Positions 1 to 46,783 of a stretch of DNA of 46,783 bases are shown piece by piece. The stretch is from a virus. A program made the position numbers and the translations under genes. The stretch covers positions 1 to 46,783 of the IMG/VR virus record IMGVR_UViG_3300036925_000003; one strand, 5' to 3'. The stretch's first letter is position 1. Every line of letters begins with the position of its first letter. The notes beneath the pieces were generated by a model that saw only the letters and a list, made by a program, of their open reading frames with translations, had not been told where the DNA came from and ran no database searches.

Positions 1-21
1 GCTTCCCATATGGCGAGTTGG

Positions 22-267
22 TTAAGATACGACCGGCCCTCCCCCTGTGTGCACGTTTGGATACGCCTTCCACTCATCAATAAGCGTCTCGATCCTATCG
101 GCGAAGGCCATCAGCCTATGCAGGCAGTCTAAGCTATCAACATCTTCGACCAGCACGGCGAGGCCTCGGATGTCGTCAATCGTTTTCCTGATGTCCATGA
201 CATACTGATCCATCATCGAAACCATAAGCTTCACATCACCATCTTTTGTCCTGTATCTAATTGCCAT
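22..267 (-). CDS. Small hypothetical protein downstream of HNH
   Basis: This is a protein of about 81 residues that I do not recognise. The open frame extends upstream to 438, but that part is the shadow of the HNH gene. I chose the ATG at 267 because an AGGAGGGG Shine-Dalgarno lies at about 274-281 and because this start overlaps the HNH stop by only a few bases, as is usual in this operon. The sequence is mostly helical, with acidic and basic residues, Leu-rich in its centre and with a Trp near the C terminus, and has no membrane segment or cysteine motif. It is the last gene before the window edge on the leftward strand. On a circular map it is followed by the small terminase gene at the other end of the window, so it may belong to the packaging group. 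Confidence 0.7.
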   Translation of the reverse strand: MAIRYRTKDGDVKLMVSMMDQYVMDIRKTIDDIRGLAVLVEDVDSLDCLHRLMAFADRIETLIDEWKAYPNVHTGGGPVVS

Positions 268-574
268 TGCCGCCCCTCCTGCCCTTCTCCACCTCAGTCT
301 TGATGCTATGGCAAGAGACGCACAGCGTCTGCCGGTTATAGTCAGCCTCAGCCCCATCCAAATGCAACGGCACAACATGATCAACCTCAAGCTTGCTGGC
401 CCTGAACACATGCCGGCACCGCTGGCAGGTATGCTCATCCCTCAACAATATCCGGCGCCTGATGCGCTGCAGCTCCCGGCCTGTGATGCGCTGGGTTGAT
501 GGTGACGACACGGTGTCGAGTCGGATGGTCTTGACCGTTGGGGTCAGCTTGGCGAGTGGATGGCGCTTGCTCAT
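257..574 (-). CDS. HNH endonuclease
   Basis: This is a 105-residue HNH nuclease. Cys50-x2-Cys53 and Cys85-x2-Cys88 form the structural zinc site, and the catalytic core is Val64-Asp65-His66 with Asn80 and His89, the usual His-Asn-His layout. In HK97-like phages an HNH protein encoded next to the terminase works with it to cleave DNA at cos during packaging. Here the gene runs leftward off the start of the window and the small terminase begins at the far right end, so the pair would be adjacent if the genome is circular. The start overlaps the stop of the upstream gene as ATGA, indicating translational coupling. It could also be a free-standing homing nuclease, but its place favours a packaging role. 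Confidence 0.88.
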   Translation of the reverse strand: MSKRHPLAKLTPTVKTIRLDTVSSPSTQRITGRELQRIRRRILLRDEHTCQRCRHVFRASKLEVDHVVPLHLDGAEADYNRQTLCVSCHSIKTEVEKGRRGGNGN

Positions 575-972
575 CTCGACAGCTTATCCCACTTCTCTTT
601 GGCGCCTATCTTTGTGAATGAGTGCGGACCTTGCGCCCCACATGCCCCGCAAAAAGCAACAACGATAAACTCATCCATCTCCATCTCACCGCCGATATCG
701 CGGTATCCGACTGCCCGTGATCCACAGAACGGGCATGGTTTGATTTCGTCTGCATTTGAATGGGGGACGGCCTCAACGTCCATGCCAGACATGCCAGATA
801 CAAGATCAATCCATCGCTTGGAATCTTTCCGCGGAAACGGAAGGGCTTTATCGCGGTTGGACCTGGTCACCCACGTGACGAACACAGCACCGCGCAGCTC
901 GCAGACATACCATTCGCCGTCTTTCGTCCTTATGAACACTTCATCGTCGTGGGAATCTGTTTTATGCTCCAT
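571..972 (-). CDS. Lar-like zinc-ribbon protein
   Basis: The C-terminal third carries a CPFCG knuckle and a second C-G-A-C-G knuckle followed by a Trp, the pattern of Lar-type restriction-alleviation proteins. In that family the protein lowers the action of host type I restriction systems, but the N-terminal part here (FIRTKDGEWYVC...) is not typical, so the role is inferred. The open frame runs on upstream to an ATG at 1242, which would give 223 residues. I prefer the ATG at 972 because AAGGAG sits 8 bases in front of it, while the 1242 start has no clear ribosome site and the extra reading frame runs through a strongly folded inverted-repeat element. Real translation of the 973-1242 part cannot be excluded. 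The gene is the first of the leftward late unit and overlaps HNH by ATGA. Confidence 0.65.
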   Translation of the reverse strand: MEHKTDSHDDEVFIRTKDGEWYVCELRGAVFVTWVTRSNRDKALPFPRKDSKRWIDLVSGMSGMDVEAVPHSNADEIKPCPFCGSRAVGYRDIGGEMEMDEFIVVAFCGACGAQGPHSFTKIGAKEKWDKLSR

Positions 973-1137
973 TTGTGCATGCTCCTTTTTTGTCGGGATA
1001 CGGATCGTTTTCGCGTAAGGCACAGACTTATAGTGGCACTTCTTGAAACCATCAAAAAACACCTCGCCTGCCGGGCAACTCACATCGATCAGATAACCAC
1101 CATCATCCTGTGGTATCGGGTAGCCTAACGGAAAAGA

Positions 1138-1200
1138 AAATGCGCCCCGCAGTTCACCAGGCTGCACGGTGCGATTCCTCGACGCACCTGGGGCGCATTT
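1138..1200. ncRNA. Three-way-junction RNA-like element
   Basis: An 11-bp perfect stem (1138-1148 with 1190-1200) encloses two separate hairpins. The first has a GCAG/CTGC stem (1149-1152 with 1162-1165) and the second a 6-bp GGTGCG/CGCACC stem (1168-1173 with 1183-1188), each with a 9-base loop. It lies in the leader between the leftward promoter and the preferred start of the Lar-like gene. The layout recalls small antisense immunity RNAs of phages such as P1 C4 and P4 CI, which are processed from an mRNA leader. That resemblance is by shape only and the strand is not certain. It could also act as an unusual terminator, since T-rich sequence follows on both strands. Confidence 0.5.
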
Positions 1201-1281
1201 ATTTGATTTGGATTGTTGCTTCGGATTGAGGAATTTCGGCATGCTGTTCTCGACTTTCGGCCGGTGAGAGCCATTCGTGAG

Positions 1282-1294
1282 TTGATTAAATCAA
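1282..1294. promoter_or_regulatory. Perfect palindrome, probable operator
   Basis: TTGATT-A-AATCAA is a perfect 6+1+6 inverted repeat. It overlaps the -10 element of the leftward promoter, the classic place for a repressor operator. Which protein binds it is unknown; its sequence does not match the operators at 12019 and 12073. Confidence 0.5.
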
Positions 1295-1319
1295 TAACGC
1301 CGATTTTATTTTACGTCAA
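1291..1319 (-). promoter_or_regulatory. Leftward promoter for late unit
   Basis: Read leftward there is TTGACG (1319-1314), a 17-bp spacer and TATTGA (1296-1291), a good sigma70-type match. Transcription would start near 1284 and run through the structured leader into the Lar-like, HNH and, on a circular map, terminase genes. Confidence 0.5.
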
Positions 1320-1343
1320 TCTTTATTTTTTATAAGTTTTCCC

Positions 1344-1372
1344 TTGACAATGTTTTTAGACGGTGTTAGGGT
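1344..1372 (+). promoter_or_regulatory. Rightward promoter for accessory unit
   Basis: A consensus TTGACA at 1344-1349 is followed by a 17-bp spacer and TAGGGT at 1367-1372, about 30 bases before the first rightward start codon. It diverges from the leftward promoter at 1291-1319; the intervening DNA is AT-rich. Confidence 0.6.
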
Positions 1373-1404
1373 GAGTTAAACAATCAAACAAGGAGCGAAC
1401 AAAA

Positions 1405-1644
1405 ATGAAAAGAACGCACCTCAATGCAATGGAGCTTTTCAAACAAGGAAACATCAACGCTGCATGGGAAATGGCGCAGCAAGACGAAGGACTGTTGCCG
1501 GAAGTTACCCAAGAATCATGGGTCAAATACGCCACCGGATTAGTAAGGGCAGACGCCATAAGGCTTGGGAGCCAAGAACTCCACACAGCAGCAGATATGG
1601 GGTTTGCTGCAACAAGGGCTCTTCGCTATACGCAAAACTGGTAA
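1405..1644 (+). CDS. Small hypothetical protein, first accessory gene
   Basis: This is a 79-residue soluble protein that I do not recognise. It begins at an ATG preceded by an AAGGAG ribosome site in an AACAAGGAG context that recurs before the following genes of this unit. The sequence is mostly helical and slightly basic, with no Cys and no membrane segment. It is the first gene after a consensus promoter, so it is likely expressed early. It may be a host-takeover or regulatory peptide, but nothing in it points to a function. Confidence 0.7.
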   Translation: MKRTHLNAMELFKQGNINAAWEMAQQDEGLLPEVTQESWVKYATGLVRADAIRLGSQELHTAADMGFAATRALRYTQNW

Positions 1645-1662
1645 CCTAACAGGCGGTACGCC

Positions 1663-1716
1663 GTTTAGCCCATTGGTTGGCCATCGCCCAGGTGGTGGCC
1701 ACCTAATCGGCTAAAC
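1663..1716 (+). repeat. Long imperfect hairpin between genes
   Basis: GTTTAGCC (1663-1670) pairs with GGCTAAAC (1709-1716). Immediately inside, a second 14-base arm (1672-1685) pairs with 1694-1707 with only wobbles and one mismatch, around an 8-base loop. The total is about 22 paired positions in 54 nt. No T-run follows, so it is not a standard terminator; an RNase III processing or mRNA-stability site just before the next gene's ribosome site is a reasonable guess. Confidence 0.6.
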
Positions 1717-1735
1717 ACTCAACAAGGAGGGCATC

Positions 1736-1936
1736 ATGCAACGAGGGACGAAAGAATTTTACGACGTTCAGCATAGTTTTGAAAAATCCGTAGATGCTGG
1801 TTCATTCGGATATGTCCCGAGCGATTTCACCAAGGACACTTCTTCATCCTTTTCTTTCTATGCGAATGGAGCCGTAAACCAAGCGTTCAGGGCTTTTATG
1901 GCTGGGTACGCGGCGGCTAAATGCGAATACCAATAA
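1736..1936 (+). CDS. Small hypothetical protein
   Basis: This is a 66-residue protein with a strong AAGGAGGG ribosome site 5-6 bases before its ATG. It is rich in Phe, Tyr and Ser in the middle (SSSFSFYANGA) and ends in a short helical Ala-rich stretch. I see no known domain. It sits between two hairpin-forming intergenic stretches, and the following spacer holds a CCCGCC-TTCG-GGCGGG hairpin. Its function is unknown. Confidence 0.65.
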   Translation: MQRGTKEFYDVQHSFEKSVDAGSFGYVPSDFTKDTSSSFSFYANGAVNQAFRAFMAGYAAAKCEYQ

Positions 1937-1966
1937 CAAGCAGGGTGCCGTTAAGCCCTGTGCGTT

Positions 1967-1982
1967 CCCGCCTTCGGGCGGG
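1967..1982 (+). repeat. UUCG-capped hairpin
   Basis: CCCGCC-TTCG-GGCGGG is a very stable 6-bp stem with a UUCG tetraloop. A CAGGG/CCCTG pair at 1941-1945 and 1956-1960 lies just before it. It is in the 87-base spacer upstream of the outer-membrane protein gene and lacks a T-run, so an mRNA-stability or processing role is more likely than termination. Confidence 0.55.
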
Positions 1983-2023
1983 AGGTCGGCAAAAACACAA
2001 CAACCTAAACAAGGAGCAAGCAA

Positions 2024-2704
2024 ATGGAAAAAGGAAAGAGCGAACTGGTAGACATCATATTGGAAATTTTGGCAGTCCTATTTTTCGGCGCTATGGTGTG
2101 GCTGATCCTGGTCGCCTACAGCCCGGCCGAGGCCGGAGAGCTTGAAATCGCCCCAACATTCCGGGTCTACACATCGGAGCACATTGAGCCAACACTCAGC
2201 GTCTCAGGCAAATACTATTTCAACGAGAATTGGTTCATCGGCGGGTCGTATTCAAAAGCCGATTTCATTTATGGCGGACAGCTCATGGGGGCATTGGAGA
2301 CAGCCATCGGCGGTTTCGGTGGAAGAGTATACCTGTACGACAAGCCCCATACAAAGCTTTCCCTATCCGGTCAAATTGGCGTTGCATTCACAGGGTTTAA
2401 GCTACGGGAAGGCAGCGGCCACGAGGCCTATAGCTACCTCCTCAATAACGAAATCGGAATGACGCGGGACTGCTGGCCTGTGGTCAACATTGAGTATGAT
2501 CCAACGGCCGCAATTGAAACGGAGCTCAATTTCAAGCACACTTGGGACCGTCTATCCATTGGTATTGGTATTGGATATCAATACTTGGCCCCACACGAGC
2601 AGAGCGAAATTTTGCCAGCGGAGGGAGCTGCTGGTTGGCAGCTTGGAATCCCCAGGAACATGAGCAATGTTTTCGGCAGCATCGTTGCCTCTTGGGCATG
2701 GTAG
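2024..2704 (+). CDS. Predicted outer-membrane beta-barrel protein
   Basis: This 226-residue protein starts with a charged N terminus and a hydrophobic segment (about 10-31) followed by a plausible signal cleavage at A-E-A-G-E. The rest is a series of amphipathic beta strands rich in Gly, Tyr and alternating hydrophobic residues (for example LSVSGKYYF, WFIGGSYSKADF, LSIGIGIGYQYL). It ends in an aromatic strand with a terminal Trp, as expected for a Gram-negative outer-membrane barrel. Known phage parallels are the Ail/Lom-type and superinfection-exclusion proteins, which alter the cell surface; that role is inferred here. A clear AAGGAG ribosome site precedes the ATG. The gene is in the first rightward unit, away from the structural genes. 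An alternative is an acyloxyacyl hydrolase-like or PagP-like barrel. Confidence 0.72.
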   Translation: MEKGKSELVDIILEILAVLFFGAMVWLILVAYSPAEAGELEIAPTFRVYTSEHIEPTLSVSGKYYFNENWFIGGSYSKADFIYGGQLMGALETAIGGFGGRVYLYDKPHTKLSLSGQIGVAFTGFKLREGSGHEAYSYLLNNEIGMTRDCWPVVNIEYDPTAAIETELNFKHTWDRLSIGIGIGYQYLAPHEQSEILPAEGAAGWQLGIPRNMSNVFGSIVASWAW

Positions 2705-2716
2705 GAGGTAGTCATC

Positions 2717-2932
2717 ATGAGGCCGATGGGAATGTTACTACTTAAAGTATGGCATGCGAAAGAATCAAGCATGGAGCCAAGGATAGCGCCGGGTGAATCC
2801 CATGAAGTGTTCATCGCCCGGCGTGAAATATGGCTTAAAACCCATTGGCAAACCAACCAGCTCATTGAATTTTTAGGACATGCTGGCGTGACGTTCGCAT
2901 CCAAAATAAATTTTATGAAAAACTGGTTATGA
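2717..2932 (+). CDS. Small hypothetical protein
   Basis: This is a 71-residue protein with a near-perfect TAGGAGGT ribosome site that starts 12 bases after the outer-membrane protein gene ends. It is basic, with several Trp and His residues and no Cys. It has no signal peptide or evident domain. The tight spacing suggests co-expression with the barrel protein; the function is unknown. Confidence 0.65.
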   Translation: MRPMGMLLLKVWHAKESSMEPRIAPGESHEVFIARREIWLKTHWQTNQLIEFLGHAGVTFASKINFMKNWL

Positions 2933-2951
2933 CTGGGTAAGGAGATAATCC

Positions 2952-3095
2952 ATGATCAAAAAAATACGCAAAACGGCCCTCGTCGCAATCGCAATCCCGA
3001 CTTGCTTCCTGGCCATAGTGATCCTCGTCGTGTGCGATGCCATCGCAGGCGCGGCATGCTCCGTGGTCGAAACCCTCAACTTCATGATCGATTAA
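2952..3095 (+). CDS. 47-residue single-span membrane peptide
   Basis: This short gene encodes a peptide with a basic start (MIKKIRK), one long hydrophobic helix (about residues 9-28, ALVAIAIPTCFLAIVILVVC) and a short acidic tail ending MID. TAAGGAG lies 8 bases before the ATG. The layout is N-terminal positive charges plus one transmembrane segment, so it should sit in the inner membrane with the tail outside. Small membrane peptides in early phage regions are often exclusion or host-shutoff factors, but no family is recognisable. Confidence 0.7.
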   Translation: MIKKIRKTALVAIAIPTCFLAIVILVVCDAIAGAACSVVETLNFMID

Positions 3096-3118
3096 CCCCA
3101 AGCATGGGAGGAAGCCAG

Positions 3119-3394
3119 ATGATACCGCTTACCGGCCTGCAGAAAAAGATCATAACCAATATTGCTGAGGGAGTATGGTCCCCCGTCCACCGCCCATCCG
3201 ACACCCGGGCCACCCTGGACGAGATCAGAACCGGCCGGCGCCATGACCTGAGCATCTGGCCCAGACTCACCATCCGAGTCTATTGCAAAATAGTCCTGAA
3301 GCGCATGGGCTTGGTTATGACGGCGGGAAATTGCATCCGCCTGACGGAAAAAGGCGTTATCGCCTACAAATCAATCAAGGAGGAAACACCATGA
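3119..3394 (+). CDS. Possible winged-helix small protein
   Basis: This protein has 91 residues. The open frame extends upstream to 3002, but the ATG at 3119 has GGGAGG 8 bases before it and starts just after the membrane peptide ends, so I use it. The C-terminal half (VYCKIVLKRMGLV...IRLTEKGVIAYKSI) reads like the recognition helix and wing of a winged-helix domain. The protein is basic, consistent with nucleic-acid binding. The stop overlaps the next start as ATGA. The DNA-binding idea is inference from pattern only. Confidence 0.65.
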   Translation: MIPLTGLQKKIITNIAEGVWSPVHRPSDTRATLDEIRTGRRHDLSIWPRLTIRVYCKIVLKRMGLVMTAGNCIRLTEKGVIAYKSIKEETP

Positions 3395-3546
3395 CAAGCT
3401 GCCCATATCCCCAGTGCCCGGAAGAGGTAAGGGCCGACGCTTTTGATCGCGCCTTGAGGTATTTCGACATCGAAAACGCCATCGGCAAGGGACCAGACGA
3501 AAAGGAGGATCAATGCAGTACAGCACAGCAGAAGCAGCCCGATTAA
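3391..3546 (+). CDS. Small hypothetical protein
   Basis: This is a 51-residue protein that starts with an ATGA overlap with the previous gene and is preceded by an AAGGAGG site. It has two cysteines near the start (SCPYPQCPEE) that could form half a metal knuckle, then an acidic helix. Its last third overlaps the next gene in another frame. No family is recognised. Confidence 0.55.
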   Translation: MTSCPYPQCPEEVRADAFDRALRYFDIENAIGKGPDEKEDQCSTAQQKQPD

Positions 3547-3704
3547 AGGGCGTCACCAGGCAGACGGTCCTTAACCAGATCAAGGCCGGCATGGTCCCTG
3601 CCCGGGTGACGGTGAAGGGCTACCGGATCAAGGGCAAGGACTTGGATAAAATCATCAAGCGGCCGGCGTGGCGGCCGAGGAAGGAAGCGAACGATGGAGA
3701 TTAA
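3513..3704 (+). CDS. MerR/excisionase-like HTH protein
   Basis: This 63-residue DNA-binding protein begins with YSTAEAARLKGVTRQTVLNQ, the N-terminal helix-turn-helix of MerR/AlpA-like and excisionase proteins. A short wing (VPARVTVKGYRIKGKDLDKII) and a very basic tail follow. AAAGGAGG precedes the ATG, which lies inside the preceding gene. In phages such proteins are excisionases or transcription regulators. No integrase gene is visible in the window, so a regulatory role within the accessory unit is the safer reading. Confidence 0.75.
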   Translation: MQYSTAEAARLKGVTRQTVLNQIKAGMVPARVTVKGYRIKGKDLDKIIKRPAWRPRKEANDGD

Positions 3705-3882
3705 TCCCAAGGAGTTTTTTGTTATCGAACATAGAGAAAACGATTATGGCCAAACTCAATTTAGATTCGTCTCATTATACAACAGCTGCAGAGGACCATG
3801 GTGCGGCGATAGTTACGAAGCTGAAGCATGGGGGCGGGAACACACCAGAATCATCAAAATGCTGCATGGAGGTGAAAAGTGA
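3694..3882 (+). CDS. Small hypothetical protein
   Basis: This 62-residue protein starts inside the end of the HTH gene. It has a beta-rich look (FFVIEHRENDYG..FRFVSLYNSC) with two cysteines and a helical C terminus. It overlaps the next gene by a few bases. The ribosome site is weak (GGAAG), so coupling to the HTH gene is likely. The function is unknown. Confidence 0.6.
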   Translation: MEINPKEFFVIEHRENDYGQTQFRFVSLYNSCRGPWCGDSYEAEAWGREHTRIIKMLHGGEK

Positions 3883-4070
3883 CGACCAAAGAACGGGTTG
3901 ACCAGACCGGACCGATCGGAGAGCTAAAGTGCCTGTGCTGCGGAGCACCGGCAACCCATCGGGCCATTATCGATGACCGCGGGGCCGAGGTGACGGTGTG
4001 CACCTGCTTGAAGTGCGCTTGCATGCCCGGCGATGAAATATTGAACAGCTGCCAGCGTGCAGGCGCCTGA
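3879..4070 (+). CDS. Small zinc-ribbon protein
   Basis: This is a 63-residue protein starting at GTG (3879), chosen because GGAGG lies at the right distance and because the frame closes neatly against the previous gene. Cys residues occur as CLCC and CTCLKCAC, a zinc-ribbon pattern with several possible ligands. It is the last gene of the first rightward unit and is followed by a strong hairpin terminator. The role is unknown; small ribbons of this kind commonly bind nucleic acid or partner proteins. Confidence 0.62.
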   Translation: MTTKERVDQTGPIGELKCLCCGAPATHRAIIDDRGAEVTVCTCLKCACMPGDEILNSCQRAGA

Positions 4071-4078
4071 AACGAAAA

Positions 4079-4105
4079 GAGCCGCCCCGTTTCCTGGGGC
4101 GGCTC
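4079..4105. terminator. Convergent bidirectional terminator
   Basis: GAGCCGCCCC (4079-4088) pairs perfectly with GGGGCGGCTC (4096-4105) around a 7-base loop. On the leftward strand it is followed by TTTTCGTTT, a good Rho-independent tail; on the rightward strand the tail is weaker. It separates the rightward accessory unit from the leftward replication unit that ends at 4208. Confidence 0.85.
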
Positions 4106-4207
4106 CGTTGTTCATCATCTATTTTTTACCCAACTACGCCATGATTTGCATTCAAAACCTCCTTTCCGTTTTTGTTCGCCGTCCCCTGGCCGCCACTCAA
4201 CCGAGCG

Positions 4208-4545
4208 TCATCTGTGCGGTGCCGGCATACCCGGCGGGGCCGGCGCAATTTCCGTCAAAGTGATTATTGTATCCTCTTCAAATGCTTTGGCAATTTTTTC
4301 TTGCGAGAACCGGACCTCCTTGACGAAGGCGGCCGAATCGTCAACAAGTATTCCCGCTTTAACGATTGCATCAATGGCCCATTTTGCGCATATGCCGTCA
4401 GGGTCTGCGAGCCGGTGGCGTCTGCAATGCACGGAGATGATAACTGGTGAATCAATTTTTTGCATTTCATCCGATCTCTCAGGCCCATGGCCAGGACCTG
4501 GTTCCAGGTTGGGAGTGGGAATGGTAGTCTGATCTCAATTTTCAT
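4208..4545 (-). CDS. rusA: RusA-like resolvase with -1 frameshift
   Basis: Two overlapping frames together make one RusA-type Holliday-junction resolvase. The first frame supplies the N terminus (FPLPTWNQVLAMGLRDRMKCKK). The second (-1) frame supplies the family core, LADPDGICAKWAIDAIVKAG followed by ILVDD, with the conserved acidic residues. Joining them at the six-A run (4456-4461 on the plus strand) gives about 112 residues, the normal family length. Without the shift, the first frame runs into a basic low-complexity tail ending at 4264. This could be a programmed -1 shift, a disabling mutation or a base-calling error. The start overlaps the upstream zinc-protein stop as ATGA. It is the last gene of the leftward early unit, consistent with a recombination or replication-resolution role. 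Confidence 0.68.
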
Positions 4546-4760
4546 TTGCGCTTCCAGAACCGAGTCGCGCTATTCCACCTGGCGATATTCCGCTCCCGGA
4601 TAGTTCCAGAATCGTGACCAACGACCGGCCGACCGCATGATGGGCAATTCGGTTGATTGTCGCAAATTGCGCACTGGCAACACTCGGTGAACATGGTGCT
4701 GTTTGTCCCCTGCGGGTAAATTGGCTCAATTCCAACGGGCCATAAATCTCTTGTGCTCAT
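4542..4760 (-). CDS. Zinc-knuckle protein
   Basis: This is a 72-residue protein with a cluster of cysteines (ECCQCAICDNQPNCPSCGR) forming at least two CxxC pairs, likely binding one zinc ion. The C terminus (HDSGTIRERNIARWNSATR) is a basic helix with a Trp. AAGGGG precedes the ATG. It overlaps the RusA start by 4 bases (ATGA). The function is unknown; it travels with replication genes. Confidence 0.7.
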   Translation of the reverse strand: MSTRDLWPVGIEPIYPQGTNSTMFTECCQCAICDNQPNCPSCGRPVVGHDSGTIRERNIARWNSATRFWKRK

Positions 4761-4761
4761 T

Positions 4762-4953
4762 TCAACCCCTTCCTATGCTCGTCTTTTGATAAGCATCCCG
4801 AAAGTGTTCACCGCCGCACCCCTTTCCGGCGATCCGCTTCTTCAGCAGCTTGCACCACCAGTTCGAACCGTACCCACCAGGCGGCAGCGGATCTGTAAAC
4901 CCGAAGTGTTCGCACCGAAAGCAGAACGCTTTTACAGGGTTTTCATTTTCCAT
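4762..4953 (-). CDS. Small Cys-rich phage protein
   Basis: This protein has about 63 residues if started at the ATG at 4953; the frame is open to 4974. The later start lies inside the end of the metallopeptidase gene, as expected for coupled genes. The pattern CFRCEHFGF...WWCKLLKKRIAGKGCGG is a four-cysteine metal-binding motif found in small phage proteins. No stronger function can be given. Confidence 0.65.
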   Translation of the reverse strand: MENENPVKAFCFRCEHFGFTDPLPPGGYGSNWWCKLLKKRIAGKGCGGEHFRDAYQKTSIGRG

Positions 4954-5746
4954 CGTCGGCAACCATCTTGCCATCGCGCTTCACCAGTCGCCGGCCTCCG
5001 GCCTCGATGCTGTCGCCTTCGCTCATGCTGTCCACAATGTTTTGGGTGGCCTTGCGAAGCGAATCAGTTCCAGGGAAAGCAATCGGCATCTGCTCATCAT
5101 GGCTCACCGCCTCAGATTCAGCAATGGCCCTGGCAAAATACTGAAGGTCCGGCTTCCACAACCCATAGCGCTGCACCACCTTCGTGTGCTCCTCAACGTC
5201 GTGCATCCTGACCTTCCAGACGCCATCCTCCTGGTCGATGTGACATATCTCATGCAGCAGTAGCGCTTCGCGCTGTGTGTTGTCCAGCAGCGCCCACATG
5301 TCCCACGCGATCTCGATGACATAATCCCATTCGTGAAGCAGCTTGGACTTGGCCGGCTGCTTGGCGCAGGAGCCCAGCTTGATCTTTCCGTTGAGGCTCT
5401 GGTGCTTGGCGCGCATGATGTAGGCGATCTCGGCATCGCTGGCCACCGGGTGGTATTTGCTGATCAGCTCGTGGGCCATATGGATCAGATCGGCGTCGGC
5501 CGGCCAGATCTCGGGAAGGTGCTTGACGAAGATCGGGGCCCGCTTCCTGAACGCCTCTTCGATGCACTGAAGGCATGGCTCGTGGGTGCAGGAAATAACA
5601 AACGGGCTTTTGTTTGTTTCGCACTTCGGGCACAGGTCCGAATCATCGTTGTCGAAAATAATCCTGTTTTGAAGGATCAGCTGCATCTCTTTTGTGCTGA
5701 ATTCGTCGGCGTTGTGTACTCTGATATTTAAGCTTTGGTTTTCCAT
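4943..5746 (-). CDS. Phage metallopeptidase with RING-like knuckle
   Basis: This protein has 267 residues. The C-terminal half has the zinc-protease motif HEICH (165-169) inside a helix after QREALLLHE, with further His residues at 182 and 187 that may supply the third ligand. This matches the putative phage metallopeptidase family. Residues 39-61 hold C-x2-C-x10-C-x-H-x2-C-x2-C, which looks like the first six ligands of a RING finger; the last Cys pair is missing. The fusion is unusual. A GGAG site lies before the ATG in a 21-bp leader that is repeated exactly in front of the upstream gene. The gene is in the early replication unit; the substrate is unknown. Confidence 0.78.
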   Translation of the reverse strand: MENQSLNIRVHNADEFSTKEMQLILQNRIIFDNDDSDLCPKCETNKSPFVISCTHEPCLQCIEEAFRKRAPIFVKHLPEIWPADADLIHMAHELISKYHPVASDAEIAYIMRAKHQSLNGKIKLGSCAKQPAKSKLLHEWDYVIEIAWDMWALLDNTQREALLLHEICHIDQEDGVWKVRMHDVEEHTKVVQRYGLWKPDLQYFARAIAESEAVSHDEQMPIAFPGTDSLRKATQNIVDSMSEGDSIEAGGRRLVKRDGKMVADDGK

Positions 5747-5757
5747 GGCGTGGTCTC

Positions 5758-6099
5758 CTAATATGGCATGTCGTCGTTGCTTTTATCGTTATCGGGACAA
5801 TAATCCGGGTCAAATTCGGCGTCCACCAGCTTGTCCTCTATCAATTGCTGCGCCGTCCACTGGTCCATCGGCTGTGGTGCGAAATACTCGGCCGCCTTGC
5901 GCGCCGTGGATTCGTCGGTTATCGTGATGCCGTAAATGGCACCGTTGCCAAAAAGCCTTGTGTAGGGTTGCTTGGCCGGAACGTCGACGCGGACGAAAGA
6001 GCAACCGCCTATGGTTTGCTCCGTGACGAACCCGGCAACCCTCTGATGCCCAAAAAGCTCAACGATGCACCATTGTTCGAATTTTTCAACTTTTTCCAT
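5758..6099 (-). CDS. Hypothetical phage protein
   Basis: This 113-residue soluble protein begins EKFEQWCIVELFGHQRVAG and contains GGCSFVRVDVP and FGNGAIYGITI. The layout is beta-rich at the start and helical and acidic at the end (DPDYCPDNDKSNDDMPY). I believe similar proteins recur in phage early regions without a known role. The ribosome-site leader (GGAGACCACGCC before ATG) is identical to that of the metallopeptidase gene, so the two may be produced in equal amounts. No catalytic motif is visible. Confidence 0.72.
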   Translation of the reverse strand: MEKVEKFEQWCIVELFGHQRVAGFVTEQTIGGCSFVRVDVPAKQPYTRLFGNGAIYGITITDESTARKAAEYFAPQPMDQWTAQQLIEDKLVDAEFDPDYCPDNDKSNDDMPY

Positions 6100-6124
6100 G
6101 GCGTGGTCTCCTGTGTTTGAATTT

Positions 6125-6907
6125 TTACCCGTGGTATTTTCCCTCGAAAATTTTATTGAAGCTGGACTCTTTAAAAATAAAGTCTATGTCTGCATAGAAC
6201 CTGGTGCGGCCTTCATGGGGGTCTATCTGTCCGGTAAGGAACCTTGATTCTGCGATATAGTTGAATAGGCGCTCCCAAAATTCGATTGTGTTGGAGGTCT
6301 CACCGGAATGGTTTTCATATTTAGCGTGCCAACGGGCCTTGATATTGGATTTCCTGGCCTTTGATAACGCTCTCACCTTGGGGTTGTTGGGTAGGCACTT
6401 GTGATAAAGCTCAACCAATTTTTCATATGGGCATGTGCCATTGGTCGAAACCATTTTCGACAATAGATCTTTCTTTACATTCTTTACATTCTTGTTTGTG
6501 GTCGCTTGCTGGTCGCTTGCTGGTCGCTTGCTGGTCGTTTCGCTGGTCACTCGTTGGTCGTTTTGCTGGTCGCTTACACAATCGTCTTGCTGGTAATCCG
6601 CCCATTTTATTATAGAAATTATAGAATATTTGCTGGTCGTTTTGGTGGTCACTCTGCCGGCCTTTTTTAGGGCGGAAATACATGTACGAATTGATCTTTC
6701 TGACAGATTCAAGGCGGCTGCGGCTTTACGGCGTCCAAAAACGAAATCACCAGGCTCTAATTGGACTTCCTGATATCCTACTAAAACAGTTTTTCTCTTG
6801 TGCGATGCTTTCATGAGGCACCATGTCCAAAAAAGCCACAAATTCGCGTTGCTCATCAATCCAGAATCAAAGCTTTTTCTCCACAGCTTAACGTATCCTC
6901 GGCGCAT
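6125..6907 (-). CDS. Replication initiator (O-like, wHTH)
   Basis: This 260-residue protein starts with RGYVKLWRKSFDSGLMSNAN, typical of phage replication initiators and DnaD/O-like proteins. A winged helix-turn-helix lies at about 56-100 (GRRKAAAALNLSERSIRTCISALKKAG). A polar linker at about 105-150 is rich in Gln, Asp and Thr. The C-terminal domain (YEKLVELYHKCLPNNPKVRAL...FNYIAESRFLTG) resembles the initiator region that loads the helicase. The linker is encoded by tandem 11-bp repeats next to an AT-rich stretch, as in lambda O, so the gene probably contains the replication origin. It lies downstream of the DnaB-like helicase gene and after an attenuator-like structure. Confidence 0.82.
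   Translation of the reverse strand: MRRGYVKLWRKSFDSGLMSNANLWLFWTWCLMKASHKRKTVLVGYQEVQLEPGDFVFGRRKAAAALNLSERSIRTCISALKKAGRVTTKTTSKYSIISIIKWADYQQDDCVSDQQNDQRVTSETTSKRPASDQQATTNKNVKNVKKDLLSKMVSTNGTCPYEKLVELYHKCLPNNPKVRALSKARKSNIKARWHAKYENHSGETSNTIEFWERLFNYIAESRFLTGQIDPHEGRTRFYADIDFIFKESSFNKIFEGKYHG
6497..6652. other. Probable replication origin: iterons plus AT-rich stretch
   Basis: About eight copies of a GCTGGTCGCTT-like 11-base unit lie in the initiator gene, several in direct tandem (6508-6518, 6519-6529, 6530-6540, then variants to 6575). More copies lie near 6586 and 6630-6652. An AT-rich stretch at 6602-6630 separates the two groups. Repeats inside the initiator gene next to an easily melted segment is the lambda-ori plan. 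A 9-bp tandem TCTTTACAT repeat is adjacent (6473-6490). Confidence 0.75.
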
Positions 6908-6926
6908 ATCGAAGCCTCAAGCAAAC

Positions 6927-7047
6927 AAAAAGTTGCACCAGTAACCCGGCTGCCTAACGCCTACATCGAGAGATGAAGGAGTGTCCGGGCTGATGCAACT
7001 TTTTCTTGGTTTAAGGTTCATAGAATCTCTCAATATGACGTTAGGCA
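6927..7047. promoter_or_regulatory. Crossing inverted repeats, attenuator-like
   Basis: Arm pair A is AAAAAGTTGCA (6927-6937) with TGCAACTTTTT (6994-7004), strengthened inside by CAG/CTG and CCCGG/CCGGG pairs. Arm pair B is TGCCTAACG (6951-6959) with CGTTAGGCA (7039-7047), plus GAGAGAT (6968-6974) with ATCTCTC (7025-7031). A and B cross, so they exclude each other. Read leftward, A ends in TTTTTG just before the initiator gene, so A fits a terminator and B an antiterminator. B also matches the R-box rules of integron attC sites (GCCTAAC/GTTAGGC). Confidence 0.5.
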
Positions 7048-7084
7048 ATTATCACCAAATCATAATATCGAATCGTTGTCAACA

Positions 7085-8440
7085 TCACACCGTCTTAGAT
7101 GCTGACGGCCTTGAAAAATCATCGGACCACTTAATCGCCCCATCGACACCCCTGAACGGTATCAAGATGTTCCCATTAACTATCTTGAATTTTACATATT
7201 TTCCATTCGGGTTTGTATCGGTATGCCAGTTTTTCCCAGGGTTTATTTTAAGCTTGTGCCGGTATTCAGAATTCGGATCATTCGAAAGATCGAGATGGAG
7301 CCGGCTTTTTTCCTTCACGAATTCCCCGCCCCTGGGGTTGTCTGCACCGGTCTTTTTCTGAACGGCAATTATGGCGATCCCGCGGCCAAGCTTGTCATGG
7401 ATGTCGCGGACAAACTGGCCGATTTTCCAAAACTCGTCTTGGAGTTCAAGGAAGTCGATTATATTCAGATCGTTTGGACCAGATTTTATGACGTCTGAGA
7501 AATTACGCGCTCGCTCGTAGAAGCTGACCTTCGACCATTCCATCAGGTCCGGGTACTCCGACTTCATGATGCGGCGCTTTAGCTCCTGGTCACCCATCTC
7601 AGAGTTGAAATAGTGGACATGGTATCGGTCACGGTTGCACCATGCGATATTGAGCATCAGGGTGGTCTTGCCGGCATTTTTCTCGCCGCCTATCGTGATT
7701 ATGTTGCGCTCGAAAACATCGACCATGGAGGTCAGCTCAAACGGCATCCACAACTCAACAGGAGTGTCCTGGCAATGCATGAAGTCCTGGGGCAATAGTT
7801 GGCTGTCGCAGGGACGATAATTGCCCCTGCGGTTTCCTGTGCGGTCCAGCAGCCCATCTTTGACAAGCTGCTCGCAGGCGATGGTCCTCAATCTCTTTTG
7901 CCATGGCTCTGTGATCTTCAAATCTCGATCAATATCGACAACACTGAAGTCACCAGGCGAACACTTCAGCCAGTCCTCGACCTGCTTGGTCATCGTCTCT
8001 TTTTCGGTCGGCAGGTCTATCTGGTGGATGCTGCGCTGTCCGATTGCGATCTTTTCGGCCGGCTCATCCTCGTAGCATTGGTTCAATATCTCGCTGTGCT
8101 GGACTATCAAAAGACGCTTGATGGCCTTGTCCTTGATGGTCGAGCAGTAATATGATGCGCTGTCCGGTGCTGGAACGTCGTTTATAATTTTTGATATGTA
8201 TGAGGCGCCGCCGACATCTTCAAGCGATCCGCTGTCGCGCAGGGAGACAACCACCGAGCTCAGGTCTATCGGAGTATTGCATCCGTGAAGATCTTTTATC
8301 GCTTTGAATATTTTTTGGTGGGCTGTTTTATAGAAGTCATTGGGGGACAATTCACAACAGAAGTACTCTGAACCGCCTGTAAGGCACATACTCAGCGCGG
8401 ACATCTCCGCCTCTATCGATTGCGGCGGAAGTCTGTTCAT
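7085..8440 (-). CDS. Replicative helicase: DnaB-N plus RecA-like ATPase
   Basis: This protein has 451 residues. Residues 1-115 match the DnaB N-terminal domain (PPQSIEAEMSALSMCL...YISKIINDVP). Residues about 152-210 look like a winged helix (EPWQKRLRTIACEQLVKDGLLDRTGNRRGNYR). Residues 245-430 are a RecA-like ATPase with Walker A GGEKNAGKTT (251-260), a FNSEMG segment and a LNIIDFLE Walker-B-like strand. This ATPase looks more like RepA or phage RecA-like proteins than the DnaB C-terminal domain, so the order is unusual for a replicative helicase. The start overlaps the upstream 47-residue gene as ATGA. The gene stands directly before the initiator in the early unit, consistent with a replication fork helicase. 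Confidence 0.82.
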   Translation of the reverse strand: MNRLPPQSIEAEMSALSMCLTGGSEYFCCELSPNDFYKTAHQKIFKAIKDLHGCNTPIDLSSVVVSLRDSGSLEDVGGASYISKIINDVPAPDSASYYCSTIKDKAIKRLLIVQHSEILNQCYEDEPAEKIAIGQRSIHQIDLPTEKETMTKQVEDWLKCSPGDFSVVDIDRDLKITEPWQKRLRTIACEQLVKDGLLDRTGNRRGNYRPCDSQLLPQDFMHCQDTPVELWMPFELTSMVDVFERNIITIGGEKNAGKTTLMLNIAWCNRDRYHVHYFNSEMGDQELKRRIMKSEYPDLMEWSKVSFYERARNFSDVIKSGPNDLNIIDFLELQDEFWKIGQFVRDIHDKLGRGIAIIAVQKKTGADNPRGGEFVKEKSRLHLDLSNDPNSEYRHKLKINPGKNWHTDTNPNGKYVKFKIVNGNILIPFRGVDGAIKWSDDFSRPSASKTV

Positions 8441-8580
8441 ATCCCCAACCTGTCACATATTTTGCGGATCTCCCGTTCATACTCTTTAGCAGTCAATCCT
8501 ATGTTTTGTATTTTTGCCTTTTCGACGGGATATAATCCCCATCTTTCATCCAATGAAAGGTGTTTGTATTTATCATCCAA
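8437..8580 (-). CDS. 47-residue coupled small protein, TTG start
   Basis: This short gene starts at TTG (8580) with GAGGTG just before it and ends in an ATGA overlap with the helicase gene. The sequence begins DDKYKHLSLDERWGLYPVEK and continues with a Lys/Glu-rich helix (LTAKEYEREIRKICDRL), so it is probably a compact helical protein. Its precise fit between MazG and the helicase supports it being real. It might be a helicase or primase accessory factor, which is inference from position only. Confidence 0.68.
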   Translation of the reverse strand: MDDKYKHLSLDERWGLYPVEKAKIQNIGLTAKEYEREIRKICDRLGI

Positions 8581-8596
8581 TTTTCACCTCAAAGGT

Positions 8597-8890
8597 TTAA
8601 TCTTTAACGAAAGTGCCATCGACTAAACGACCGCGCCTATCTACAATTTTTGAATAGGCCATGTCGGCGCACTTGTCCATGTCGAAACCCAACTTATATG
8701 CGATTTGACACAGAACGACATAACAATCACCGATCTCAAGCGCTGCAGAGGATGGGTTATTGTGAAGGACTTCGCGGCACAACTCGCCAACCTCCTCGGT
8801 TAGCTTTGCAAGGCGCTTTTCCTGGGTTGTTCCTGAACCCATCAATCCGCGCGATTTTCCCCATTCAATTATAGCGTGTTCAAGATGCAT
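8597..8890 (-). CDS. MazG-like nucleotide pyrophosphohydrolase
   Basis: This 97-residue protein carries the MazG-type metal motif KLTEEVGEL (with Glu-Glu-x2-Glu) and the second acidic pair in LEIGDCYVVL (Glu-x2-Asp), in a four-helix layout. Such enzymes hydrolyse NTPs or dNTPs to the monophosphate plus pyrophosphate. In phages they adjust nucleotide pools or alarmone levels. AGAAAGGA precedes the ATG. It lies in the early replication unit between the methylase and the helicase genes. Confidence 0.85.
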   Translation of the reverse strand: MHLEHAIIEWGKSRGLMGSGTTQEKRLAKLTEEVGELCREVLHNNPSSAALEIGDCYVVLCQIAYKLGFDMDKCADMAYSKIVDRRGRLVDGTFVKD

Positions 8891-8985
8891 AATTGTCCTT
8901 TCTCCGCCACCTGCCTCCCACCTTCATACCGCCGACAGACCACAAAACGGATTACTTTAGCCGTGGTGGGATCCGGTCCAACATA

Positions 8986-9960
8986 CTATCTAAATAAAGA
9001 AAGTTGCTCCTGCTGGCGCTCAAGCGCCATCGGTATATTTTGAGCTGCTTGGTTGTAGTAGGATGTTTTCAACTCGGCGCCGATGCCATTACGGCCGTTC
9101 AGAACTGCGCCATAAACCTCAGACCCAACTCCCATAAACGGGGTCAATACCGTCTCGCCAGGGTTGGTCCAGAGAACACACGCTCGTTCTATCACATCAA
9201 GTTGCAATGGGTGAACGTGCTTCTCGTCTTCTTCCTCTTTAGACTCCTTGTATGGGAGCACGTTGTCAATCCTGATGTCCATCCACTGGCTTGATGCGTA
9301 TTGGCGCCATATCCAGTGGGAATACCTATTCTCGATTTGATTGCCGGTCCAACCGCGATATTTCAACAGATCGTCAGGAACCGGCGTCTCGCCTGCGTAG
9401 TGCATCAACCCGGTCGGGTGGGTGACAGGGATGTGGTTCTTTCCTCTTTTTCGCATGGGTATCAGGTAGTCGCCGGCGGCCACGCATGTCAATGTCGAAT
9501 CTTCGCATATCTGCTTGTGGTAAAGAGATTTTGCCATCGTCCGGTTTCGGACGCTCAATGGCTCTTTCCATATGCTAATCCTGGGCAGATATTCAAACCC
9601 AAACTTTTCATGGATTCTTATGATGTCGCCAGGGAAGTCGGTATAGGCACCGATGTTTGCGCCGTGCTCCGGCGTGTCCATGCAGTGAATGACGGACAAT
9701 CTGCCCGGCATTGTGATCCGCTCAATTTCTTTTACGATAAACGAGTAGTGCTCCTGGAATTCAGAATAATCAGAGCAGTTGGACAGATCGCGCTCTGAGC
9801 TCGAATAGTGGTAAAGGCCGCCCGAACCTTTTTTGCTGAAAAATGGAAGAGAATAAATCGAGAAATGGATTGAATCGTCCGGGATCTCCTTCAAAAGCTC
9901 CATGCAGTCCGTGTTGTATATCGCGAAATGCTCCGTTATTAATTTGTTGTAGCAATCCAT
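8986..9960 (-). CDS. Beta-class DNA N4/N6 methyltransferase
   Basis: This protein has 324 residues. Motif IV lies early (IHFSIYSLPFF, residues 31-41), and the AdoMet-binding motif I lies late (TPFMGVGSEVYGAVLNGRNGI, near 275-295), which is the beta-class order. The usual SPPF/SPPY or DPPY of motif IV reads SLPF here, with Leu in place of the first Pro. There is a long central variable region with HCMDTPEHG and GENHIPV-like segments that is shared by phage methylases encoded beside helicases. The start lies 22 bases inside the SNF2 helicase gene, so the two are coupled. It may protect phage DNA from restriction; the site it methylates cannot be read from sequence. Confidence 0.85.
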   Translation of the reverse strand: MDCYNKLITEHFAIYNTDCMELLKEIPDDSIHFSIYSLPFFSKKGSGGLYHYSSSERDLSNCSDYSEFQEHYSFIVKEIERITMPGRLSVIHCMDTPEHGANIGAYTDFPGDIIRIHEKFGFEYLPRISIWKEPLSVRNRTMAKSLYHKQICEDSTLTCVAAGDYLIPMRKRGKNHIPVTHPTGLMHYAGETPVPDDLLKYRGWTGNQIENRYSHWIWRQYASSQWMDIRIDNVLPYKESKEEEDEKHVHPLQLDVIERACVLWTNPGETVLTPFMGVGSEVYGAVLNGRNGIGAELKTSYYNQAAQNIPMALERQQEQLSLFR

Positions 9961-11327
9961 GCCGGCAGGCTCCCTTCATCGCAAAGGTCCTTTGCGCGTT
10001 CGATGTTTATTGAATTGTTCATATGTTTAATGAGCTCCGAGAACATAATCTCCGCATCTTGCGCCTTGCGCTTGAGGTTTCCAAGGACGTAAGACAATCC
10101 AGGTGTAGTGACGATATCAACTCTTACCGGTTTCTTTTGGCCGAACCGCCATGAACGCCGTACCTGTTGGTAATACTCCTCGAATGAGTGCCACGGGAAA
10201 ACGATTTGATGGGCGCAGTGTTGCCAGTTCATGCCAAACCCGGCTATCGATCCCTTGGTCACAAGCTTTTTGATTTGGCCGTCAGAAAATGCGCTAAGTT
10301 TTTCTTCTTTTTCTTCGTCCGACATACGGCCATGAACCTGTACCGCTCCGGGTATAAGTTTCTCCATCAGGTCGCATTCCATATTGAGATGCCCCCAAGC
10401 AACCGCCGGTTCATCGTGGTCCAACAACTCAGCCACTTTTTCGCATCTTAAGTTGAGGGTCCGCCTAAGTTCTTTGCGCTGTTCAAACATTCCGATGATG
10501 TCCTCGGCGAACATTTTACCTTCAGGTGGGATGGACTCCCCGACCTCAACCTGTCGCTCTATCAAATCAGGAAGTACAAAGCCGTTATCATCAAACCCAA
10601 TATCGGAAGGTTTTCTGATCGCCATCGCCCAGGATGAAACCCACCTCCAGAATATCGGTTCGGCGTGTTTTATAAATCTGAATTTGGGGGGAGGTCCTCC
10701 CGTCTTGCGCCATTTTCTTTTGATGTCGGCCGTGTTGTTGTCGTTCTTGAAAAACCTTCCGAGCATGTCCATAAAGCCGAGCTCCCCGAGGGCCTCACTG
10801 TGGTTGCCAAGCTCAGGAAAGTCGTTAGGGGCGGCGGTTGCTGTGCATAAAAGCCGGTATTGCATCTTGCGAATGAATTTGATTACCAATGATTTGATCT
10901 TGCCATCGAAGTTTTTCAAGATACTGGACTCATCTCCGATAAATCCGATGAAGTCTTTCGGGTCGAATAGGTGCAATTTTTCATAATTGGTTACGGTCAG
11001 CTTTCCCTTCGGCTTCCCGTCCCGCGACTGTTTTGCTTCAATACCGAACTTCTCCCCCTCCCTTATTGTTTGGCGCGAAACCGCCAACGGGGTTACTATC
11101 AAAACCCTGCCATTGGTGTGCTCCACGACGTTCTGCGCCCACACAAGAGACTGTATCGTCTTCCCCAATCCGCAGTCTTGGAACTGCGCTGACCGGCCCT
11201 TCCAGAGTGACCACCCAACGCACTTTTTCTGGAATGGGAATAGGTATTCGGGCATAAACGTTGGGTCGAAACCGCACGCACCACCGACCTGTGTCTTCTT
11301 GTCCAAAAACGTTTTGTAATCCATCAT
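9939..11327 (-). CDS. SNF2-family helicase
   Basis: This is a 462-residue protein if started at the ATG at 11327, which has AGGGGCG before it; the frame is open to 11387. The superfamily 2 motifs are Walker A DCGLGKTIQ (51-59), motif II GDESS in place of DEAH, motif III-like CTATAAPNDF, and motif VI QQVRRSWRFGQ near residue 400. This is the SNF2-like type common in phage genomes. It probably acts as a DNA translocase. It overlaps the methylase start by 22 bases, and the pair sits in the early replication unit. Roles in replication fork handling or in counter-defence are both possible. Confidence 0.85.
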   Translation of the reverse strand: MMDYKTFLDKKTQVGGACGFDPTFMPEYLFPFQKKCVGWSLWKGRSAQFQDCGLGKTIQSLVWAQNVVEHTNGRVLIVTPLAVSRQTIREGEKFGIEAKQSRDGKPKGKLTVTNYEKLHLFDPKDFIGFIGDESSILKNFDGKIKSLVIKFIRKMQYRLLCTATAAPNDFPELGNHSEALGELGFMDMLGRFFKNDNNTADIKRKWRKTGGPPPKFRFIKHAEPIFWRWVSSWAMAIRKPSDIGFDDNGFVLPDLIERQVEVGESIPPEGKMFAEDIIGMFEQRKELRRTLNLRCEKVAELLDHDEPAVAWGHLNMECDLMEKLIPGAVQVHGRMSDEEKEEKLSAFSDGQIKKLVTKGSIAGFGMNWQHCAHQIVFPWHSFEEYYQQVRRSWRFGQKKPVRVDIVTTPGLSYVLGNLKRKAQDAEIMFSELIKHMNNSINIERAKDLCDEGSLPAWIATTN

Positions 11328-11332
11328 CGCCC

Positions 11333-11626
11333 CTAATCTATTTCTATCGAAATGCACGCAATCCAAACATTGAGCGTCCCAAAGCAATCGAAGATGGCGT
11401 CTCTATCCGCTGGTCCAAATTCAACGGCATGCTGCTTTTTGAACCCCGAGACAACACCGGTCATTCGATCTTTTTTTCCGTACCCTTTTGACAGAATGAC
11501 CCGGCGCCCAACGATGCATGTTGCGGTGTTCCAGTGTGGGCCATACCTGCGCAGCTCCTCGCGCTTCGTGCCGTTCTTGAAGGCCTCATAGTATTCGGAC
11601 TTCAGCGGGATAAATAGTGGCTTCAT
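11333..11626 (-). CDS. ASCH-domain protein
   Basis: This 97-residue protein begins LFIPLKSEYYEAFKNGTKREE, the characteristic start of ASCH (PUA-related) domains, in which the Lys/Glu pair after the first helix is conserved. GRRVILSKGYGKKDRMTGVV follows as the central beta strands. ASCH domains bind RNA or modified nucleosides and some are hydrolases. The start overlaps the small zinc-protein gene as ATGA. It sits between the repressor-linked gene and the SNF2 helicase. Confidence 0.8.
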   Translation of the reverse strand: MKPLFIPLKSEYYEAFKNGTKREELRRYGPHWNTATCIVGRRVILSKGYGKKDRMTGVVSGFKKQHAVEFGPADRDAIFDCFGTLNVWIACISIEID

Positions 11627-11796
11627 AATTGACCAGCGCAGTCTCTATGGATCAAGCAGAGCAACTGGAATCCACCATCTTCGATACCGCCTATGGCGGC
11701 TAAGTCCAGGTACTCGATCGGTTGATCGCATATCGGACACAGCGGCACATCATCGATAATGATACCCTTGTCTTCTAAATTAAAAATTTCCATCAT
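11623..11796 (-). CDS. 57-residue zinc-binding protein
   Basis: This short gene was found by reading the gap between the repressor and the ASCH gene. It starts at the ATG at 11796 (a second ATG follows at once) with GAGGGACG before it, overlaps the repressor stop, and ends in an ATGA overlap with the ASCH start. Ligand pairs CPIC and the later C-LIH-RDC form a ribbon-like metal site. The tight overlaps at both ends make it very likely real. The function is unknown. Confidence 0.78.
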   Translation of the reverse strand: MMEIFNLEDKGIIIDDVPLCPICDQPIEYLDLAAIGGIEDGGFQLLCLIHRDCAGQL

Positions 11797-12005
11797 CGTC
11801 CCTCATTGATAACCTTGAGCTGCTCGGCACTGATCCCACAAAGCGCAATGACGTTCAGCACCACGATTGCCGGAGGCATAACGGCGGCCGTCTCGTACTT
11901 GGCAAGGCTGCAGCGCTGCACCCCGATCATTTTTGAAAACTCCTGTTGAGTGATACCAACGGAGGCCCTGGCCAGCTTTATGAATTTCGCGACTTTAGTT
12001 TTCAT
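11793..12005 (-). CDS. XRE-family repressor, probably leaderless mRNA
   Basis: This is a small protein of 70 residues from the ATG at 12005; the frame is open to 12023. A helix-turn-helix (GITQQEFSKMIGVQRCSLAKYE) is followed by two helices (PPAIVVLNVIALCGISAEQL), the usual Cro/C1-type DNA-binding fold without a dimer or cleavage domain. I chose the MKTKV start because the -10 element TATGAT lies at 12018-12013, so the mRNA would begin at or next to this ATG without a ribosome site, as for lambda cI from PRM. It is the first gene of the leftward early unit and lies beside two matching operators, so it probably represses both early promoters, including its own. Confidence 0.85.
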   Translation of the reverse strand: MKTKVAKFIKLARASVGITQQEFSKMIGVQRCSLAKYETAAVMPPAIVVLNVIALCGISAEQLKVINEGR

Positions 12006-12012
12006 GGTGACC

Positions 12013-12040
12013 ATCATACACAAATAAATGTGAATGTCAA
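12013..12040 (-). promoter_or_regulatory. Leftward early promoter
   Basis: Read leftward: TTGACA (12040-12035), a 16-bp spacer and TATGAT (12018-12013), close to the sigma70 consensus. The spacer is almost entirely occupied by operator 1, so bound repressor would block polymerase directly. Confidence 0.75.
12019..12032. promoter_or_regulatory. Operator 1
   Basis: CACAAATAAATGTG is a near-perfect palindrome inside the leftward promoter spacer. Its reverse complement matches operator 2 at 12073-12086 at 12 of 14 positions. Confidence 0.7.
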
Positions 12041-12064
12041 ATACATTTTTTATTAAAAAAGTTC

Positions 12065-12094
12065 TTGACGCGCACTTTTATCTGTGCCTATAAG
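12065..12094 (+). promoter_or_regulatory. Rightward early promoter
   Basis: TTGACG (12065-12070), an 18-bp spacer and TATAAG (12089-12094) lie about 40 bases before the first gene of the recombination unit. Operator 2 fills the spacer. Confidence 0.7.
12073..12086. promoter_or_regulatory. Operator 2
   Basis: CACTTTTATCTGTG (extended GCAC...GTGC) is a palindrome-like site in the spacer of the rightward promoter, 54 bp centre to centre from operator 1 and nearly identical to its reverse complement. Confidence 0.7.
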
Positions 12095-12133
12095 TCACCA
12101 TCAGCGAAAAAAATTAGATGGAAGGAACGAACC

Positions 12134-12409
12134 ATGGACAGCAAAAAGCACGATCCAGACATACCGGAATTTTTCGGAGGGCCGGAGACACACATGCCGC
12201 GACAGACAAGCCTCCTGTTCAAGGTCGACGACCTTCACTCGCTTCATATAGCCGCGCTTTCAAAAAGATCAGTTATTATTCCAAAATCAGGACCGTTCAG
12301 AAAACCTATTCCAGCGGCTTGGATAATGCACATGCAAGCGAATATCGTTTTAAGGCTGATTGATATGGGAATGTTTGTTTACCAGAAAGGCGCGAAACAA
12401 GATGGATGA
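12134..12409 (+). CDS. Hypothetical early protein
   Basis: This is a 91-residue protein. The start at 12134 has GGAAGGAAC before it; the frame is open to 12065 but that part overlaps the promoter. The acidic N terminus (DPDIPEFFGGPE) is followed by a mixed region and a C-terminal helix (AAWIMHMQANIVLRLIDMGMF). There is no Cys or known motif. It is the first gene after the rightward early promoter and overlaps the next start. It could be an early regulator or anti-host factor, but there is no direct evidence. Confidence 0.65.
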   Translation: MDSKKHDPDIPEFFGGPETHMPRQTSLLFKVDDLHSLHIAALSKRSVIIPKSGPFRKPIPAAWIMHMQANIVLRLIDMGMFVYQKGAKQDG

Positions 12410-12563
12410 CGAAAAAATAAGGCATGAATTCGAATTGTGGGTGAAATTCGAAATGACATTGAGCATAGATCGATACGACAGATTCCCATTTTCATATAAA
12501 AGCAATGACGTGAATACAATGTGGGCCGCCTGGAGCGCGGCATGGAGGAAAAAGAATGATTGA
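12402..12563 (+). CDS. Small phage protein before exonuclease
   Basis: This 53-residue protein starts inside the end of the previous gene (GATGGATGA). It is rich in aromatic residues (FELWVKFEM, RYDRFPFSY, MWAAWSAAW) with a basic end. Short proteins with this E-x-W...W-x-A-W pattern recur in phage early regions. It overlaps the exonuclease start by 8 bases. The function is unknown. Confidence 0.65.
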   Translation: MDDEKIRHEFELWVKFEMTLSIDRYDRFPFSYKSNDVNTMWAAWSAAWRKKND

Positions 12564-13461
12564 TTTCAGGATACAACCACCAGGATACGACCAGGGGATC
12601 TACGACATCGGTTATGACGAATATCGCGCCATACCGGCGCTGAACAGCTCGCGGCTCAAGCACCTTGCCAAGACCCCGGCCCACTTCAAAGCTGCCGAGG
12701 AACAGCCCCAGGAGGACAACCCGCCTGCACGCCAAACGATGTTCGACATCGGGACAGCTTTCGACATGATGATGCTCGAGGGTGGCCCCGACGCATTGGA
12801 AGGGCGCCTCTCGATCGAGCCGACATTTTTAAAGAAGGACGGGACGCCATACGCGAGCCAAAGATCGACGAACGATTACAAGGAGTGGCGATCGCGGCAG
12901 CCGGAGGGTAACCTTATCCTCACCCCGGCGGAATACAAGAGCGTCAAAGATATGTGCGAGTCGGTCCAGAAGAAAACTCAATTCACGCGCCTGTTCGAAA
13001 AAGGTGTCCCCCACCGGGTCCTCATATGGCAATGCCCCAGGACCGGCCTATGGTGCAAGGCGGAAATCGACTGGATCACCGACGATGGCATCATCGTTGA
13101 CCTGAAGTCGGCCGCCGATTGCGGATTCTGGTTCTTCTCCAAGAACGCCCGCAAGCTTGGGTATGTCAACCAGGGCATGTTCTATGCGGAGGGCCTGACC
13201 AGGGTAACAGGAGTTATCCACAACGAATTTCTGCTGGCCGTAGCCGAGAAAGAGCCGCCATTCGAGAGCCATGTGTTCGTACCGACAGAGGACCAGAAGG
13301 ACACGGCCCGCGACCAGAACGAAGAGCGCATGGACACGCTTTTGCATTGCTTGGAAACCGATACCTGGCCTGGATATCCTGACTTTTTGATCTGCCTGGA
13401 ATCCGGCCAATACTTTGAAGACGATTTAAGCCAATGGGAGGAAGACGATGACCAATTCTGA
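12556..13461 (+). CDS. PDDEXK exonuclease (RecE-like)
   Basis: This 301-residue nuclease has IPALNSSRLKHLAKTPAHFK at residues 26-45, the N-terminal helix typical of RecE/DUF3799-like phage exonucleases. The nuclease core follows: AEIDW (Asp172), VDLKSA (Asp182, Lys184) and a Gln-Tyr pair at about 206-210 (NQGMFY). These are the D-(D/E)xK residues that bind metal. The role is to degrade one strand of duplex ends and feed the annealase. A GGAGGAAAA site precedes the ATG. The recT gene follows directly with a 14-base overlap, so the two form a two-component recombination system. Confidence 0.87.
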   Translation: MIDFRIQPPGYDQGIYDIGYDEYRAIPALNSSRLKHLAKTPAHFKAAEEQPQEDNPPARQTMFDIGTAFDMMMLEGGPDALEGRLSIEPTFLKKDGTPYASQRSTNDYKEWRSRQPEGNLILTPAEYKSVKDMCESVQKKTQFTRLFEKGVPHRVLIWQCPRTGLWCKAEIDWITDDGIIVDLKSAADCGFWFFSKNARKLGYVNQGMFYAEGLTRVTGVIHNEFLLAVAEKEPPFESHVFVPTEDQKDTARDQNEERMDTLLHCLETDTWPGYPDFLICLESGQYFEDDLSQWEEDDDQF

Positions 13462-15154
13462 GAAAACCGAGAAGTTTGAACTGATGGCCGCGGACGACCG
13501 GGCCATGATGCTGGCCGGCGAGGACAGCCTTTTCCTAAATGTCGCCAAGTTCGAGCAGATGCAGCGCGCAGCCAGCATGCTTGCCAAGGCCGACTTTGTT
13601 CCGGCGGCATTCAAGGGCAACATCGGCAATTGCATGATCGCCCTGGACCTGGCCGAGCGGATGAGAGCCCACCCCATCATGCTGATGCAGACCATGTATG
13701 TGGTCAATGGCCGCCCGGGGTTCGAGGGCAAGTTTGTCAGCGCCATGGTGAACAACTCCGGCCGATATGACGGCAAGCTCAAGTACGAATGGAAGGGCAA
13801 GAAGGGGACTTCTGAATGGGGCTGCCGGGCCTGGGCCAAGCTCAATGGGTCGGACGAGGTTGTCCATGGTCCATGGGTCGATTGGGAGATGGTCACCAAG
13901 GAGGGCTGGCACAAAAAGCCCGGGTCAAAATGGCTCACAATGCCCGAGGTCATGTTCATGTATCGTGCGGCCTCATTCTTTGGCAAGACCCACGACAGCG
14001 ACCTTCTTATGGGCATGCAAACCATCGAAGAGCTGGAAGACATGGAAGCCGTCCCCATGATCCGCAGCGCAGGCGGTACGTTCACCGATGGCCAGGCCAA
14101 GAAGACGCCGGAGCTTTATGAACCCACCCAAAAAAAAACTGAAGTGGTGACCGATGCAAAACCGATTGATAATGGACCTGGTGAAGCTGCTGGCGGAACT
14201 GGCGATGCAGGAGGCGGAGACGCTGTCCAAGAGGAAGAGGAAGAAGCGGCCAAGGCCGACCCCACCGCCAGGGACGCATGGTTCGGTCAGCGCACCGGGA
14301 CGCCGGCCAAAGGGACCGGGTTGAAGGCCTACGTCATCGAACACCGGTCCGCATTCGTAAAGGCTTGGCCGCTATGGAGCGACGATCAAAAGAAAGAGCT
14401 CAGCGACAAATATGAGCGGTTCTATAACGAGCCGTTGCCGTGGGTGGTGAAGAACATGGAAGACCCCGCCGACGCCCAAGAACGGGCCCCAGGCGACCAG
14501 CAGACAAAGGAACCGGCGGACAAGAGCGTCCCCTTTGACCGGTTCAATGAAGCCTGGGCCTACGGCGACAAGCAGGCCAAGGCATTCGCCAATGACACCC
14601 TGGGACTGCCAGCCGGAAAGAGGCCGGAGCCGGAGCAATACAAGACATGGCTGACATACTTTGACGCCAAACTAAAAAAGATCAACGAGGCCCAGAAGAT
14701 GGCGCAGGGTGAGCGTGATAGCGAAGTGGCCGATGCCGAGGCAGCGCAGAAGTGGTGCGACGACCATCCGGTGATGGCCGACCCCGCAGATTACAGCGAA
14801 GAAGCACAACAGATGGTCGAGTTGGCCGCCAGGTCGCTAAATTGCAGAGATATATCCGACAAAAGATTTTCAGATATGCATGAGTGGGTCCAGGCAATGC
14901 TCCAGCAAGGGGAGTTCGAGGACCTGAAGGGCGGTGCGCCGGGGGAGTCTGGTCCGGGTTCTTCGGAGAGTGACGGCGACGGCCTTTCGGTTGTTGAGCA
15001 GTTCAACGAGCTGTTCGTGTCAGAGGCCGGGTCGCCCGCCTGGTGGTACGCCCAGGACAACGCCTGGGAAACCAAGAGCAAGAAGCGGCCGACCGATGAC
15101 AAGATCGAGCAGTGGTTGGCCGATTATGATGAGTTTGTCAAAAATATGATGTAG
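13448..15154 (+). CDS. recT: RecT-family annealase with long C-terminal extension
   Basis: This protein has 568 residues; the RecT family normally has 250-350. Residues about 15-205 carry the RecT core (NCMIALDLAERMRAHPIMLM, VVNGRPGFEGKFVSAMV, MPEVMFMYRAASFFGKTHDS). The roughly 350-residue C-terminal part is acidic and has three similar modules, each pairing a WF/W-containing segment with a proline- and Lys-rich helix near LPWVVKNMED, LTYFDAKLKKI and WLADYDEFVKNM, joined by Glu/Gly/Ala-rich linkers. No catalytic motif is seen there. It may recruit partner proteins, as acidic tails of SSB do. The start has GGAGG before it and overlaps the exonuclease gene. Confidence 0.85.
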   Translation: MTNSEKTEKFELMAADDRAMMLAGEDSLFLNVAKFEQMQRAASMLAKADFVPAAFKGNIGNCMIALDLAERMRAHPIMLMQTMYVVNGRPGFEGKFVSAMVNNSGRYDGKLKYEWKGKKGTSEWGCRAWAKLNGSDEVVHGPWVDWEMVTKEGWHKKPGSKWLTMPEVMFMYRAASFFGKTHDSDLLMGMQTIEELEDMEAVPMIRSAGGTFTDGQAKKTPELYEPTQKKTEVVTDAKPIDNGPGEAAGGTGDAGGGDAVQEEEEEAAKADPTARDAWFGQRTGTPAKGTGLKAYVIEHRSAFVKAWPLWSDDQKKELSDKYERFYNEPLPWVVKNMEDPADAQERAPGDQQTKEPADKSVPFDRFNEAWAYGDKQAKAFANDTLGLPAGKRPEPEQYKTWLTYFDAKLKKINEAQKMAQGERDSEVADAEAAQKWCDDHPVMADPADYSEEAQQMVELAARSLNCRDISDKRFSDMHEWVQAMLQQGEFEDLKGGAPGESGPGSSESDGDGLSVVEQFNELFVSEAGSPAWWYAQDNAWETKSKKRPTDDKIEQWLADYDEFVKNMM

Positions 15155-15160
15155 TGAATT

Positions 15161-15254
15161 GCTGGCCGTGTAGGTGGGGAAATAGAATCGAATCGGAAGG
15201 CGCGACCGGTCAACGTAGTCACCGAGGGACACTATCAGTACCCACCTGGCCAGC
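15161..15254 (+). repeat. Structured intergenic element
   Basis: GCTGGCC (15161-15167) pairs with GGCCAGC (15248-15254), and AGGTGGG (15172-15178) with CCCACCT (15241-15247), leaving a 4-base bulge. The 62-base interior holds a GACCGGTC palindrome and a TAGT/ACTA pair. There is no T-run. It lies between recT and the next gene and may be an RNA leader or processing site. Confidence 0.6.
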
Positions 15255-15284
15255 ACACAACTAAAACAAGGATAAGGTGATAAA

Positions 15285-15593
15285 ATGAAGTTCGGCGACA
15301 GAGTAAGGGTTAAAAGCGTTTTGCGAAGATCAACCGAATACCGCAAAAGAAAAAACTATTCTGGTCGTGAGCGTGAACAAAGGTATAAACTCTGGAAAGA
15401 GACGCCAATTTCAGAAAGAAGCGGAATCCTTATCGGGTTTCGCACTCTAATAAATGGTTTTACTTTTTGGGAGAACGATGTCGGATATATCTTTGATGGA
15501 AATGAAAGATTTAAAGCCGCACTTGTTGTGTTTTCTGAAAAGGAAAACCCGGTTTTTGTTCCATTGTCATCAATTAGTGATGGAGATATTTGA
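15285..15593 (+). CDS. Hypothetical protein
   Basis: This 102-residue basic protein starts KFGDRVRVKSVLRRS, which looks like a small beta-barrel start, followed by a Lys/Arg/Glu-rich loop and a second beta part (ERSGILIGFRTLINGF, KAALVVFSEKENPVFVPLSSI). It could be a small SH3- or KOW-like nucleic-acid-binding protein, but this is only an impression. The ribosome site AAGGTGA precedes the ATG. It has slightly lower GC than its neighbours. Confidence 0.68.
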   Translation: MKFGDRVRVKSVLRRSTEYRKRKNYSGREREQRYKLWKETPISERSGILIGFRTLINGFTFWENDVGYIFDGNERFKAALVVFSEKENPVFVPLSSISDGDI

Positions 15594-15621
15594 ATGATAA
15601 CCCACCCCACATCCCACACCA

Positions 15622-15670
15622 AGCGCTCCGCACGTTCAGCGGAATTGAAGCATCCACTGTGCGGGGCGCT
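15622..15670 (+). repeat. Intergenic stem-loop before 57-residue gene
   Basis: AGCGCTCCGCAC (15622-15633) pairs with GTGCGGGGCGCT (15659-15670), 12 bp including one G-U wobble, around a 25-base loop. No T-run follows. It is the next in a series of folded spacers in front of rightward genes. Confidence 0.6.
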
Positions 15671-15699
15671 CTTCCTAAGGATGTGTAAGGAGAATAGCC

Positions 15700-15873
15700 A
15701 TGAAAACACCATGCGACAAAAAAGAATGCGACCGTGGCCCGGTGATCAACGATTACGATTTCACCGGATACGCCCGCCCACCGAAACATCACACCGGATT
15801 TGTGCCGGCATCACCGCCGCTCAATGGTTTCGATCCGGCCCATAAGGTGCTGGATGGGTTTGAGGAGAAGTGA
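15700..15873 (+). CDS. 57-residue hypothetical protein
   Basis: This small gene has a TAAGGAGAATAGCC leader in front of its ATG, a good ribosome site. The start is KTPCDKKECDRGP, with two Cys that may bind metal. A His/Pro-rich middle (YARPPKHHTGFVPASPP) and a short helix ending FEEK follow. Proline richness suggests an extended protein. The function is unknown. Confidence 0.68.
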   Translation: MKTPCDKKECDRGPVINDYDFTGYARPPKHHTGFVPASPPLNGFDPAHKVLDGFEEK

Positions 15874-15888
15874 AAGGAGATTGACACC

Positions 15889-16137
15889 ATGCCAATAGAA
15901 ACAATGCCATGGGGGATGCACAAGGGTGAGCGGATTGACAGCCTGCCGAGTTCATATCTGAAGTGGCTGGCTGAGAACGTCGGCGACGAAAACAAGGGGG
16001 CCAATTCCATTTGCCTGGCAGCCGATAAGGAATACCAGGACAGGAGCAATCACGGAGGCCACTTCGATGAGGTCGAGAGCGGCGGGACTGAAAAGATCAA
16101 GTGTCCGCATTGTGGCAAATTCTTCGACCCAAAGTGA
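15889..16137 (+). CDS. DUF3820-like protein
   Basis: This is an 82-residue protein whose first part (PWGMHKGERIDSLPSSYLKWLAENV) matches the DUF3820 pattern of F/W-G-x-x-K-G followed by LP-x-x-YL-x-WL. The C terminus adds CPHCGKFFD, half a zinc knuckle. DUF3820 proteins are found near exonuclease domains and in phage early regions; the activity is unclear. AAGGAG precedes the ATG. It lies in the recombination unit. Confidence 0.78.
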   Translation: MPIETMPWGMHKGERIDSLPSSYLKWLAENVGDENKGANSICLAADKEYQDRSNHGGHFDEVESGGTEKIKCPHCGKFFDPK

Positions 16138-16145
16138 GGATTGAA

Positions 16146-17054
16146 ATGAACAAGACAAATATTTCCTACTTGACCCATACATGGAACCCCATCGCCATGA
16201 GGTGCTCGCGTATATCCGAAGCCTGTAAAAACTGCTGGCATCTGGCCATGGCCGACCGGCTGGCGAAGAACCCCACGATCAGCGATGAAAAGCGGGCGGC
16301 TTATGCCGGCACGGGGCCGCCCGTATTCGATTTTAATGAGATAGACGCTCCGTTGAGGTTAAATAAACCATCTGTTATTGGAGTTCAATTCATGGGTGAC
16401 GTGTTTCATTCCTTGGTGGATTATACCTGGTTTGAGAGCATCATGTTCAAGGCCTACGAAGCACCGCAGCACACCTATATTTTCCTCACAAAAAGGTCGA
16501 AAAACTGCAAGGTGTTCATGAATCATTTTGTTGAAAAATGGAAAGACAATCTCGGCGCACCGTTCAAAAACGTGATCGGCATGGTCACCGTCGAGAACCA
16601 GGAGATGGCCGAAAATAGGATCCCGGACCTGCTCACGTCTCCGTTTGCTGTGCGCGGGGTTTCGGTTGAGCCGATGCTGGGGGAGATGAATCTTAATGAA
16701 TATTTATGTGGATGGGAATCTTTCAACGTCGGGAAAAAGCTTGAATGGGAAATAAATCATGGTGTCGATTGGGTCGTCTGCGGTGGTGAATCAGGATCAG
16801 GCGCCAGGCCGATGAATCCGGAGTGGCCCAGGTCGTTGCGTGATCAGTGTGTGGCGTCCGGCGTTCCATTCATGTTCAAACAGTGGGGCCGATTCTGCGC
16901 GCCTGATCAAATGCCGCCCGATACATTCATGGCATGGGATTACCAGCATGGAACAGAAGGATGGAACCGGGATGAGTGGGACCGTTTCCCAGTCGGAAAG
17001 AATAAATCCGGCCGCCTGCTTGACGGCGAGCTGTGGGACCAACTACCATTTTAA
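16146..17054 (+). CDS. DUF5131 (phage Gp37/Gp68) protein
   Basis: This is a 302-residue protein from the ATG at 16146, which has GAGGATTG before it; the frame is open to 16101. It opens with ISYLTHTWNPIAMRCSRISE and ACKNCWHLAMADRLA, the conserved N terminus of DUF5131. This includes three cysteines (C-x7-C-x2-C) of a possible metal or iron-sulfur site. Further hallmarks are VQFMGDVFHSLVD, HTYIFLTKRSKN, VTVENQEMAENRIPDLL, WVVCGGESGSGARPMNPEW and FMFKQWG. The family is widespread in phages and mobile elements; I know of no settled biochemical role. It sits at the end of the recombination unit before a lipoprotein gene. Confidence 0.85.
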   Translation: MNKTNISYLTHTWNPIAMRCSRISEACKNCWHLAMADRLAKNPTISDEKRAAYAGTGPPVFDFNEIDAPLRLNKPSVIGVQFMGDVFHSLVDYTWFESIMFKAYEAPQHTYIFLTKRSKNCKVFMNHFVEKWKDNLGAPFKNVIGMVTVENQEMAENRIPDLLTSPFAVRGVSVEPMLGEMNLNEYLCGWESFNVGKKLEWEINHGVDWVVCGGESGSGARPMNPEWPRSLRDQCVASGVPFMFKQWGRFCAPDQMPPDTFMAWDYQHGTEGWNRDEWDRFPVGKNKSGRLLDGELWDQLPF

Positions 17055-17070
17055 TGGAAGGAGAAGACAA

Positions 17071-17388
17071 TTGAAAAGACTCATTATCTTTATCGTTATG
17101 GCAATCGTTATCACATCGTTCACCGGATGCGCAACGGCCTGGCAGACGACAAAACAACCGGCCAAGCAAACCGACAACCTTGCGCAGATCAAATCCGAGG
17201 TAGAAGCAGCCGGAAAGAAGGTCGATGCTTTGCCGGAATGGCAGTCGTATAAAAAAGCAGCCAAGGGGTTGAGGGAATTCCTTGCTGCCGACAAGGCGCT
17301 GAAGGCCACCGAGGAGTGGCAACAATACGAAAAATTGAAGACCGTTCTGGAATACCAACAGGCACACCAATCCGCCACGAAGAAGTAA
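17071..17388 (+). CDS. Lipoprotein with helical tail, TTG start
   Basis: This is a 105-residue protein starting at TTG (17071), chosen because GGAAGGAG lies 7 bases before it and the signal peptide then begins correctly (LKRLIIFIVMAIVITSFTGC). Cys after FTG is the lipid-attachment site. The mature part is Lys/Glu/Ala-rich helix and probably coiled coil, with a repeated PEWQSYKKAAKGLREFL / EEWQQYEKLKTVLEY unit. It could be an outer-membrane spanin partner or a surface-exclusion lipoprotein. It ends the rightward early unit, just before a bidirectional terminator. Confidence 0.75.
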   Translation: MKRLIIFIVMAIVITSFTGCATAWQTTKQPAKQTDNLAQIKSEVEAAGKKVDALPEWQSYKKAAKGLREFLAADKALKATEEWQQYEKLKTVLEYQQAHQSATKK

Positions 17389-17417
17389 CTATTTATCCCA
17401 CCAGAGTATCACCAAAA

Positions 17418-17449
17418 AAAGGCATCCGGAATTATTCCCGGATGCCTTT
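17418..17449. terminator. Bidirectional terminator between convergent units
   Basis: AAAGGCATCCGG (17418-17429) pairs with CCGGATGCCTTT (17438-17449), 12 bp, with A-runs before and T-runs after, so it should stop both the rightward early unit and the leftward late unit. Confidence 0.9.
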
Positions 17450-17474
17450 CCGCTTAATATCTTAAAATCATACC

Positions 17475-17648
17475 CTATGATGCGTCCACCTTGGCTGCCA
17501 GGTCATTTACCTCACGTTGCCGCGCTGCCAGCTTGTCCGGCAGGTTGTCAGCAGTGATGGCGTTCTCCGGGCTGTGCTTGTTGACGGCGTCGATGGCGTC
17601 AAGGGCAAGATTCAATAGCGCTATTCCTATTGCAGTTTCTCCGGTCAT
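17475..17648 (-). CDS. Small helical protein, last late gene
   Basis: This is a protein of about 57 residues from the ATG at 17648, with AAAGGAG before it; a GTG at 17657 is also in frame. It is all-helical in appearance (IALLNLALDAIDAVNK, DKLAARQREVNDLAAKV). It lies downstream of the lysis genes at the very end of the leftward late unit. It could be a lysis accessory, but no motif supports this. Confidence 0.6.
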   Translation of the reverse strand: MTGETAIGIALLNLALDAIDAVNKHSPENAITADNLPDKLAARQREVNDLAAKVDAS

Positions 17649-17673
17649 GGTTTGCACTCCTTTCGATTTGTAT

Positions 17674-18111
17674 TTATTGTTCGCTCATATAAATTGCAAG
17701 CCGCATCAGGATGTGGCGCCGTAGCGCGCTGAAGTCGCCCTCTCCGGCGTTCATGATGGCAAGTCGGGCCTCGCCCTGCAGTGCATTCCACCTGTCGATG
17801 GTCCGCTTCATGTCCTGCAGGATCTCCTTGATCTTGGCCTTGTCGTCTGGATTGGTCCTTGCGATGATGGGGGCATAGTCCAGATAGGTCTGCGCCGATT
17901 TTTCGTAGATCCCCAGGAAATCGTAATAGACCGCATCTGCGACCAGAATGGACCGCTGGGCGGCCGTCAAGGTGTTGTCATCCTGAATCCCGGCCGTGAT
18001 CTGCTGCGTTGCCGTTCCCTGGCCGACGCCCATGCCTGTGCATCCTAAAAATGAAATGGCGGCCATCAATGCGGTGATCATGGCGACAATAAACAATGAT
18101 TTCTTTCTCAT
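17674..18111 (-). CDS. Lipoprotein in lysis cassette
   Basis: This is a 145-residue protein with a basic start, a hydrophobic stretch and lipobox FLGC, so it is expected to be a lipid-anchored envelope protein. The mature part is helical (TAAQRSILVADAVYYDFLGIYEKSAQTYLDY, AKIKEILQDMKRTIDRWNALQGEARLAIM). A position between the holin-like gene and the end of the late unit would suit an outer-membrane spanin subunit or a late lysis factor; this is inference. GGGAGCG precedes the ATG. The start overlaps the preceding stop. Confidence 0.72.
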   Translation of the reverse strand: MRKKSLFIVAMITALMAAISFLGCTGMGVGQGTATQQITAGIQDDNTLTAAQRSILVADAVYYDFLGIYEKSAQTYLDYAPIIARTNPDDKAKIKEILQDMKRTIDRWNALQGEARLAIMNAGEGDFSALRRHILMRLAIYMSEQ

Positions 18112-18368
18112 GACTTTGCGCTCCCTTCGTTTTTACCTTCGGATAATAGTTCCTTCAGCTCCTTCGCCGTGATGACGTACTTGGTGACCTTGACCTTCTC
18201 GACCTTGTGTCCTATTCCAACACCGATCCCGGCGCCAGAAATAGCCATGAGGCCGGCCGCGATTTGATCGACGTTCCACGGCTTCGAAAGCAACCCGGAT
18301 ACGACGAGCCCCAGCCCGGTTGCTGCACCTCCGATCGATGCTGCCCAAGTTTTCCATCCTTTCATCAT
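18108..18368 (-). CDS. Holin-like small membrane protein
   Basis: This is an 86-residue protein with two hydrophobic helices rich in Gly and Ala (SIGGAATGLGLVVSGLL and IAAGLMAISGAGIGVGIGH) separated by a short turn, then a charged cytoplasmic tail (KVEKVKVTKYVITAKELKELL). GGGAGGAG precedes the ATG pair. Size, two-helix layout and place next to muramidase and amidase-like genes fit a class II holin, which opens the inner membrane for the endolysin. Direct evidence for function is lacking. Confidence 0.65.
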   Translation of the reverse strand: MMKGWKTWAASIGGAATGLGLVVSGLLSKPWNVDQIAAGLMAISGAGIGVGIGHKVEKVKVTKYVITAKELKELLSEGKNEGSAKS

Positions 18369-18392
18369 GATGCTCCTCCCTTCATATGGTTA

Positions 18393-18998
18393 TCAAAAAA
18401 TCTTCTCGGACTCGCCATGGAACCCGAGCAATGTGAATTCCCCCGGGCGGGCTCCATAATACACGTCGCGCCCATCAACCCGGCGGTATAGGCCGGCCTC
18501 CCGCATGTGGTCCCGGAACTCATCGTCGCCCACTGATTGTTTTATAGCCCAATGGACCGACTCTGAGCAATACAACTTATCGGGATTCAGCTCGGCGCGC
18601 CGCCAGGCGTTGGTAAAAAGCGCCTTGTAATCGTATGGCGTGCCGTTAAGATCGAGCATGTGGTTGGCGATTACGTTTTTGATGGGGGAATATTTACGGC
18701 GCAGCGGCACAAAATTGGCGTGGCCCTTGAATTCCTCTATCCGTGACGAAAGATAGGCGGGATGCAGGCCGTGTTCGTCCTCTTCAAGGATAAACACCCG
18801 CCGCTTGACATCACCCACCAGGCGCATGACAATAATCATCGACGTGTGGTTTACATCTTGTCCGGTGATACCCTGGATCGCTGGTCCCAATATTCCGTCC
18901 GTAGACCACTCAATGAGGCCGGCGGTGCCGCATTCGTCATCATCCGCCCCGATGATCGCAGGTCGGATTTGATAATAGGCTTCCAGATCTTTTTTCAT
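18393..18998 (-). CDS. Permuted papain-like (YiiX/C92-type) hydrolase
   Basis: This 201-residue protein has His51 in VNHTSMIIV and Cys144 in LYCSESVHW, the two catalytic residues in the order seen in permuted NlpC/P60-like (YiiX/YaeF) enzymes. These are amide hydrolases or transferases, some acting on peptidoglycan or lipid amides. It lies between the muramidase and the holin-like gene and overlaps the muramidase stop as ATGA, so it probably joins in cell-wall lysis. No signal peptide is present, so it would rely on the holin for export. Confidence 0.75.
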   Translation of the reverse strand: MKKDLEAYYQIRPAIIGADDDECGTAGLIEWSTDGILGPAIQGITGQDVNHTSMIIVMRLVGDVKRRVFILEEDEHGLHPAYLSSRIEEFKGHANFVPLRRKYSPIKNVIANHMLDLNGTPYDYKALFTNAWRRAELNPDKLYCSESVHWAIKQSVGDDEFRDHMREAGLYRRVDGRDVYYGARPGEFTLLGFHGESEKIF

Positions 18999-19426
18999 GT
19001 CTCCCCCTGATAGATGCCCGTGCGCATCATTTTTGCCAATTCACCGGCCCGGCCTTTTACCTGGCGAGCCCACCGCGAGTTTTCCATTTCATCGGCGGCC
19101 AGGTCATAATTACCGGAACGAACGGCAGCCAGCATATTTTTGAAACCGCGCAACTTGTATAGCCCAAGATTGAAAAGCATATTTTTGATGACGTATTCCC
19201 TGACGGTGTCACCATCCTCCAGCTGCAACCCCAAAGATAGGTAATCAGTTTCCACGGATTTCAAATCGTGCCATAGGAGTTTTATGGCAACGGCCACGGG
19301 GATACTGGATCCCTCGGTGAAAGCGTGCCCCCACCCGGCCGTCAGCACACCCTCGGTGTCCTTGTAGACATGCCCGCGATACCCTTCATGGCGCATTATC
19401 TGATGGACAAAGTCGTCGTGGTTCAT
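18995..19426 (-). CDS. T4-type muramidase endolysin (GH24)
   Basis: This 143-residue lysozyme has Glu14 in RHEGYRG, Asp23 in YKDTEGVLTAGWGHAF and Thr29, with the E-x8-D-x5-T spacing of T4 lysozyme. It cleaves the MurNAc-GlcNAc bond of peptidoglycan. No signal peptide is present, so release depends on the holin. It is coupled by ATGA overlaps to the genes on both sides. Confidence 0.92.
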   Translation of the reverse strand: MNHDDFVHQIMRHEGYRGHVYKDTEGVLTAGWGHAFTEGSSIPVAVAIKLLWHDLKSVETDYLSLGLQLEDGDTVREYVIKNMLFNLGLYKLRGFKNMLAAVRSGNYDLAADEMENSRWARQVKGRAGELAKMMRTGIYQGET

Positions 19427-19815
19427 GACTTTCGGCTTTTTTTCAGGTGGTTTATGTCTGCCCGCATGGCGCCCATGCCCTCTGCCATGGTCAAGTGCAA
19501 CTCTCTGTGCTCTTTAAACTCTTTCCGCATCTCGATTATCAAGTCCGTTTGCCCTTTTTTTATATCGTCGAGCGCTACACTGTCGGCGGCAAGCCTTATG
19601 CAGACGGGGCAATTCTCGCGCTGCTCTGCGCAACTTCGCATAAACTGATCCCTGGGCATAAAATCCTTATCTCTTAATTTCTCAAGATCAGCACTCAATT
19701 TATCCACATCCTGTCCAGTTTTCCGCAGCATAAACCGGGTTATTCCAAACGAGCCTAAAATTGCTCCGAGTACACCGCCAATTGAAATGCCCGTTCTGAC
19801 TTCTTCCGGTGTCAT
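19423..19815 (-). CDS. Membrane-anchored coiled-coil protein
   Basis: This is a 130-residue protein with one N-terminal hydrophobic helix (ISIGGVLGAILGSFGITRF) and a long charged, heptad-like helix. A CAEQRENCPVC segment could bind metal or form disulphides. It ends in a basic tail. Layout and position just upstream of the endolysin fit an inner-membrane spanin or holin-antiholin, but the Cys motif is unusual for either. GGGGGAT precedes the ATG. Confidence 0.68.
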   Translation of the reverse strand: MTPEEVRTGISIGGVLGAILGSFGITRFMLRKTGQDVDKLSADLEKLRDKDFMPRDQFMRSCAEQRENCPVCIRLAADSVALDDIKKGQTDLIIEMRKEFKEHRELHLTMAEGMGAMRADINHLKKSRKS

Positions 19816-19858
19816 ATTATTGATCCCCCGCCTTTTCCGTAAAAATTTTGATAATTTA

Positions 19859-21970
19859 TTATTTCCACTCGCCTTCGCCCGGTCCCGCCTGCCCCTTGCC
19901 GGCCGTCGATCGGCCCTTTGACAGAACGGGTGTAGCGGTGGCGCCCTGGTCGGTGCCGATGATCAGGTTGGCCATCTCCCAATCCTGCGCCTCGGACAGC
20001 GGGTTTCCGCTACTGAGATACGGAGCCAGCGCGGCCTGGGCAAAAGGACTCCCGGTCTTCGTCCAAACAATGTTTGAATAGGACAGTACCGGAGTAGTCA
20101 TGTTGTCAACGTATATCTCCAGGACTCCGTTTTGGTCTGGAGCATCATACGTTATCGTATTTTGCACCACTACATATCTTATGTCGTGCCAAGTGCTGTT
20201 AGTGATTGGAGCAGTCCCAGTCGCCCACCATCGCCCGTTCCAGTAAGACCCATTGGACAAGTAGCATGTTACAGTATTTGAATTTCCTCCGGGGTTCGAC
20301 CCATTATAGCCTGCGTTCGCGTAGTCTCCATTACACCCAAACGATGCCCCCAAAAGAGAATTTGTTAAACTGGTAGACAGACTTGGGTCGATTTTCGCCC
20401 CATCTTGGGCGTATACCAAAGCGTCATTCGTCCGGCCTTCCAGGTATAAAGTGAAATTCGTTCGCGCCAGTTGATGATACGGGTCACTCGGGGACGAATC
20501 CTCCGAGGTTAAGAACAGCAGCATATGGTGGCTGACGTTTGTCGTGGCCCCATTGCCGACCCAATTATCGGAGTACTTCAGCTTAAACTGCACCCACAGT
20601 CTATCGGTGGGCGTAAACTGGAGCCGCATCGCGCCGCCGCCGTCCGGGGTCTTTTGACCCTGCGTGGACCATCGCGCCCGGAAGACATTGCTATCAAGCG
20701 TGGGGTCGTACACAAGCTCGACATCGGTATTATCATACCATCCTTGCGCTTCAAGTTCAGCTTTGCTCTGAAAATAGGTGGTGGTGATATTGATCGGTGG
20801 CGGCAGTTCCCCATCATTATCCGATATCGTGATGGTCGCCGAGCCAGACCCCGGCACGATATCGTAATTGGCCGAGGTGTCGATGGTCAATATTACTGTT
20901 TCATCTCCCTCGCTGAGCGTGCTGTCATCAATTACGGTTATCGGCACATCGACATAGGTCTCACCGTCGCCTATCGTCGCAGTCCCGGAAGTAGAACTAT
21001 AATCTGTCCCCTCTGTGGCTGTCCCGCTCATCGTGTAGGGAACATCTAAACTGCCGGAACTGGTATTGCGCGAGATGCGGAACGCTCCGGGATTGGGGCC
21101 TTCTTCGCCCGCAGTGCCATCCTGGACAGCCACCGATACCGTCGGCAGAGGAGATCCCCCGGAAAGCGGGCCGATGTAGCCCGTGGTGCTCAACGCAATA
21201 TCATCAAAATCCACATACCAGCAGTCCGTTGCACTTCCGTGGACATTGCTGCCGATGATAAATCCTGAAAACGATGAAGACCCGAATGTAACGTCGCTTC
21301 TATCGATCTTCAAATCGCCGTTTATCCACGCTTGGAATACACCATTGTCCCCACCATTTTCAGCTTTGCAATGGATATCAACTTCAAACCATGACCCATC
21401 AGAGGTATTACCCCCGTAGATACTACTGACACCACAATTCTGGCATTTGATCGTTATATCGTGGTCTCCGCTTTGAGTGTAATAATACATACTGTCGTCA
21501 GACAAGTACTGCGGAAGACATAGATACCCAATGTTGCTTAAAATGCCAGGAGATCCATGCAGATAGAACATTTTAAAAAGATCGATGCTTGAAAACGGGA
21601 ACCCGTCTTCAAACCTCACATAAGTACGGAACCAAAACTCCGTCTGGTTCGAAGTAAACATAAGATTGAGCCCGGTTCCGTTGCTGCCCTGGACTCCAAC
21701 CCAATGCCGGTATCCACGGCCACCGCCCCCGCTTGGATAATTAGCGGCGGAAGTAATCGCATCGTATTCGTTTCCACCGGTGGTACAGTTCCAATTACCT
21801 GTACCGGGGCCGATCCCATCACATCCGACTGCGGTGGTCGAGATTCCAGACGTTTGATCCCAAGCGTTGCAATCGAACGTCGATGTAAACGGGGGCGTCA
21901 CCGACGCCTGGGCGGCTACTGACACCAATAGGATAACGACGCAGGTAACCCATAGAAATATCTTCTTCAT
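19859..21970 (-). CDS. Secreted LamG-like/Calx-beta protein, fibre region
   Basis: This 703-residue protein starts at the ATG at 21970, which overlaps the previous stop. A Sec signal peptide (KKIFLWVTCVVILLVSVAAQA) is followed by a jelly-roll, lectin-like domain (about 25-235, with FWFRTYVRFEDG and WYVDFDDIAL). A Calx-beta domain follows (about 245-360, with GTDYSSTSGTATIGDGE and GDETVILTID, ending ISDNDG). A second jelly-roll domain (about 375-670) comes next, and a C-terminal tail KGRSTAGKGQAGPGEGEWK ends the protein. The domains suit carbohydrate binding. A signal peptide on a protein in the tail-fibre position is odd: it would be exported rather than built into virions in the cytoplasm. 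Confidence 0.78.
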   Translation of the reverse strand: MKKIFLWVTCVVILLVSVAAQASVTPPFTSTFDCNAWDQTSGISTTAVGCDGIGPGTGNWNCTTGGNEYDAITSAANYPSGGGGRGYRHWVGVQGSNGTGLNLMFTSNQTEFWFRTYVRFEDGFPFSSIDLFKMFYLHGSPGILSNIGYLCLPQYLSDDSMYYYTQSGDHDITIKCQNCGVSSIYGGNTSDGSWFEVDIHCKAENGGDNGVFQAWINGDLKIDRSDVTFGSSSFSGFIIGSNVHGSATDCWYVDFDDIALSTTGYIGPLSGGSPLPTVSVAVQDGTAGEEGPNPGAFRISRNTSSGSLDVPYTMSGTATEGTDYSSTSGTATIGDGETYVDVPITVIDDSTLSEGDETVILTIDTSANYDIVPGSGSATITISDNDGELPPPINITTTYFQSKAELEAQGWYDNTDVELVYDPTLDSNVFRARWSTQGQKTPDGGGAMRLQFTPTDRLWVQFKLKYSDNWVGNGATTNVSHHMLLFLTSEDSSPSDPYHQLARTNFTLYLEGRTNDALVYAQDGAKIDPSLSTSLTNSLLGASFGCNGDYANAGYNGSNPGGNSNTVTCYLSNGSYWNGRWWATGTAPITNSTWHDIRYVVVQNTITYDAPDQNGVLEIYVDNMTTPVLSYSNIVWTKTGSPFAQAALAPYLSSGNPLSEAQDWEMANLIIGTDQGATATPVLSKGRSTAGKGQAGPGEGEWK

Positions 21971-23748
21971 CGCCATTGCCCTTTGCCCGATGCGTTGCGG
22001 CCCTTGCCGGGGGATGTCCTGCCTTTTTGGGTTGTGGGCGTGACACCGTATTCTGACAAACCAAATCCCGCCCTGATCCATGGGTTGATCACGCCGGCCT
22101 CTAATGCCGGGTTCCAATTATATCGGCCTTGCGCTCGTTCTGCTGCTATGAATCCGTCTATTGTCGCGGTGCCGCCGATGTGGTCCATATAGGTATCAAC
22201 GTCTCTCGTAGCGTCCGTGAACGATACCTGCTCAAAGGTGGAATCGTCTCCGGTTGCCGTTGCCCATTGGGCGTCTGTTTTATCTACTCCAGCCAAATTA
22301 AAACGGGTGCCATCCGATTTGTCAGAATAGTACGAGTTTCCAGAAAAGGACCACTTACCAGCGGGATCATATTCAGTCGAAATTGTATAGCCAGAGTCAG
22401 CGCCAATTTGTATTTTATTGTTTTGAAAAACGTCGCCGGTAGCATCCGTGCCGCCGAAGTCATCTAACAATACCAGGCCCTTGCCGTTCACAAGGCCATA
22501 AACGATATTACTTGATATATTAACATTGTGTATTTTTTGACTGAACGCTATCGCCTGAACTTGAGTTAATTCTGATAATGGTTGATGAGCGAAAAGGTTA
22601 TTCGCTATAATCCCACTATCGATTGTTCCAAGCGCCATACCAAATCCGATCGGCCTATTGGTTGGTTGGGAGCGCCCAGTGTGTAATTGTATATTGTTTA
22701 TGATTAAAAAATATTCATAATCTGAGTTTGTTACAGTATCGCCTATACCACAGGTCATTTCGAATTCACCATCCACGAATAAATTATTATTCCATGTTGA
22801 TGATATAGTGGGAAGATCAGACGTGTAGTTGGTAAACTTAAACCCGCCCGAAGCGGAACGTAAAACTATATTTTCTTCAAGATTATTATAAGCAGAACTT
22901 TCGACGTAAACGGACTGATTGAATATAGACGCTTGCCCGATACCACCTGAATCAGCTTGAGAATACCACCCGTTATGATCAAAAATGCACTGATAAATTT
23001 CAATATTATTTGCACCAAAAGAATACAGACCATTTGAGCAATTTCCTCCTGGGTTACAATAGCTATCCAAAAAACTACACCGCCTGAACTGTATATCTAA
23101 AATGCCTCCATCTCCACGGCTATTGTTACTCACTAAGCTTTCGATAAAAAACCTGAACTTGCACCCTTCTATTAATATGCCTTCAGTCGTGGAGGTGTTC
23201 GGGTCAAGAAATATTCCTAACGCTCCGGTAGAATCTACAAACCCAGGATCAAGAGGATTTCTGGTGTACGCATAAAAATCAAGTCCGGATAAGGCAACAT
23301 AATGAAAATTTCTTGCCCTGAAACCGTCTTCGCCCCGAGGCGTTTTTAATATAGGGCACGCCCCGCTTGACCCATACGAACCTATCAATGCTGGCTCCGT
23401 AAGGCTACGACCATCAATATGTTGCGTTAATGAAGTAGTCCTCTGATCCGTAAATGTGTCCCCGCGTCGGAATAGAATCCAATCTGGATATCCGTCCCTT
23501 AAATTCGCAAACGCCGCGTCAAAAGTAGCGAAGGCGTTTTCTCCAGACGGCTGGAATGGGTCAGCGAAATCATCAGGAGCGTAAACTTGACCGGTTCCGT
23601 CGTTTCCCGCCGCAGACACATACATGATTCGGCTATCTGACGATGGAGTGAAAATTGTCCACCCCGATACATCTCTTGATAGATTTAAATGCCCCGCGAA
23701 TGCGGTTGAGCAGTAAAGTACCGAGAGTATTAAAATTAAATATTTCAC
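21967..23748 (-). CDS. Secreted right-handed beta-helix protein
   Basis: This is a 593-residue protein with a signal peptide (KYLILILSVLYCSTAFA) and then parallel beta-helix repeats. RIMYVSAAGNDGTG marks the start of the helix, and rungs such as GILIEGCKFRF, LDIQFRRCSFLDSYC and NIEIYQCIFDHNGW follow one another. Such folds occur in polysaccharide lyases and phage tailspikes. The C-terminal tail TQKGRTSPGKGRNASGKGQW resembles the tail of the next protein. No catalytic site can be named. It is coupled to its downstream neighbour by ATGA and lies one base from the upstream gene. Confidence 0.8.
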   Translation of the reverse strand: MKYLILILSVLYCSTAFAGHLNLSRDVSGWTIFTPSSDSRIMYVSAAGNDGTGQVYAPDDFADPFQPSGENAFATFDAAFANLRDGYPDWILFRRGDTFTDQRTTSLTQHIDGRSLTEPALIGSYGSSGACPILKTPRGEDGFRARNFHYVALSGLDFYAYTRNPLDPGFVDSTGALGIFLDPNTSTTEGILIEGCKFRFFIESLVSNNSRGDGGILDIQFRRCSFLDSYCNPGGNCSNGLYSFGANNIEIYQCIFDHNGWYSQADSGGIGQASIFNQSVYVESSAYNNLEENIVLRSASGGFKFTNYTSDLPTISSTWNNNLFVDGEFEMTCGIGDTVTNSDYEYFLIINNIQLHTGRSQPTNRPIGFGMALGTIDSGIIANNLFAHQPLSELTQVQAIAFSQKIHNVNISSNIVYGLVNGKGLVLLDDFGGTDATGDVFQNNKIQIGADSGYTISTEYDPAGKWSFSGNSYYSDKSDGTRFNLAGVDKTDAQWATATGDDSTFEQVSFTDATRDVDTYMDHIGGTATIDGFIAAERAQGRYNWNPALEAGVINPWIRAGFGLSEYGVTPTTQKGRTSPGKGRNASGKGQWR

Positions 23749-23749
23749 A

Positions 23750-24547
23750 TTACCACCCAGGGTCCGAGGTATAGAGTTTGAAATTATCTATTTTGTAAGA
23801 AAAGTCGTGTGTACCATCATGCAATGTGGTTGAATTATTCAGATCAAAATTGGTGGTTGTAATTGTGTCAGAATCTATACCCGCCGCAGAGCAATCAGAC
23901 ATGCCTGTGATGGACCCCTCAACAAGTCCATCTGACCCTCCAGAATCAGCGCCACCATCGGAATCTTTACGATAATGGTATCGAATTGTCACAGGTATAT
24001 CTGCCGACATTGATAACGCATTATTCAAACAGGCGTATTGTATCCCGCTATCTGTTTTGTAGCCTATATTGGCCAAGGCTAAATTTCCACTTGCATCTGA
24101 TTTTATCGTTACGATCGCACTCGTACCGTCAGTTAAAAGCACTATATTTCCGCTCGATTTAAAATTGTCTACAGCACTTATCTCAAACGTAAACTCAACC
24201 CACCACTCAGTAGCCGAAAATGACTCAAACGGATTGCCCGCAGCATTATTAATGCGAAGAAAAGTTATTTGATCGCTGCCTGATGTGCTGACAAGAACCT
24301 CACCGCCAGACACCGAACCATTCCCGAGGTTAAGATCCCACTCATCCCATGTCGCTCCCAAAGCAGAGCAACCACCGGCCGCGGCACAAGTGACATCCGA
24401 AGACCCTGGTGTGTTTGTGCTCCAATCTGTTTCGAAATATGGGACGACCGGAGCACCACCACTCGACGAAGCAAAAAACCACCCGGCGAAGGCAACGGCA
24501 GGGAGAAGCAGGACTATAGCAATTGTGGTAAGGAGTCTTTTCTTCAT
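23750..24547 (-). CDS. Secreted jelly-roll-like protein
   Basis: This is a 265-residue protein from the ATG at 24547, with GGAGG before it and a one-base TGATG overlap with the previous gene. A signal peptide (KKRLLTTIAIVLLLPAVAFA) is followed by beta-rich sequence (EWWVEFTFEIS, GNIVLLTDGTSAIVTIK, PVTIRYHYRKDS, YKIDNFKLYTSDPGW) resembling a LamG or concanavalin-type sandwich. It lacks the C-terminal tail motif of its two downstream neighbours. Carbohydrate binding is inferred from fold impression only. Confidence 0.72.
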   Translation of the reverse strand: MKKRLLTTIAIVLLLPAVAFAGWFFASSSGGAPVVPYFETDWSTNTPGSSDVTCAAAGGCSALGATWDEWDLNLGNGSVSGGEVLVSTSGSDQITFLRINNAAGNPFESFSATEWWVEFTFEISAVDNFKSSGNIVLLTDGTSAIVTIKSDASGNLALANIGYKTDSGIQYACLNNALSMSADIPVTIRYHYRKDSDGGADSGGSDGLVEGSITGMSDCSAAGIDSDTITTTNFDLNNSTTLHDGTHDFSYKIDNFKLYTSDPGW

Positions 24548-27500
24548 CACTTCACCGCCCTCCACAAGTAGGAGAAGATAACCGCATGCCCAGTCTCGGC
24601 ATACGCATTATCCAACTGGATATACAGTGTTTTGTCGCTCGCTATTGCCGAGCCCCCATTAATGTTGCTGGCCGTGGTCTCATAAGAGACGCCGGCGGTG
24701 GTGTCCAGGACATCGATCACTGCTGAATTGGCCGCGCTCACAAAGTCATCGGCGTATTTCAGGTCGCCAGCGAGTTCGGTGGTGGGGTCTGCGTCAAAGC
24801 TCAACCCCCACTGCCCGATGATCATCCCGTTGGGCGCCATCTGGCCGACCGAGAACGCAATGGGCAAGCGTTTGTTGGTCAGCGCGCCCACCGTCACGGG
24901 GTCGAACGGCTGGTGGGTGTAGTGCCAGGGGTTGGTCTCGTGTATATTCACCATGATTGCATCTGCCGATTCCGCTCTGCCGATCACCCAAACCGGGTTT
25001 TGAACCGGCATCGTCTCTGTGATACCGCTCGTCGTTGTTGGGTCAGTAGAGAGGTAAAGCTCTGCGCCGGCTGTCCAATCCCAATCGGTCGCATTGTAAA
25101 TCAAGCCTTTGGTAACAATACTGTTGGCCCCGGTGGCATCCGCCTTGAGCAACCCGGCTGGCTTCCGGTATGCCGCCGCTGTTTGGTCGTCCAGGTCGGC
25201 AGCCTCATACTCTCCATCACTCATCTCGGCCATCACCTGGCCAATGGCGGTGTTCGTTTCGCCGCTATCGACCGTGACGTTGAGTTCTTGCCCGGAAACT
25301 TGGCCATCTGTTGTGGCTGCTACGAGAGATGCCAAGTCAAACACTTGGTTGAACTGCATGAAAATATTTCCATCATTTTCGCCATCAACGATGGTCCAGA
25401 TGATATTACCATTCGAATCGCGATAAATCCTAAAATGATCTGTGGGAGTGCCGAAGGAGATTTCGCTGTCCGTAGCGCTCAGGCTCATGAGGTGTTGATA
25501 AGCCCCAAGGTCGATGGTCGCCGCGCCGTCGGCATCCCCAATATCGTTGAACTTGTAATTGGTGATGTTGGCGTCAACATACCCCTTAGTAACCAACTGA
25601 AGGTCGGATGTCGGATCGGTTGCCGGTCCCAACGGGTAGGAGCTAAATGTCTTTATCCCGCCTATCATCATGTCTTCAGATTCTATCTTATACGCCCAGT
25701 CCGCCGACATCGGAGACGTGGTCTGCCCATCCGCCGCAGTGCTGGATACATCAGCCTCCTTCAAAATCGTGGCGTCGGCTGGCTCATAAGCGACATCCTC
25801 CAAGGTCGTGCAAGCCACAGGTGATCCGTTGGCATCGGTACAGGCCACCTTTGACCCCGTAACTGCAACTCCCGACAAAGTCGTGGCGTCGGTCCATACA
25901 CCCCATTCATACTGGGCCGGCGTCCCGGTTGCGGACACATCGCCAGCGCCCGCAGGAGTATCGCAGGTGCCGTCAGATTTAAGGTATCCGGAGCATGATC
26001 CCGAAGCCCAAAGGGCGATGACATCCGAAGACGCTGCGCTTCCGAGATTATCACTACCAGAAACACTCCAAACGGTCGCCCAGTCCACACCCACGCCGGG
26101 CTCGGTGGTGGCGCCTGCGGTGTGGGTGCTGGTGCAAATATAATGCACTCCGCCATGAATAACGCTGGTGACATCAGCGGTGTAATCAAGGCCGGTGATC
26201 CATTTCTTCGTCACCTGAGCATTGGCCGCAGCCAAGTTTCCGCCGGAGGCGTGCACGCTGTTGAACGATGGGTTTGCCGATGTGCTTACGTCCTGTGCTC
26301 CAGATCCTGCCATCGTGCTAATATCGGATTTCCAATCAACAACAGTTCCGGCATTGGCGGATGATCCGGACTCATCTATGACGTCGCAGTCTATGTAAAG
26401 CGTAGCACCAGATTCAACATCCCATGCACTCGTCACATCGATATGATTGGCGCTTAGATATATCGTACCAGCATCAGCATTAACTGCGGTTCCAGCTCCA
26501 GCGCCTTCATTCAGAATATGCTTAACATGAACATGAACAGTCCCACCGACCGCAAGGCCAACCGCATATCCCGTCGAAGTAAGATAGATATCTTCTACTT
26601 CAGCATGAATATGCCCCGGTTGCGTAGTAAGACCAACAATTGCGTGATTCGTACCGCCATTTTCAATGGTTTGAACATGAGCAATCAATGCCCCGTCTTG
26701 AGCACATGCAAGGCCATTAGCCGTTCCATCGATCACAATTTTTTCTACGTCAACCCAAAATTGACCATCTATAGCACTATTTAAAAAAACCGCATTGCCA
26801 CTTGTAAGCTTTGTAATTTGACGGAACCTTACGCCAGCATCTGGGGACGTAGACGTAACTCCACCAATCAAATGCGCATTTGGCATATTGATAAAAACGT
26901 AACGAGGTACCGTAATATCTTCCGTATATTCGGCTGCATCATCTCCAGAAATAACGATGACGTTGTCGGATGCTGGCATAAGGGCGGATGCCGCCGTAAT
27001 TGCTGAACCGATCGTGAGTTTCGGCGTTGCTGGTGAAAGACCGTCGTTCCCGTCATCACCTGCTGACGTAACGAAAATTTCCTGACTGTAGGCGCCTCCA
27101 GAGAGCGCATCGATATTTGTTTTATCTCCGTCTGCAAACGCGCCCTCAGCCAAAACGTCTTGCTTGGTGGTTGGGTCATAACCATCCACCAGGTCTCCGT
27201 CAGCATTCCACACCGCAGTGTGGGTATCGGTGCCGGCGGTTCCGGTTATCAGCGTCCCATCTGCACCAGATTTCAAAGCCGCTGCGATCTCGGTTATGGC
27301 ATCCACCGCATCGGTGTCCAGCACATTGATCTCTCCATCATTGTCGGTGTCGAAAAGGTTAAAATAATCGAATAGGGCGTTTTTGCTTGCACCGTCAGTG
27401 TCTCCGTTCCACGCGGCACCGAATACAAGGTCTTCAATCGATGCAGCTCCGGCGCCACCGTCATTGTTTTCTATTTGGAAGGGAGAGGGCGCGCAAGGCG

Positions 27501-27624
27501 TTGTGGATGTTCCCACTGCCATTTCTGCGTCAGTGCATGCCCGGGGGCCATCTCCCGGCGGAGTCGCATGGGCAGCGCCCACCAAAAGACAGATGAATAT
27601 TATCGACAAGAAATACCGCTTCAT
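24547..27624 (-). CDS. Large fibre-like protein with signal peptide
   Basis: This is a 1025-residue protein from the ATG at 27624, with GGGGGG before it. The signal peptide is KRYFLSIIFICLLVGAAHA. Next come a region with calcium-like DTDNDGEIN (about 95) and a beta-helix section beginning IFVTSAGDDGNDGLSPATPK (about 190-440). A fibre-like section follows with GCSGYLKSDGTCDTP and repeated turn motifs (about 440-700), and then a C-terminal domain. The composition is typical of long tail fibres, and the place after the tail genes agrees. A Sec signal on a fibre is not expected in known siphoviruses. The end overlaps the next gene. Confidence 0.78.
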   Translation of the reverse strand: MKRYFLSIIFICLLVGAAHATPPGDGPRACTDAEMAVGTSTTPCAPSPFQIENNDGGAGAASIEDLVFGAAWNGDTDGASKNALFDYFNLFDTDNDGEINVLDTDAVDAITEIAAALKSGADGTLITGTAGTDTHTAVWNADGDLVDGYDPTTKQDVLAEGAFADGDKTNIDALSGGAYSQEIFVTSAGDDGNDGLSPATPKLTIGSAITAASALMPASDNVIVISGDDAAEYTEDITVPRYVFINMPNAHLIGGVTSTSPDAGVRFRQITKLTSGNAVFLNSAIDGQFWVDVEKIVIDGTANGLACAQDGALIAHVQTIENGGTNHAIVGLTTQPGHIHAEVEDIYLTSTGYAVGLAVGGTVHVHVKHILNEGAGAGTAVNADAGTIYLSANHIDVTSAWDVESGATLYIDCDVIDESGSSANAGTVVDWKSDISTMAGSGAQDVSTSANPSFNSVHASGGNLAAANAQVTKKWITGLDYTADVTSVIHGGVHYICTSTHTAGATTEPGVGVDWATVWSVSGSDNLGSAASSDVIALWASGSCSGYLKSDGTCDTPAGAGDVSATGTPAQYEWGVWTDATTLSGVAVTGSKVACTDANGSPVACTTLEDVAYEPADATILKEADVSSTAADGQTTSPMSADWAYKIESEDMMIGGIKTFSSYPLGPATDPTSDLQLVTKGYVDANITNYKFNDIGDADGAATIDLGAYQHLMSLSATDSEISFGTPTDHFRIYRDSNGNIIWTIVDGENDGNIFMQFNQVFDLASLVAATTDGQVSGQELNVTVDSGETNTAIGQVMAEMSDGEYEAADLDDQTAAAYRKPAGLLKADATGANSIVTKGLIYNATDWDWTAGAELYLSTDPTTTSGITETMPVQNPVWVIGRAESADAIMVNIHETNPWHYTHQPFDPVTVGALTNKRLPIAFSVGQMAPNGMIIGQWGLSFDADPTTELAGDLKYADDFVSAANSAVIDVLDTTAGVSYETTASNINGGSAIASDKTLYIQLDNAYAETGHAVIFSYLWRAVK

Positions 27625-27635
27625 AATCGTCCCCC

Positions 27636-28100
27636 CTATCGTACCATTTTGATATACATGTCCCAAGTGGCATTCGCCGTGTCCTGGTTAGCCACGGATA
27701 CCGTCAAGGTCGAAGTGACGGCCTTGGCCGGCATCGAGACAGTACCTGCTTTCGTGCCAGCCGCAGTTATCACGCCAACCTCCGAATAGAGTTCACCGCC
27801 GAGCGCGTCCGTGATGGTTACGTCGGCGGCATCCGGGGCTGTTCCGCCGGCTACGGTCCAAAATTCCCACAAATAAAAACCCATGTACTGATAGGTTTTC
27901 TCCAGGCCAGCCGAAACCGCAGATGCATCCACGTCAGTGTCGGCAACGGATCCATCCACCGCGCTGCCGGTACATGCCAGTTTAACGACCAGCACCGATC
28001 CATCGTTCGAAAGGTAATACTGTGATTCAGTGCAATCCGCATAGGCCGCGGGGGCGAACAAAATCACTGCTATGGCCAGTAGAATAAAACGTTTGATCAT
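27636..28100 (-). CDS. Secreted small beta-rich protein
   Basis: This 154-residue protein starts with a signal peptide (IKRFILLAIAVILFAPAAYA) after a GCAGGAGG ribosome site. The mature part is beta-rich with two early Cys (DCTESQYYL, VVKLACTGSA) that may form a disulphide, as fits an exported protein. It ends MYIKMVR. It is the first of five consecutive exported proteins in the fibre region. No family is recognised. Confidence 0.72.
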   Translation of the reverse strand: MIKRFILLAIAVILFAPAAYADCTESQYYLSNDGSVLVVKLACTGSAVDGSVADTDVDASAVSAGLEKTYQYMGFYLWEFWTVAGGTAPDAADVTITDALGGELYSEVGVITAAGTKAGTVSMPAKAVTSTLTVSVANQDTANATWDMYIKMVR

Positions 28101-28115
28101 CTTCTCTGCCTCCTG

Positions 28116-28403
28116 CTATGTCGGATTTTCAAGCGCATCAAGTCTTTGCTCTACGCTGTTTTTAAATGCCAAAAAATCATCCCTCATTGATTGCAATATC
28201 CCGGTTATTTCGTCGCTGCTGCCGGATCGCCAAACCGCGCCGGTCATGCCCTCATCTATGATATTGCTGCCATAAATGCGGTTTGCCTCTACGGGTATTA
28301 TCAGCCATTGCCCAGAAATGGCTTGGCTCCTGGCCTGGTCTGGGTCGTCGAATACGCCGCGGGCCTCTATCTTTCCGTTTATCTGTTTTGCTAATATAAA
28401 CAT
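28116..28403 (-). CDS. Small tail-region protein
   Basis: This 95-residue soluble protein has no signal peptide. It has a mixed beta start (FILAKQINGKIEARGVFDD) and a C-terminal helix (LQSMRDDFLAFKNSVEQRLDAL) that may form a coiled coil. Similar small proteins stand next to fibres as chaperones or fibre-linked subunits; that role is inferred from position only. The ribosome site is weak. Confidence 0.62.
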   Translation of the reverse strand: MFILAKQINGKIEARGVFDDPDQARSQAISGQWLIIPVEANRIYGSNIIDEGMTGAVWRSGSSDEITGILQSMRDDFLAFKNSVEQRLDALENPT

Positions 28404-28410
28404 AATCGAC

Positions 28411-29220
28411 CTATTCTATGTAAAGGTTATACCCCATACAATAAGCATTTGTCGAGCCATGCCCGCTATTCATGATAAGGGAAACTTGATGATGTCCAGG
28501 GGTGGCAGAAGAAACGTCAAGGTTGGCGCTATTTATCCATGTCGGTGAAACGGCGGTTGTTTGATTGTTTGATGATGTGCCCACCCCGGAAATAGAAAAA
28601 TGCATCGTTGCCAATCCAAATCCTGAGTTTTGCAAGTAGAGTCCCGATGCCATCCTCATGGTTTCCGATCCATCCGGGATATAAACATATGTGCTACCGA
28701 CAACACGGTTGGTTGTATCCACAATGGAAAACAAGGCACTGCCATATCCGGTATACCCGCCCTGCCCGCTGGCGATGGAGTTGCGGAACGGCACAAAGTT
28801 TTGTCCGTTCAGGCCGTCGTGCTTGTGGCCCTCCGTATAATTTATAAGGTCAAAGAAAAACATATAGGTGTCGCCAGACAAAACGCCATCGGCCGCCGGA
28901 TCATCGCCGGTCAGCGTGAAAGTTGTGGCATCATTATCGTCTATGGCGTACATATTGCCGGCCGCCGCTCCGTCGACAAAAATTACCGTTTGGCCAATGT
29001 GGGCATCGACCGTAAATGAAGCCCCTGTATCAGTGCATACCCCGGCCCCGCTTGGGTCGCTGGTCAGTGTTCCGCTAACGCCCGTGTAATATGTGCGGAT
29101 GAGCATCTGCTCATAGTTTTTACGGAATACTGACATCAGAAGTTCATTCACTCCGCTGTCGGCGTCCGTCTGCCCTTCCTGGATTAAGCTGATCGCATCC
29201 GATGTTGAAACAAATCCCAT
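28411..29220 (-). CDS. Tail-tip or fibre-base protein
   Basis: This 269-residue protein has no signal peptide. The N terminus is helical (SDAISLIQEGQTDADSGVNELLMSVF). A beta-sandwich-like section (residues about 45-125) includes VIFVDGAAAGNMYAIDDND, followed by HKHDGLNGQNFVPF and a beta-rich C-terminal domain (VVGSTYVYIPDGSETM, PGHHQVSLIMNSGHG). It lies between the tail hub and the exported fibre proteins, so it may link the tail tip and the fibres. AGGTGAT precedes the ATG. Confidence 0.68.
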   Translation of the reverse strand: MGFVSTSDAISLIQEGQTDADSGVNELLMSVFRKNYEQMLIRTYYTGVSGTLTSDPSGAGVCTDTGASFTVDAHIGQTVIFVDGAAAGNMYAIDDNDATTFTLTGDDPAADGVLSGDTYMFFFDLINYTEGHKHDGLNGQNFVPFRNSIASGQGGYTGYGSALFSIVDTTNRVVGSTYVYIPDGSETMRMASGLYLQNSGFGLATMHFSISGVGTSSNNQTTAVSPTWINSANLDVSSATPGHHQVSLIMNSGHGSTNAYCMGYNLYIE

Positions 29221-29228
29221 TTTATCAC

Positions 29229-30881
29229 CTATGGTGCTATTAAATGTTCGTCATCATTGGCCGCTCCGAGATCCCCTGAGTTGTCGGATATATATCCCCA
29301 CAATCTTTGCTCGGCAGTAGCATTGTCATAGTCATCGTAAACAACAAAGTCTCCGGCGTCAGGGGTCAACCCCATGGCCGAAGTCGTTATCAAACCCGTC
29401 GAAGTATTGACGTTCGAGATGGTGATATTGGAGACCCTCGTCCGCATTCTACTATCAAGAATTTTAACGACAGGCGATGCCAGGTTCGCATACTTGGCGG
29501 CATCGGCGGTGGAAACATTAAACGATGTACCGCCGACTCCGCTGGTAACGGTCATCGCTGGAGATATGCCCCGGTATTGCCCGTGGCCATATTCCGTATC
29601 GAGACAACTGAACTGCACAAAACCGGATACCCAATTTACCGTTCGGTTGATGATCTGCATGCGGCGGGAAGTTATCCCCCTGCTGCCGTTCGTAAGGTCA
29701 GGAACGCGGGAATGGGTGATGTCGGCGATGTCCCCGGCCTCTGATAAATACGAACTGAAAAAGCACTTCACTTTGAGGGCGTTGGGGGGCGGATCGGAGA
29801 ACCGCAAAAGTATTGACTTCCTGCGCCTTTCGATAACATCGGCCGCGAATGATGCCATGGACGATGGCGCCAAGCTGGTATGCAGGCCCTTGCTTTTGAT
29901 CTTGAGCGACGTGGATCCGGGCCCGCGATGGCTGATTGAATCCGTGTCCAGGTAGACGGCTACAGTATCATATTCATCATCAACGTAATCATAGTTGTAG
30001 TGAAATTCGGTGTGGTTTATCATCTGCTCAAAACCAGCCGACCACTCAGGCACGCCCATGATATTTGATTCTGTCAGCTGCAGGGGATAATCGGCGGAGG
30101 CAAGCACGGGCTTGTAGGTGATCATTGATAACTTGCCCTGGCCATCGATTGTTAGAAAGGCGTTGGTGACCGCCTTCAATAGCTCAACCTCGATGAACTC
30201 TTTCGCCTTGATCGGTCGCGTGACCGGTATTTTGACATAGTGGGTGTTGCCTGGGTAGTAGGTGTCCCGGATGTTTTCTATCGCGCTGATGTTTATGTAG
30301 CTTTCATCAATTCCCGCACCATCGGTCGAAATGTATCGGTCGTAATCCCCATTGGTGCCGGTGCCCGTCGAGGTCATCAGCGACAACATCACATTGATCA
30401 CATTTCCCTGGACCGTGATCGGGGTGTCTTCCGTTGCCGTTGAAAACAATTCTTTCTGCAACCACTTTTTAACATCGGTGACCGCGAAGGAATAAATCGA
30501 TCCATCCTTGTCGGCCAGGTCAGTGACCGCGCCGGCGCCAACGGACAGCATGTCGGCCTCGGCCATTCCAAAATAGCCCGCGAGAATTTCAACGTCCTTG
30601 CGGTGCCAATTGTACGCGTCTGCTCCGAGAAGCGCACTCACTTCTCCATTAACGTCGAGGATGTCGATTGCGTAGGATGCAATACTTGCCTTGCCAAGCT
30701 CCGGCTGAATCGATTGGGCTCCGCCGCTGATGTTGACGAGATACTGCTTCAGGGTCCCGGTGGGGCTTGTGGGCGGCAGGTTGCAGAAGTGCGTTGAAAC
30801 ACCAGCGAACTTGACCAGGTACATCGGCGTCTTTGTCGCCTCTGAATGGTATGCATCGAAGCTGGCGTTTGTGGTGAGCAT
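29229..30881 (-). CDS. Tail hub-like protein
   Basis: This protein has 550 residues. It begins FDAYHSEATKTPMYLVKFAG and has a beta-rich N-terminal half (VNISGGAQSIQPELGKASI, AYNWHRKDVEILAGYFG) with long helix-beta segments later. The position after the tape measure and distal tail genes, and the size, fit a baseplate hub or tail-associated protein of siphoviruses. No peptidase or lysozyme motif is visible. The start overlaps the previous stop as TAATG. Confidence 0.7.
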   Translation of the reverse strand: MLTTNASFDAYHSEATKTPMYLVKFAGVSTHFCNLPPTSPTGTLKQYLVNISGGAQSIQPELGKASIASYAIDILDVNGEVSALLGADAYNWHRKDVEILAGYFGMAEADMLSVGAGAVTDLADKDGSIYSFAVTDVKKWLQKELFSTATEDTPITVQGNVINVMLSLMTSTGTGTNGDYDRYISTDGAGIDESYINISAIENIRDTYYPGNTHYVKIPVTRPIKAKEFIEVELLKAVTNAFLTIDGQGKLSMITYKPVLASADYPLQLTESNIMGVPEWSAGFEQMINHTEFHYNYDYVDDEYDTVAVYLDTDSISHRGPGSTSLKIKSKGLHTSLAPSSMASFAADVIERRRKSILLRFSDPPPNALKVKCFFSSYLSEAGDIADITHSRVPDLTNGSRGITSRRMQIINRTVNWVSGFVQFSCLDTEYGHGQYRGISPAMTVTSGVGGTSFNVSTADAAKYANLASPVVKILDSRMRTRVSNITISNVNTSTGLITTSAMGLTPDAGDFVVYDDYDNATAEQRLWGYISDNSGDLGAANDDEHLIAP

Positions 30882-31483
30882 TAGATGAGCTCCTCGAAGG
30901 AGAAATTATACCGGTAATAATAATCGCTGTCAGACTCCTCTATACCTGTCCGCCTGGGGGTAAAGTTTTTGATGGTCGTCCTGACGGATGGCCAGTATCC
31001 GTAATGCTTGAACGTATCGCCGCTTGCGTATGAGTTCAACAGATTACTCTCGGCTGTCACCGAAACCCCGGCGCTTATGGAGGCGATCTTGATGCCCTCG
31101 GCCTCATACAGATTATCCGCCGCCTTGACAAAGCAGTTATCGCCCACTGCAAGCCCGCTGGTACTCGTGAGCGGGATTACTTTCTGCCCGGATGCCGCCG
31201 CCCCGTCCAGCGTCGTTGATGCCGTGTTGGACGAATCAGAGGCAAAAGAAAAAGTCTTGCCGCTGCTCGCCCATTGCCACCATGCAAGCCAAAGATAGAT
31301 GTAATCATCCTCGCTAAAGAACCCGCCGCAGTTTATCTGGCCACGCTTGAATAGGGTGACCGTTTCAACGGCGCCGCTCATCGCCTCATTGACGTTGTCT
31401 TTCTTCATGGTGTTCTGGATGGTCCCATCATCGTCCAGAATAAAATCTATATTGTTTCCGTTCCAGGTTATGCGCGCCGTCAT
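30881..31483 (-). CDS. Distal tail-like protein
   Basis: This 200-residue protein has a distal-tail-like start (ARITWNGNNIDFILDDDGTI) and aromatic core segments (YIYLWLAWWQWASSGKTFSF). A small inserted beta module (GQKVIPLTSTSGLAVGDNCF) occurs near the middle, and the end returns to RTTIKNFTPRRTGIEES. It directly follows the tape measure gene and overlaps it by ATGA, the usual place for the distal tail protein. Confidence 0.72.
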   Translation of the reverse strand: MTARITWNGNNIDFILDDDGTIQNTMKKDNVNEAMSGAVETVTLFKRGQINCGGFFSEDDYIYLWLAWWQWASSGKTFSFASDSSNTASTTLDGAAASGQKVIPLTSTSGLAVGDNCFVKAADNLYEAEGIKIASISAGVSVTAESNLLNSYASGDTFKHYGYWPSVRTTIKNFTPRRTGIEESDSDYYYRYNFSFEELI

Positions 31484-33459
31484 ATCAGCCCCCCGGCCTG
31501 CCCGGCGTACTTGATTGTGACATCCCGCTCATCCGCCGCGTCGTTTATTATGCCGATGACATAATCAGCAGTCTCCTTGTCGTTCAATGGGCTGTTGATA
31601 TTGATGACCGTCTGGCTTGCCTGCTGCTGCTGGGCGTTGACATCCCGCCCGGTCCTGGTGTTTGAGATGCTATTCAGATCCGTTGGGTATGATATCCCAG
31701 AACCACCACCCGCGCTTACCCCGGGTTGCCGACCGCCACCGCCATATTGGGTGGACGCGATCGCGCTGATCTGCGCGGCCGTCGCTGCGATCGATGCCGC
31801 TGTATAGGCCGCAGCAATCGCAGGCGCGTAGGGACCGCCCACGCTCATGCCAGCGTTCCAGGCGGCCACGGCGGCCGAGATGCCGGATATGGTGGCCTCT
31901 GACAACCGATATGCCTTTTGCACCTTGAATGCCGTCTCATTGTTCTTGGCATAGATGTCCAGGGCATATTCTGCATCGCTGGTCGCCTTCTTCAGCGCCT
32001 GCCGGTCAAGGTCGCGGATATAATCGTTCTTCTGCTTGTTCGCGTCTATGATGGACGATATCAAAGCCGCTTCGATATCGAAACTGTTCCGGGAGTATTC
32101 TTCTTGCTGGGCAAGTCTCTCGTCGATGAAATCCTGATATCTATTGTACTGGTCCTGATAATCCAGTTGCTCTTTATCGGTTTTCAAGCTGGCAAACGTG
32201 AGCGGGTTTAGCTCAGTATTTTTCGCATCTTCAATAATCTGCTTTTGTAGCGCGGCCAGCTGTGCATAGGTGTCGACCTGCTCCTGGTTGGGTCCTGACG
32301 GAAGTTGATCCTTGGTGACCGGTGCCAATAGATCTGTCTGCCCAGAATATTTATCGAACCCTGGTGTATTGGCATCGATTTTACCGGTGAAAGTTTTACC
32401 GCCCGGAGTTGACCTTGCTTCTAACTCGGCCTCTCTTTGGATAGATTTCATCAAACTTGCTTGCGGGCTATTCGCCGCCAGGGCTCCGGCTGCCGCACCG
32501 ATAGGGCCTCCGAGCTTTCCGCCTATCACCAGACCACCTATAGCTCTCCATACCTCGGGCGGTACCTTGGATATCGTCTCGATCAAAGACTTGGCGCCCT
32601 CGGCTGCATCACGTAATCCGCTTGCGAATTTCTTGACCCCTTGCTGGAACTCCTCTCCCTTTATTCCATCCGTTATTCTTTTCATCGCCTTGGCAAGCTC
32701 TGGCAATAGGGCCTGCCCTACGGCCGCCTTCAGGTCTTCGACGCCGGCCTTGAACCGCCTCACTTCATAGGCATAGGTGCCCATGGATCGCGCGGTATCT
32801 CCAACGGCAGCCTGCGTTCCCTTGACGATTAGATTGAATGCGGCCTGTGCTTTGTCGGCGACGCTTATTTCATCTTTCGATCTTGCCAGCCCTGAGTTGA
32901 GGGCCTCTTGCTGAACTGCGGCGACATTTAAGACGACCCCATATTTTTTCATCGTCTCGTAGTTGCCGGATAGTGCAGATTGAATATCGTCCAGAACCTT
33001 TGCGGTCGGTTTGTCTTGAAAACTACCGATGTCTGCTGATAGCTTAACGATTTCACCAGATAAATTGGCTGCGGCTTTAGAATTCAGCCCCATTGGGACA
33101 AGCAGGTCCTGAATGCTCGCCAAAAATTGCCGTGCTTCCCTGGTGCTTAAATTGTATCCGTCAACGAGCTCCTTGGCAAATTTGTTGGCTACATCAATTT
33201 GGTCTTTGAACACCACGCCGAACTTCTGGGTTGCTTCCTGCAGAGAACTCGCCGCGTCAATCGACTGCTTCATGGCAAATCCAAATGTGCCAGCAAAGGC
33301 CGTGGCGCCCAGGGCGATCTTGCTGAAGCTGATCGCCCCTATGGTCTTCTGAAAGCTGTCTGACGAGCTCTTGAGAAGCTTTTCGGACAGCTTCAGGTCC
33401 TTGCGCAGCGCATCGAGCTTGGCGCGAATTTCGACATATGCGGATCCGACTTTAGGCAT
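31480..33459 (-). CDS. Tail tape measure protein
   Basis: This 659-residue protein has a coiled-coil N terminus (YVEIRAKLDALRKDLKLSEK), an amphipathic and hydrophobic middle (ALGATAFAGTFGFAMKQSIDAA) and the common tape-measure segment VGDTARSMGTYAYEVRRFKA. Gly/Ala-rich helices lie near 520-570. At about 1.5 angstrom per residue, the usual rule for this family, the tail would be near 100 nm. The start lies inside the end of the frameshifted tail-chaperone gene. Confidence 0.9.
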   Translation of the reverse strand: MPKVGSAYVEIRAKLDALRKDLKLSEKLLKSSSDSFQKTIGAISFSKIALGATAFAGTFGFAMKQSIDAASSLQEATQKFGVVFKDQIDVANKFAKELVDGYNLSTREARQFLASIQDLLVPMGLNSKAAANLSGEIVKLSADIGSFQDKPTAKVLDDIQSALSGNYETMKKYGVVLNVAAVQQEALNSGLARSKDEISVADKAQAAFNLIVKGTQAAVGDTARSMGTYAYEVRRFKAGVEDLKAAVGQALLPELAKAMKRITDGIKGEEFQQGVKKFASGLRDAAEGAKSLIETISKVPPEVWRAIGGLVIGGKLGGPIGAAAGALAANSPQASLMKSIQREAELEARSTPGGKTFTGKIDANTPGFDKYSGQTDLLAPVTKDQLPSGPNQEQVDTYAQLAALQKQIIEDAKNTELNPLTFASLKTDKEQLDYQDQYNRYQDFIDERLAQQEEYSRNSFDIEAALISSIIDANKQKNDYIRDLDRQALKKATSDAEYALDIYAKNNETAFKVQKAYRLSEATISGISAAVAAWNAGMSVGGPYAPAIAAAYTAASIAATAAQISAIASTQYGGGGRQPGVSAGGGSGISYPTDLNSISNTRTGRDVNAQQQQASQTVININSPLNDKETADYVIGIINDAADERDVTIKYAGQAGGLI

Positions 33460-34224
33460 TTGGTGCTTTCTCCTTGCGGTCGTGCTCCGCCTTCTTTTGC
33501 CGCAACCCGATAATGATGTCGGCCATCTTCATAATGCCATCATAGACCGTCAATTGTTCGGCAGCATTTACACCGCACATGCGCATGGCGACCTCCACGG
33601 CTTCCGCCCGGATACAGACAAGCCCCCCCATTGAATCAACCAGCCATTGGCCGCTGCATCGCAAATAGACAGAATAGGTCTGTGCATTATTGGGGTGAAC
33701 TCCGGGGAAACATTCATCGCAGGGGGGGCCTTTCAGCTTCTTGGCTCTTAATTTTGGACTGTCCCACGGTCCTATTTTGTAAAACGCCTTGCATTCCTGG
33801 CAGCCTTTCCGGTTTACCGCTGCGGACCATTCTGCAAGGTCGGTCAGTTTTTTTCCGCATCCTTCTCCGTGGCGTCAAAAGCCTCCTTCAGTTTCATTCG
33901 GCAATCGTCGATGAACTCCGGAAACCAGTCCTGTTGGCACCACTTGGCGATGTTCTCTTTGGTGCACTTCATCTCGGCGCCGTCGGCCGCCCGGAACCCG
34001 CGCCAGTTTTTTACCGATGCGGATATCAGCGCGATATCGTATCGCTTCGTTGATTCGGTGACAGTCTCCTGCTCTCCGTTGCGGAAAAACGTCCTGGTGA
34101 TCTGGCACCCGCTCACGATGTCTGCGATCTCGTTTTTGCCCAGGTGCATCACCTCTACCGCTCCGCCCTCGGGGTCATCTGGGATGTCGAACCATCGTCT
34201 GTCGTTCTCTTTAATTACCGGCAT
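33452..34224 (-). CDS. Tail assembly chaperone G/GT with -1 frameshift
   Basis: The short product ends at 33844 (126 residues). A canonical slippery heptamer A-AAA-AAC sits at 33853-33847, directly before the TGA stop. Slipping back one base joins the downstream frame and gives about 257 residues ending at 33452. The downstream part carries CQEC and CDEC pairs, a possible zinc knuckle, then a helical end. This is the classic siphovirus G/GT arrangement, between the major tail protein and the tape measure. The short form begins PVIKENDRRWFDIPDDPEGG. The long form is expected to bridge tape measure and tail subunits. Confidence 0.9.
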
Positions 34225-34256
34225 GATTGTTTCGCTCCTGTGCTCCGTTGGGTTTA

Positions 34257-34290
34257 AGGCCCCCGCCGCCGGAGCAAACGACGGGGGCCT
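34257..34290. terminator. GC-rich stem-loop after major tail gene
   Basis: AGGCCCCCG (34257-34265) pairs with CGGGGGCCT (34282-34290), 9 bp with a 16-base loop. On the leftward strand only TTAAA follows, so termination may be partial, lowering expression of the downstream tail genes relative to the abundant tail tube protein. Confidence 0.55.
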
Positions 34291-34303
34291 GTGGCGGCCG
34301 GCC

Positions 34304-35029
34304 CTACTTTCCGCCGTGAATCGTGAATGAAGTTCCCGCTCCCTCAGCCGCCAATGACATTGCCGTGGTAAGCGTCAAGGTCCCGGCCGCCACCGAGTCG
34401 ACAAGATAAATACCGTCGTTGCTCACGGTGCCCTCAACGATGATGGTCATCCCATCTGTGAATCCGGCGGTTACAAATCCATTACCAGAGTCGGTGATGG
34501 TGTCCGGGTCGGAATCCACAAAAGCGATGCCGGTCCCGGTGATGTGTGCCGAGAAGATCGCCGTCAGACCGTTGCAGAGGAACCCGGAGGTAAAGGGGAA
34601 TACGCCATCGACATCGACAGACCCATAGTCATAGGCGGCAACCTGGAATGCCGTATCGGTATCGTTGATCGAATCCGGGGCGACGAAATCGGAGTTCAAG
34701 AAGGTGCCGTTGTTGTTCATGTAGATGCGACACTCTCCATTCGCATGGCCAACCGGGCCAAATTTGGTGTTTGCATCGTAAAGGGTTTTGAGCTTGATCT
34801 GGCCGGTATCATCGAAAACAGCGTTCCCGCTGAATTCGATATTGTTCCGGCTGGCGGATCCGGCAAACTTGCGGGATGTCTGCCGGAACTCCTTGACCTC
34901 GATTTCGGCTCGGGTTGACCCCGGAAGGCTGAGCGAATTGAGACCGGACACGATGGTGCCGGTGTGCGTTGTGGGATTATAGTCCATAACAACAGCACAG
35001 TTTGTGGCCTCCTGAAATGACAATGACAT
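34304..35029 (-). CDS. Major tail protein
   Basis: This 241-residue protein has tail-tube-like strands (STRAEIEVKEFRQTSRKFAGSAS, NIEFSGNAVFDDTG, GHANGECRIYMN) and the VFPFTSGFLCNGL region near 145. A C-terminal module of about 75 residues (GTGIAFVDSDPDTITDSGNG, TVSNDGIYLVDSVAAGTLTL) looks like a separate Ig-like decoration domain. AGGAGG precedes the ATG. The position before the tail chaperone genes supports the call. Confidence 0.85.
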   Translation of the reverse strand: MSLSFQEATNCAVVMDYNPTTHTGTIVSGLNSLSLPGSTRAEIEVKEFRQTSRKFAGSASRNNIEFSGNAVFDDTGQIKLKTLYDANTKFGPVGHANGECRIYMNNNGTFLNSDFVAPDSINDTDTAFQVAAYDYGSVDVDGVFPFTSGFLCNGLTAIFSAHITGTGIAFVDSDPDTITDSGNGFVTAGFTDGMTIIVEGTVSNDGIYLVDSVAAGTLTLTTAMSLAAEGAGTSFTIHGGK

Positions 35030-35041
35030 GACTTTTCCTCC

Positions 35042-35437
35042 TTATGTTGCTTGCACTCGTATGTTGAATTCGGCTGTTGCCTGGTACAGATTATCGCCTT
35101 CGTTCCATATCGGCAGCACCTGATTTTGCCGCCTGATCATCGCCGGGTAGTGGCCGGTGATGGTAAGCTCCGTCTTGTCAAACAGGGCCACGCATTTGCT
35201 CAAAAGGTCCCAGCACCCCGCCCGGGTGGATGAAAAGACATTGACCTGGAAGGACACATCGTCCTTTGCCTGTCGGAAGCAATCGCTTGGATCCGCCGTC
35301 AATCCCTGAACGGTTGCGAAGTTGTCGGTCCATATGTCCTGGGCCCGACCGTATTCAAGCCGTCCGTTCGTGGCCGTGTTAAAGCTGTTCGTCGTCTGGA
35401 AAAGCGTAACGATCGCCTTAAATACGTTGCTGTTCAT
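35042..35437 (-). CDS. Tail terminator/completion-like protein
   Basis: This 131-residue protein has SFNTATNGRLEYGRAQD followed by FRQAKDDVSFQVNVFSS and ATAEFNIRVQA. The beta-alpha layout with a strand at the end is like tail terminator proteins, and the position is directly before the major tail gene. It overlaps the gp10-like gene by ATGA. Confidence 0.7.
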   Translation of the reverse strand: MNSNVFKAIVTLFQTTNSFNTATNGRLEYGRAQDIWTDNFATVQGLTADPSDCFRQAKDDVSFQVNVFSSTRAGCWDLLSKCVALFDKTELTITGHYPAMIRRQNQVLPIWNEGDNLYQATAEFNIRVQAT

Positions 35438-35883
35438 ATCGTCAGTCCCTCAAAATCGCGCAGCAACAACTTCTTGATGCGGTATCGGTTGCGCTTTAAT
35501 GCCTTGCGAAGATATTCCAGCCCCTCCATTTTTCTGGTTCCCAATTCGACGAAGCTCGCATAGAATCGGTTTCTCGTTGTCAGCAAATGATAGCTTTTTT
35601 TATTGGGGCTCAATCGCAAGACAGGGGTTTTTCTTTGAACAACATCATAGTTGCCGGTTCCCTGGGCCTCAACCAGCCACCCGCCATCTTCAAACTTGCT
35701 CTTTTTAACCTCGATCTGGCTGGCAAGCGTCCCGGTTGACCCCGGCGCCCAGCGCTCCAAGTTCCGTTTGGCGTCCTCGGCCGTCTGCTGCGCCCCCTCT
35801 TCGAGCACCCGGTCAAGAGCGTCTTTGACCTCTTTTAGATAATTGCGGGGGTCGAATTCGACATATACTCGGGTCAGCGCCAT
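35434..35883 (-). CDS. HK97 gp10-like head-tail protein
   Basis: This 149-residue protein starts at 35883, where a TGATG overlap joins it to the previous gene; the frame is open to 35982. RNLERWAPGSTGTLASQIEV and FYASFVELGTRKMEGLEYLR give the gp10 pattern of a W-x-P-x-x-T-G-x-L motif and F-V-E-x-G-T. Its N terminus (YVEFDPRNYLKEVKDALDRV) resembles that of the next upstream gene, suggesting a local duplication. Confidence 0.82.
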   Translation of the reverse strand: MALTRVYVEFDPRNYLKEVKDALDRVLEEGAQQTAEDAKRNLERWAPGSTGTLASQIEVKKSKFEDGGWLVEAQGTGNYDVVQRKTPVLRLSPNKKSYHLLTTRNRFYASFVELGTRKMEGLEYLRKALKRNRYRIKKLLLRDFEGLTI

Positions 35884-36209
35884 CAGATTTTCACCAGCTT
35901 GAATTTTTCTTTGATTATTTCTTCTTCCCCTACCTTGGCATATCGCTCGCACTCGACAATGACGGGCTGATCGACCTGGCAATGTAGGGTAAAACCTCTA
36001 AGGCCGGCCGGATCCAATCCCAATGTGTCTATGAGGCTGTCAACGAATTCAGATTTATCGTCTATGTACCGCGACCGCGATTTTGCTTTCATTAATGTCG
36101 ACCATTTCCGGTGTTCTGCGTTAATTTCAGATTTAACCTGATCTAAGGCTTCGTGGATATGTTTAACGAAATCGGTGGCATCAAGTTTTACATATAGCTT
36201 CTCTGGCAT
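35883..36209 (-). CDS. Small connector-region protein
   Basis: This 108-residue protein starts EKLYVKLDATDFVKHIHEAL, similar to the start of its gp10-like neighbour, and then differs. The C terminus is beta-rich (TLHCQVDQPVIVECERYAKV). It may be a diverged partial copy of a gp10-like gene. The TAATG start overlap couples it to the head-closure gene. Confidence 0.62.
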   Translation of the reverse strand: MPEKLYVKLDATDFVKHIHEALDQVKSEINAEHRKWSTLMKAKSRSRYIDDKSEFVDSLIDTLGLDPAGLRGFTLHCQVDQPVIVECERYAKVGEEEIIKEKFKLVKI

Positions 36210-36544
36210 TAGATTTTTTCCTCCGCGAAGACTTCCATCTCAACGTTTCCATTATTGAGCGGGTTGACGGTCAGGACCTCCTGATAATGGGTGCGGCCAT
36301 GGTCAACCCACTTGATCCGCATCGACGGGATAATTCCGGGGTTGTACCGGACATGCCACCGGTAGATGGTATTCTGTTTCGCCCGGGCCGCCTCCACGCG
36401 CTCGCTTGATTTTATCGACCACCGCTCCGCCCACACCGTCATGGCGTCCGTCCAGGTGATGGTGCCGCCGGCGCCCAGGCCGTCGCTGGATTGCACCGGC
36501 CGCTGGAAGGTGAGCCGATGGTTTAATTTTCCGGCCTCTATCAT
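36209..36544 (-). CDS. Head closure / head-tail joining protein
   Basis: This 111-residue protein has the family signature of SPP1 gp16-like stoppers: AGKLNHRLTFQRPVQSSDGL, DAMTVWAERWSIKSSERVEA, TIYRWHVRYNPGIIPSMRI and a final beta pair. It closes the portal channel after DNA filling. It is coupled to the connector gene by ATGA. Confidence 0.87.
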   Translation of the reverse strand: MIEAGKLNHRLTFQRPVQSSDGLGAGGTITWTDAMTVWAERWSIKSSERVEAARAKQNTIYRWHVRYNPGIIPSMRIKWVDHGRTHYQEVLTVNPLNNGNVEMEVFAEEKI

Positions 36545-37494
36545 ATGAATTCATCCCAGAGCCTATATGTTGCCAACATATCGCCGATAATGGTGCTCGT
36601 TCGCAGCTGGAACGCGTTCTGAAAATAGCCTTCTCGATTACCATAAAGTCCTGCGGCAATCAGTAGACACGTCGCCCGGATCTTATATGGGATGCTGGCG
36701 GCCGCAGTCCACCCGGCGACGAAGCGCACAACAATCGGGTTGCTCGGGTAGGCGGTGAAAGACGGCCAGGTGCCACCGTATGGCAGCACAATCCGGCCAC
36801 AATACTCGCCATTGGTCTCCACGATGTAATCGGTGCCAGCGGTCATCGTCGTCTGATCGCCGTCGCTGTCGGTGTATTTTATGTGGGTCACAGATTGCAA
36901 ATTGCCAAACGGGACCTTGAAACTGTTCTCGTATGGGAACGCCGGAAGATAATAGTCCCACGTCTGGGTCAGCAGGGCGCGCCTGGTGATATCCTCTATA
37001 TGTTCCCGGGCCGCCTGGATGTCGTTGTTCAGCAAGCTGTCTTCGCTGGTCGTTGCGGAGATCAATATTACCGTCGTGCCGAAGTCGCAGGTATCCACCA
37101 GAACCTTGGCGACGGTGCGAACATAGGCCTTTGTGCCGGTGTATTCGATCTCCTGGATCGCGTTGTCATTGACGGTCGTTACCTGCGTGAAGGCCCCGCC
37201 GTCCCAATCGGACCATGCCGCATCGTCGTCGCTCTCTTGGATCTTGCAGTCCACCGTGGCGCCGGCACTATTCGTTCCGGAGTTGAGTTGAACCAGCACC
37301 GAATACCCGGCCACGCCGATGGATGATCCGACATGCGTTGTGTAGTCGGCAGCAACGGCATAGTTGCCCGGGGCCAGGCTTTGCTCCTCGCTGATATTGT
37401 CCGCAAACGTGCCAGAGTCCGCCCGGAGGTGGAGCTTGAACTCCGCCAGAGAAATGGGCTCAATTGTGGGCGCTACTGCCGAAACTATTTTCAT
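36541..37494 (-). CDS. Head-tail connector (gp6-like) with insertion
   Basis: This is a 317-residue protein; gp6-like connectors are usually about 100-200. The N-terminal helix PISLAEFKLHLR and the later DIQAAREHIEDITRRALLTQ plus the C-terminal YKIRATCLLIAAGLYGNREG are the family parts. Between them, at about residues 25-150, a beta-sandwich-like module is inserted (SVLVQLNSGTNSAGATVDCK, KAYVRTVAKV). This may be a surface decoration on the connector. The ribosome site is weak. Confidence 0.78.
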   Translation of the reverse strand: MKIVSAVAPTIEPISLAEFKLHLRADSGTFADNISEEQSLAPGNYAVAADYTTHVGSSIGVAGYSVLVQLNSGTNSAGATVDCKIQESDDDAAWSDWDGGAFTQVTTVNDNAIQEIEYTGTKAYVRTVAKVLVDTCDFGTTVILISATTSEDSLLNNDIQAAREHIEDITRRALLTQTWDYYLPAFPYENSFKVPFGNLQSVTHIKYTDSDGDQTTMTAGTDYIVETNGEYCGRIVLPYGGTWPSFTAYPSNPIVVRFVAGWTAAASIPYKIRATCLLIAAGLYGNREGYFQNAFQLRTSTIIGDMLATYRLWDEFI

Positions 37495-37511
37495 ACTACA
37501 CCGGTGGTTGT

Positions 37512-37529
37512 GGGACCCCGAAGGGTCCC
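37512..37529. repeat. Intergenic hairpin
   Basis: GGGACCC (37512-37518) pairs with GGGTCCC (37523-37529) with a CGAA loop (TTCG on the leftward strand). It lacks a T-run. It lies in the 41-base gap between two head genes and may stabilise or process the mRNA. Confidence 0.6.
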
Positions 37530-37535
37530 AGTTGG

Positions 37536-38057
37536 TTACAGGGCGGCCTCTGCATAGGCGCCGTCCGAATAGGGCAGATAATGCATCACCGCCCGGAAGG
37601 TGCCGCTTGCTTGGTCGGCCGCGGCCGCCGCAATTCCGACGGTCCCGACGAAGCCATGGCCGCCAACGATATGCGGTGTCACACAGGTCACGTCGGACAG
37701 TCCGGCGGAATCAGTGATGACTGCGGCTGTGGCAACAGCGCCACCGACATGCACAATCCGCTGGCCCTGGCCCTTCGATGTTATCGCGGCGCTGGCCGCG
37801 CCCATTGCATTCAGGCCGATGACCGGGGTCGTGAAGGTGCAGTTGAATTGCAAAGTCGTGGCATGCGCAGACGCGGCGGTGATCAATTCAACGTAGAGCT
37901 GCAGGACGAGAACGCGCCCAACCACGTTGAAAAGTTCGGTTTGGGTTCCACCGGCTCCCAGCAAATAAGTCGCATTCGCCAAGGTGCTGGTCTCGACCCG
38001 CATACCTCCGCCGATATAACCAATCATTGCCTGAGTTGAAGGCTGATAAGACGGCAT
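37536..38057 (-). CDS. Capsid-associated hypothetical protein
   Basis: This is a 173-residue protein from the ATG at 38057, with GGGAGGC before it. It is Gly/Ala/Val-rich and all-beta in look (YIGGGMRVETSTLANATYLL, LQLYVELITAASAHATTLQF, TFRAVMHYLPYSDGAY). It lies between a capsid-region protein and the connector. A capsid decoration or head fibre protein is possible. Confidence 0.65.
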   Translation of the reverse strand: MPSYQPSTQAMIGYIGGGMRVETSTLANATYLLGAGGTQTELFNVVGRVLVLQLYVELITAASAHATTLQFNCTFTTPVIGLNAMGAASAAITSKGQGQRIVHVGGAVATAAVITDSAGLSDVTCVTPHIVGGHGFVGTVGIAAAAADQASGTFRAVMHYLPYSDGAYAEAAL

Positions 38058-38176
38058 CACTTGCCTCCCTTCTTCGCGGGAGCTTCTTTACCCTCACCCG
38101 CTTTGGCTATTTCCTCTTTGACGGCCTCTTTGACAATTTCTTTGATGGCCGCGAGGTCTTCGGGATGTAGCATCAT
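38057..38176 (-). CDS. 39-residue charged helical protein
   Basis: This very short gene has AGGAGAATA before its ATG pair and a TGATG overlap with the next gene. It reads MLHPEDLAAIKEIVKEAVKE followed by EIAKAGEGKEAPAKKGGK, a Lys/Glu amphipathic helix with a basic tail. The two clean junctions make it likely real. A coiled-coil partner role is only a guess. Confidence 0.65.
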   Translation of the reverse strand: MMLHPEDLAAIKEIVKEAVKEEIAKAGEGKEAPAKKGGK

Positions 38177-38194
38177 TGGACTATTCTCCTCTTA

Positions 38195-38213
38195 GGGGGC
38201 CGCGATGGCCCCC
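38195..38213. repeat. Intergenic hairpin
   Basis: GGGGGCC (38195-38201) pairs with GGCCCCC (38207-38213) around 5 bases, in the gap between the 160-residue capsid-region gene and the 39-residue gene. There is no T-run, so it may attenuate or protect the mRNA rather than terminate. Confidence 0.55.
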
Positions 38214-38222
38214 GTCATGGGT

Positions 38223-38705
38223 TTAGCTGAAACAGGTGACGCTCTGCTCGCCGGCATATCGCTGCTGCAGTAGCGCAACGACAGAAACGTTGCCGGTGGC
38301 GCCGCCATCCGTATCAGCGAAGACCAGTGTCAGCCACTCTTCGTTGTTGGCCAGGTCCATGGCAGCGGCATCGATGTCGATAATCAGCATGTAATTGTCA
38401 TAGGTCGCGTGGGCGATGGCCAGGTTGGCCGAGGTCGCCCAGGTTGACACAACGTCGGCATTCGCCGAACCATAAGCCGCGCCACCGAATCCGTATCGGA
38501 AGGTCAATGCCGAAGTGGTGGCGCCATCGGTTGCCCCGCTATAAAGCAGGACATAGTTGGCAGCACCACCGAGGGTCTGAAAGTTCACAATGAACCGGCA
38601 TCGATGATATCCGGCCATATTGATGGAATCACATGCGTTTGCAGCAGCGGAATTCAAATCAATGTCGCTGGCTACAACCGCGCAGTGCAACATTTTGGGG
38701 TCCAT
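38223..38705 (-). CDS. Capsid-region beta-sandwich protein
   Basis: This is a 160-residue protein directly after the capsid gene, with AAGGAG before the ATG. It has alternating hydrophobic strands (HRCRFIVNFQTLGGAANYVL, ALTFRYGFGG, NYMLIIDIDAAAMDL, EEWLTLVFADTDGG). This pattern is frequent in small auxiliary or decoration proteins encoded beside HK97-type capsids. Binding to the shell is inferred from position. Confidence 0.72.
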   Translation of the reverse strand: MDPKMLHCAVVASDIDLNSAAANACDSINMAGYHRCRFIVNFQTLGGAANYVLLYSGATDGATTSALTFRYGFGGAAYGSANADVVSTWATSANLAIAHATYDNYMLIIDIDAAAMDLANNEEWLTLVFADTDGGATGNVSVVALLQQRYAGEQSVTCFS

Positions 38706-38748
38706 GGATATTCTCCTTCTTCTTGCCTAAAAGGCTGTTTGTCGGTTA

Positions 38749-40077
38749 TCAGCGGCTTTCCGTGGTGATGAAATGGCTCTGCGTTGCGCTGGCCCCACCA
38801 TGCATCGGGGTCAATGCGCTGGCCCGCCAGGGTTGCCCATCGATCCGCAGGACAAAGCGCAGAACGCTCTCATCATAAACGAACCGGACATGAATGCTCA
38901 TGTCTTGCTGTAATCCACCCTTCTCCCCCAGAATGTAGCCGTCGCGGAAGTTGGCAAGAATGATATCGCCCTTAGTGCCGAGTGCTTGGCATTGTTCGAT
39001 GGCGAATGCCGGCAAGCCCAATATGCGAGCTTCGGGCGTATTGGCGAAACCACCGGGCGGGATGAATACCGGGACACCGCCGGTACCGACATCAAGGGTC
39101 ATCGGGATTAGCTGGGGTTCAATGGTCTGGTTGTAAAGCCAGATGTAATTGCTGGTCTGAGACGCGAACCGGCGCGAATACATGTTGACGATGTTTTGGA
39201 TCAGGATCGTCCCAGCCTGCTGCCCGTTTTCCGCATCGACAGTCACAAGCGAGCCTGCGTTCATGATGCCAAGCAGCTGGCCAGCACCGGTTCCGTTGAT
39301 GATCTGGTCTTGCAGCTTTTGATCAAACCCGCTGCGGAATGCGGCTTGCACTCTGGATTCCATGGCCGGAGCGTCCATCATGAGCTCATCGGTCAGGTAG
39401 CATAGGCCGATCATCTTTTTCAGGGCCAGCTCAACACGCCGAAATTTCGGCTTGCTGGCTGTTTTTTCGCCGGCTTCGTCGGCCATGTAGATGATGATTC
39501 CGCCGGCGGTACTGGATGCCCGAGAGGTCTCGTCGAAGCCGTTAAGCACCAAACCGTTGGAGTTGCCGGAAATGGGTGTCCGGTCACATCGGGAGGCCAC
39601 CAGGTTGTTGTCGAATAGTTCCTGGAACATGCGGACGGCGAAATCCTGCTGAACCATAAACCCGCCCTCGCTGGGCACGGTCTCATTCAGGCCCGATGCG
39701 GCGTTAAAAAGGCGCGGGTCGGCATGCCCACCGGGGCTGCCGGCCTTGATAACGGCGGCGATTTGCTCTCCCAGGGAGCCGAACTTGTCCTTGCTTCGGG
39801 AGTCGGTCATGTCGATGTTGTGGCCTTTTTCCTTGTCGCCCGTCTGCATGGTAGCGGGTCTGTTCTGCGGACCTTCCAGGCTTTTCTGGATGCGCTCTTG
39901 ACGCTCCATTACATCAACGGTCCTTTTCAGGTCCTCAACGGTGTCGAGCATCTGCCCCTTGAGCAACAGTTCATCTTCGGTAGGCTCGCGGGACTCGTTC
40001 ACGCATTGTGCATCGATATCGGCAACCTTTTTCATCAGGTTGTTGATATCTTCCCGGTATTGGGTAATCGTTTTCAT
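38749..40077 (-). CDS. Major capsid protein (HK97 fold)
   Basis: This protein has 442 residues. Residues 1-105 form a coiled-coil delta scaffold (TQYREDINNLMKKVADID, DTVEDLKRTVDVMERQERI), usually removed by the protease. The capsid core follows: VPSEGGFMVQQDFAVRMFQE, KFRRVELALKKMIGLCYLTD, GFDQKLQDQIINGTGAGQLL and LGLPAFAIEQC. AGGGAACC precedes the ATG. The protease gene lies just upstream. Confidence 0.93.
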   Translation of the reverse strand: MKTITQYREDINNLMKKVADIDAQCVNESREPTEDELLLKGQMLDTVEDLKRTVDVMERQERIQKSLEGPQNRPATMQTGDKEKGHNIDMTDSRSKDKFGSLGEQIAAVIKAGSPGGHADPRLFNAASGLNETVPSEGGFMVQQDFAVRMFQELFDNNLVASRCDRTPISGNSNGLVLNGFDETSRASSTAGGIIIYMADEAGEKTASKPKFRRVELALKKMIGLCYLTDELMMDAPAMESRVQAAFRSGFDQKLQDQIINGTGAGQLLGIMNAGSLVTVDAENGQQAGTILIQNIVNMYSRRFASQTSNYIWLYNQTIEPQLIPMTLDVGTGGVPVFIPPGGFANTPEARILGLPAFAIEQCQALGTKGDIILANFRDGYILGEKGGLQQDMSIHVRFVYDESVLRFVLRIDGQPWRASALTPMHGGASATQSHFITTESR

Positions 40078-40095
40078 GGTATTTGGTTCCCTTCT

Positions 40096-40986
40096 CTAAT
40101 TGGTTGATGGGGCCAACATCTCGGCCCGGGTCAGCAGCTCGGCAACAGTGTCCTTTTTCGCCGGCGGTGCAACGTCGCGTTGGTCGTCGGTTTCGGCATG
40201 GTTCTCGTCCGGCTGTTCGTCTCGAACATCGTTCTTGAATCCTTCCGAAAGGATCTTTTTCGCCTCTTTATTGGACAACCCGGCGTCCCGCAGGGCTTTT
40301 TCAATGTTTCGTTTGGAAAAATTGGAGTTTCTTTTCTCGAGGGCTTCGGGGGCGTGGTCGAAAATGGTCAGGTCATAGCTGCCCGTAACCGGTTCCCCGT
40401 CATAGATCGCATCGATGAGGCCGGCAGCCTTTGCCTCGGCGGCCGTGAACCATGTCTCTTGGTCCATCCAGCCGGCCGCTTCGGCAACGGTCTTGCCGCT
40501 CTTTTTGGCATAATCAGCGGCGATGGATTCGTTGATCTTGCCATGCAGGGATATCTCTTTGTTGAGGTCGTTGACCACCTGCAACAAGTCGTCCTCATTG
40601 AAATATCCGAAGATGTCGATACCTGACATGGCCTTGTGGACCATGATGAACCCGCCGTCGACCATCTCGATGGAGTCGGCACCCATTGCCAGAAAAGAGG
40701 CGGCAGAGGCGGCCAGGCCGTCAATATGCGCAATCACCTTGGCCTTGTGCTGTTTGATGGCTGTCTGCATGGCCCGGGCCGCGAACACATCCCCGCCCTG
40801 GGAGTCGATGCGCAGGTGGATGGTCCCGGCGTCGATAGCGTTGAAGTCCTTTACCCATTGCTGGTGGTCAACACCGAACCACCCGCCGATGTCTCCATAC
40901 AGGTAAACCGTGGCCTCGTTGGCCTTGTTTTGAATTTCGCTTTTATTCGACCTGGACCGGATTGATATTTTTCTGGCGATTAGCAT
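40096..40986 (-). CDS. ClpP-like prohead protease
   Basis: This is a 296-residue protein from the ATG at 40986; a GTG at 40992 overlapping the portal stop is also possible. The ClpP fold is clear: TIHLRIDSQGGDVFAARAM, then catalytic Ser in GLAASAASF (Ser94) and His in GFIMVHKAM (His117). The C-terminal third is helical and charged with ALRDAGLSNKEAKKIL. It should cut the capsid scaffold domain during head maturation. Confidence 0.9.
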   Translation of the reverse strand: MLIARKISIRSRSNKSEIQNKANEATVYLYGDIGGWFGVDHQQWVKDFNAIDAGTIHLRIDSQGGDVFAARAMQTAIKQHKAKVIAHIDGLAASAASFLAMGADSIEMVDGGFIMVHKAMSGIDIFGYFNEDDLLQVVNDLNKEISLHGKINESIAADYAKKSGKTVAEAAGWMDQETWFTAAEAKAAGLIDAIYDGEPVTGSYDLTIFDHAPEALEKRNSNFSKRNIEKALRDAGLSNKEAKKILSEGFKNDVRDEQPDENHAETDDQRDVAPPAKKDTVAELLTRAEMLAPSTN

Positions 40987-40988
40987 AG

Positions 40989-42284
40989 TCACCCCTGCTG
41001 CTTTTTTAATTCAATGAGTTTATTTTGCGTTGCTTGCGGTATTGCCGGCGGTGCGGCGGCCTGCGCCTGGGCGAGCCTGCTCATGGGCAGGACATTCGCC
41101 TCGCTCCACAGCTCGTCAGCCGACGGGTCCGAATGCGGGTTCAAGTCTTCCTTCCCGCGGATCTCGTTGGGCGTCATGATGGAATTGCGCTTCATAATCT
41201 GGTAATATTCGGCCCTGGATTTGGCATCTGCGCGCAGCAGGCCCTCCACGATGTGGTGATAGTAGAGGTTTTCCTGGTAGCGCTGGCGATTGTTGAGGAT
41301 CTGCAGGTGGTATTCCTGCTCGTTATCGATCAGCCATGGCAGTATTGCGTCAGTGACGAAGCTGATCTGCTCCGACTCGATATTATTGAAAGAGGATTTG
41401 GTCAGATCGCGCAATTTATGAGGCGGCAAATTGAACCATCGTGCAACTTCTGGGATCTGGAACTGCCTGGACTCTAAAAACTGGCTGTCTTCCGGCGGGA
41501 TACCGACCCGCTCGAAGTCCATGCCGTCCTCAAGCAGCATAAGCCTATGGGTTTTCCCAAGTCCGGCATAGGACTCGGCCAGGGCCTTCCGCATTGATTT
41601 CGGATCTTTCAAGACGTTCGGGTGCTTTATGATGGCACCCGGGTTGATCCCCTGGCTGAACAAATTGGCACCGAAGGTCTCCATCGCCTTGCCAAGGCCG
41701 ATGGTTTTTCGGGCCATCTGGACCACGGAATACCCAGCGAACCCGTCAAAACCGAGTCCGTGGATGTGCAGGACCTGCTTGCGTGGCAGATAAACAATTT
41801 CACTGTCCACGTTGATCTCGTAAACCAGATCGTTATCAACCATCCGGATATTCTGAACGCGGTTCGGCGCAATCGGCCACAGCTCGACCACATCACCATA
41901 GGCGTTGCGGACTATCTCAGCGTAACCGTTTCCCCAGGTCAAGCGGTGCGCCTCTATGGTCTGGCGGCCGGTTTTGGCGGTGATGAATGGGTTCCAGCGA
42001 TCGTGCATGACGCGATAAAGCGGCTTGTCGGATGCGATCCGACTGCCGCGTCCTTCGCGCTGCATCAAGTGGCAGGGCAATGATCCGATTGTTCCGGAGA
42101 TCAGGTTTACTGCGCAGAAAAACGCGCTGTAGGTGAGGGCTGTTTGTTCGTTGACGTTTTCGCCCGCCTCAGTTCCGGCGCCATATGGATTCCATAAACT
42201 CGTGTTCCATGCTTTTGGATCGCTGAGGCCGAGATTGAAAAATCGGCGAAACTTTTGAATAAATCCCAAATTAAACCACCACAT
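40989..42284 (-). CDS. Portal protein (HK97 family)
   Basis: This 431-residue protein has the family signs SAFFCAVNLISGTIGSLPCH near residue 55 and RLTWGNGYAEIVRNAYGDVV. Also present are VLHIHGLGFDGFAGYSVVQM, PEVARWFNLPPHKLRDLTKS, SFNNIESEQISFVTDAILPW and NEIRGKEDLNP. It forms the ring at the head vertex. Start at the ATG at 42284 (a TTG precedes it) with little ribosome-site sequence. A promoter-like region with phased repeats lies upstream. Confidence 0.93.
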   Translation of the reverse strand: MWWFNLGFIQKFRRFFNLGLSDPKAWNTSLWNPYGAGTEAGENVNEQTALTYSAFFCAVNLISGTIGSLPCHLMQREGRGSRIASDKPLYRVMHDRWNPFITAKTGRQTIEAHRLTWGNGYAEIVRNAYGDVVELWPIAPNRVQNIRMVDNDLVYEINVDSEIVYLPRKQVLHIHGLGFDGFAGYSVVQMARKTIGLGKAMETFGANLFSQGINPGAIIKHPNVLKDPKSMRKALAESYAGLGKTHRLMLLEDGMDFERVGIPPEDSQFLESRQFQIPEVARWFNLPPHKLRDLTKSSFNNIESEQISFVTDAILPWLIDNEQEYHLQILNNRQRYQENLYYHHIVEGLLRADAKSRAEYYQIMKRNSIMTPNEIRGKEDLNPHSDPSADELWSEANVLPMSRLAQAQAAAPPAIPQATQNKLIELKKQQG

Positions 42285-42311
42285 CAAGGTTAGGGCGCAC
42301 CCAATGTGGCG

Positions 42312-42341
42312 ATTATCAAAGAATATTTATGCGGATGTAAA
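42312..42341 (-). promoter_or_regulatory. Candidate leftward promoter before portal
   Basis: Read leftward: TTTACA (42341-42336), an 18-bp spacer and GATAAT (42317-42312), about 28 bases before the portal start. This is the only sizeable gap inside the late head operon. Confidence 0.5.
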
Positions 42342-42359
42342 CCAGATTTGATTTTTTGC

Positions 42360-42385
42360 GTGAAACCATGTGAAATACGGTGAAA
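42360..42385. repeat. Three GTGAAA repeats with 10-bp period
   Basis: GTGAAA occurs at 42360-42365, 42370-42375 and 42380-42385, exactly one helical turn apart, about 20 bp upstream of the candidate portal promoter. This is the arrangement of an activator binding site. Confidence 0.55.
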
Positions 42386-42397
42386 ACTTAGGCAGTT

Positions 42398-42718
42398 TTA
42401 CGCCTTTTTATTGAACCTGCATGCAATAATAGAGGCCCTTGGTACCCTGGCGATGCCGACAATCTTTTCCCGTTTCAAATGTCCATGCTCGATCCAAAGA
42501 CGGATGCAGCGCTCCGAGACGCCGAAATATTGCGCAACTTCGTCAATCCGGAACAGCTCTTTGTTCGGCAGGCCGTAATTGTCGACGGTTGCGGGCGGAT
42601 CTTCGGCCGATTTCGGCGTTGGTGGTGGCGGGGGAGCTTCGCCGGCCGGCCCCTCATCGGGAGGATCCGGGCTGAAGGTTTCCGGTTCTTGTTTTTTTCT
42701 GCCTTTCGGTCGTGCCAT
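42398..42718 (-). CDS. MerR-like HTH protein in packaging region
   Basis: This is a 106-residue protein from the ATG at 42718, with GGAGGGAACCACC before it; the frame is open to 42808. The N-terminal half is Pro/Glu-rich and disordered. The C-terminal half is a helix-turn-helix (LFRIDEVAQYFGVSERCIRL and WIEHGHLKREKIVGIARVPR). It is encoded immediately upstream of the phased repeats and portal promoter, so it may regulate the head genes. The leader closely matches that of the next upstream gene. Confidence 0.75.
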   Translation of the reverse strand: MARPKGRKKQEPETFSPDPPDEGPAGEAPPPPPTPKSAEDPPATVDNYGLPNKELFRIDEVAQYFGVSERCIRLWIEHGHLKREKIVGIARVPRASIIACRFNKKA

Positions 42719-42743
42719 GGTGGTTCCCTCCGCAAGTCTGCTT

Positions 42744-43088
42744 TTATGGTGTGGTTTTTTTGTTGCCCCGTGAAATATAAATAGTGTTTTCGCGCTCATC
42801 GTAACCAAATCTTATGTCGCTGTTCGGAACCGGTCTCATGCGGATATCATATCCAGACTCGTCCACCCATCCTTCTTCTGACAAGTCGAATTTTCGGCTG
42901 GTATCAAATATCGGCACCCTTACTGTTTCGATTGATGGCTGAACCACCAATAGACGATATCCTGGTTTGACTCCGAACGCCTTATTCAGGGCGTACATGA
43001 GGATAGGATCATCATCGTTGATATTGTATCCGCGTGATGTGGATCTTTGCGCCGGCTTCGGATTTGGGTTGGGTGCTCCTCGCGTCAT
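42744..43088 (-). CDS. Hypothetical protein
   Basis: This 114-residue protein has a basic disordered start (TRGAPNPNPKPAQRSTSRGY) and a beta-rich remainder (GYRLLVVQPSIETVRVPIFD, DIRFGYDERENTIYISRGNK). Its ribosome leader GGAGGGCACCACC differs by one base from the leader of the HTH gene, indicating copying of the initiation region. The function is unknown. Confidence 0.66.
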   Translation of the reverse strand: MTRGAPNPNPKPAQRSTSRGYNINDDDPILMYALNKAFGVKPGYRLLVVQPSIETVRVPIFDTSRKFDLSEEGWVDESGYDIRMRPVPNSDIRFGYDERENTIYISRGNKKTTP

Positions 43089-43107
43089 GGTGGTGCCCTC
43101 CGGTATT

Positions 43108-43752
43108 TTATTTTGGTATGAATTCCAAGTATTTGATCCTACTTGTCCTGAACGGCCAGCGCCCGATCGTTTCTATGATATATCGAAACCGCCCAGCAGT
43201 TTTTGTCCATCCTTCCACCTCACCGCAACCGGGGCAGCACTCCGGCAGAAAAATGGTGTGCGGCGGGGTAAAAAATCCGCATTCATGGCAATAATAGGTC
43301 ATTCGGTAGACGCTGAGCTTCGATTGCTCCGGCCCCGGAAGCCGAACGAACCCCTTCGGCATTCCGTCCTGATCATCTGGGTTGCAAGTTGCTGTCCGCC
43401 CATCGCATGGAATTACAGACTTGTGGAAAGTCTCATCGCTCACAAATCGGATATGTACTGAATCGCCCGGGATTGGTGGTCCGTCAGAAGCATCCCCTTG
43501 GCTTGGCGATTCTATTGTTGGCCACAACGACGGATCAGAGGCATTGTTGAAACTTCCAAGGTCATCCGCCAATTTAACGACTTTTTCGGATATATCGACA
43601 GCAGACTGCGCCTCGAATCCCATCTTGCATAGAAAATCTCGGATGTTTGAATAAACATAGCAGCGGCCTCCATTAAAATTCCAATAATTTGCGGATGGTG
43701 ACCTATGCGCCGATCTTCCCTCATTTTTGTTCGGTTCTTTTTTACCCATCAT
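43108..43752 (-). CDS. Zinc-ribbon protein after terminase
   Basis: This is a 214-residue protein. A central acidic region (SPSQGDASDGPPIPGDSVHI) is followed by a Cys-rich part: YYCHECGFFTPPHTIFLPEC then CPGCGE, a zinc-ribbon of four to five Cys. The C-terminal segment is mixed (WPFRTSRIKYLEFIPK). The start overlaps the large terminase stop as ATGA. The role in packaging is unknown. Confidence 0.68.
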   Translation of the reverse strand: MMGKKEPNKNEGRSAHRSPSANYWNFNGGRCYVYSNIRDFLCKMGFEAQSAVDISEKVVKLADDLGSFNNASDPSLWPTIESPSQGDASDGPPIPGDSVHIRFVSDETFHKSVIPCDGRTATCNPDDQDGMPKGFVRLPGPEQSKLSVYRMTYYCHECGFFTPPHTIFLPECCPGCGEVEGWTKTAGRFRYIIETIGRWPFRTSRIKYLEFIPK

Positions 43753-45443
43753 AGGGCCATCCTTTCTTTGATTTGCTCCGATGTCAGGCCGTCATAGGCC
43801 GACCTGTTTATGCGTGCATCAGGGTTCATGGCCATCAGGGCCACAGCGTTAAATGTGGCCATCAGTGGGTCGATCTTACCGGTCCCGGATGCCTGCTTCG
43901 TGATCAAAATGGCGTTTCCACGGGGCTCAACCCGGGCATTTCCGACGCACCAGTCCATAATTGCCTGGCCGCCATGGATCAGGGTCTTCTCGGCCACCCG
44001 GCGTTCAGTGGTCTTGATAGCCCCGTTCAGGCGCCAGCCCTGCGGTATTCCGACTATCCGCTCGTGCTCTATGTCGTGGTTCAGAACAAGGTCATCAACG
44101 ATGTCACCTATTCCGGAAGGGTCAACCCCGATGCGGTCGAGTAGACCGGTCTCTTCGCACCGGCCGATGATATCGCCGGCCTCATCAATGTCGATTCCGA
44201 TCTCTTCAACGATGGACAAATCTCCTATTTTTTCGAAATCACGGTACTTTGGGGCCTCTGATTTGCGGCGTTCAAGCGCTATCTTGTGAGCCCAGGCCTT
44301 GACCCACAGCAACCAGTTCCCGGACTCCGCCTCACGGCCGAGCACGGCAAGCCCGAGAAGGTCGTCCAGGCCGCCGCCGTCTATCCCGGCCACGATGACC
44401 TCGCAGCGCTCCAAAATCATCGCAAGGGTCACTTTTCCGGCGGCATCCTGCCAGAAATCGGCCCCGGCCCAGCGTTTTGACTTCAGGGCCAGACCCATTT
44501 CGACGTTCAGGTGCTTGGCCAGGAAACCGCACATCGACTCCTCTCCGGCCTCCTGCGCCTTTTTCAGCTCGCGCAGGATGAACTTTTCATCGACCGACGC
44601 GCCCATGTTGGGATTGGTGATGTAGAAGTTTTTGGGATCAAGATGACCTTTTGCCTTCAGGATTTTCTCCGGAAACTCGTAAATCACCGGCATCAGGCAG
44701 TTGTCATCGATCCTGCCATCTCTAACGCTCCGGGCATAGTCCAGCTTTTGCTTGAACACGCCGGCCGGCGCCTCATCGGATTGGGTTGACAGCCAGATGA
44801 CGAACCCCTCCGGACGGCTTGCCAGTCCGCCTGTCGCCTCCCGAAGCATGTTCTCGGCGTTGTTCTTTTTGCCGAACAGCCACGCCTCATCGATGAGCAC
44901 TCCGGTCGCCTTTTTACCGGATACGGCCTCATTGTCGGCGGCGATGATCTTTAATATGGCGCCGTTGCCGCGGTGGGTGATCTGCCTGTAGTGGTCCTGG
45001 ATGTGCAGCAGGTCAGAAAGCTCTTCGTCTGCCCGGATTGCGTCACGGGCCGGAAAGAATGAATTGTTGGCGACTTCGACTGTGGGCGCCAGGATAATGA
45101 ATTCGGCGGAGCTTCTCCAATTCCGGATAAGGGCGGTCAGCATTATGCAGGCCGCGGTCGTCGATTTGCTGTTTTTTTTGGCGATAAGGAGGAAAAACTC
45201 ATTGATCATCCGCCGGCCGGTGTCCGGATCATAGGCTCCGAAAATTGAGCTGACAAAATCGAATACCCATGGCCGGCACGCCTGGCCCATGGTCGGCTGG
45301 CCCAGCACGTCCACAAGGCGCAACTCGTTGAACACGTCCAGGGCTGACTGCGCTTCGCTTGGAAACAATGGCGGTATGGGGATCAGGCTCTCGCCAGCGA
45401 CTATGCGGCGCTCCCAATCCGGGCAGCTGGTGTTCCAGTCCAT
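43749..45443 (-). CDS. terL: Terminase large subunit
   Basis: This is a 564-residue protein. A Walker-A-like AKKNSKST (88-95) and a Walker B LIDEAW (183-188) give the ATPase, with APTVEVANNSFFPARDAIRA between them and WLSTQSDEAP after. The nuclease half carries AGIDGGGLDD near residue 355 and GVDPSGIGDIVDDLV, giving the acidic metal-binding residues. It is of the Terminase_1/HK97 type. It drives DNA into the head and cuts the genome. The upstream gene ends just before it. Confidence 0.93.
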   Translation of the reverse strand: MDWNTSCPDWERRIVAGESLIPIPPLFPSEAQSALDVFNELRLVDVLGQPTMGQACRPWVFDFVSSIFGAYDPDTGRRMINEFFLLIAKKNSKSTTAACIMLTALIRNWRSSAEFIILAPTVEVANNSFFPARDAIRADEELSDLLHIQDHYRQITHRGNGAILKIIAADNEAVSGKKATGVLIDEAWLFGKKNNAENMLREATGGLASRPEGFVIWLSTQSDEAPAGVFKQKLDYARSVRDGRIDDNCLMPVIYEFPEKILKAKGHLDPKNFYITNPNMGASVDEKFILRELKKAQEAGEESMCGFLAKHLNVEMGLALKSKRWAGADFWQDAAGKVTLAMILERCEVIVAGIDGGGLDDLLGLAVLGREAESGNWLLWVKAWAHKIALERRKSEAPKYRDFEKIGDLSIVEEIGIDIDEAGDIIGRCEETGLLDRIGVDPSGIGDIVDDLVLNHDIEHERIVGIPQGWRLNGAIKTTERRVAEKTLIHGGQAIMDWCVGNARVEPRGNAILITKQASGTGKIDPLMATFNAVALMAMNPDARINRSAYDGLTSEQIKERMAL

Positions 45444-45713
45444 TTAAACCTTCAAAACCTTGACGGCGCCGCATTTCAGGCACTTGAGAACCTCGAGTTG
45501 GATGACCTGCTCACGGCCGGTCGGGCTCACCAAGGCGCTGATCTTCTTGAACATGAAAACCTTCGTGAATTCTGTTGACTGGCAGTCCTCGCCGCCGATC
45601 GGTGACGCTCCATAGGCCTGGTCCGCCGGTATGGCCCCGCAGGTGATGTCCGGCATTGTGGCCAGGTTAACTTTTACTGGCTGTTGGCCCGGCATTGGTA
45701 GGTTTTGTGCCAT
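45444..45713 (-). CDS. Small hypothetical protein
   Basis: This 89-residue protein has a Pro/Gln-rich start (AQNLPMPGQQPVKVNLATMP) and a C-terminal LEVLKCLKCGAVKVLKV with one CxxC pair; ITCG and GGEDC could add ligands. It lies between small packaging-region genes and the large terminase, and its start overlaps the previous gene by 47 bases in another frame. The function is unknown. Confidence 0.66.
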   Translation of the reverse strand: MAQNLPMPGQQPVKVNLATMPDITCGAIPADQAYGASPIGGEDCQSTEFTKVFMFKKISALVSPTGREQVIQLEVLKCLKCGAVKVLKV

Positions 45714-45954
45714 TTGATTTGCTCCGTTTTTTGGGGTTAAAACACCATGAGCTGGTCATCGTGTTTATAATTTTGCAGAATGCTGTGCCCCTGAGCGCTT
45801 TTATAAAGTCTCGCTTTGCATTTGTTAGATTGACAATGGCCTCGCCAAACGATCCAGAAAAAACGTCTTCAATCATTTCGTCTGGAAATGGCTCCGGAAT
45901 ATCGTAATATTCCCTGATACCTTCGATGGTCCTTTTGTCCATTGGGTGCCTCAT
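45667..45954 (-). CDS. Small hypothetical protein
   Basis: This is a 95-residue protein from the ATG at 45954, which overlaps the previous stop as ATGA. An ATG at 45942 with GAGG before it is an alternative. It is helical and acidic at first (TIEGIREYYDIPEPFPDEMI), then basic, with a tail (NPKKRSKSNGTKPTNAGPTA) that overlaps the next gene. The function is unknown. Confidence 0.6.
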   Translation of the reverse strand: MRHPMDKRTIEGIREYYDIPEPFPDEMIEDVFSGSFGEAIVNLTNAKRDFIKALRGTAFCKIINTMTSSWCFNPKKRSKSNGTKPTNAGPTASKS

Positions 45955-46079
45955 CTCAGAACAACGAATATCAATATACTCATGGTTCCACCCATGGCGC
46001 CGCCAAGGTAAAATCCAAGCATGAACGCGATCCTATTTTCCGCCCACCAGTTTTTTAGATGCTGCTTTAACTTCATCAT
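45951..46079 (-). CDS. 42-residue single-span membrane protein
   Basis: This short gene lies between two neighbours with ATGA overlaps on both sides and AAGGCGG as a ribosome site. MKLKQHLKNWWAENR is followed by a Gly-rich hydrophobic helix (FMLGFYLGGAMGGTMSILIF) with GxxxG-like packing motifs. It should insert once in the inner membrane. A role in the terminase region is unclear; a small holin-like or phage-exclusion protein is possible. Confidence 0.72.
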   Translation of the reverse strand: MMKLKQHLKNWWAENRIAFMLGFYLGGAMGGTMSILIFVVLR

Positions 46080-46306
46080 TTAACCGCCTTAAGTTTGGGG
46101 GGCTCCGGCGTATCCAGCGGCCCCATAAGCATTTTTATGTATTTAGGTTTTTCACACCCCCCATAATACATTCCATCGTTAATTATGAACCCATCGTCCC
46201 TTATTCGTATATAAATAATAGTTAGATATGGATCACCCAATGATCTTTGCATGTACGCCCAATACCATCCATCTTGCTCAGGTTTTTCTTCGGTCCATTC
46301 CATCAT
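46076..46306 (-). CDS. Small protein sharing C terminus with TerS
   Basis: This 76-residue protein has an aromatic N terminus (EWTEEKPEQDGWYWAYMQRS), a beta-rich middle and the C-terminal PPKLKAVK. The last part matches PPKLKAV at the end of the adjacent small terminase, suggesting a short duplication or shared recombination point. Its start overlaps the small-terminase stop as ATGA. The function is unknown. Confidence 0.68.
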   Translation of the reverse strand: MMEWTEEKPEQDGWYWAYMQRSLGDPYLTIIYIRIRDDGFIINDGMYYGGCEKPKYIKMLMGPLDTPEPPKLKAVK

Positions 46307-46686
46307 TTCCCACCGTTGACAGCTTTAAGCTTGGGAGGAGCCGCAGCCGCAAATTTACCCTTGCCGGCGGCCTTGGCCCGGTCCTTCCGGTCGTCCTTCT
46401 TGCCTCGCTGCTCGGCCAGGCGCGGGTGGACATAGGCGGCCGCCACCTGGGCCATGCGGTCGCGGCGGTCGTCGGACGCTTTTTTATCGTTGATGACGGA
46501 CAGCATGTATTCAAGCGGGGTCTTCTGGCCCTCCTTGATGTATTGGTCGGCGGCCTCGATGTTGGCCGTGGTCTTCTTTTTGGCTGCGGACTTCTTGGTG
46601 GGTGCCTTGGCGGCCTTCTTGGCGCGTGGCTTGTACTTGGTTCCCTTGGCCGGCCCCGATCCTGGTCTGTAACCGCCTCTCGGCAT
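46303..46686 (-). CDS. terS: Terminase small subunit
   Basis: This is a 127-residue protein. A basic N terminus (RGGYRPGSGPAKGTKYKPRA with a Lys/Ala-rich tract) is followed by the family core TPLEYMLSVINDKKASDDRR and DRMAQVAAAYVHPRLAEQRG. It recognises the packaging site and recruits the large subunit. AAGGAGCG precedes the ATG. The upstream gap (46687 to the end, plus the first 21 bases on a circular map) has repeats that could be its binding site. Confidence 0.88.
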   Translation of the reverse strand: MPRGGYRPGSGPAKGTKYKPRAKKAAKAPTKKSAAKKKTTANIEAADQYIKEGQKTPLEYMLSVINDKKASDDRRDRMAQVAAAYVHPRLAEQRGKKDDRKDRAKAAGKGKFAAAAPPKLKAVNGGK

Positions 46687-46709
46687 TGGACGCTCCTTGA
46701 TTTTGGCTT

Positions 46710-46737
46710 TGAACTTTTTGAACTTTCGCTGAACTTT
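46710..46737. repeat. TGAACTTT direct repeats upstream of terS
   Basis: TGAACTTT occurs at 46710-46717, 46719-46726 and 46730-46737. They lie 24-51 bases in front of the small terminase start, a place for TerS or regulator binding. Confidence 0.6.
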
Positions 46738-46749
46738 TACTTATCACAA

Positions 46750-46780
46750 ATGTTCAATTGGCGCAATTTTTTGTGAACAT
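46750..46780. repeat. Inverted repeat at window end, possible cos region
   Basis: ATGTTCA (46750-46756) and TGAACAT (46774-46780) form a 7-bp inverted repeat around ATTG...CAAT. With the HNH gene pair just beyond the junction, this noncoding gap is the best place in the genome for a packaging site. Confidence 0.45.
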
Positions 46781-46783
46781 GCA

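Follow-up and report, generated by a model that had tools for sequence, protein, structure and literature searches.

Genomic setting of the cassette

The stretch of DNA analysed here in full, referred to as the window, comprises the 46,783 bases of a virus record and, judged from its gene content, comes from an HK97-type siphovirus. It encodes a terminase (43749-45443), a portal (40989-42284), a head protease (40096-40986), a major head protein (38749-40077) and a tape measure protein (31480-33459). After the tape measure gene, the tail-tip position is occupied by a 550-aa protein without a signal (29229..30881, minus strand), which has no family or phage match: a single-protein IMG/VR scan gave no relatives, and tblastn against 50,697 phage records gave nothing. 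Between the tail tip and the genes under study lies a signal-free 269-aa protein with an HKHDGLNG motif (28411..29220, minus strand); a family match was sought for it and none was found, and it is a candidate conventional small fibre or adaptor. Directly upstream of the cassette, a signal-free protein of 95 aa is encoded at 28116..28403 on the minus strand.

The cassette itself consists of five consecutive late genes on the minus strand, running from 28100 down to 19859 and tightly coupled, here called g1 to g5. The earlier note had described five genes with their own ribosome site or a coupled start; they are present there, and their starts and overlaps have now been located. The first of them, g1 (27636..28100, 154 aa), starts at ATG 28100 behind the ribosome site AGGAGG, and its predicted signal MIKRFILLAIAVILFAPAAYA (28038-28100) precedes DCTES, leaving a mature part of 133 aa. 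After a gap of 11 bases, the modular fibre gene g2 (24547..27624, 1025 aa) starts at ATG 27624 with AGGGGGG upstream, and its signal MKRYFLSIIFICLLVGAAHA (27565-27624) is followed by TPPG. The stop of g2 shares an ATGA with ATG 24547, the start of g3 (23750..24547, 265 aa), whose signal MKKRLLTTIAIVLLLPAVAFA (24485-24547) precedes GWFF. One base past the g3 stop, GTG 23748 opens g4 (21967..23748, 593 aa), with the signal MKYLILILSVLYCSTAFA (23695-23748) before GHLN. The stop of g4 again shares an ATGA with ATG 21970, the start of g5 (19859..21970, 703 aa), whose signal MKKIFLWVTCVVILLVSVAAQA (21905-21970) is followed by SVTP. Thus, stop and start overlap or lie one base apart at three of the four junctions. 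The open reading frame list gave TTG 27666 and TTG 22117 as the starts of g2 and g5; both were rejected in favour of the ATG codons above.

The downstream neighbour of the cassette is a protein of 130 aa that has a single membrane segment at its N-terminal end (19423..19815, minus strand), holin-like by position and with no firm family match. It is followed by a phage lysozyme (18995..19426, minus strand; PF00959, E 3e-9; PHROG endolysin), which has no signal according to our rule, and by a lipoprotein with an FLGC lipobox (17674..18111, minus strand), a possible spanin part. The cassette therefore occupies the fibre slot, after the tail tip and before the lysis genes.

Export signals of the five proteins

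Signals were called by a fixed rule, which asks for a net-positive n-region, an h-region of at least 8 residues without charge, and agreement with the -3/-1 rule. All five cassette proteins are called as Sec/signal-peptidase-I substrates, with scores of 5.99-7.71, a basic n-region, an h-region of 14-16 residues, and a suitably spaced signal-peptidase-I site. Among the remaining 54 window genes, scores were obtained only for the lipoprotein and for one weak false call (3.09). After shuffling, the five N-termini satisfied the rule, whatever the score, just 4-9% of the time, and scores of at least 5 were reached by 35/1240 and 35/1035 genes in other phage loci, a background of about 3% that is approximate, since the two sets (some 2,275 genes in total) come from partly overlapping loci and a crude gene caller. 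A chance origin of the run was rejected, as about 1.5e-6 runs of five would be expected in 59 genes. When the rule was applied to phage lambda as a control, only lom, known to be exported, was called, and J and stf were not. The basic residues, hydrophobic core and Ala-x-Ala-like site that the earlier note had seen on all five proteins thus stand well above background. It is very probable that g1 to g5 are exported and cleaved, and they are most likely true Sec substrates.

What the cassette encodes

The clearest fibre in the cassette is g2. Its residues 151-262 match the tail fibre of Vibrio phage D479 with 31% identity, and its residues 651-687 carry the motif GIKTFSSxPxGPATDPTSDxQLxxKxYVD, common to Streptomyces phage tailspikes and shared with the phiRKBJ001 tailspike and PHTowN gp30. 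In all three phages, the genes lie at a similar genome position. However, none of these fibres has a signal peptide, whereas g2 does, and three further signal-bearing genes come after it. When all five proteins were tested for fibre modules, these were found in g2 and none in g1, g3, g4 or g5.

Two families were recognized in g5. Residues 107-231 correspond to Polysacc_lyase (PF14099; E 3e-9, 37.6 bits against a cut-off of 29.9), a partial match covering model positions 60-181 of 210, and residues 297-386 to Calx-beta (PF03160; E 8e-10, above the gathering score), a calcium-binding domain type. Both domains are joined in one phage protein, a predicted lyase. Matches to it were few: tblastn against the 50,697 phage records returned three records only, aligned around Calx-beta, and a single-protein IMG/VR scan returned none.

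The start of g4 (YVSxxGNDGTG...RRGDT) resembles that of pectate-lyase-type beta-helices, which makes a right-handed beta-helix plausible for this protein. It has no Pfam and no PDB match, its beta-helix repeat pattern did not rise above shuffled sequences, and an AlphaFold model from a three-sequence alignment (pLDDT 33.6) was too low in confidence for a fold search. The single-protein IMG/VR scan and tblastn against the same phage records found no relatives. The same IMG/VR and tblastn searches were empty for g1, which has no Pfam, PHROG or phage match and a single-sequence AlphaFold model again too low for a fold search (pLDDT 47.9), and g3 has no family match and no tblastn match among those phage records.

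Even though g4 and g5 are otherwise unrelated, both end in a common 24-residue Gly/Lys tail, TPxxxKGRxxxGKGxxxxGxGxWx (21967-22041 in g4, 19859-19933 in g5), a likeness that none of 20,000 shuffles equalled. It is possibly an anchoring or docking tag. Other GxG-rich tails are found at the C-terminus of the g4 homologues in the phages L075 and L076 described below.

The domains proposed in the earlier note were a beta-helix, Calx-beta, a jelly-roll and fibre repeats. Calx-beta and the jelly-roll (PF14099) hold for g5 and the fibre modules for g2, while the beta-helix of g4 stays at the level of plausibility, with no backing from Pfam, PDB or AlphaFold. Its description of the mature parts as receptor-binding domains fits the fibre and carbohydrate-active modules of g2 and g5; for all five proteins it is overstated, because g1 and g3 match no family and the fold of g4 is unproven.

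Recurrence in uncultured phages

Similar arrangements were found in the uncultured phages L075 (IMGVR_UViG_3300025009_000218) and L076 (IMGVR_UViG_3300025000_000379). A 93-residue module of g2 (residues 429-521) pointed to L075, where it is 66% identical to a module of a signal-bearing protein; next to this protein come another signal-bearing gene and a g4 homologue, itself behind a hydrophobic signal. L076 was then reached through the g4 alignment. Aligned across some 590 aa, the g4 homologues of L075 and L076, both behind signals, are 27% identical to g4 (E 1e-33 to 1e-35). The run in L076 comprises a signal-bearing fibre-type protein, a small gene as in L075, the g4 homologue, a lipoprotein, a signal-bearing gene and an exported SNase. 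The order of fibre, small protein and g4 family is therefore identical in the window, L075 and L076, even though g3, the small protein of the window, has no detectable kinship to that of the other two. The SNase inside the exported run of L076 (L076:13135-13599) is of the staphylococcal nuclease type (PF00565, E 3e-17) and has a signal peptide; it is a possible exported nuclease against extracellular DNA or the DNA of superinfecting phages.

In a protein comparison of the compared sequence, the window has only g2 and g4 in common with L075, and only g4 with L076. Between L075 and L076, four cassette-region proteins are common (51-94% identity) and otherwise one 55-residue fragment. Because these phages share almost nothing beyond cassette proteins, the cassette appears to move between unrelated phages.

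A third uncultured phage, L102 (record G030), encodes a signal-bearing 854-aa fibre. Beside it, L102:11610-12434 encodes a protein whose N-terminus (SRRKF) is Tat-like and which contains the GH16-like motif EIDVME; a Pfam search returned nothing for it and so did not confirm GH16. Among 19 terminase-related records inspected, some of them incomplete, the signal-bearing fibre pair was seen only in L102, and the trait is therefore uncommon. Scans of GTDB contigs with g4-family and L075/L076 profiles gave no bacterial host or prophage, the second scan being a poor test, with its patterns inside the signal peptide.

Cultured Tunturiibacter phages

Signal-bearing fibre-region genes also occur in cultured phages of Acidobacteriota, Tunturi_1 and Tunturi_4. 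The latter (PP885687) was reached through a weak match of the L102 fibre. In this phage, signals are carried by gp113, annotated as 'tail protein', by gp114, annotated as 'virion structural protein', and also by gp111 ('tail fiber', score 4.44) if translation is taken to begin at an in-frame TTG upstream of the annotated GTG. The N-terminus from this TTG (PP885687.1 gp111, L118:5321-8416) is very like that of gp113, and the annotated start of gp111 is probably wrong.

In the podovirus Tunturi_1, five of the six consecutive genes between a tail protein and the endolysin are signal-bearing (gp12, gp13, gp14, gp16 and gp17), including the annotated tail spike; among them, gp13 scores only 4.12 and the signal of gp14 needs an internal ATG start. 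Tunturi_2 retains all of these signals, that of gp17 with three changes that preserve its character, and its gp14 is annotated as a pectin lyase. In Tunturi_3, which infects the same host strain as Tunturi_1 (X5P2), no signals were found in the tail genes examined, and the trait is therefore not imposed by the host.

Tunturi_4 gp114 (L118:10263-12569) is 50% identical to residues 390-1002 of Tunturi_1 gp17 (L120:19474-23028). As far as the sequences tell, this is a recent exchange of a predicted exported fibre-region protein between a siphovirus and a podovirus, unrelated phages of one host genus.

As in the window, the podoviruses Tunturi_1 and Tunturi_2 and the siphovirus Tunturi_4 have runs of large signal-bearing fibre-region genes with stop-start overlaps, which in Tunturi_1 and Tunturi_2 also lie between a tail protein and the endolysin. 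Contrary to the window, the Tunturi cassettes have known Acidobacteriota hosts and are much richer in cysteine. No sequence homology was found between the Tunturi and window cassette proteins, and a g4 profile detected no relationship to Tunturi gp114 and gp17. The earlier note had proposed a search of related phages for the same arrangement, which is now seen in phages unrelated to that of the window, L075, L076, Tunturi_1 and Tunturi_2. The consulted parts of the description of the Tunturi phages leave signal peptides unmentioned and name proteomics only as future work (PMC11924767).

Cysteine content of the mature proteins

Taken together, 21 mature cassette proteins from six phages contain 1.51 cysteines per 100 residues, against 0.35 in the signal-free structural and tail-region proteins of the Tunturi phages and 0.77 in those of the window. 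The cysteine count is even in 14 of the 16 mature cassette proteins with at least two cysteines (P ~0.002 under a coin-flip model). Since it is also even in 11 of 18 signal-free proteins, this parity contrast is suggestive rather than strong. In the window alone, g1 to g5 have 32 cysteines, about 1.2 per 100 residues against 0.77, a small enrichment, and two of the five counts are odd.

Precedents in known phages

Tailed phages are known to use the host Sec pathway before lysis, as in the case of Sec-exported endolysins (Lys44 of fOg44; SAR endolysins) (PMC6116005). These share the route of the cassette but are lysis enzymes, not fibres.

The other precedent is lom of phage lambda, a lone exported moron of the outer membrane rather than a fibre. 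Encoded between J (tail tip and host specificity) and stf (side tail fibre), it occupies a position akin to that of the cassette. The earlier note had taken it as a premise that siphovirus fibres are made without Sec signals; the premise needs the caveat that an exported protein does lie in the lambda fibre region, even if lom itself is not a fibre. It is also a single gene without fibre modules, whereas the window has a coupled multigene set: a lom-type moron would be one stand-alone exported gene, and here there are five coupled ones.

No description of Sec-exported tailed-phage fibres was found in the full-text literature, a search limited to open-licence papers and thus weak evidence of absence. 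The literature leads phiCbK, JC1, VarioGold, pf16, Circe and SD286 gp38 were checked and found irrelevant. Sec endolysins and exported morons are thus already known, while a fibre or depolymerase module with an export step was not found described.

Proposed export and role of the cassette

We propose that the cassette would be a translationally coupled late set in which fibre proteins stand beside carbohydrate-binding and depolymerase-type ones. All five would be exported by the host Sec machinery and cleaved by signal peptidase I, and folding of the mature proteins, probably involving disulfides and calcium, would take place in the periplasm. Upon opening of the envelope by the adjacent lysis module, the periplasmic proteins would be released, and at least g2, probably together with g4 and g5, would dock onto tails assembled in the cytoplasm, at or after lysis. 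What the sequence shows directly are signals, coupled genes, fibre and carbohydrate modules, a cysteine pattern and recurrence among unrelated phages. Export and folding in the periplasm accord well with this anatomy, and release at lysis is suggested because the lysis genes adjoin the cassette. Taken whole, with an exported cassette in which at least g2, and probably g4 and g5, are receptor-binding or depolymerase proteins of the virion, this explanation is one that we adopt tentatively, a little short of calling it probable. Docking to virions is its weakest part and is held just as tentatively; it is favoured because fibre modules occur in the exported set, which lies in the fibre slot and takes up most of it in Tunturi_1. 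Possible too, if somewhat more doubtful, is that these cassettes represent an undescribed class of mobile module, in which Sec-exported, disulfide-bonded periplasmic fibres complete fibreless virions at lysis. Counting against the main reading are the weak cysteine enrichment in the window itself and a parity not clearly different from that of signal-free proteins.

The earlier note had put forward two roles, a secreted surface-coating or matrix-degrading set and fibres joined to virions outside the cytoplasm; both remain the leading ones, and sequence cannot separate them. According to the former, the proteins would build up in the periplasm, spill at lysis and loosen extracellular polysaccharide, so that progeny could leave the microcolony or biofilm, and would never be part of virions. 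We regard such free secretion as a serious but rather doubtful possibility. It is nearly as good as docking, for two reasons: some cassette members resemble plain enzymes, and a small fibre candidate without a signal (28411-29220) is present in the window and could be the receptor-binding protein. The polysaccharide-lyase-type domain of g5, the GH16-like protein of L102 with its Tat-like N-terminus (even though Pfam does not confirm GH16), the pectin lyase annotation of Tunturi_2 gp14 and the exported nuclease that ends the L076 run all agree with it; the nuclease, a signal-bearing plain enzyme beside the cassette, also counts against docking. However, a free enzyme would have no need of the fibre-type modules found in g2 and in its positional counterparts in L075 and L076, and in Tunturi_1 it is the fibre position that is filled by signal-bearing genes.

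Exported proteins with fibre-type binding modules could also act as receptor decoys, for which Llp of phage T5 is the model: they would bind receptors on the infected cell or its debris, blocking superinfection and the loss of progeny to debris. The export signals fit this action, but the proteins would have to cross the outer membrane before lysis, and neither an outer-membrane anchor nor a secretion partner was seen. Five large proteins would moreover be a costly means, and we consider decoys unlikely. Still less likely would be host-acquired morons or auxiliary metabolic genes, either lom-like surface proteins or secreted CAZymes feeding the host. The position of the exported lom between J and stf and the apparent horizontal mobility of the cassette speak for them; the single coupled run of five genes and the fibre modules of g2 speak against them, and no integrase was found in the tested set of window genes, a weak argument against lysogenic conversion. 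Alternatively, the five signals might stay uncleaved and anchor fibres of cytoplasmic assembly to a membrane or, since insertion of a hydrophobic N-terminus there is conceivable, to the tail hub. This we hold to be very improbable, given the complete signal-peptide architecture of all five N-termini, with well-spaced signal-peptidase-I sites, N-termini of the same kind in unrelated phages, and the cysteine pattern.

If the fibres are virion parts, as in the preferred docking explanation, tailed-phage assembly would have a periplasmic branch, and cytoplasmic fibre maturation would not be a general rule. If the proteins act free, phages would possess sets of depolymerases dedicated to secretion and timed to lysis. 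In both cases, annotation may misread receptor-binding proteins in many uncultured phages, with wrong starts or as a 'host secreted enzyme', and recombinant production of such fibres would need an oxidising compartment. With the trait in Tunturi_1, Tunturi_2 and Tunturi_4 but not in Tunturi_3, which shares its host strain with Tunturi_1, the question is directly testable in culture.

Other observations in the window

Away from the cassette, a 223-aa open reading frame at 571-1242 has a restriction-alleviation Lar domain at its C-terminal end (PF14354, E 1e-8), and the gene at 16146-17054 strongly matches DUF5131 (PF07505, E 2e-66).
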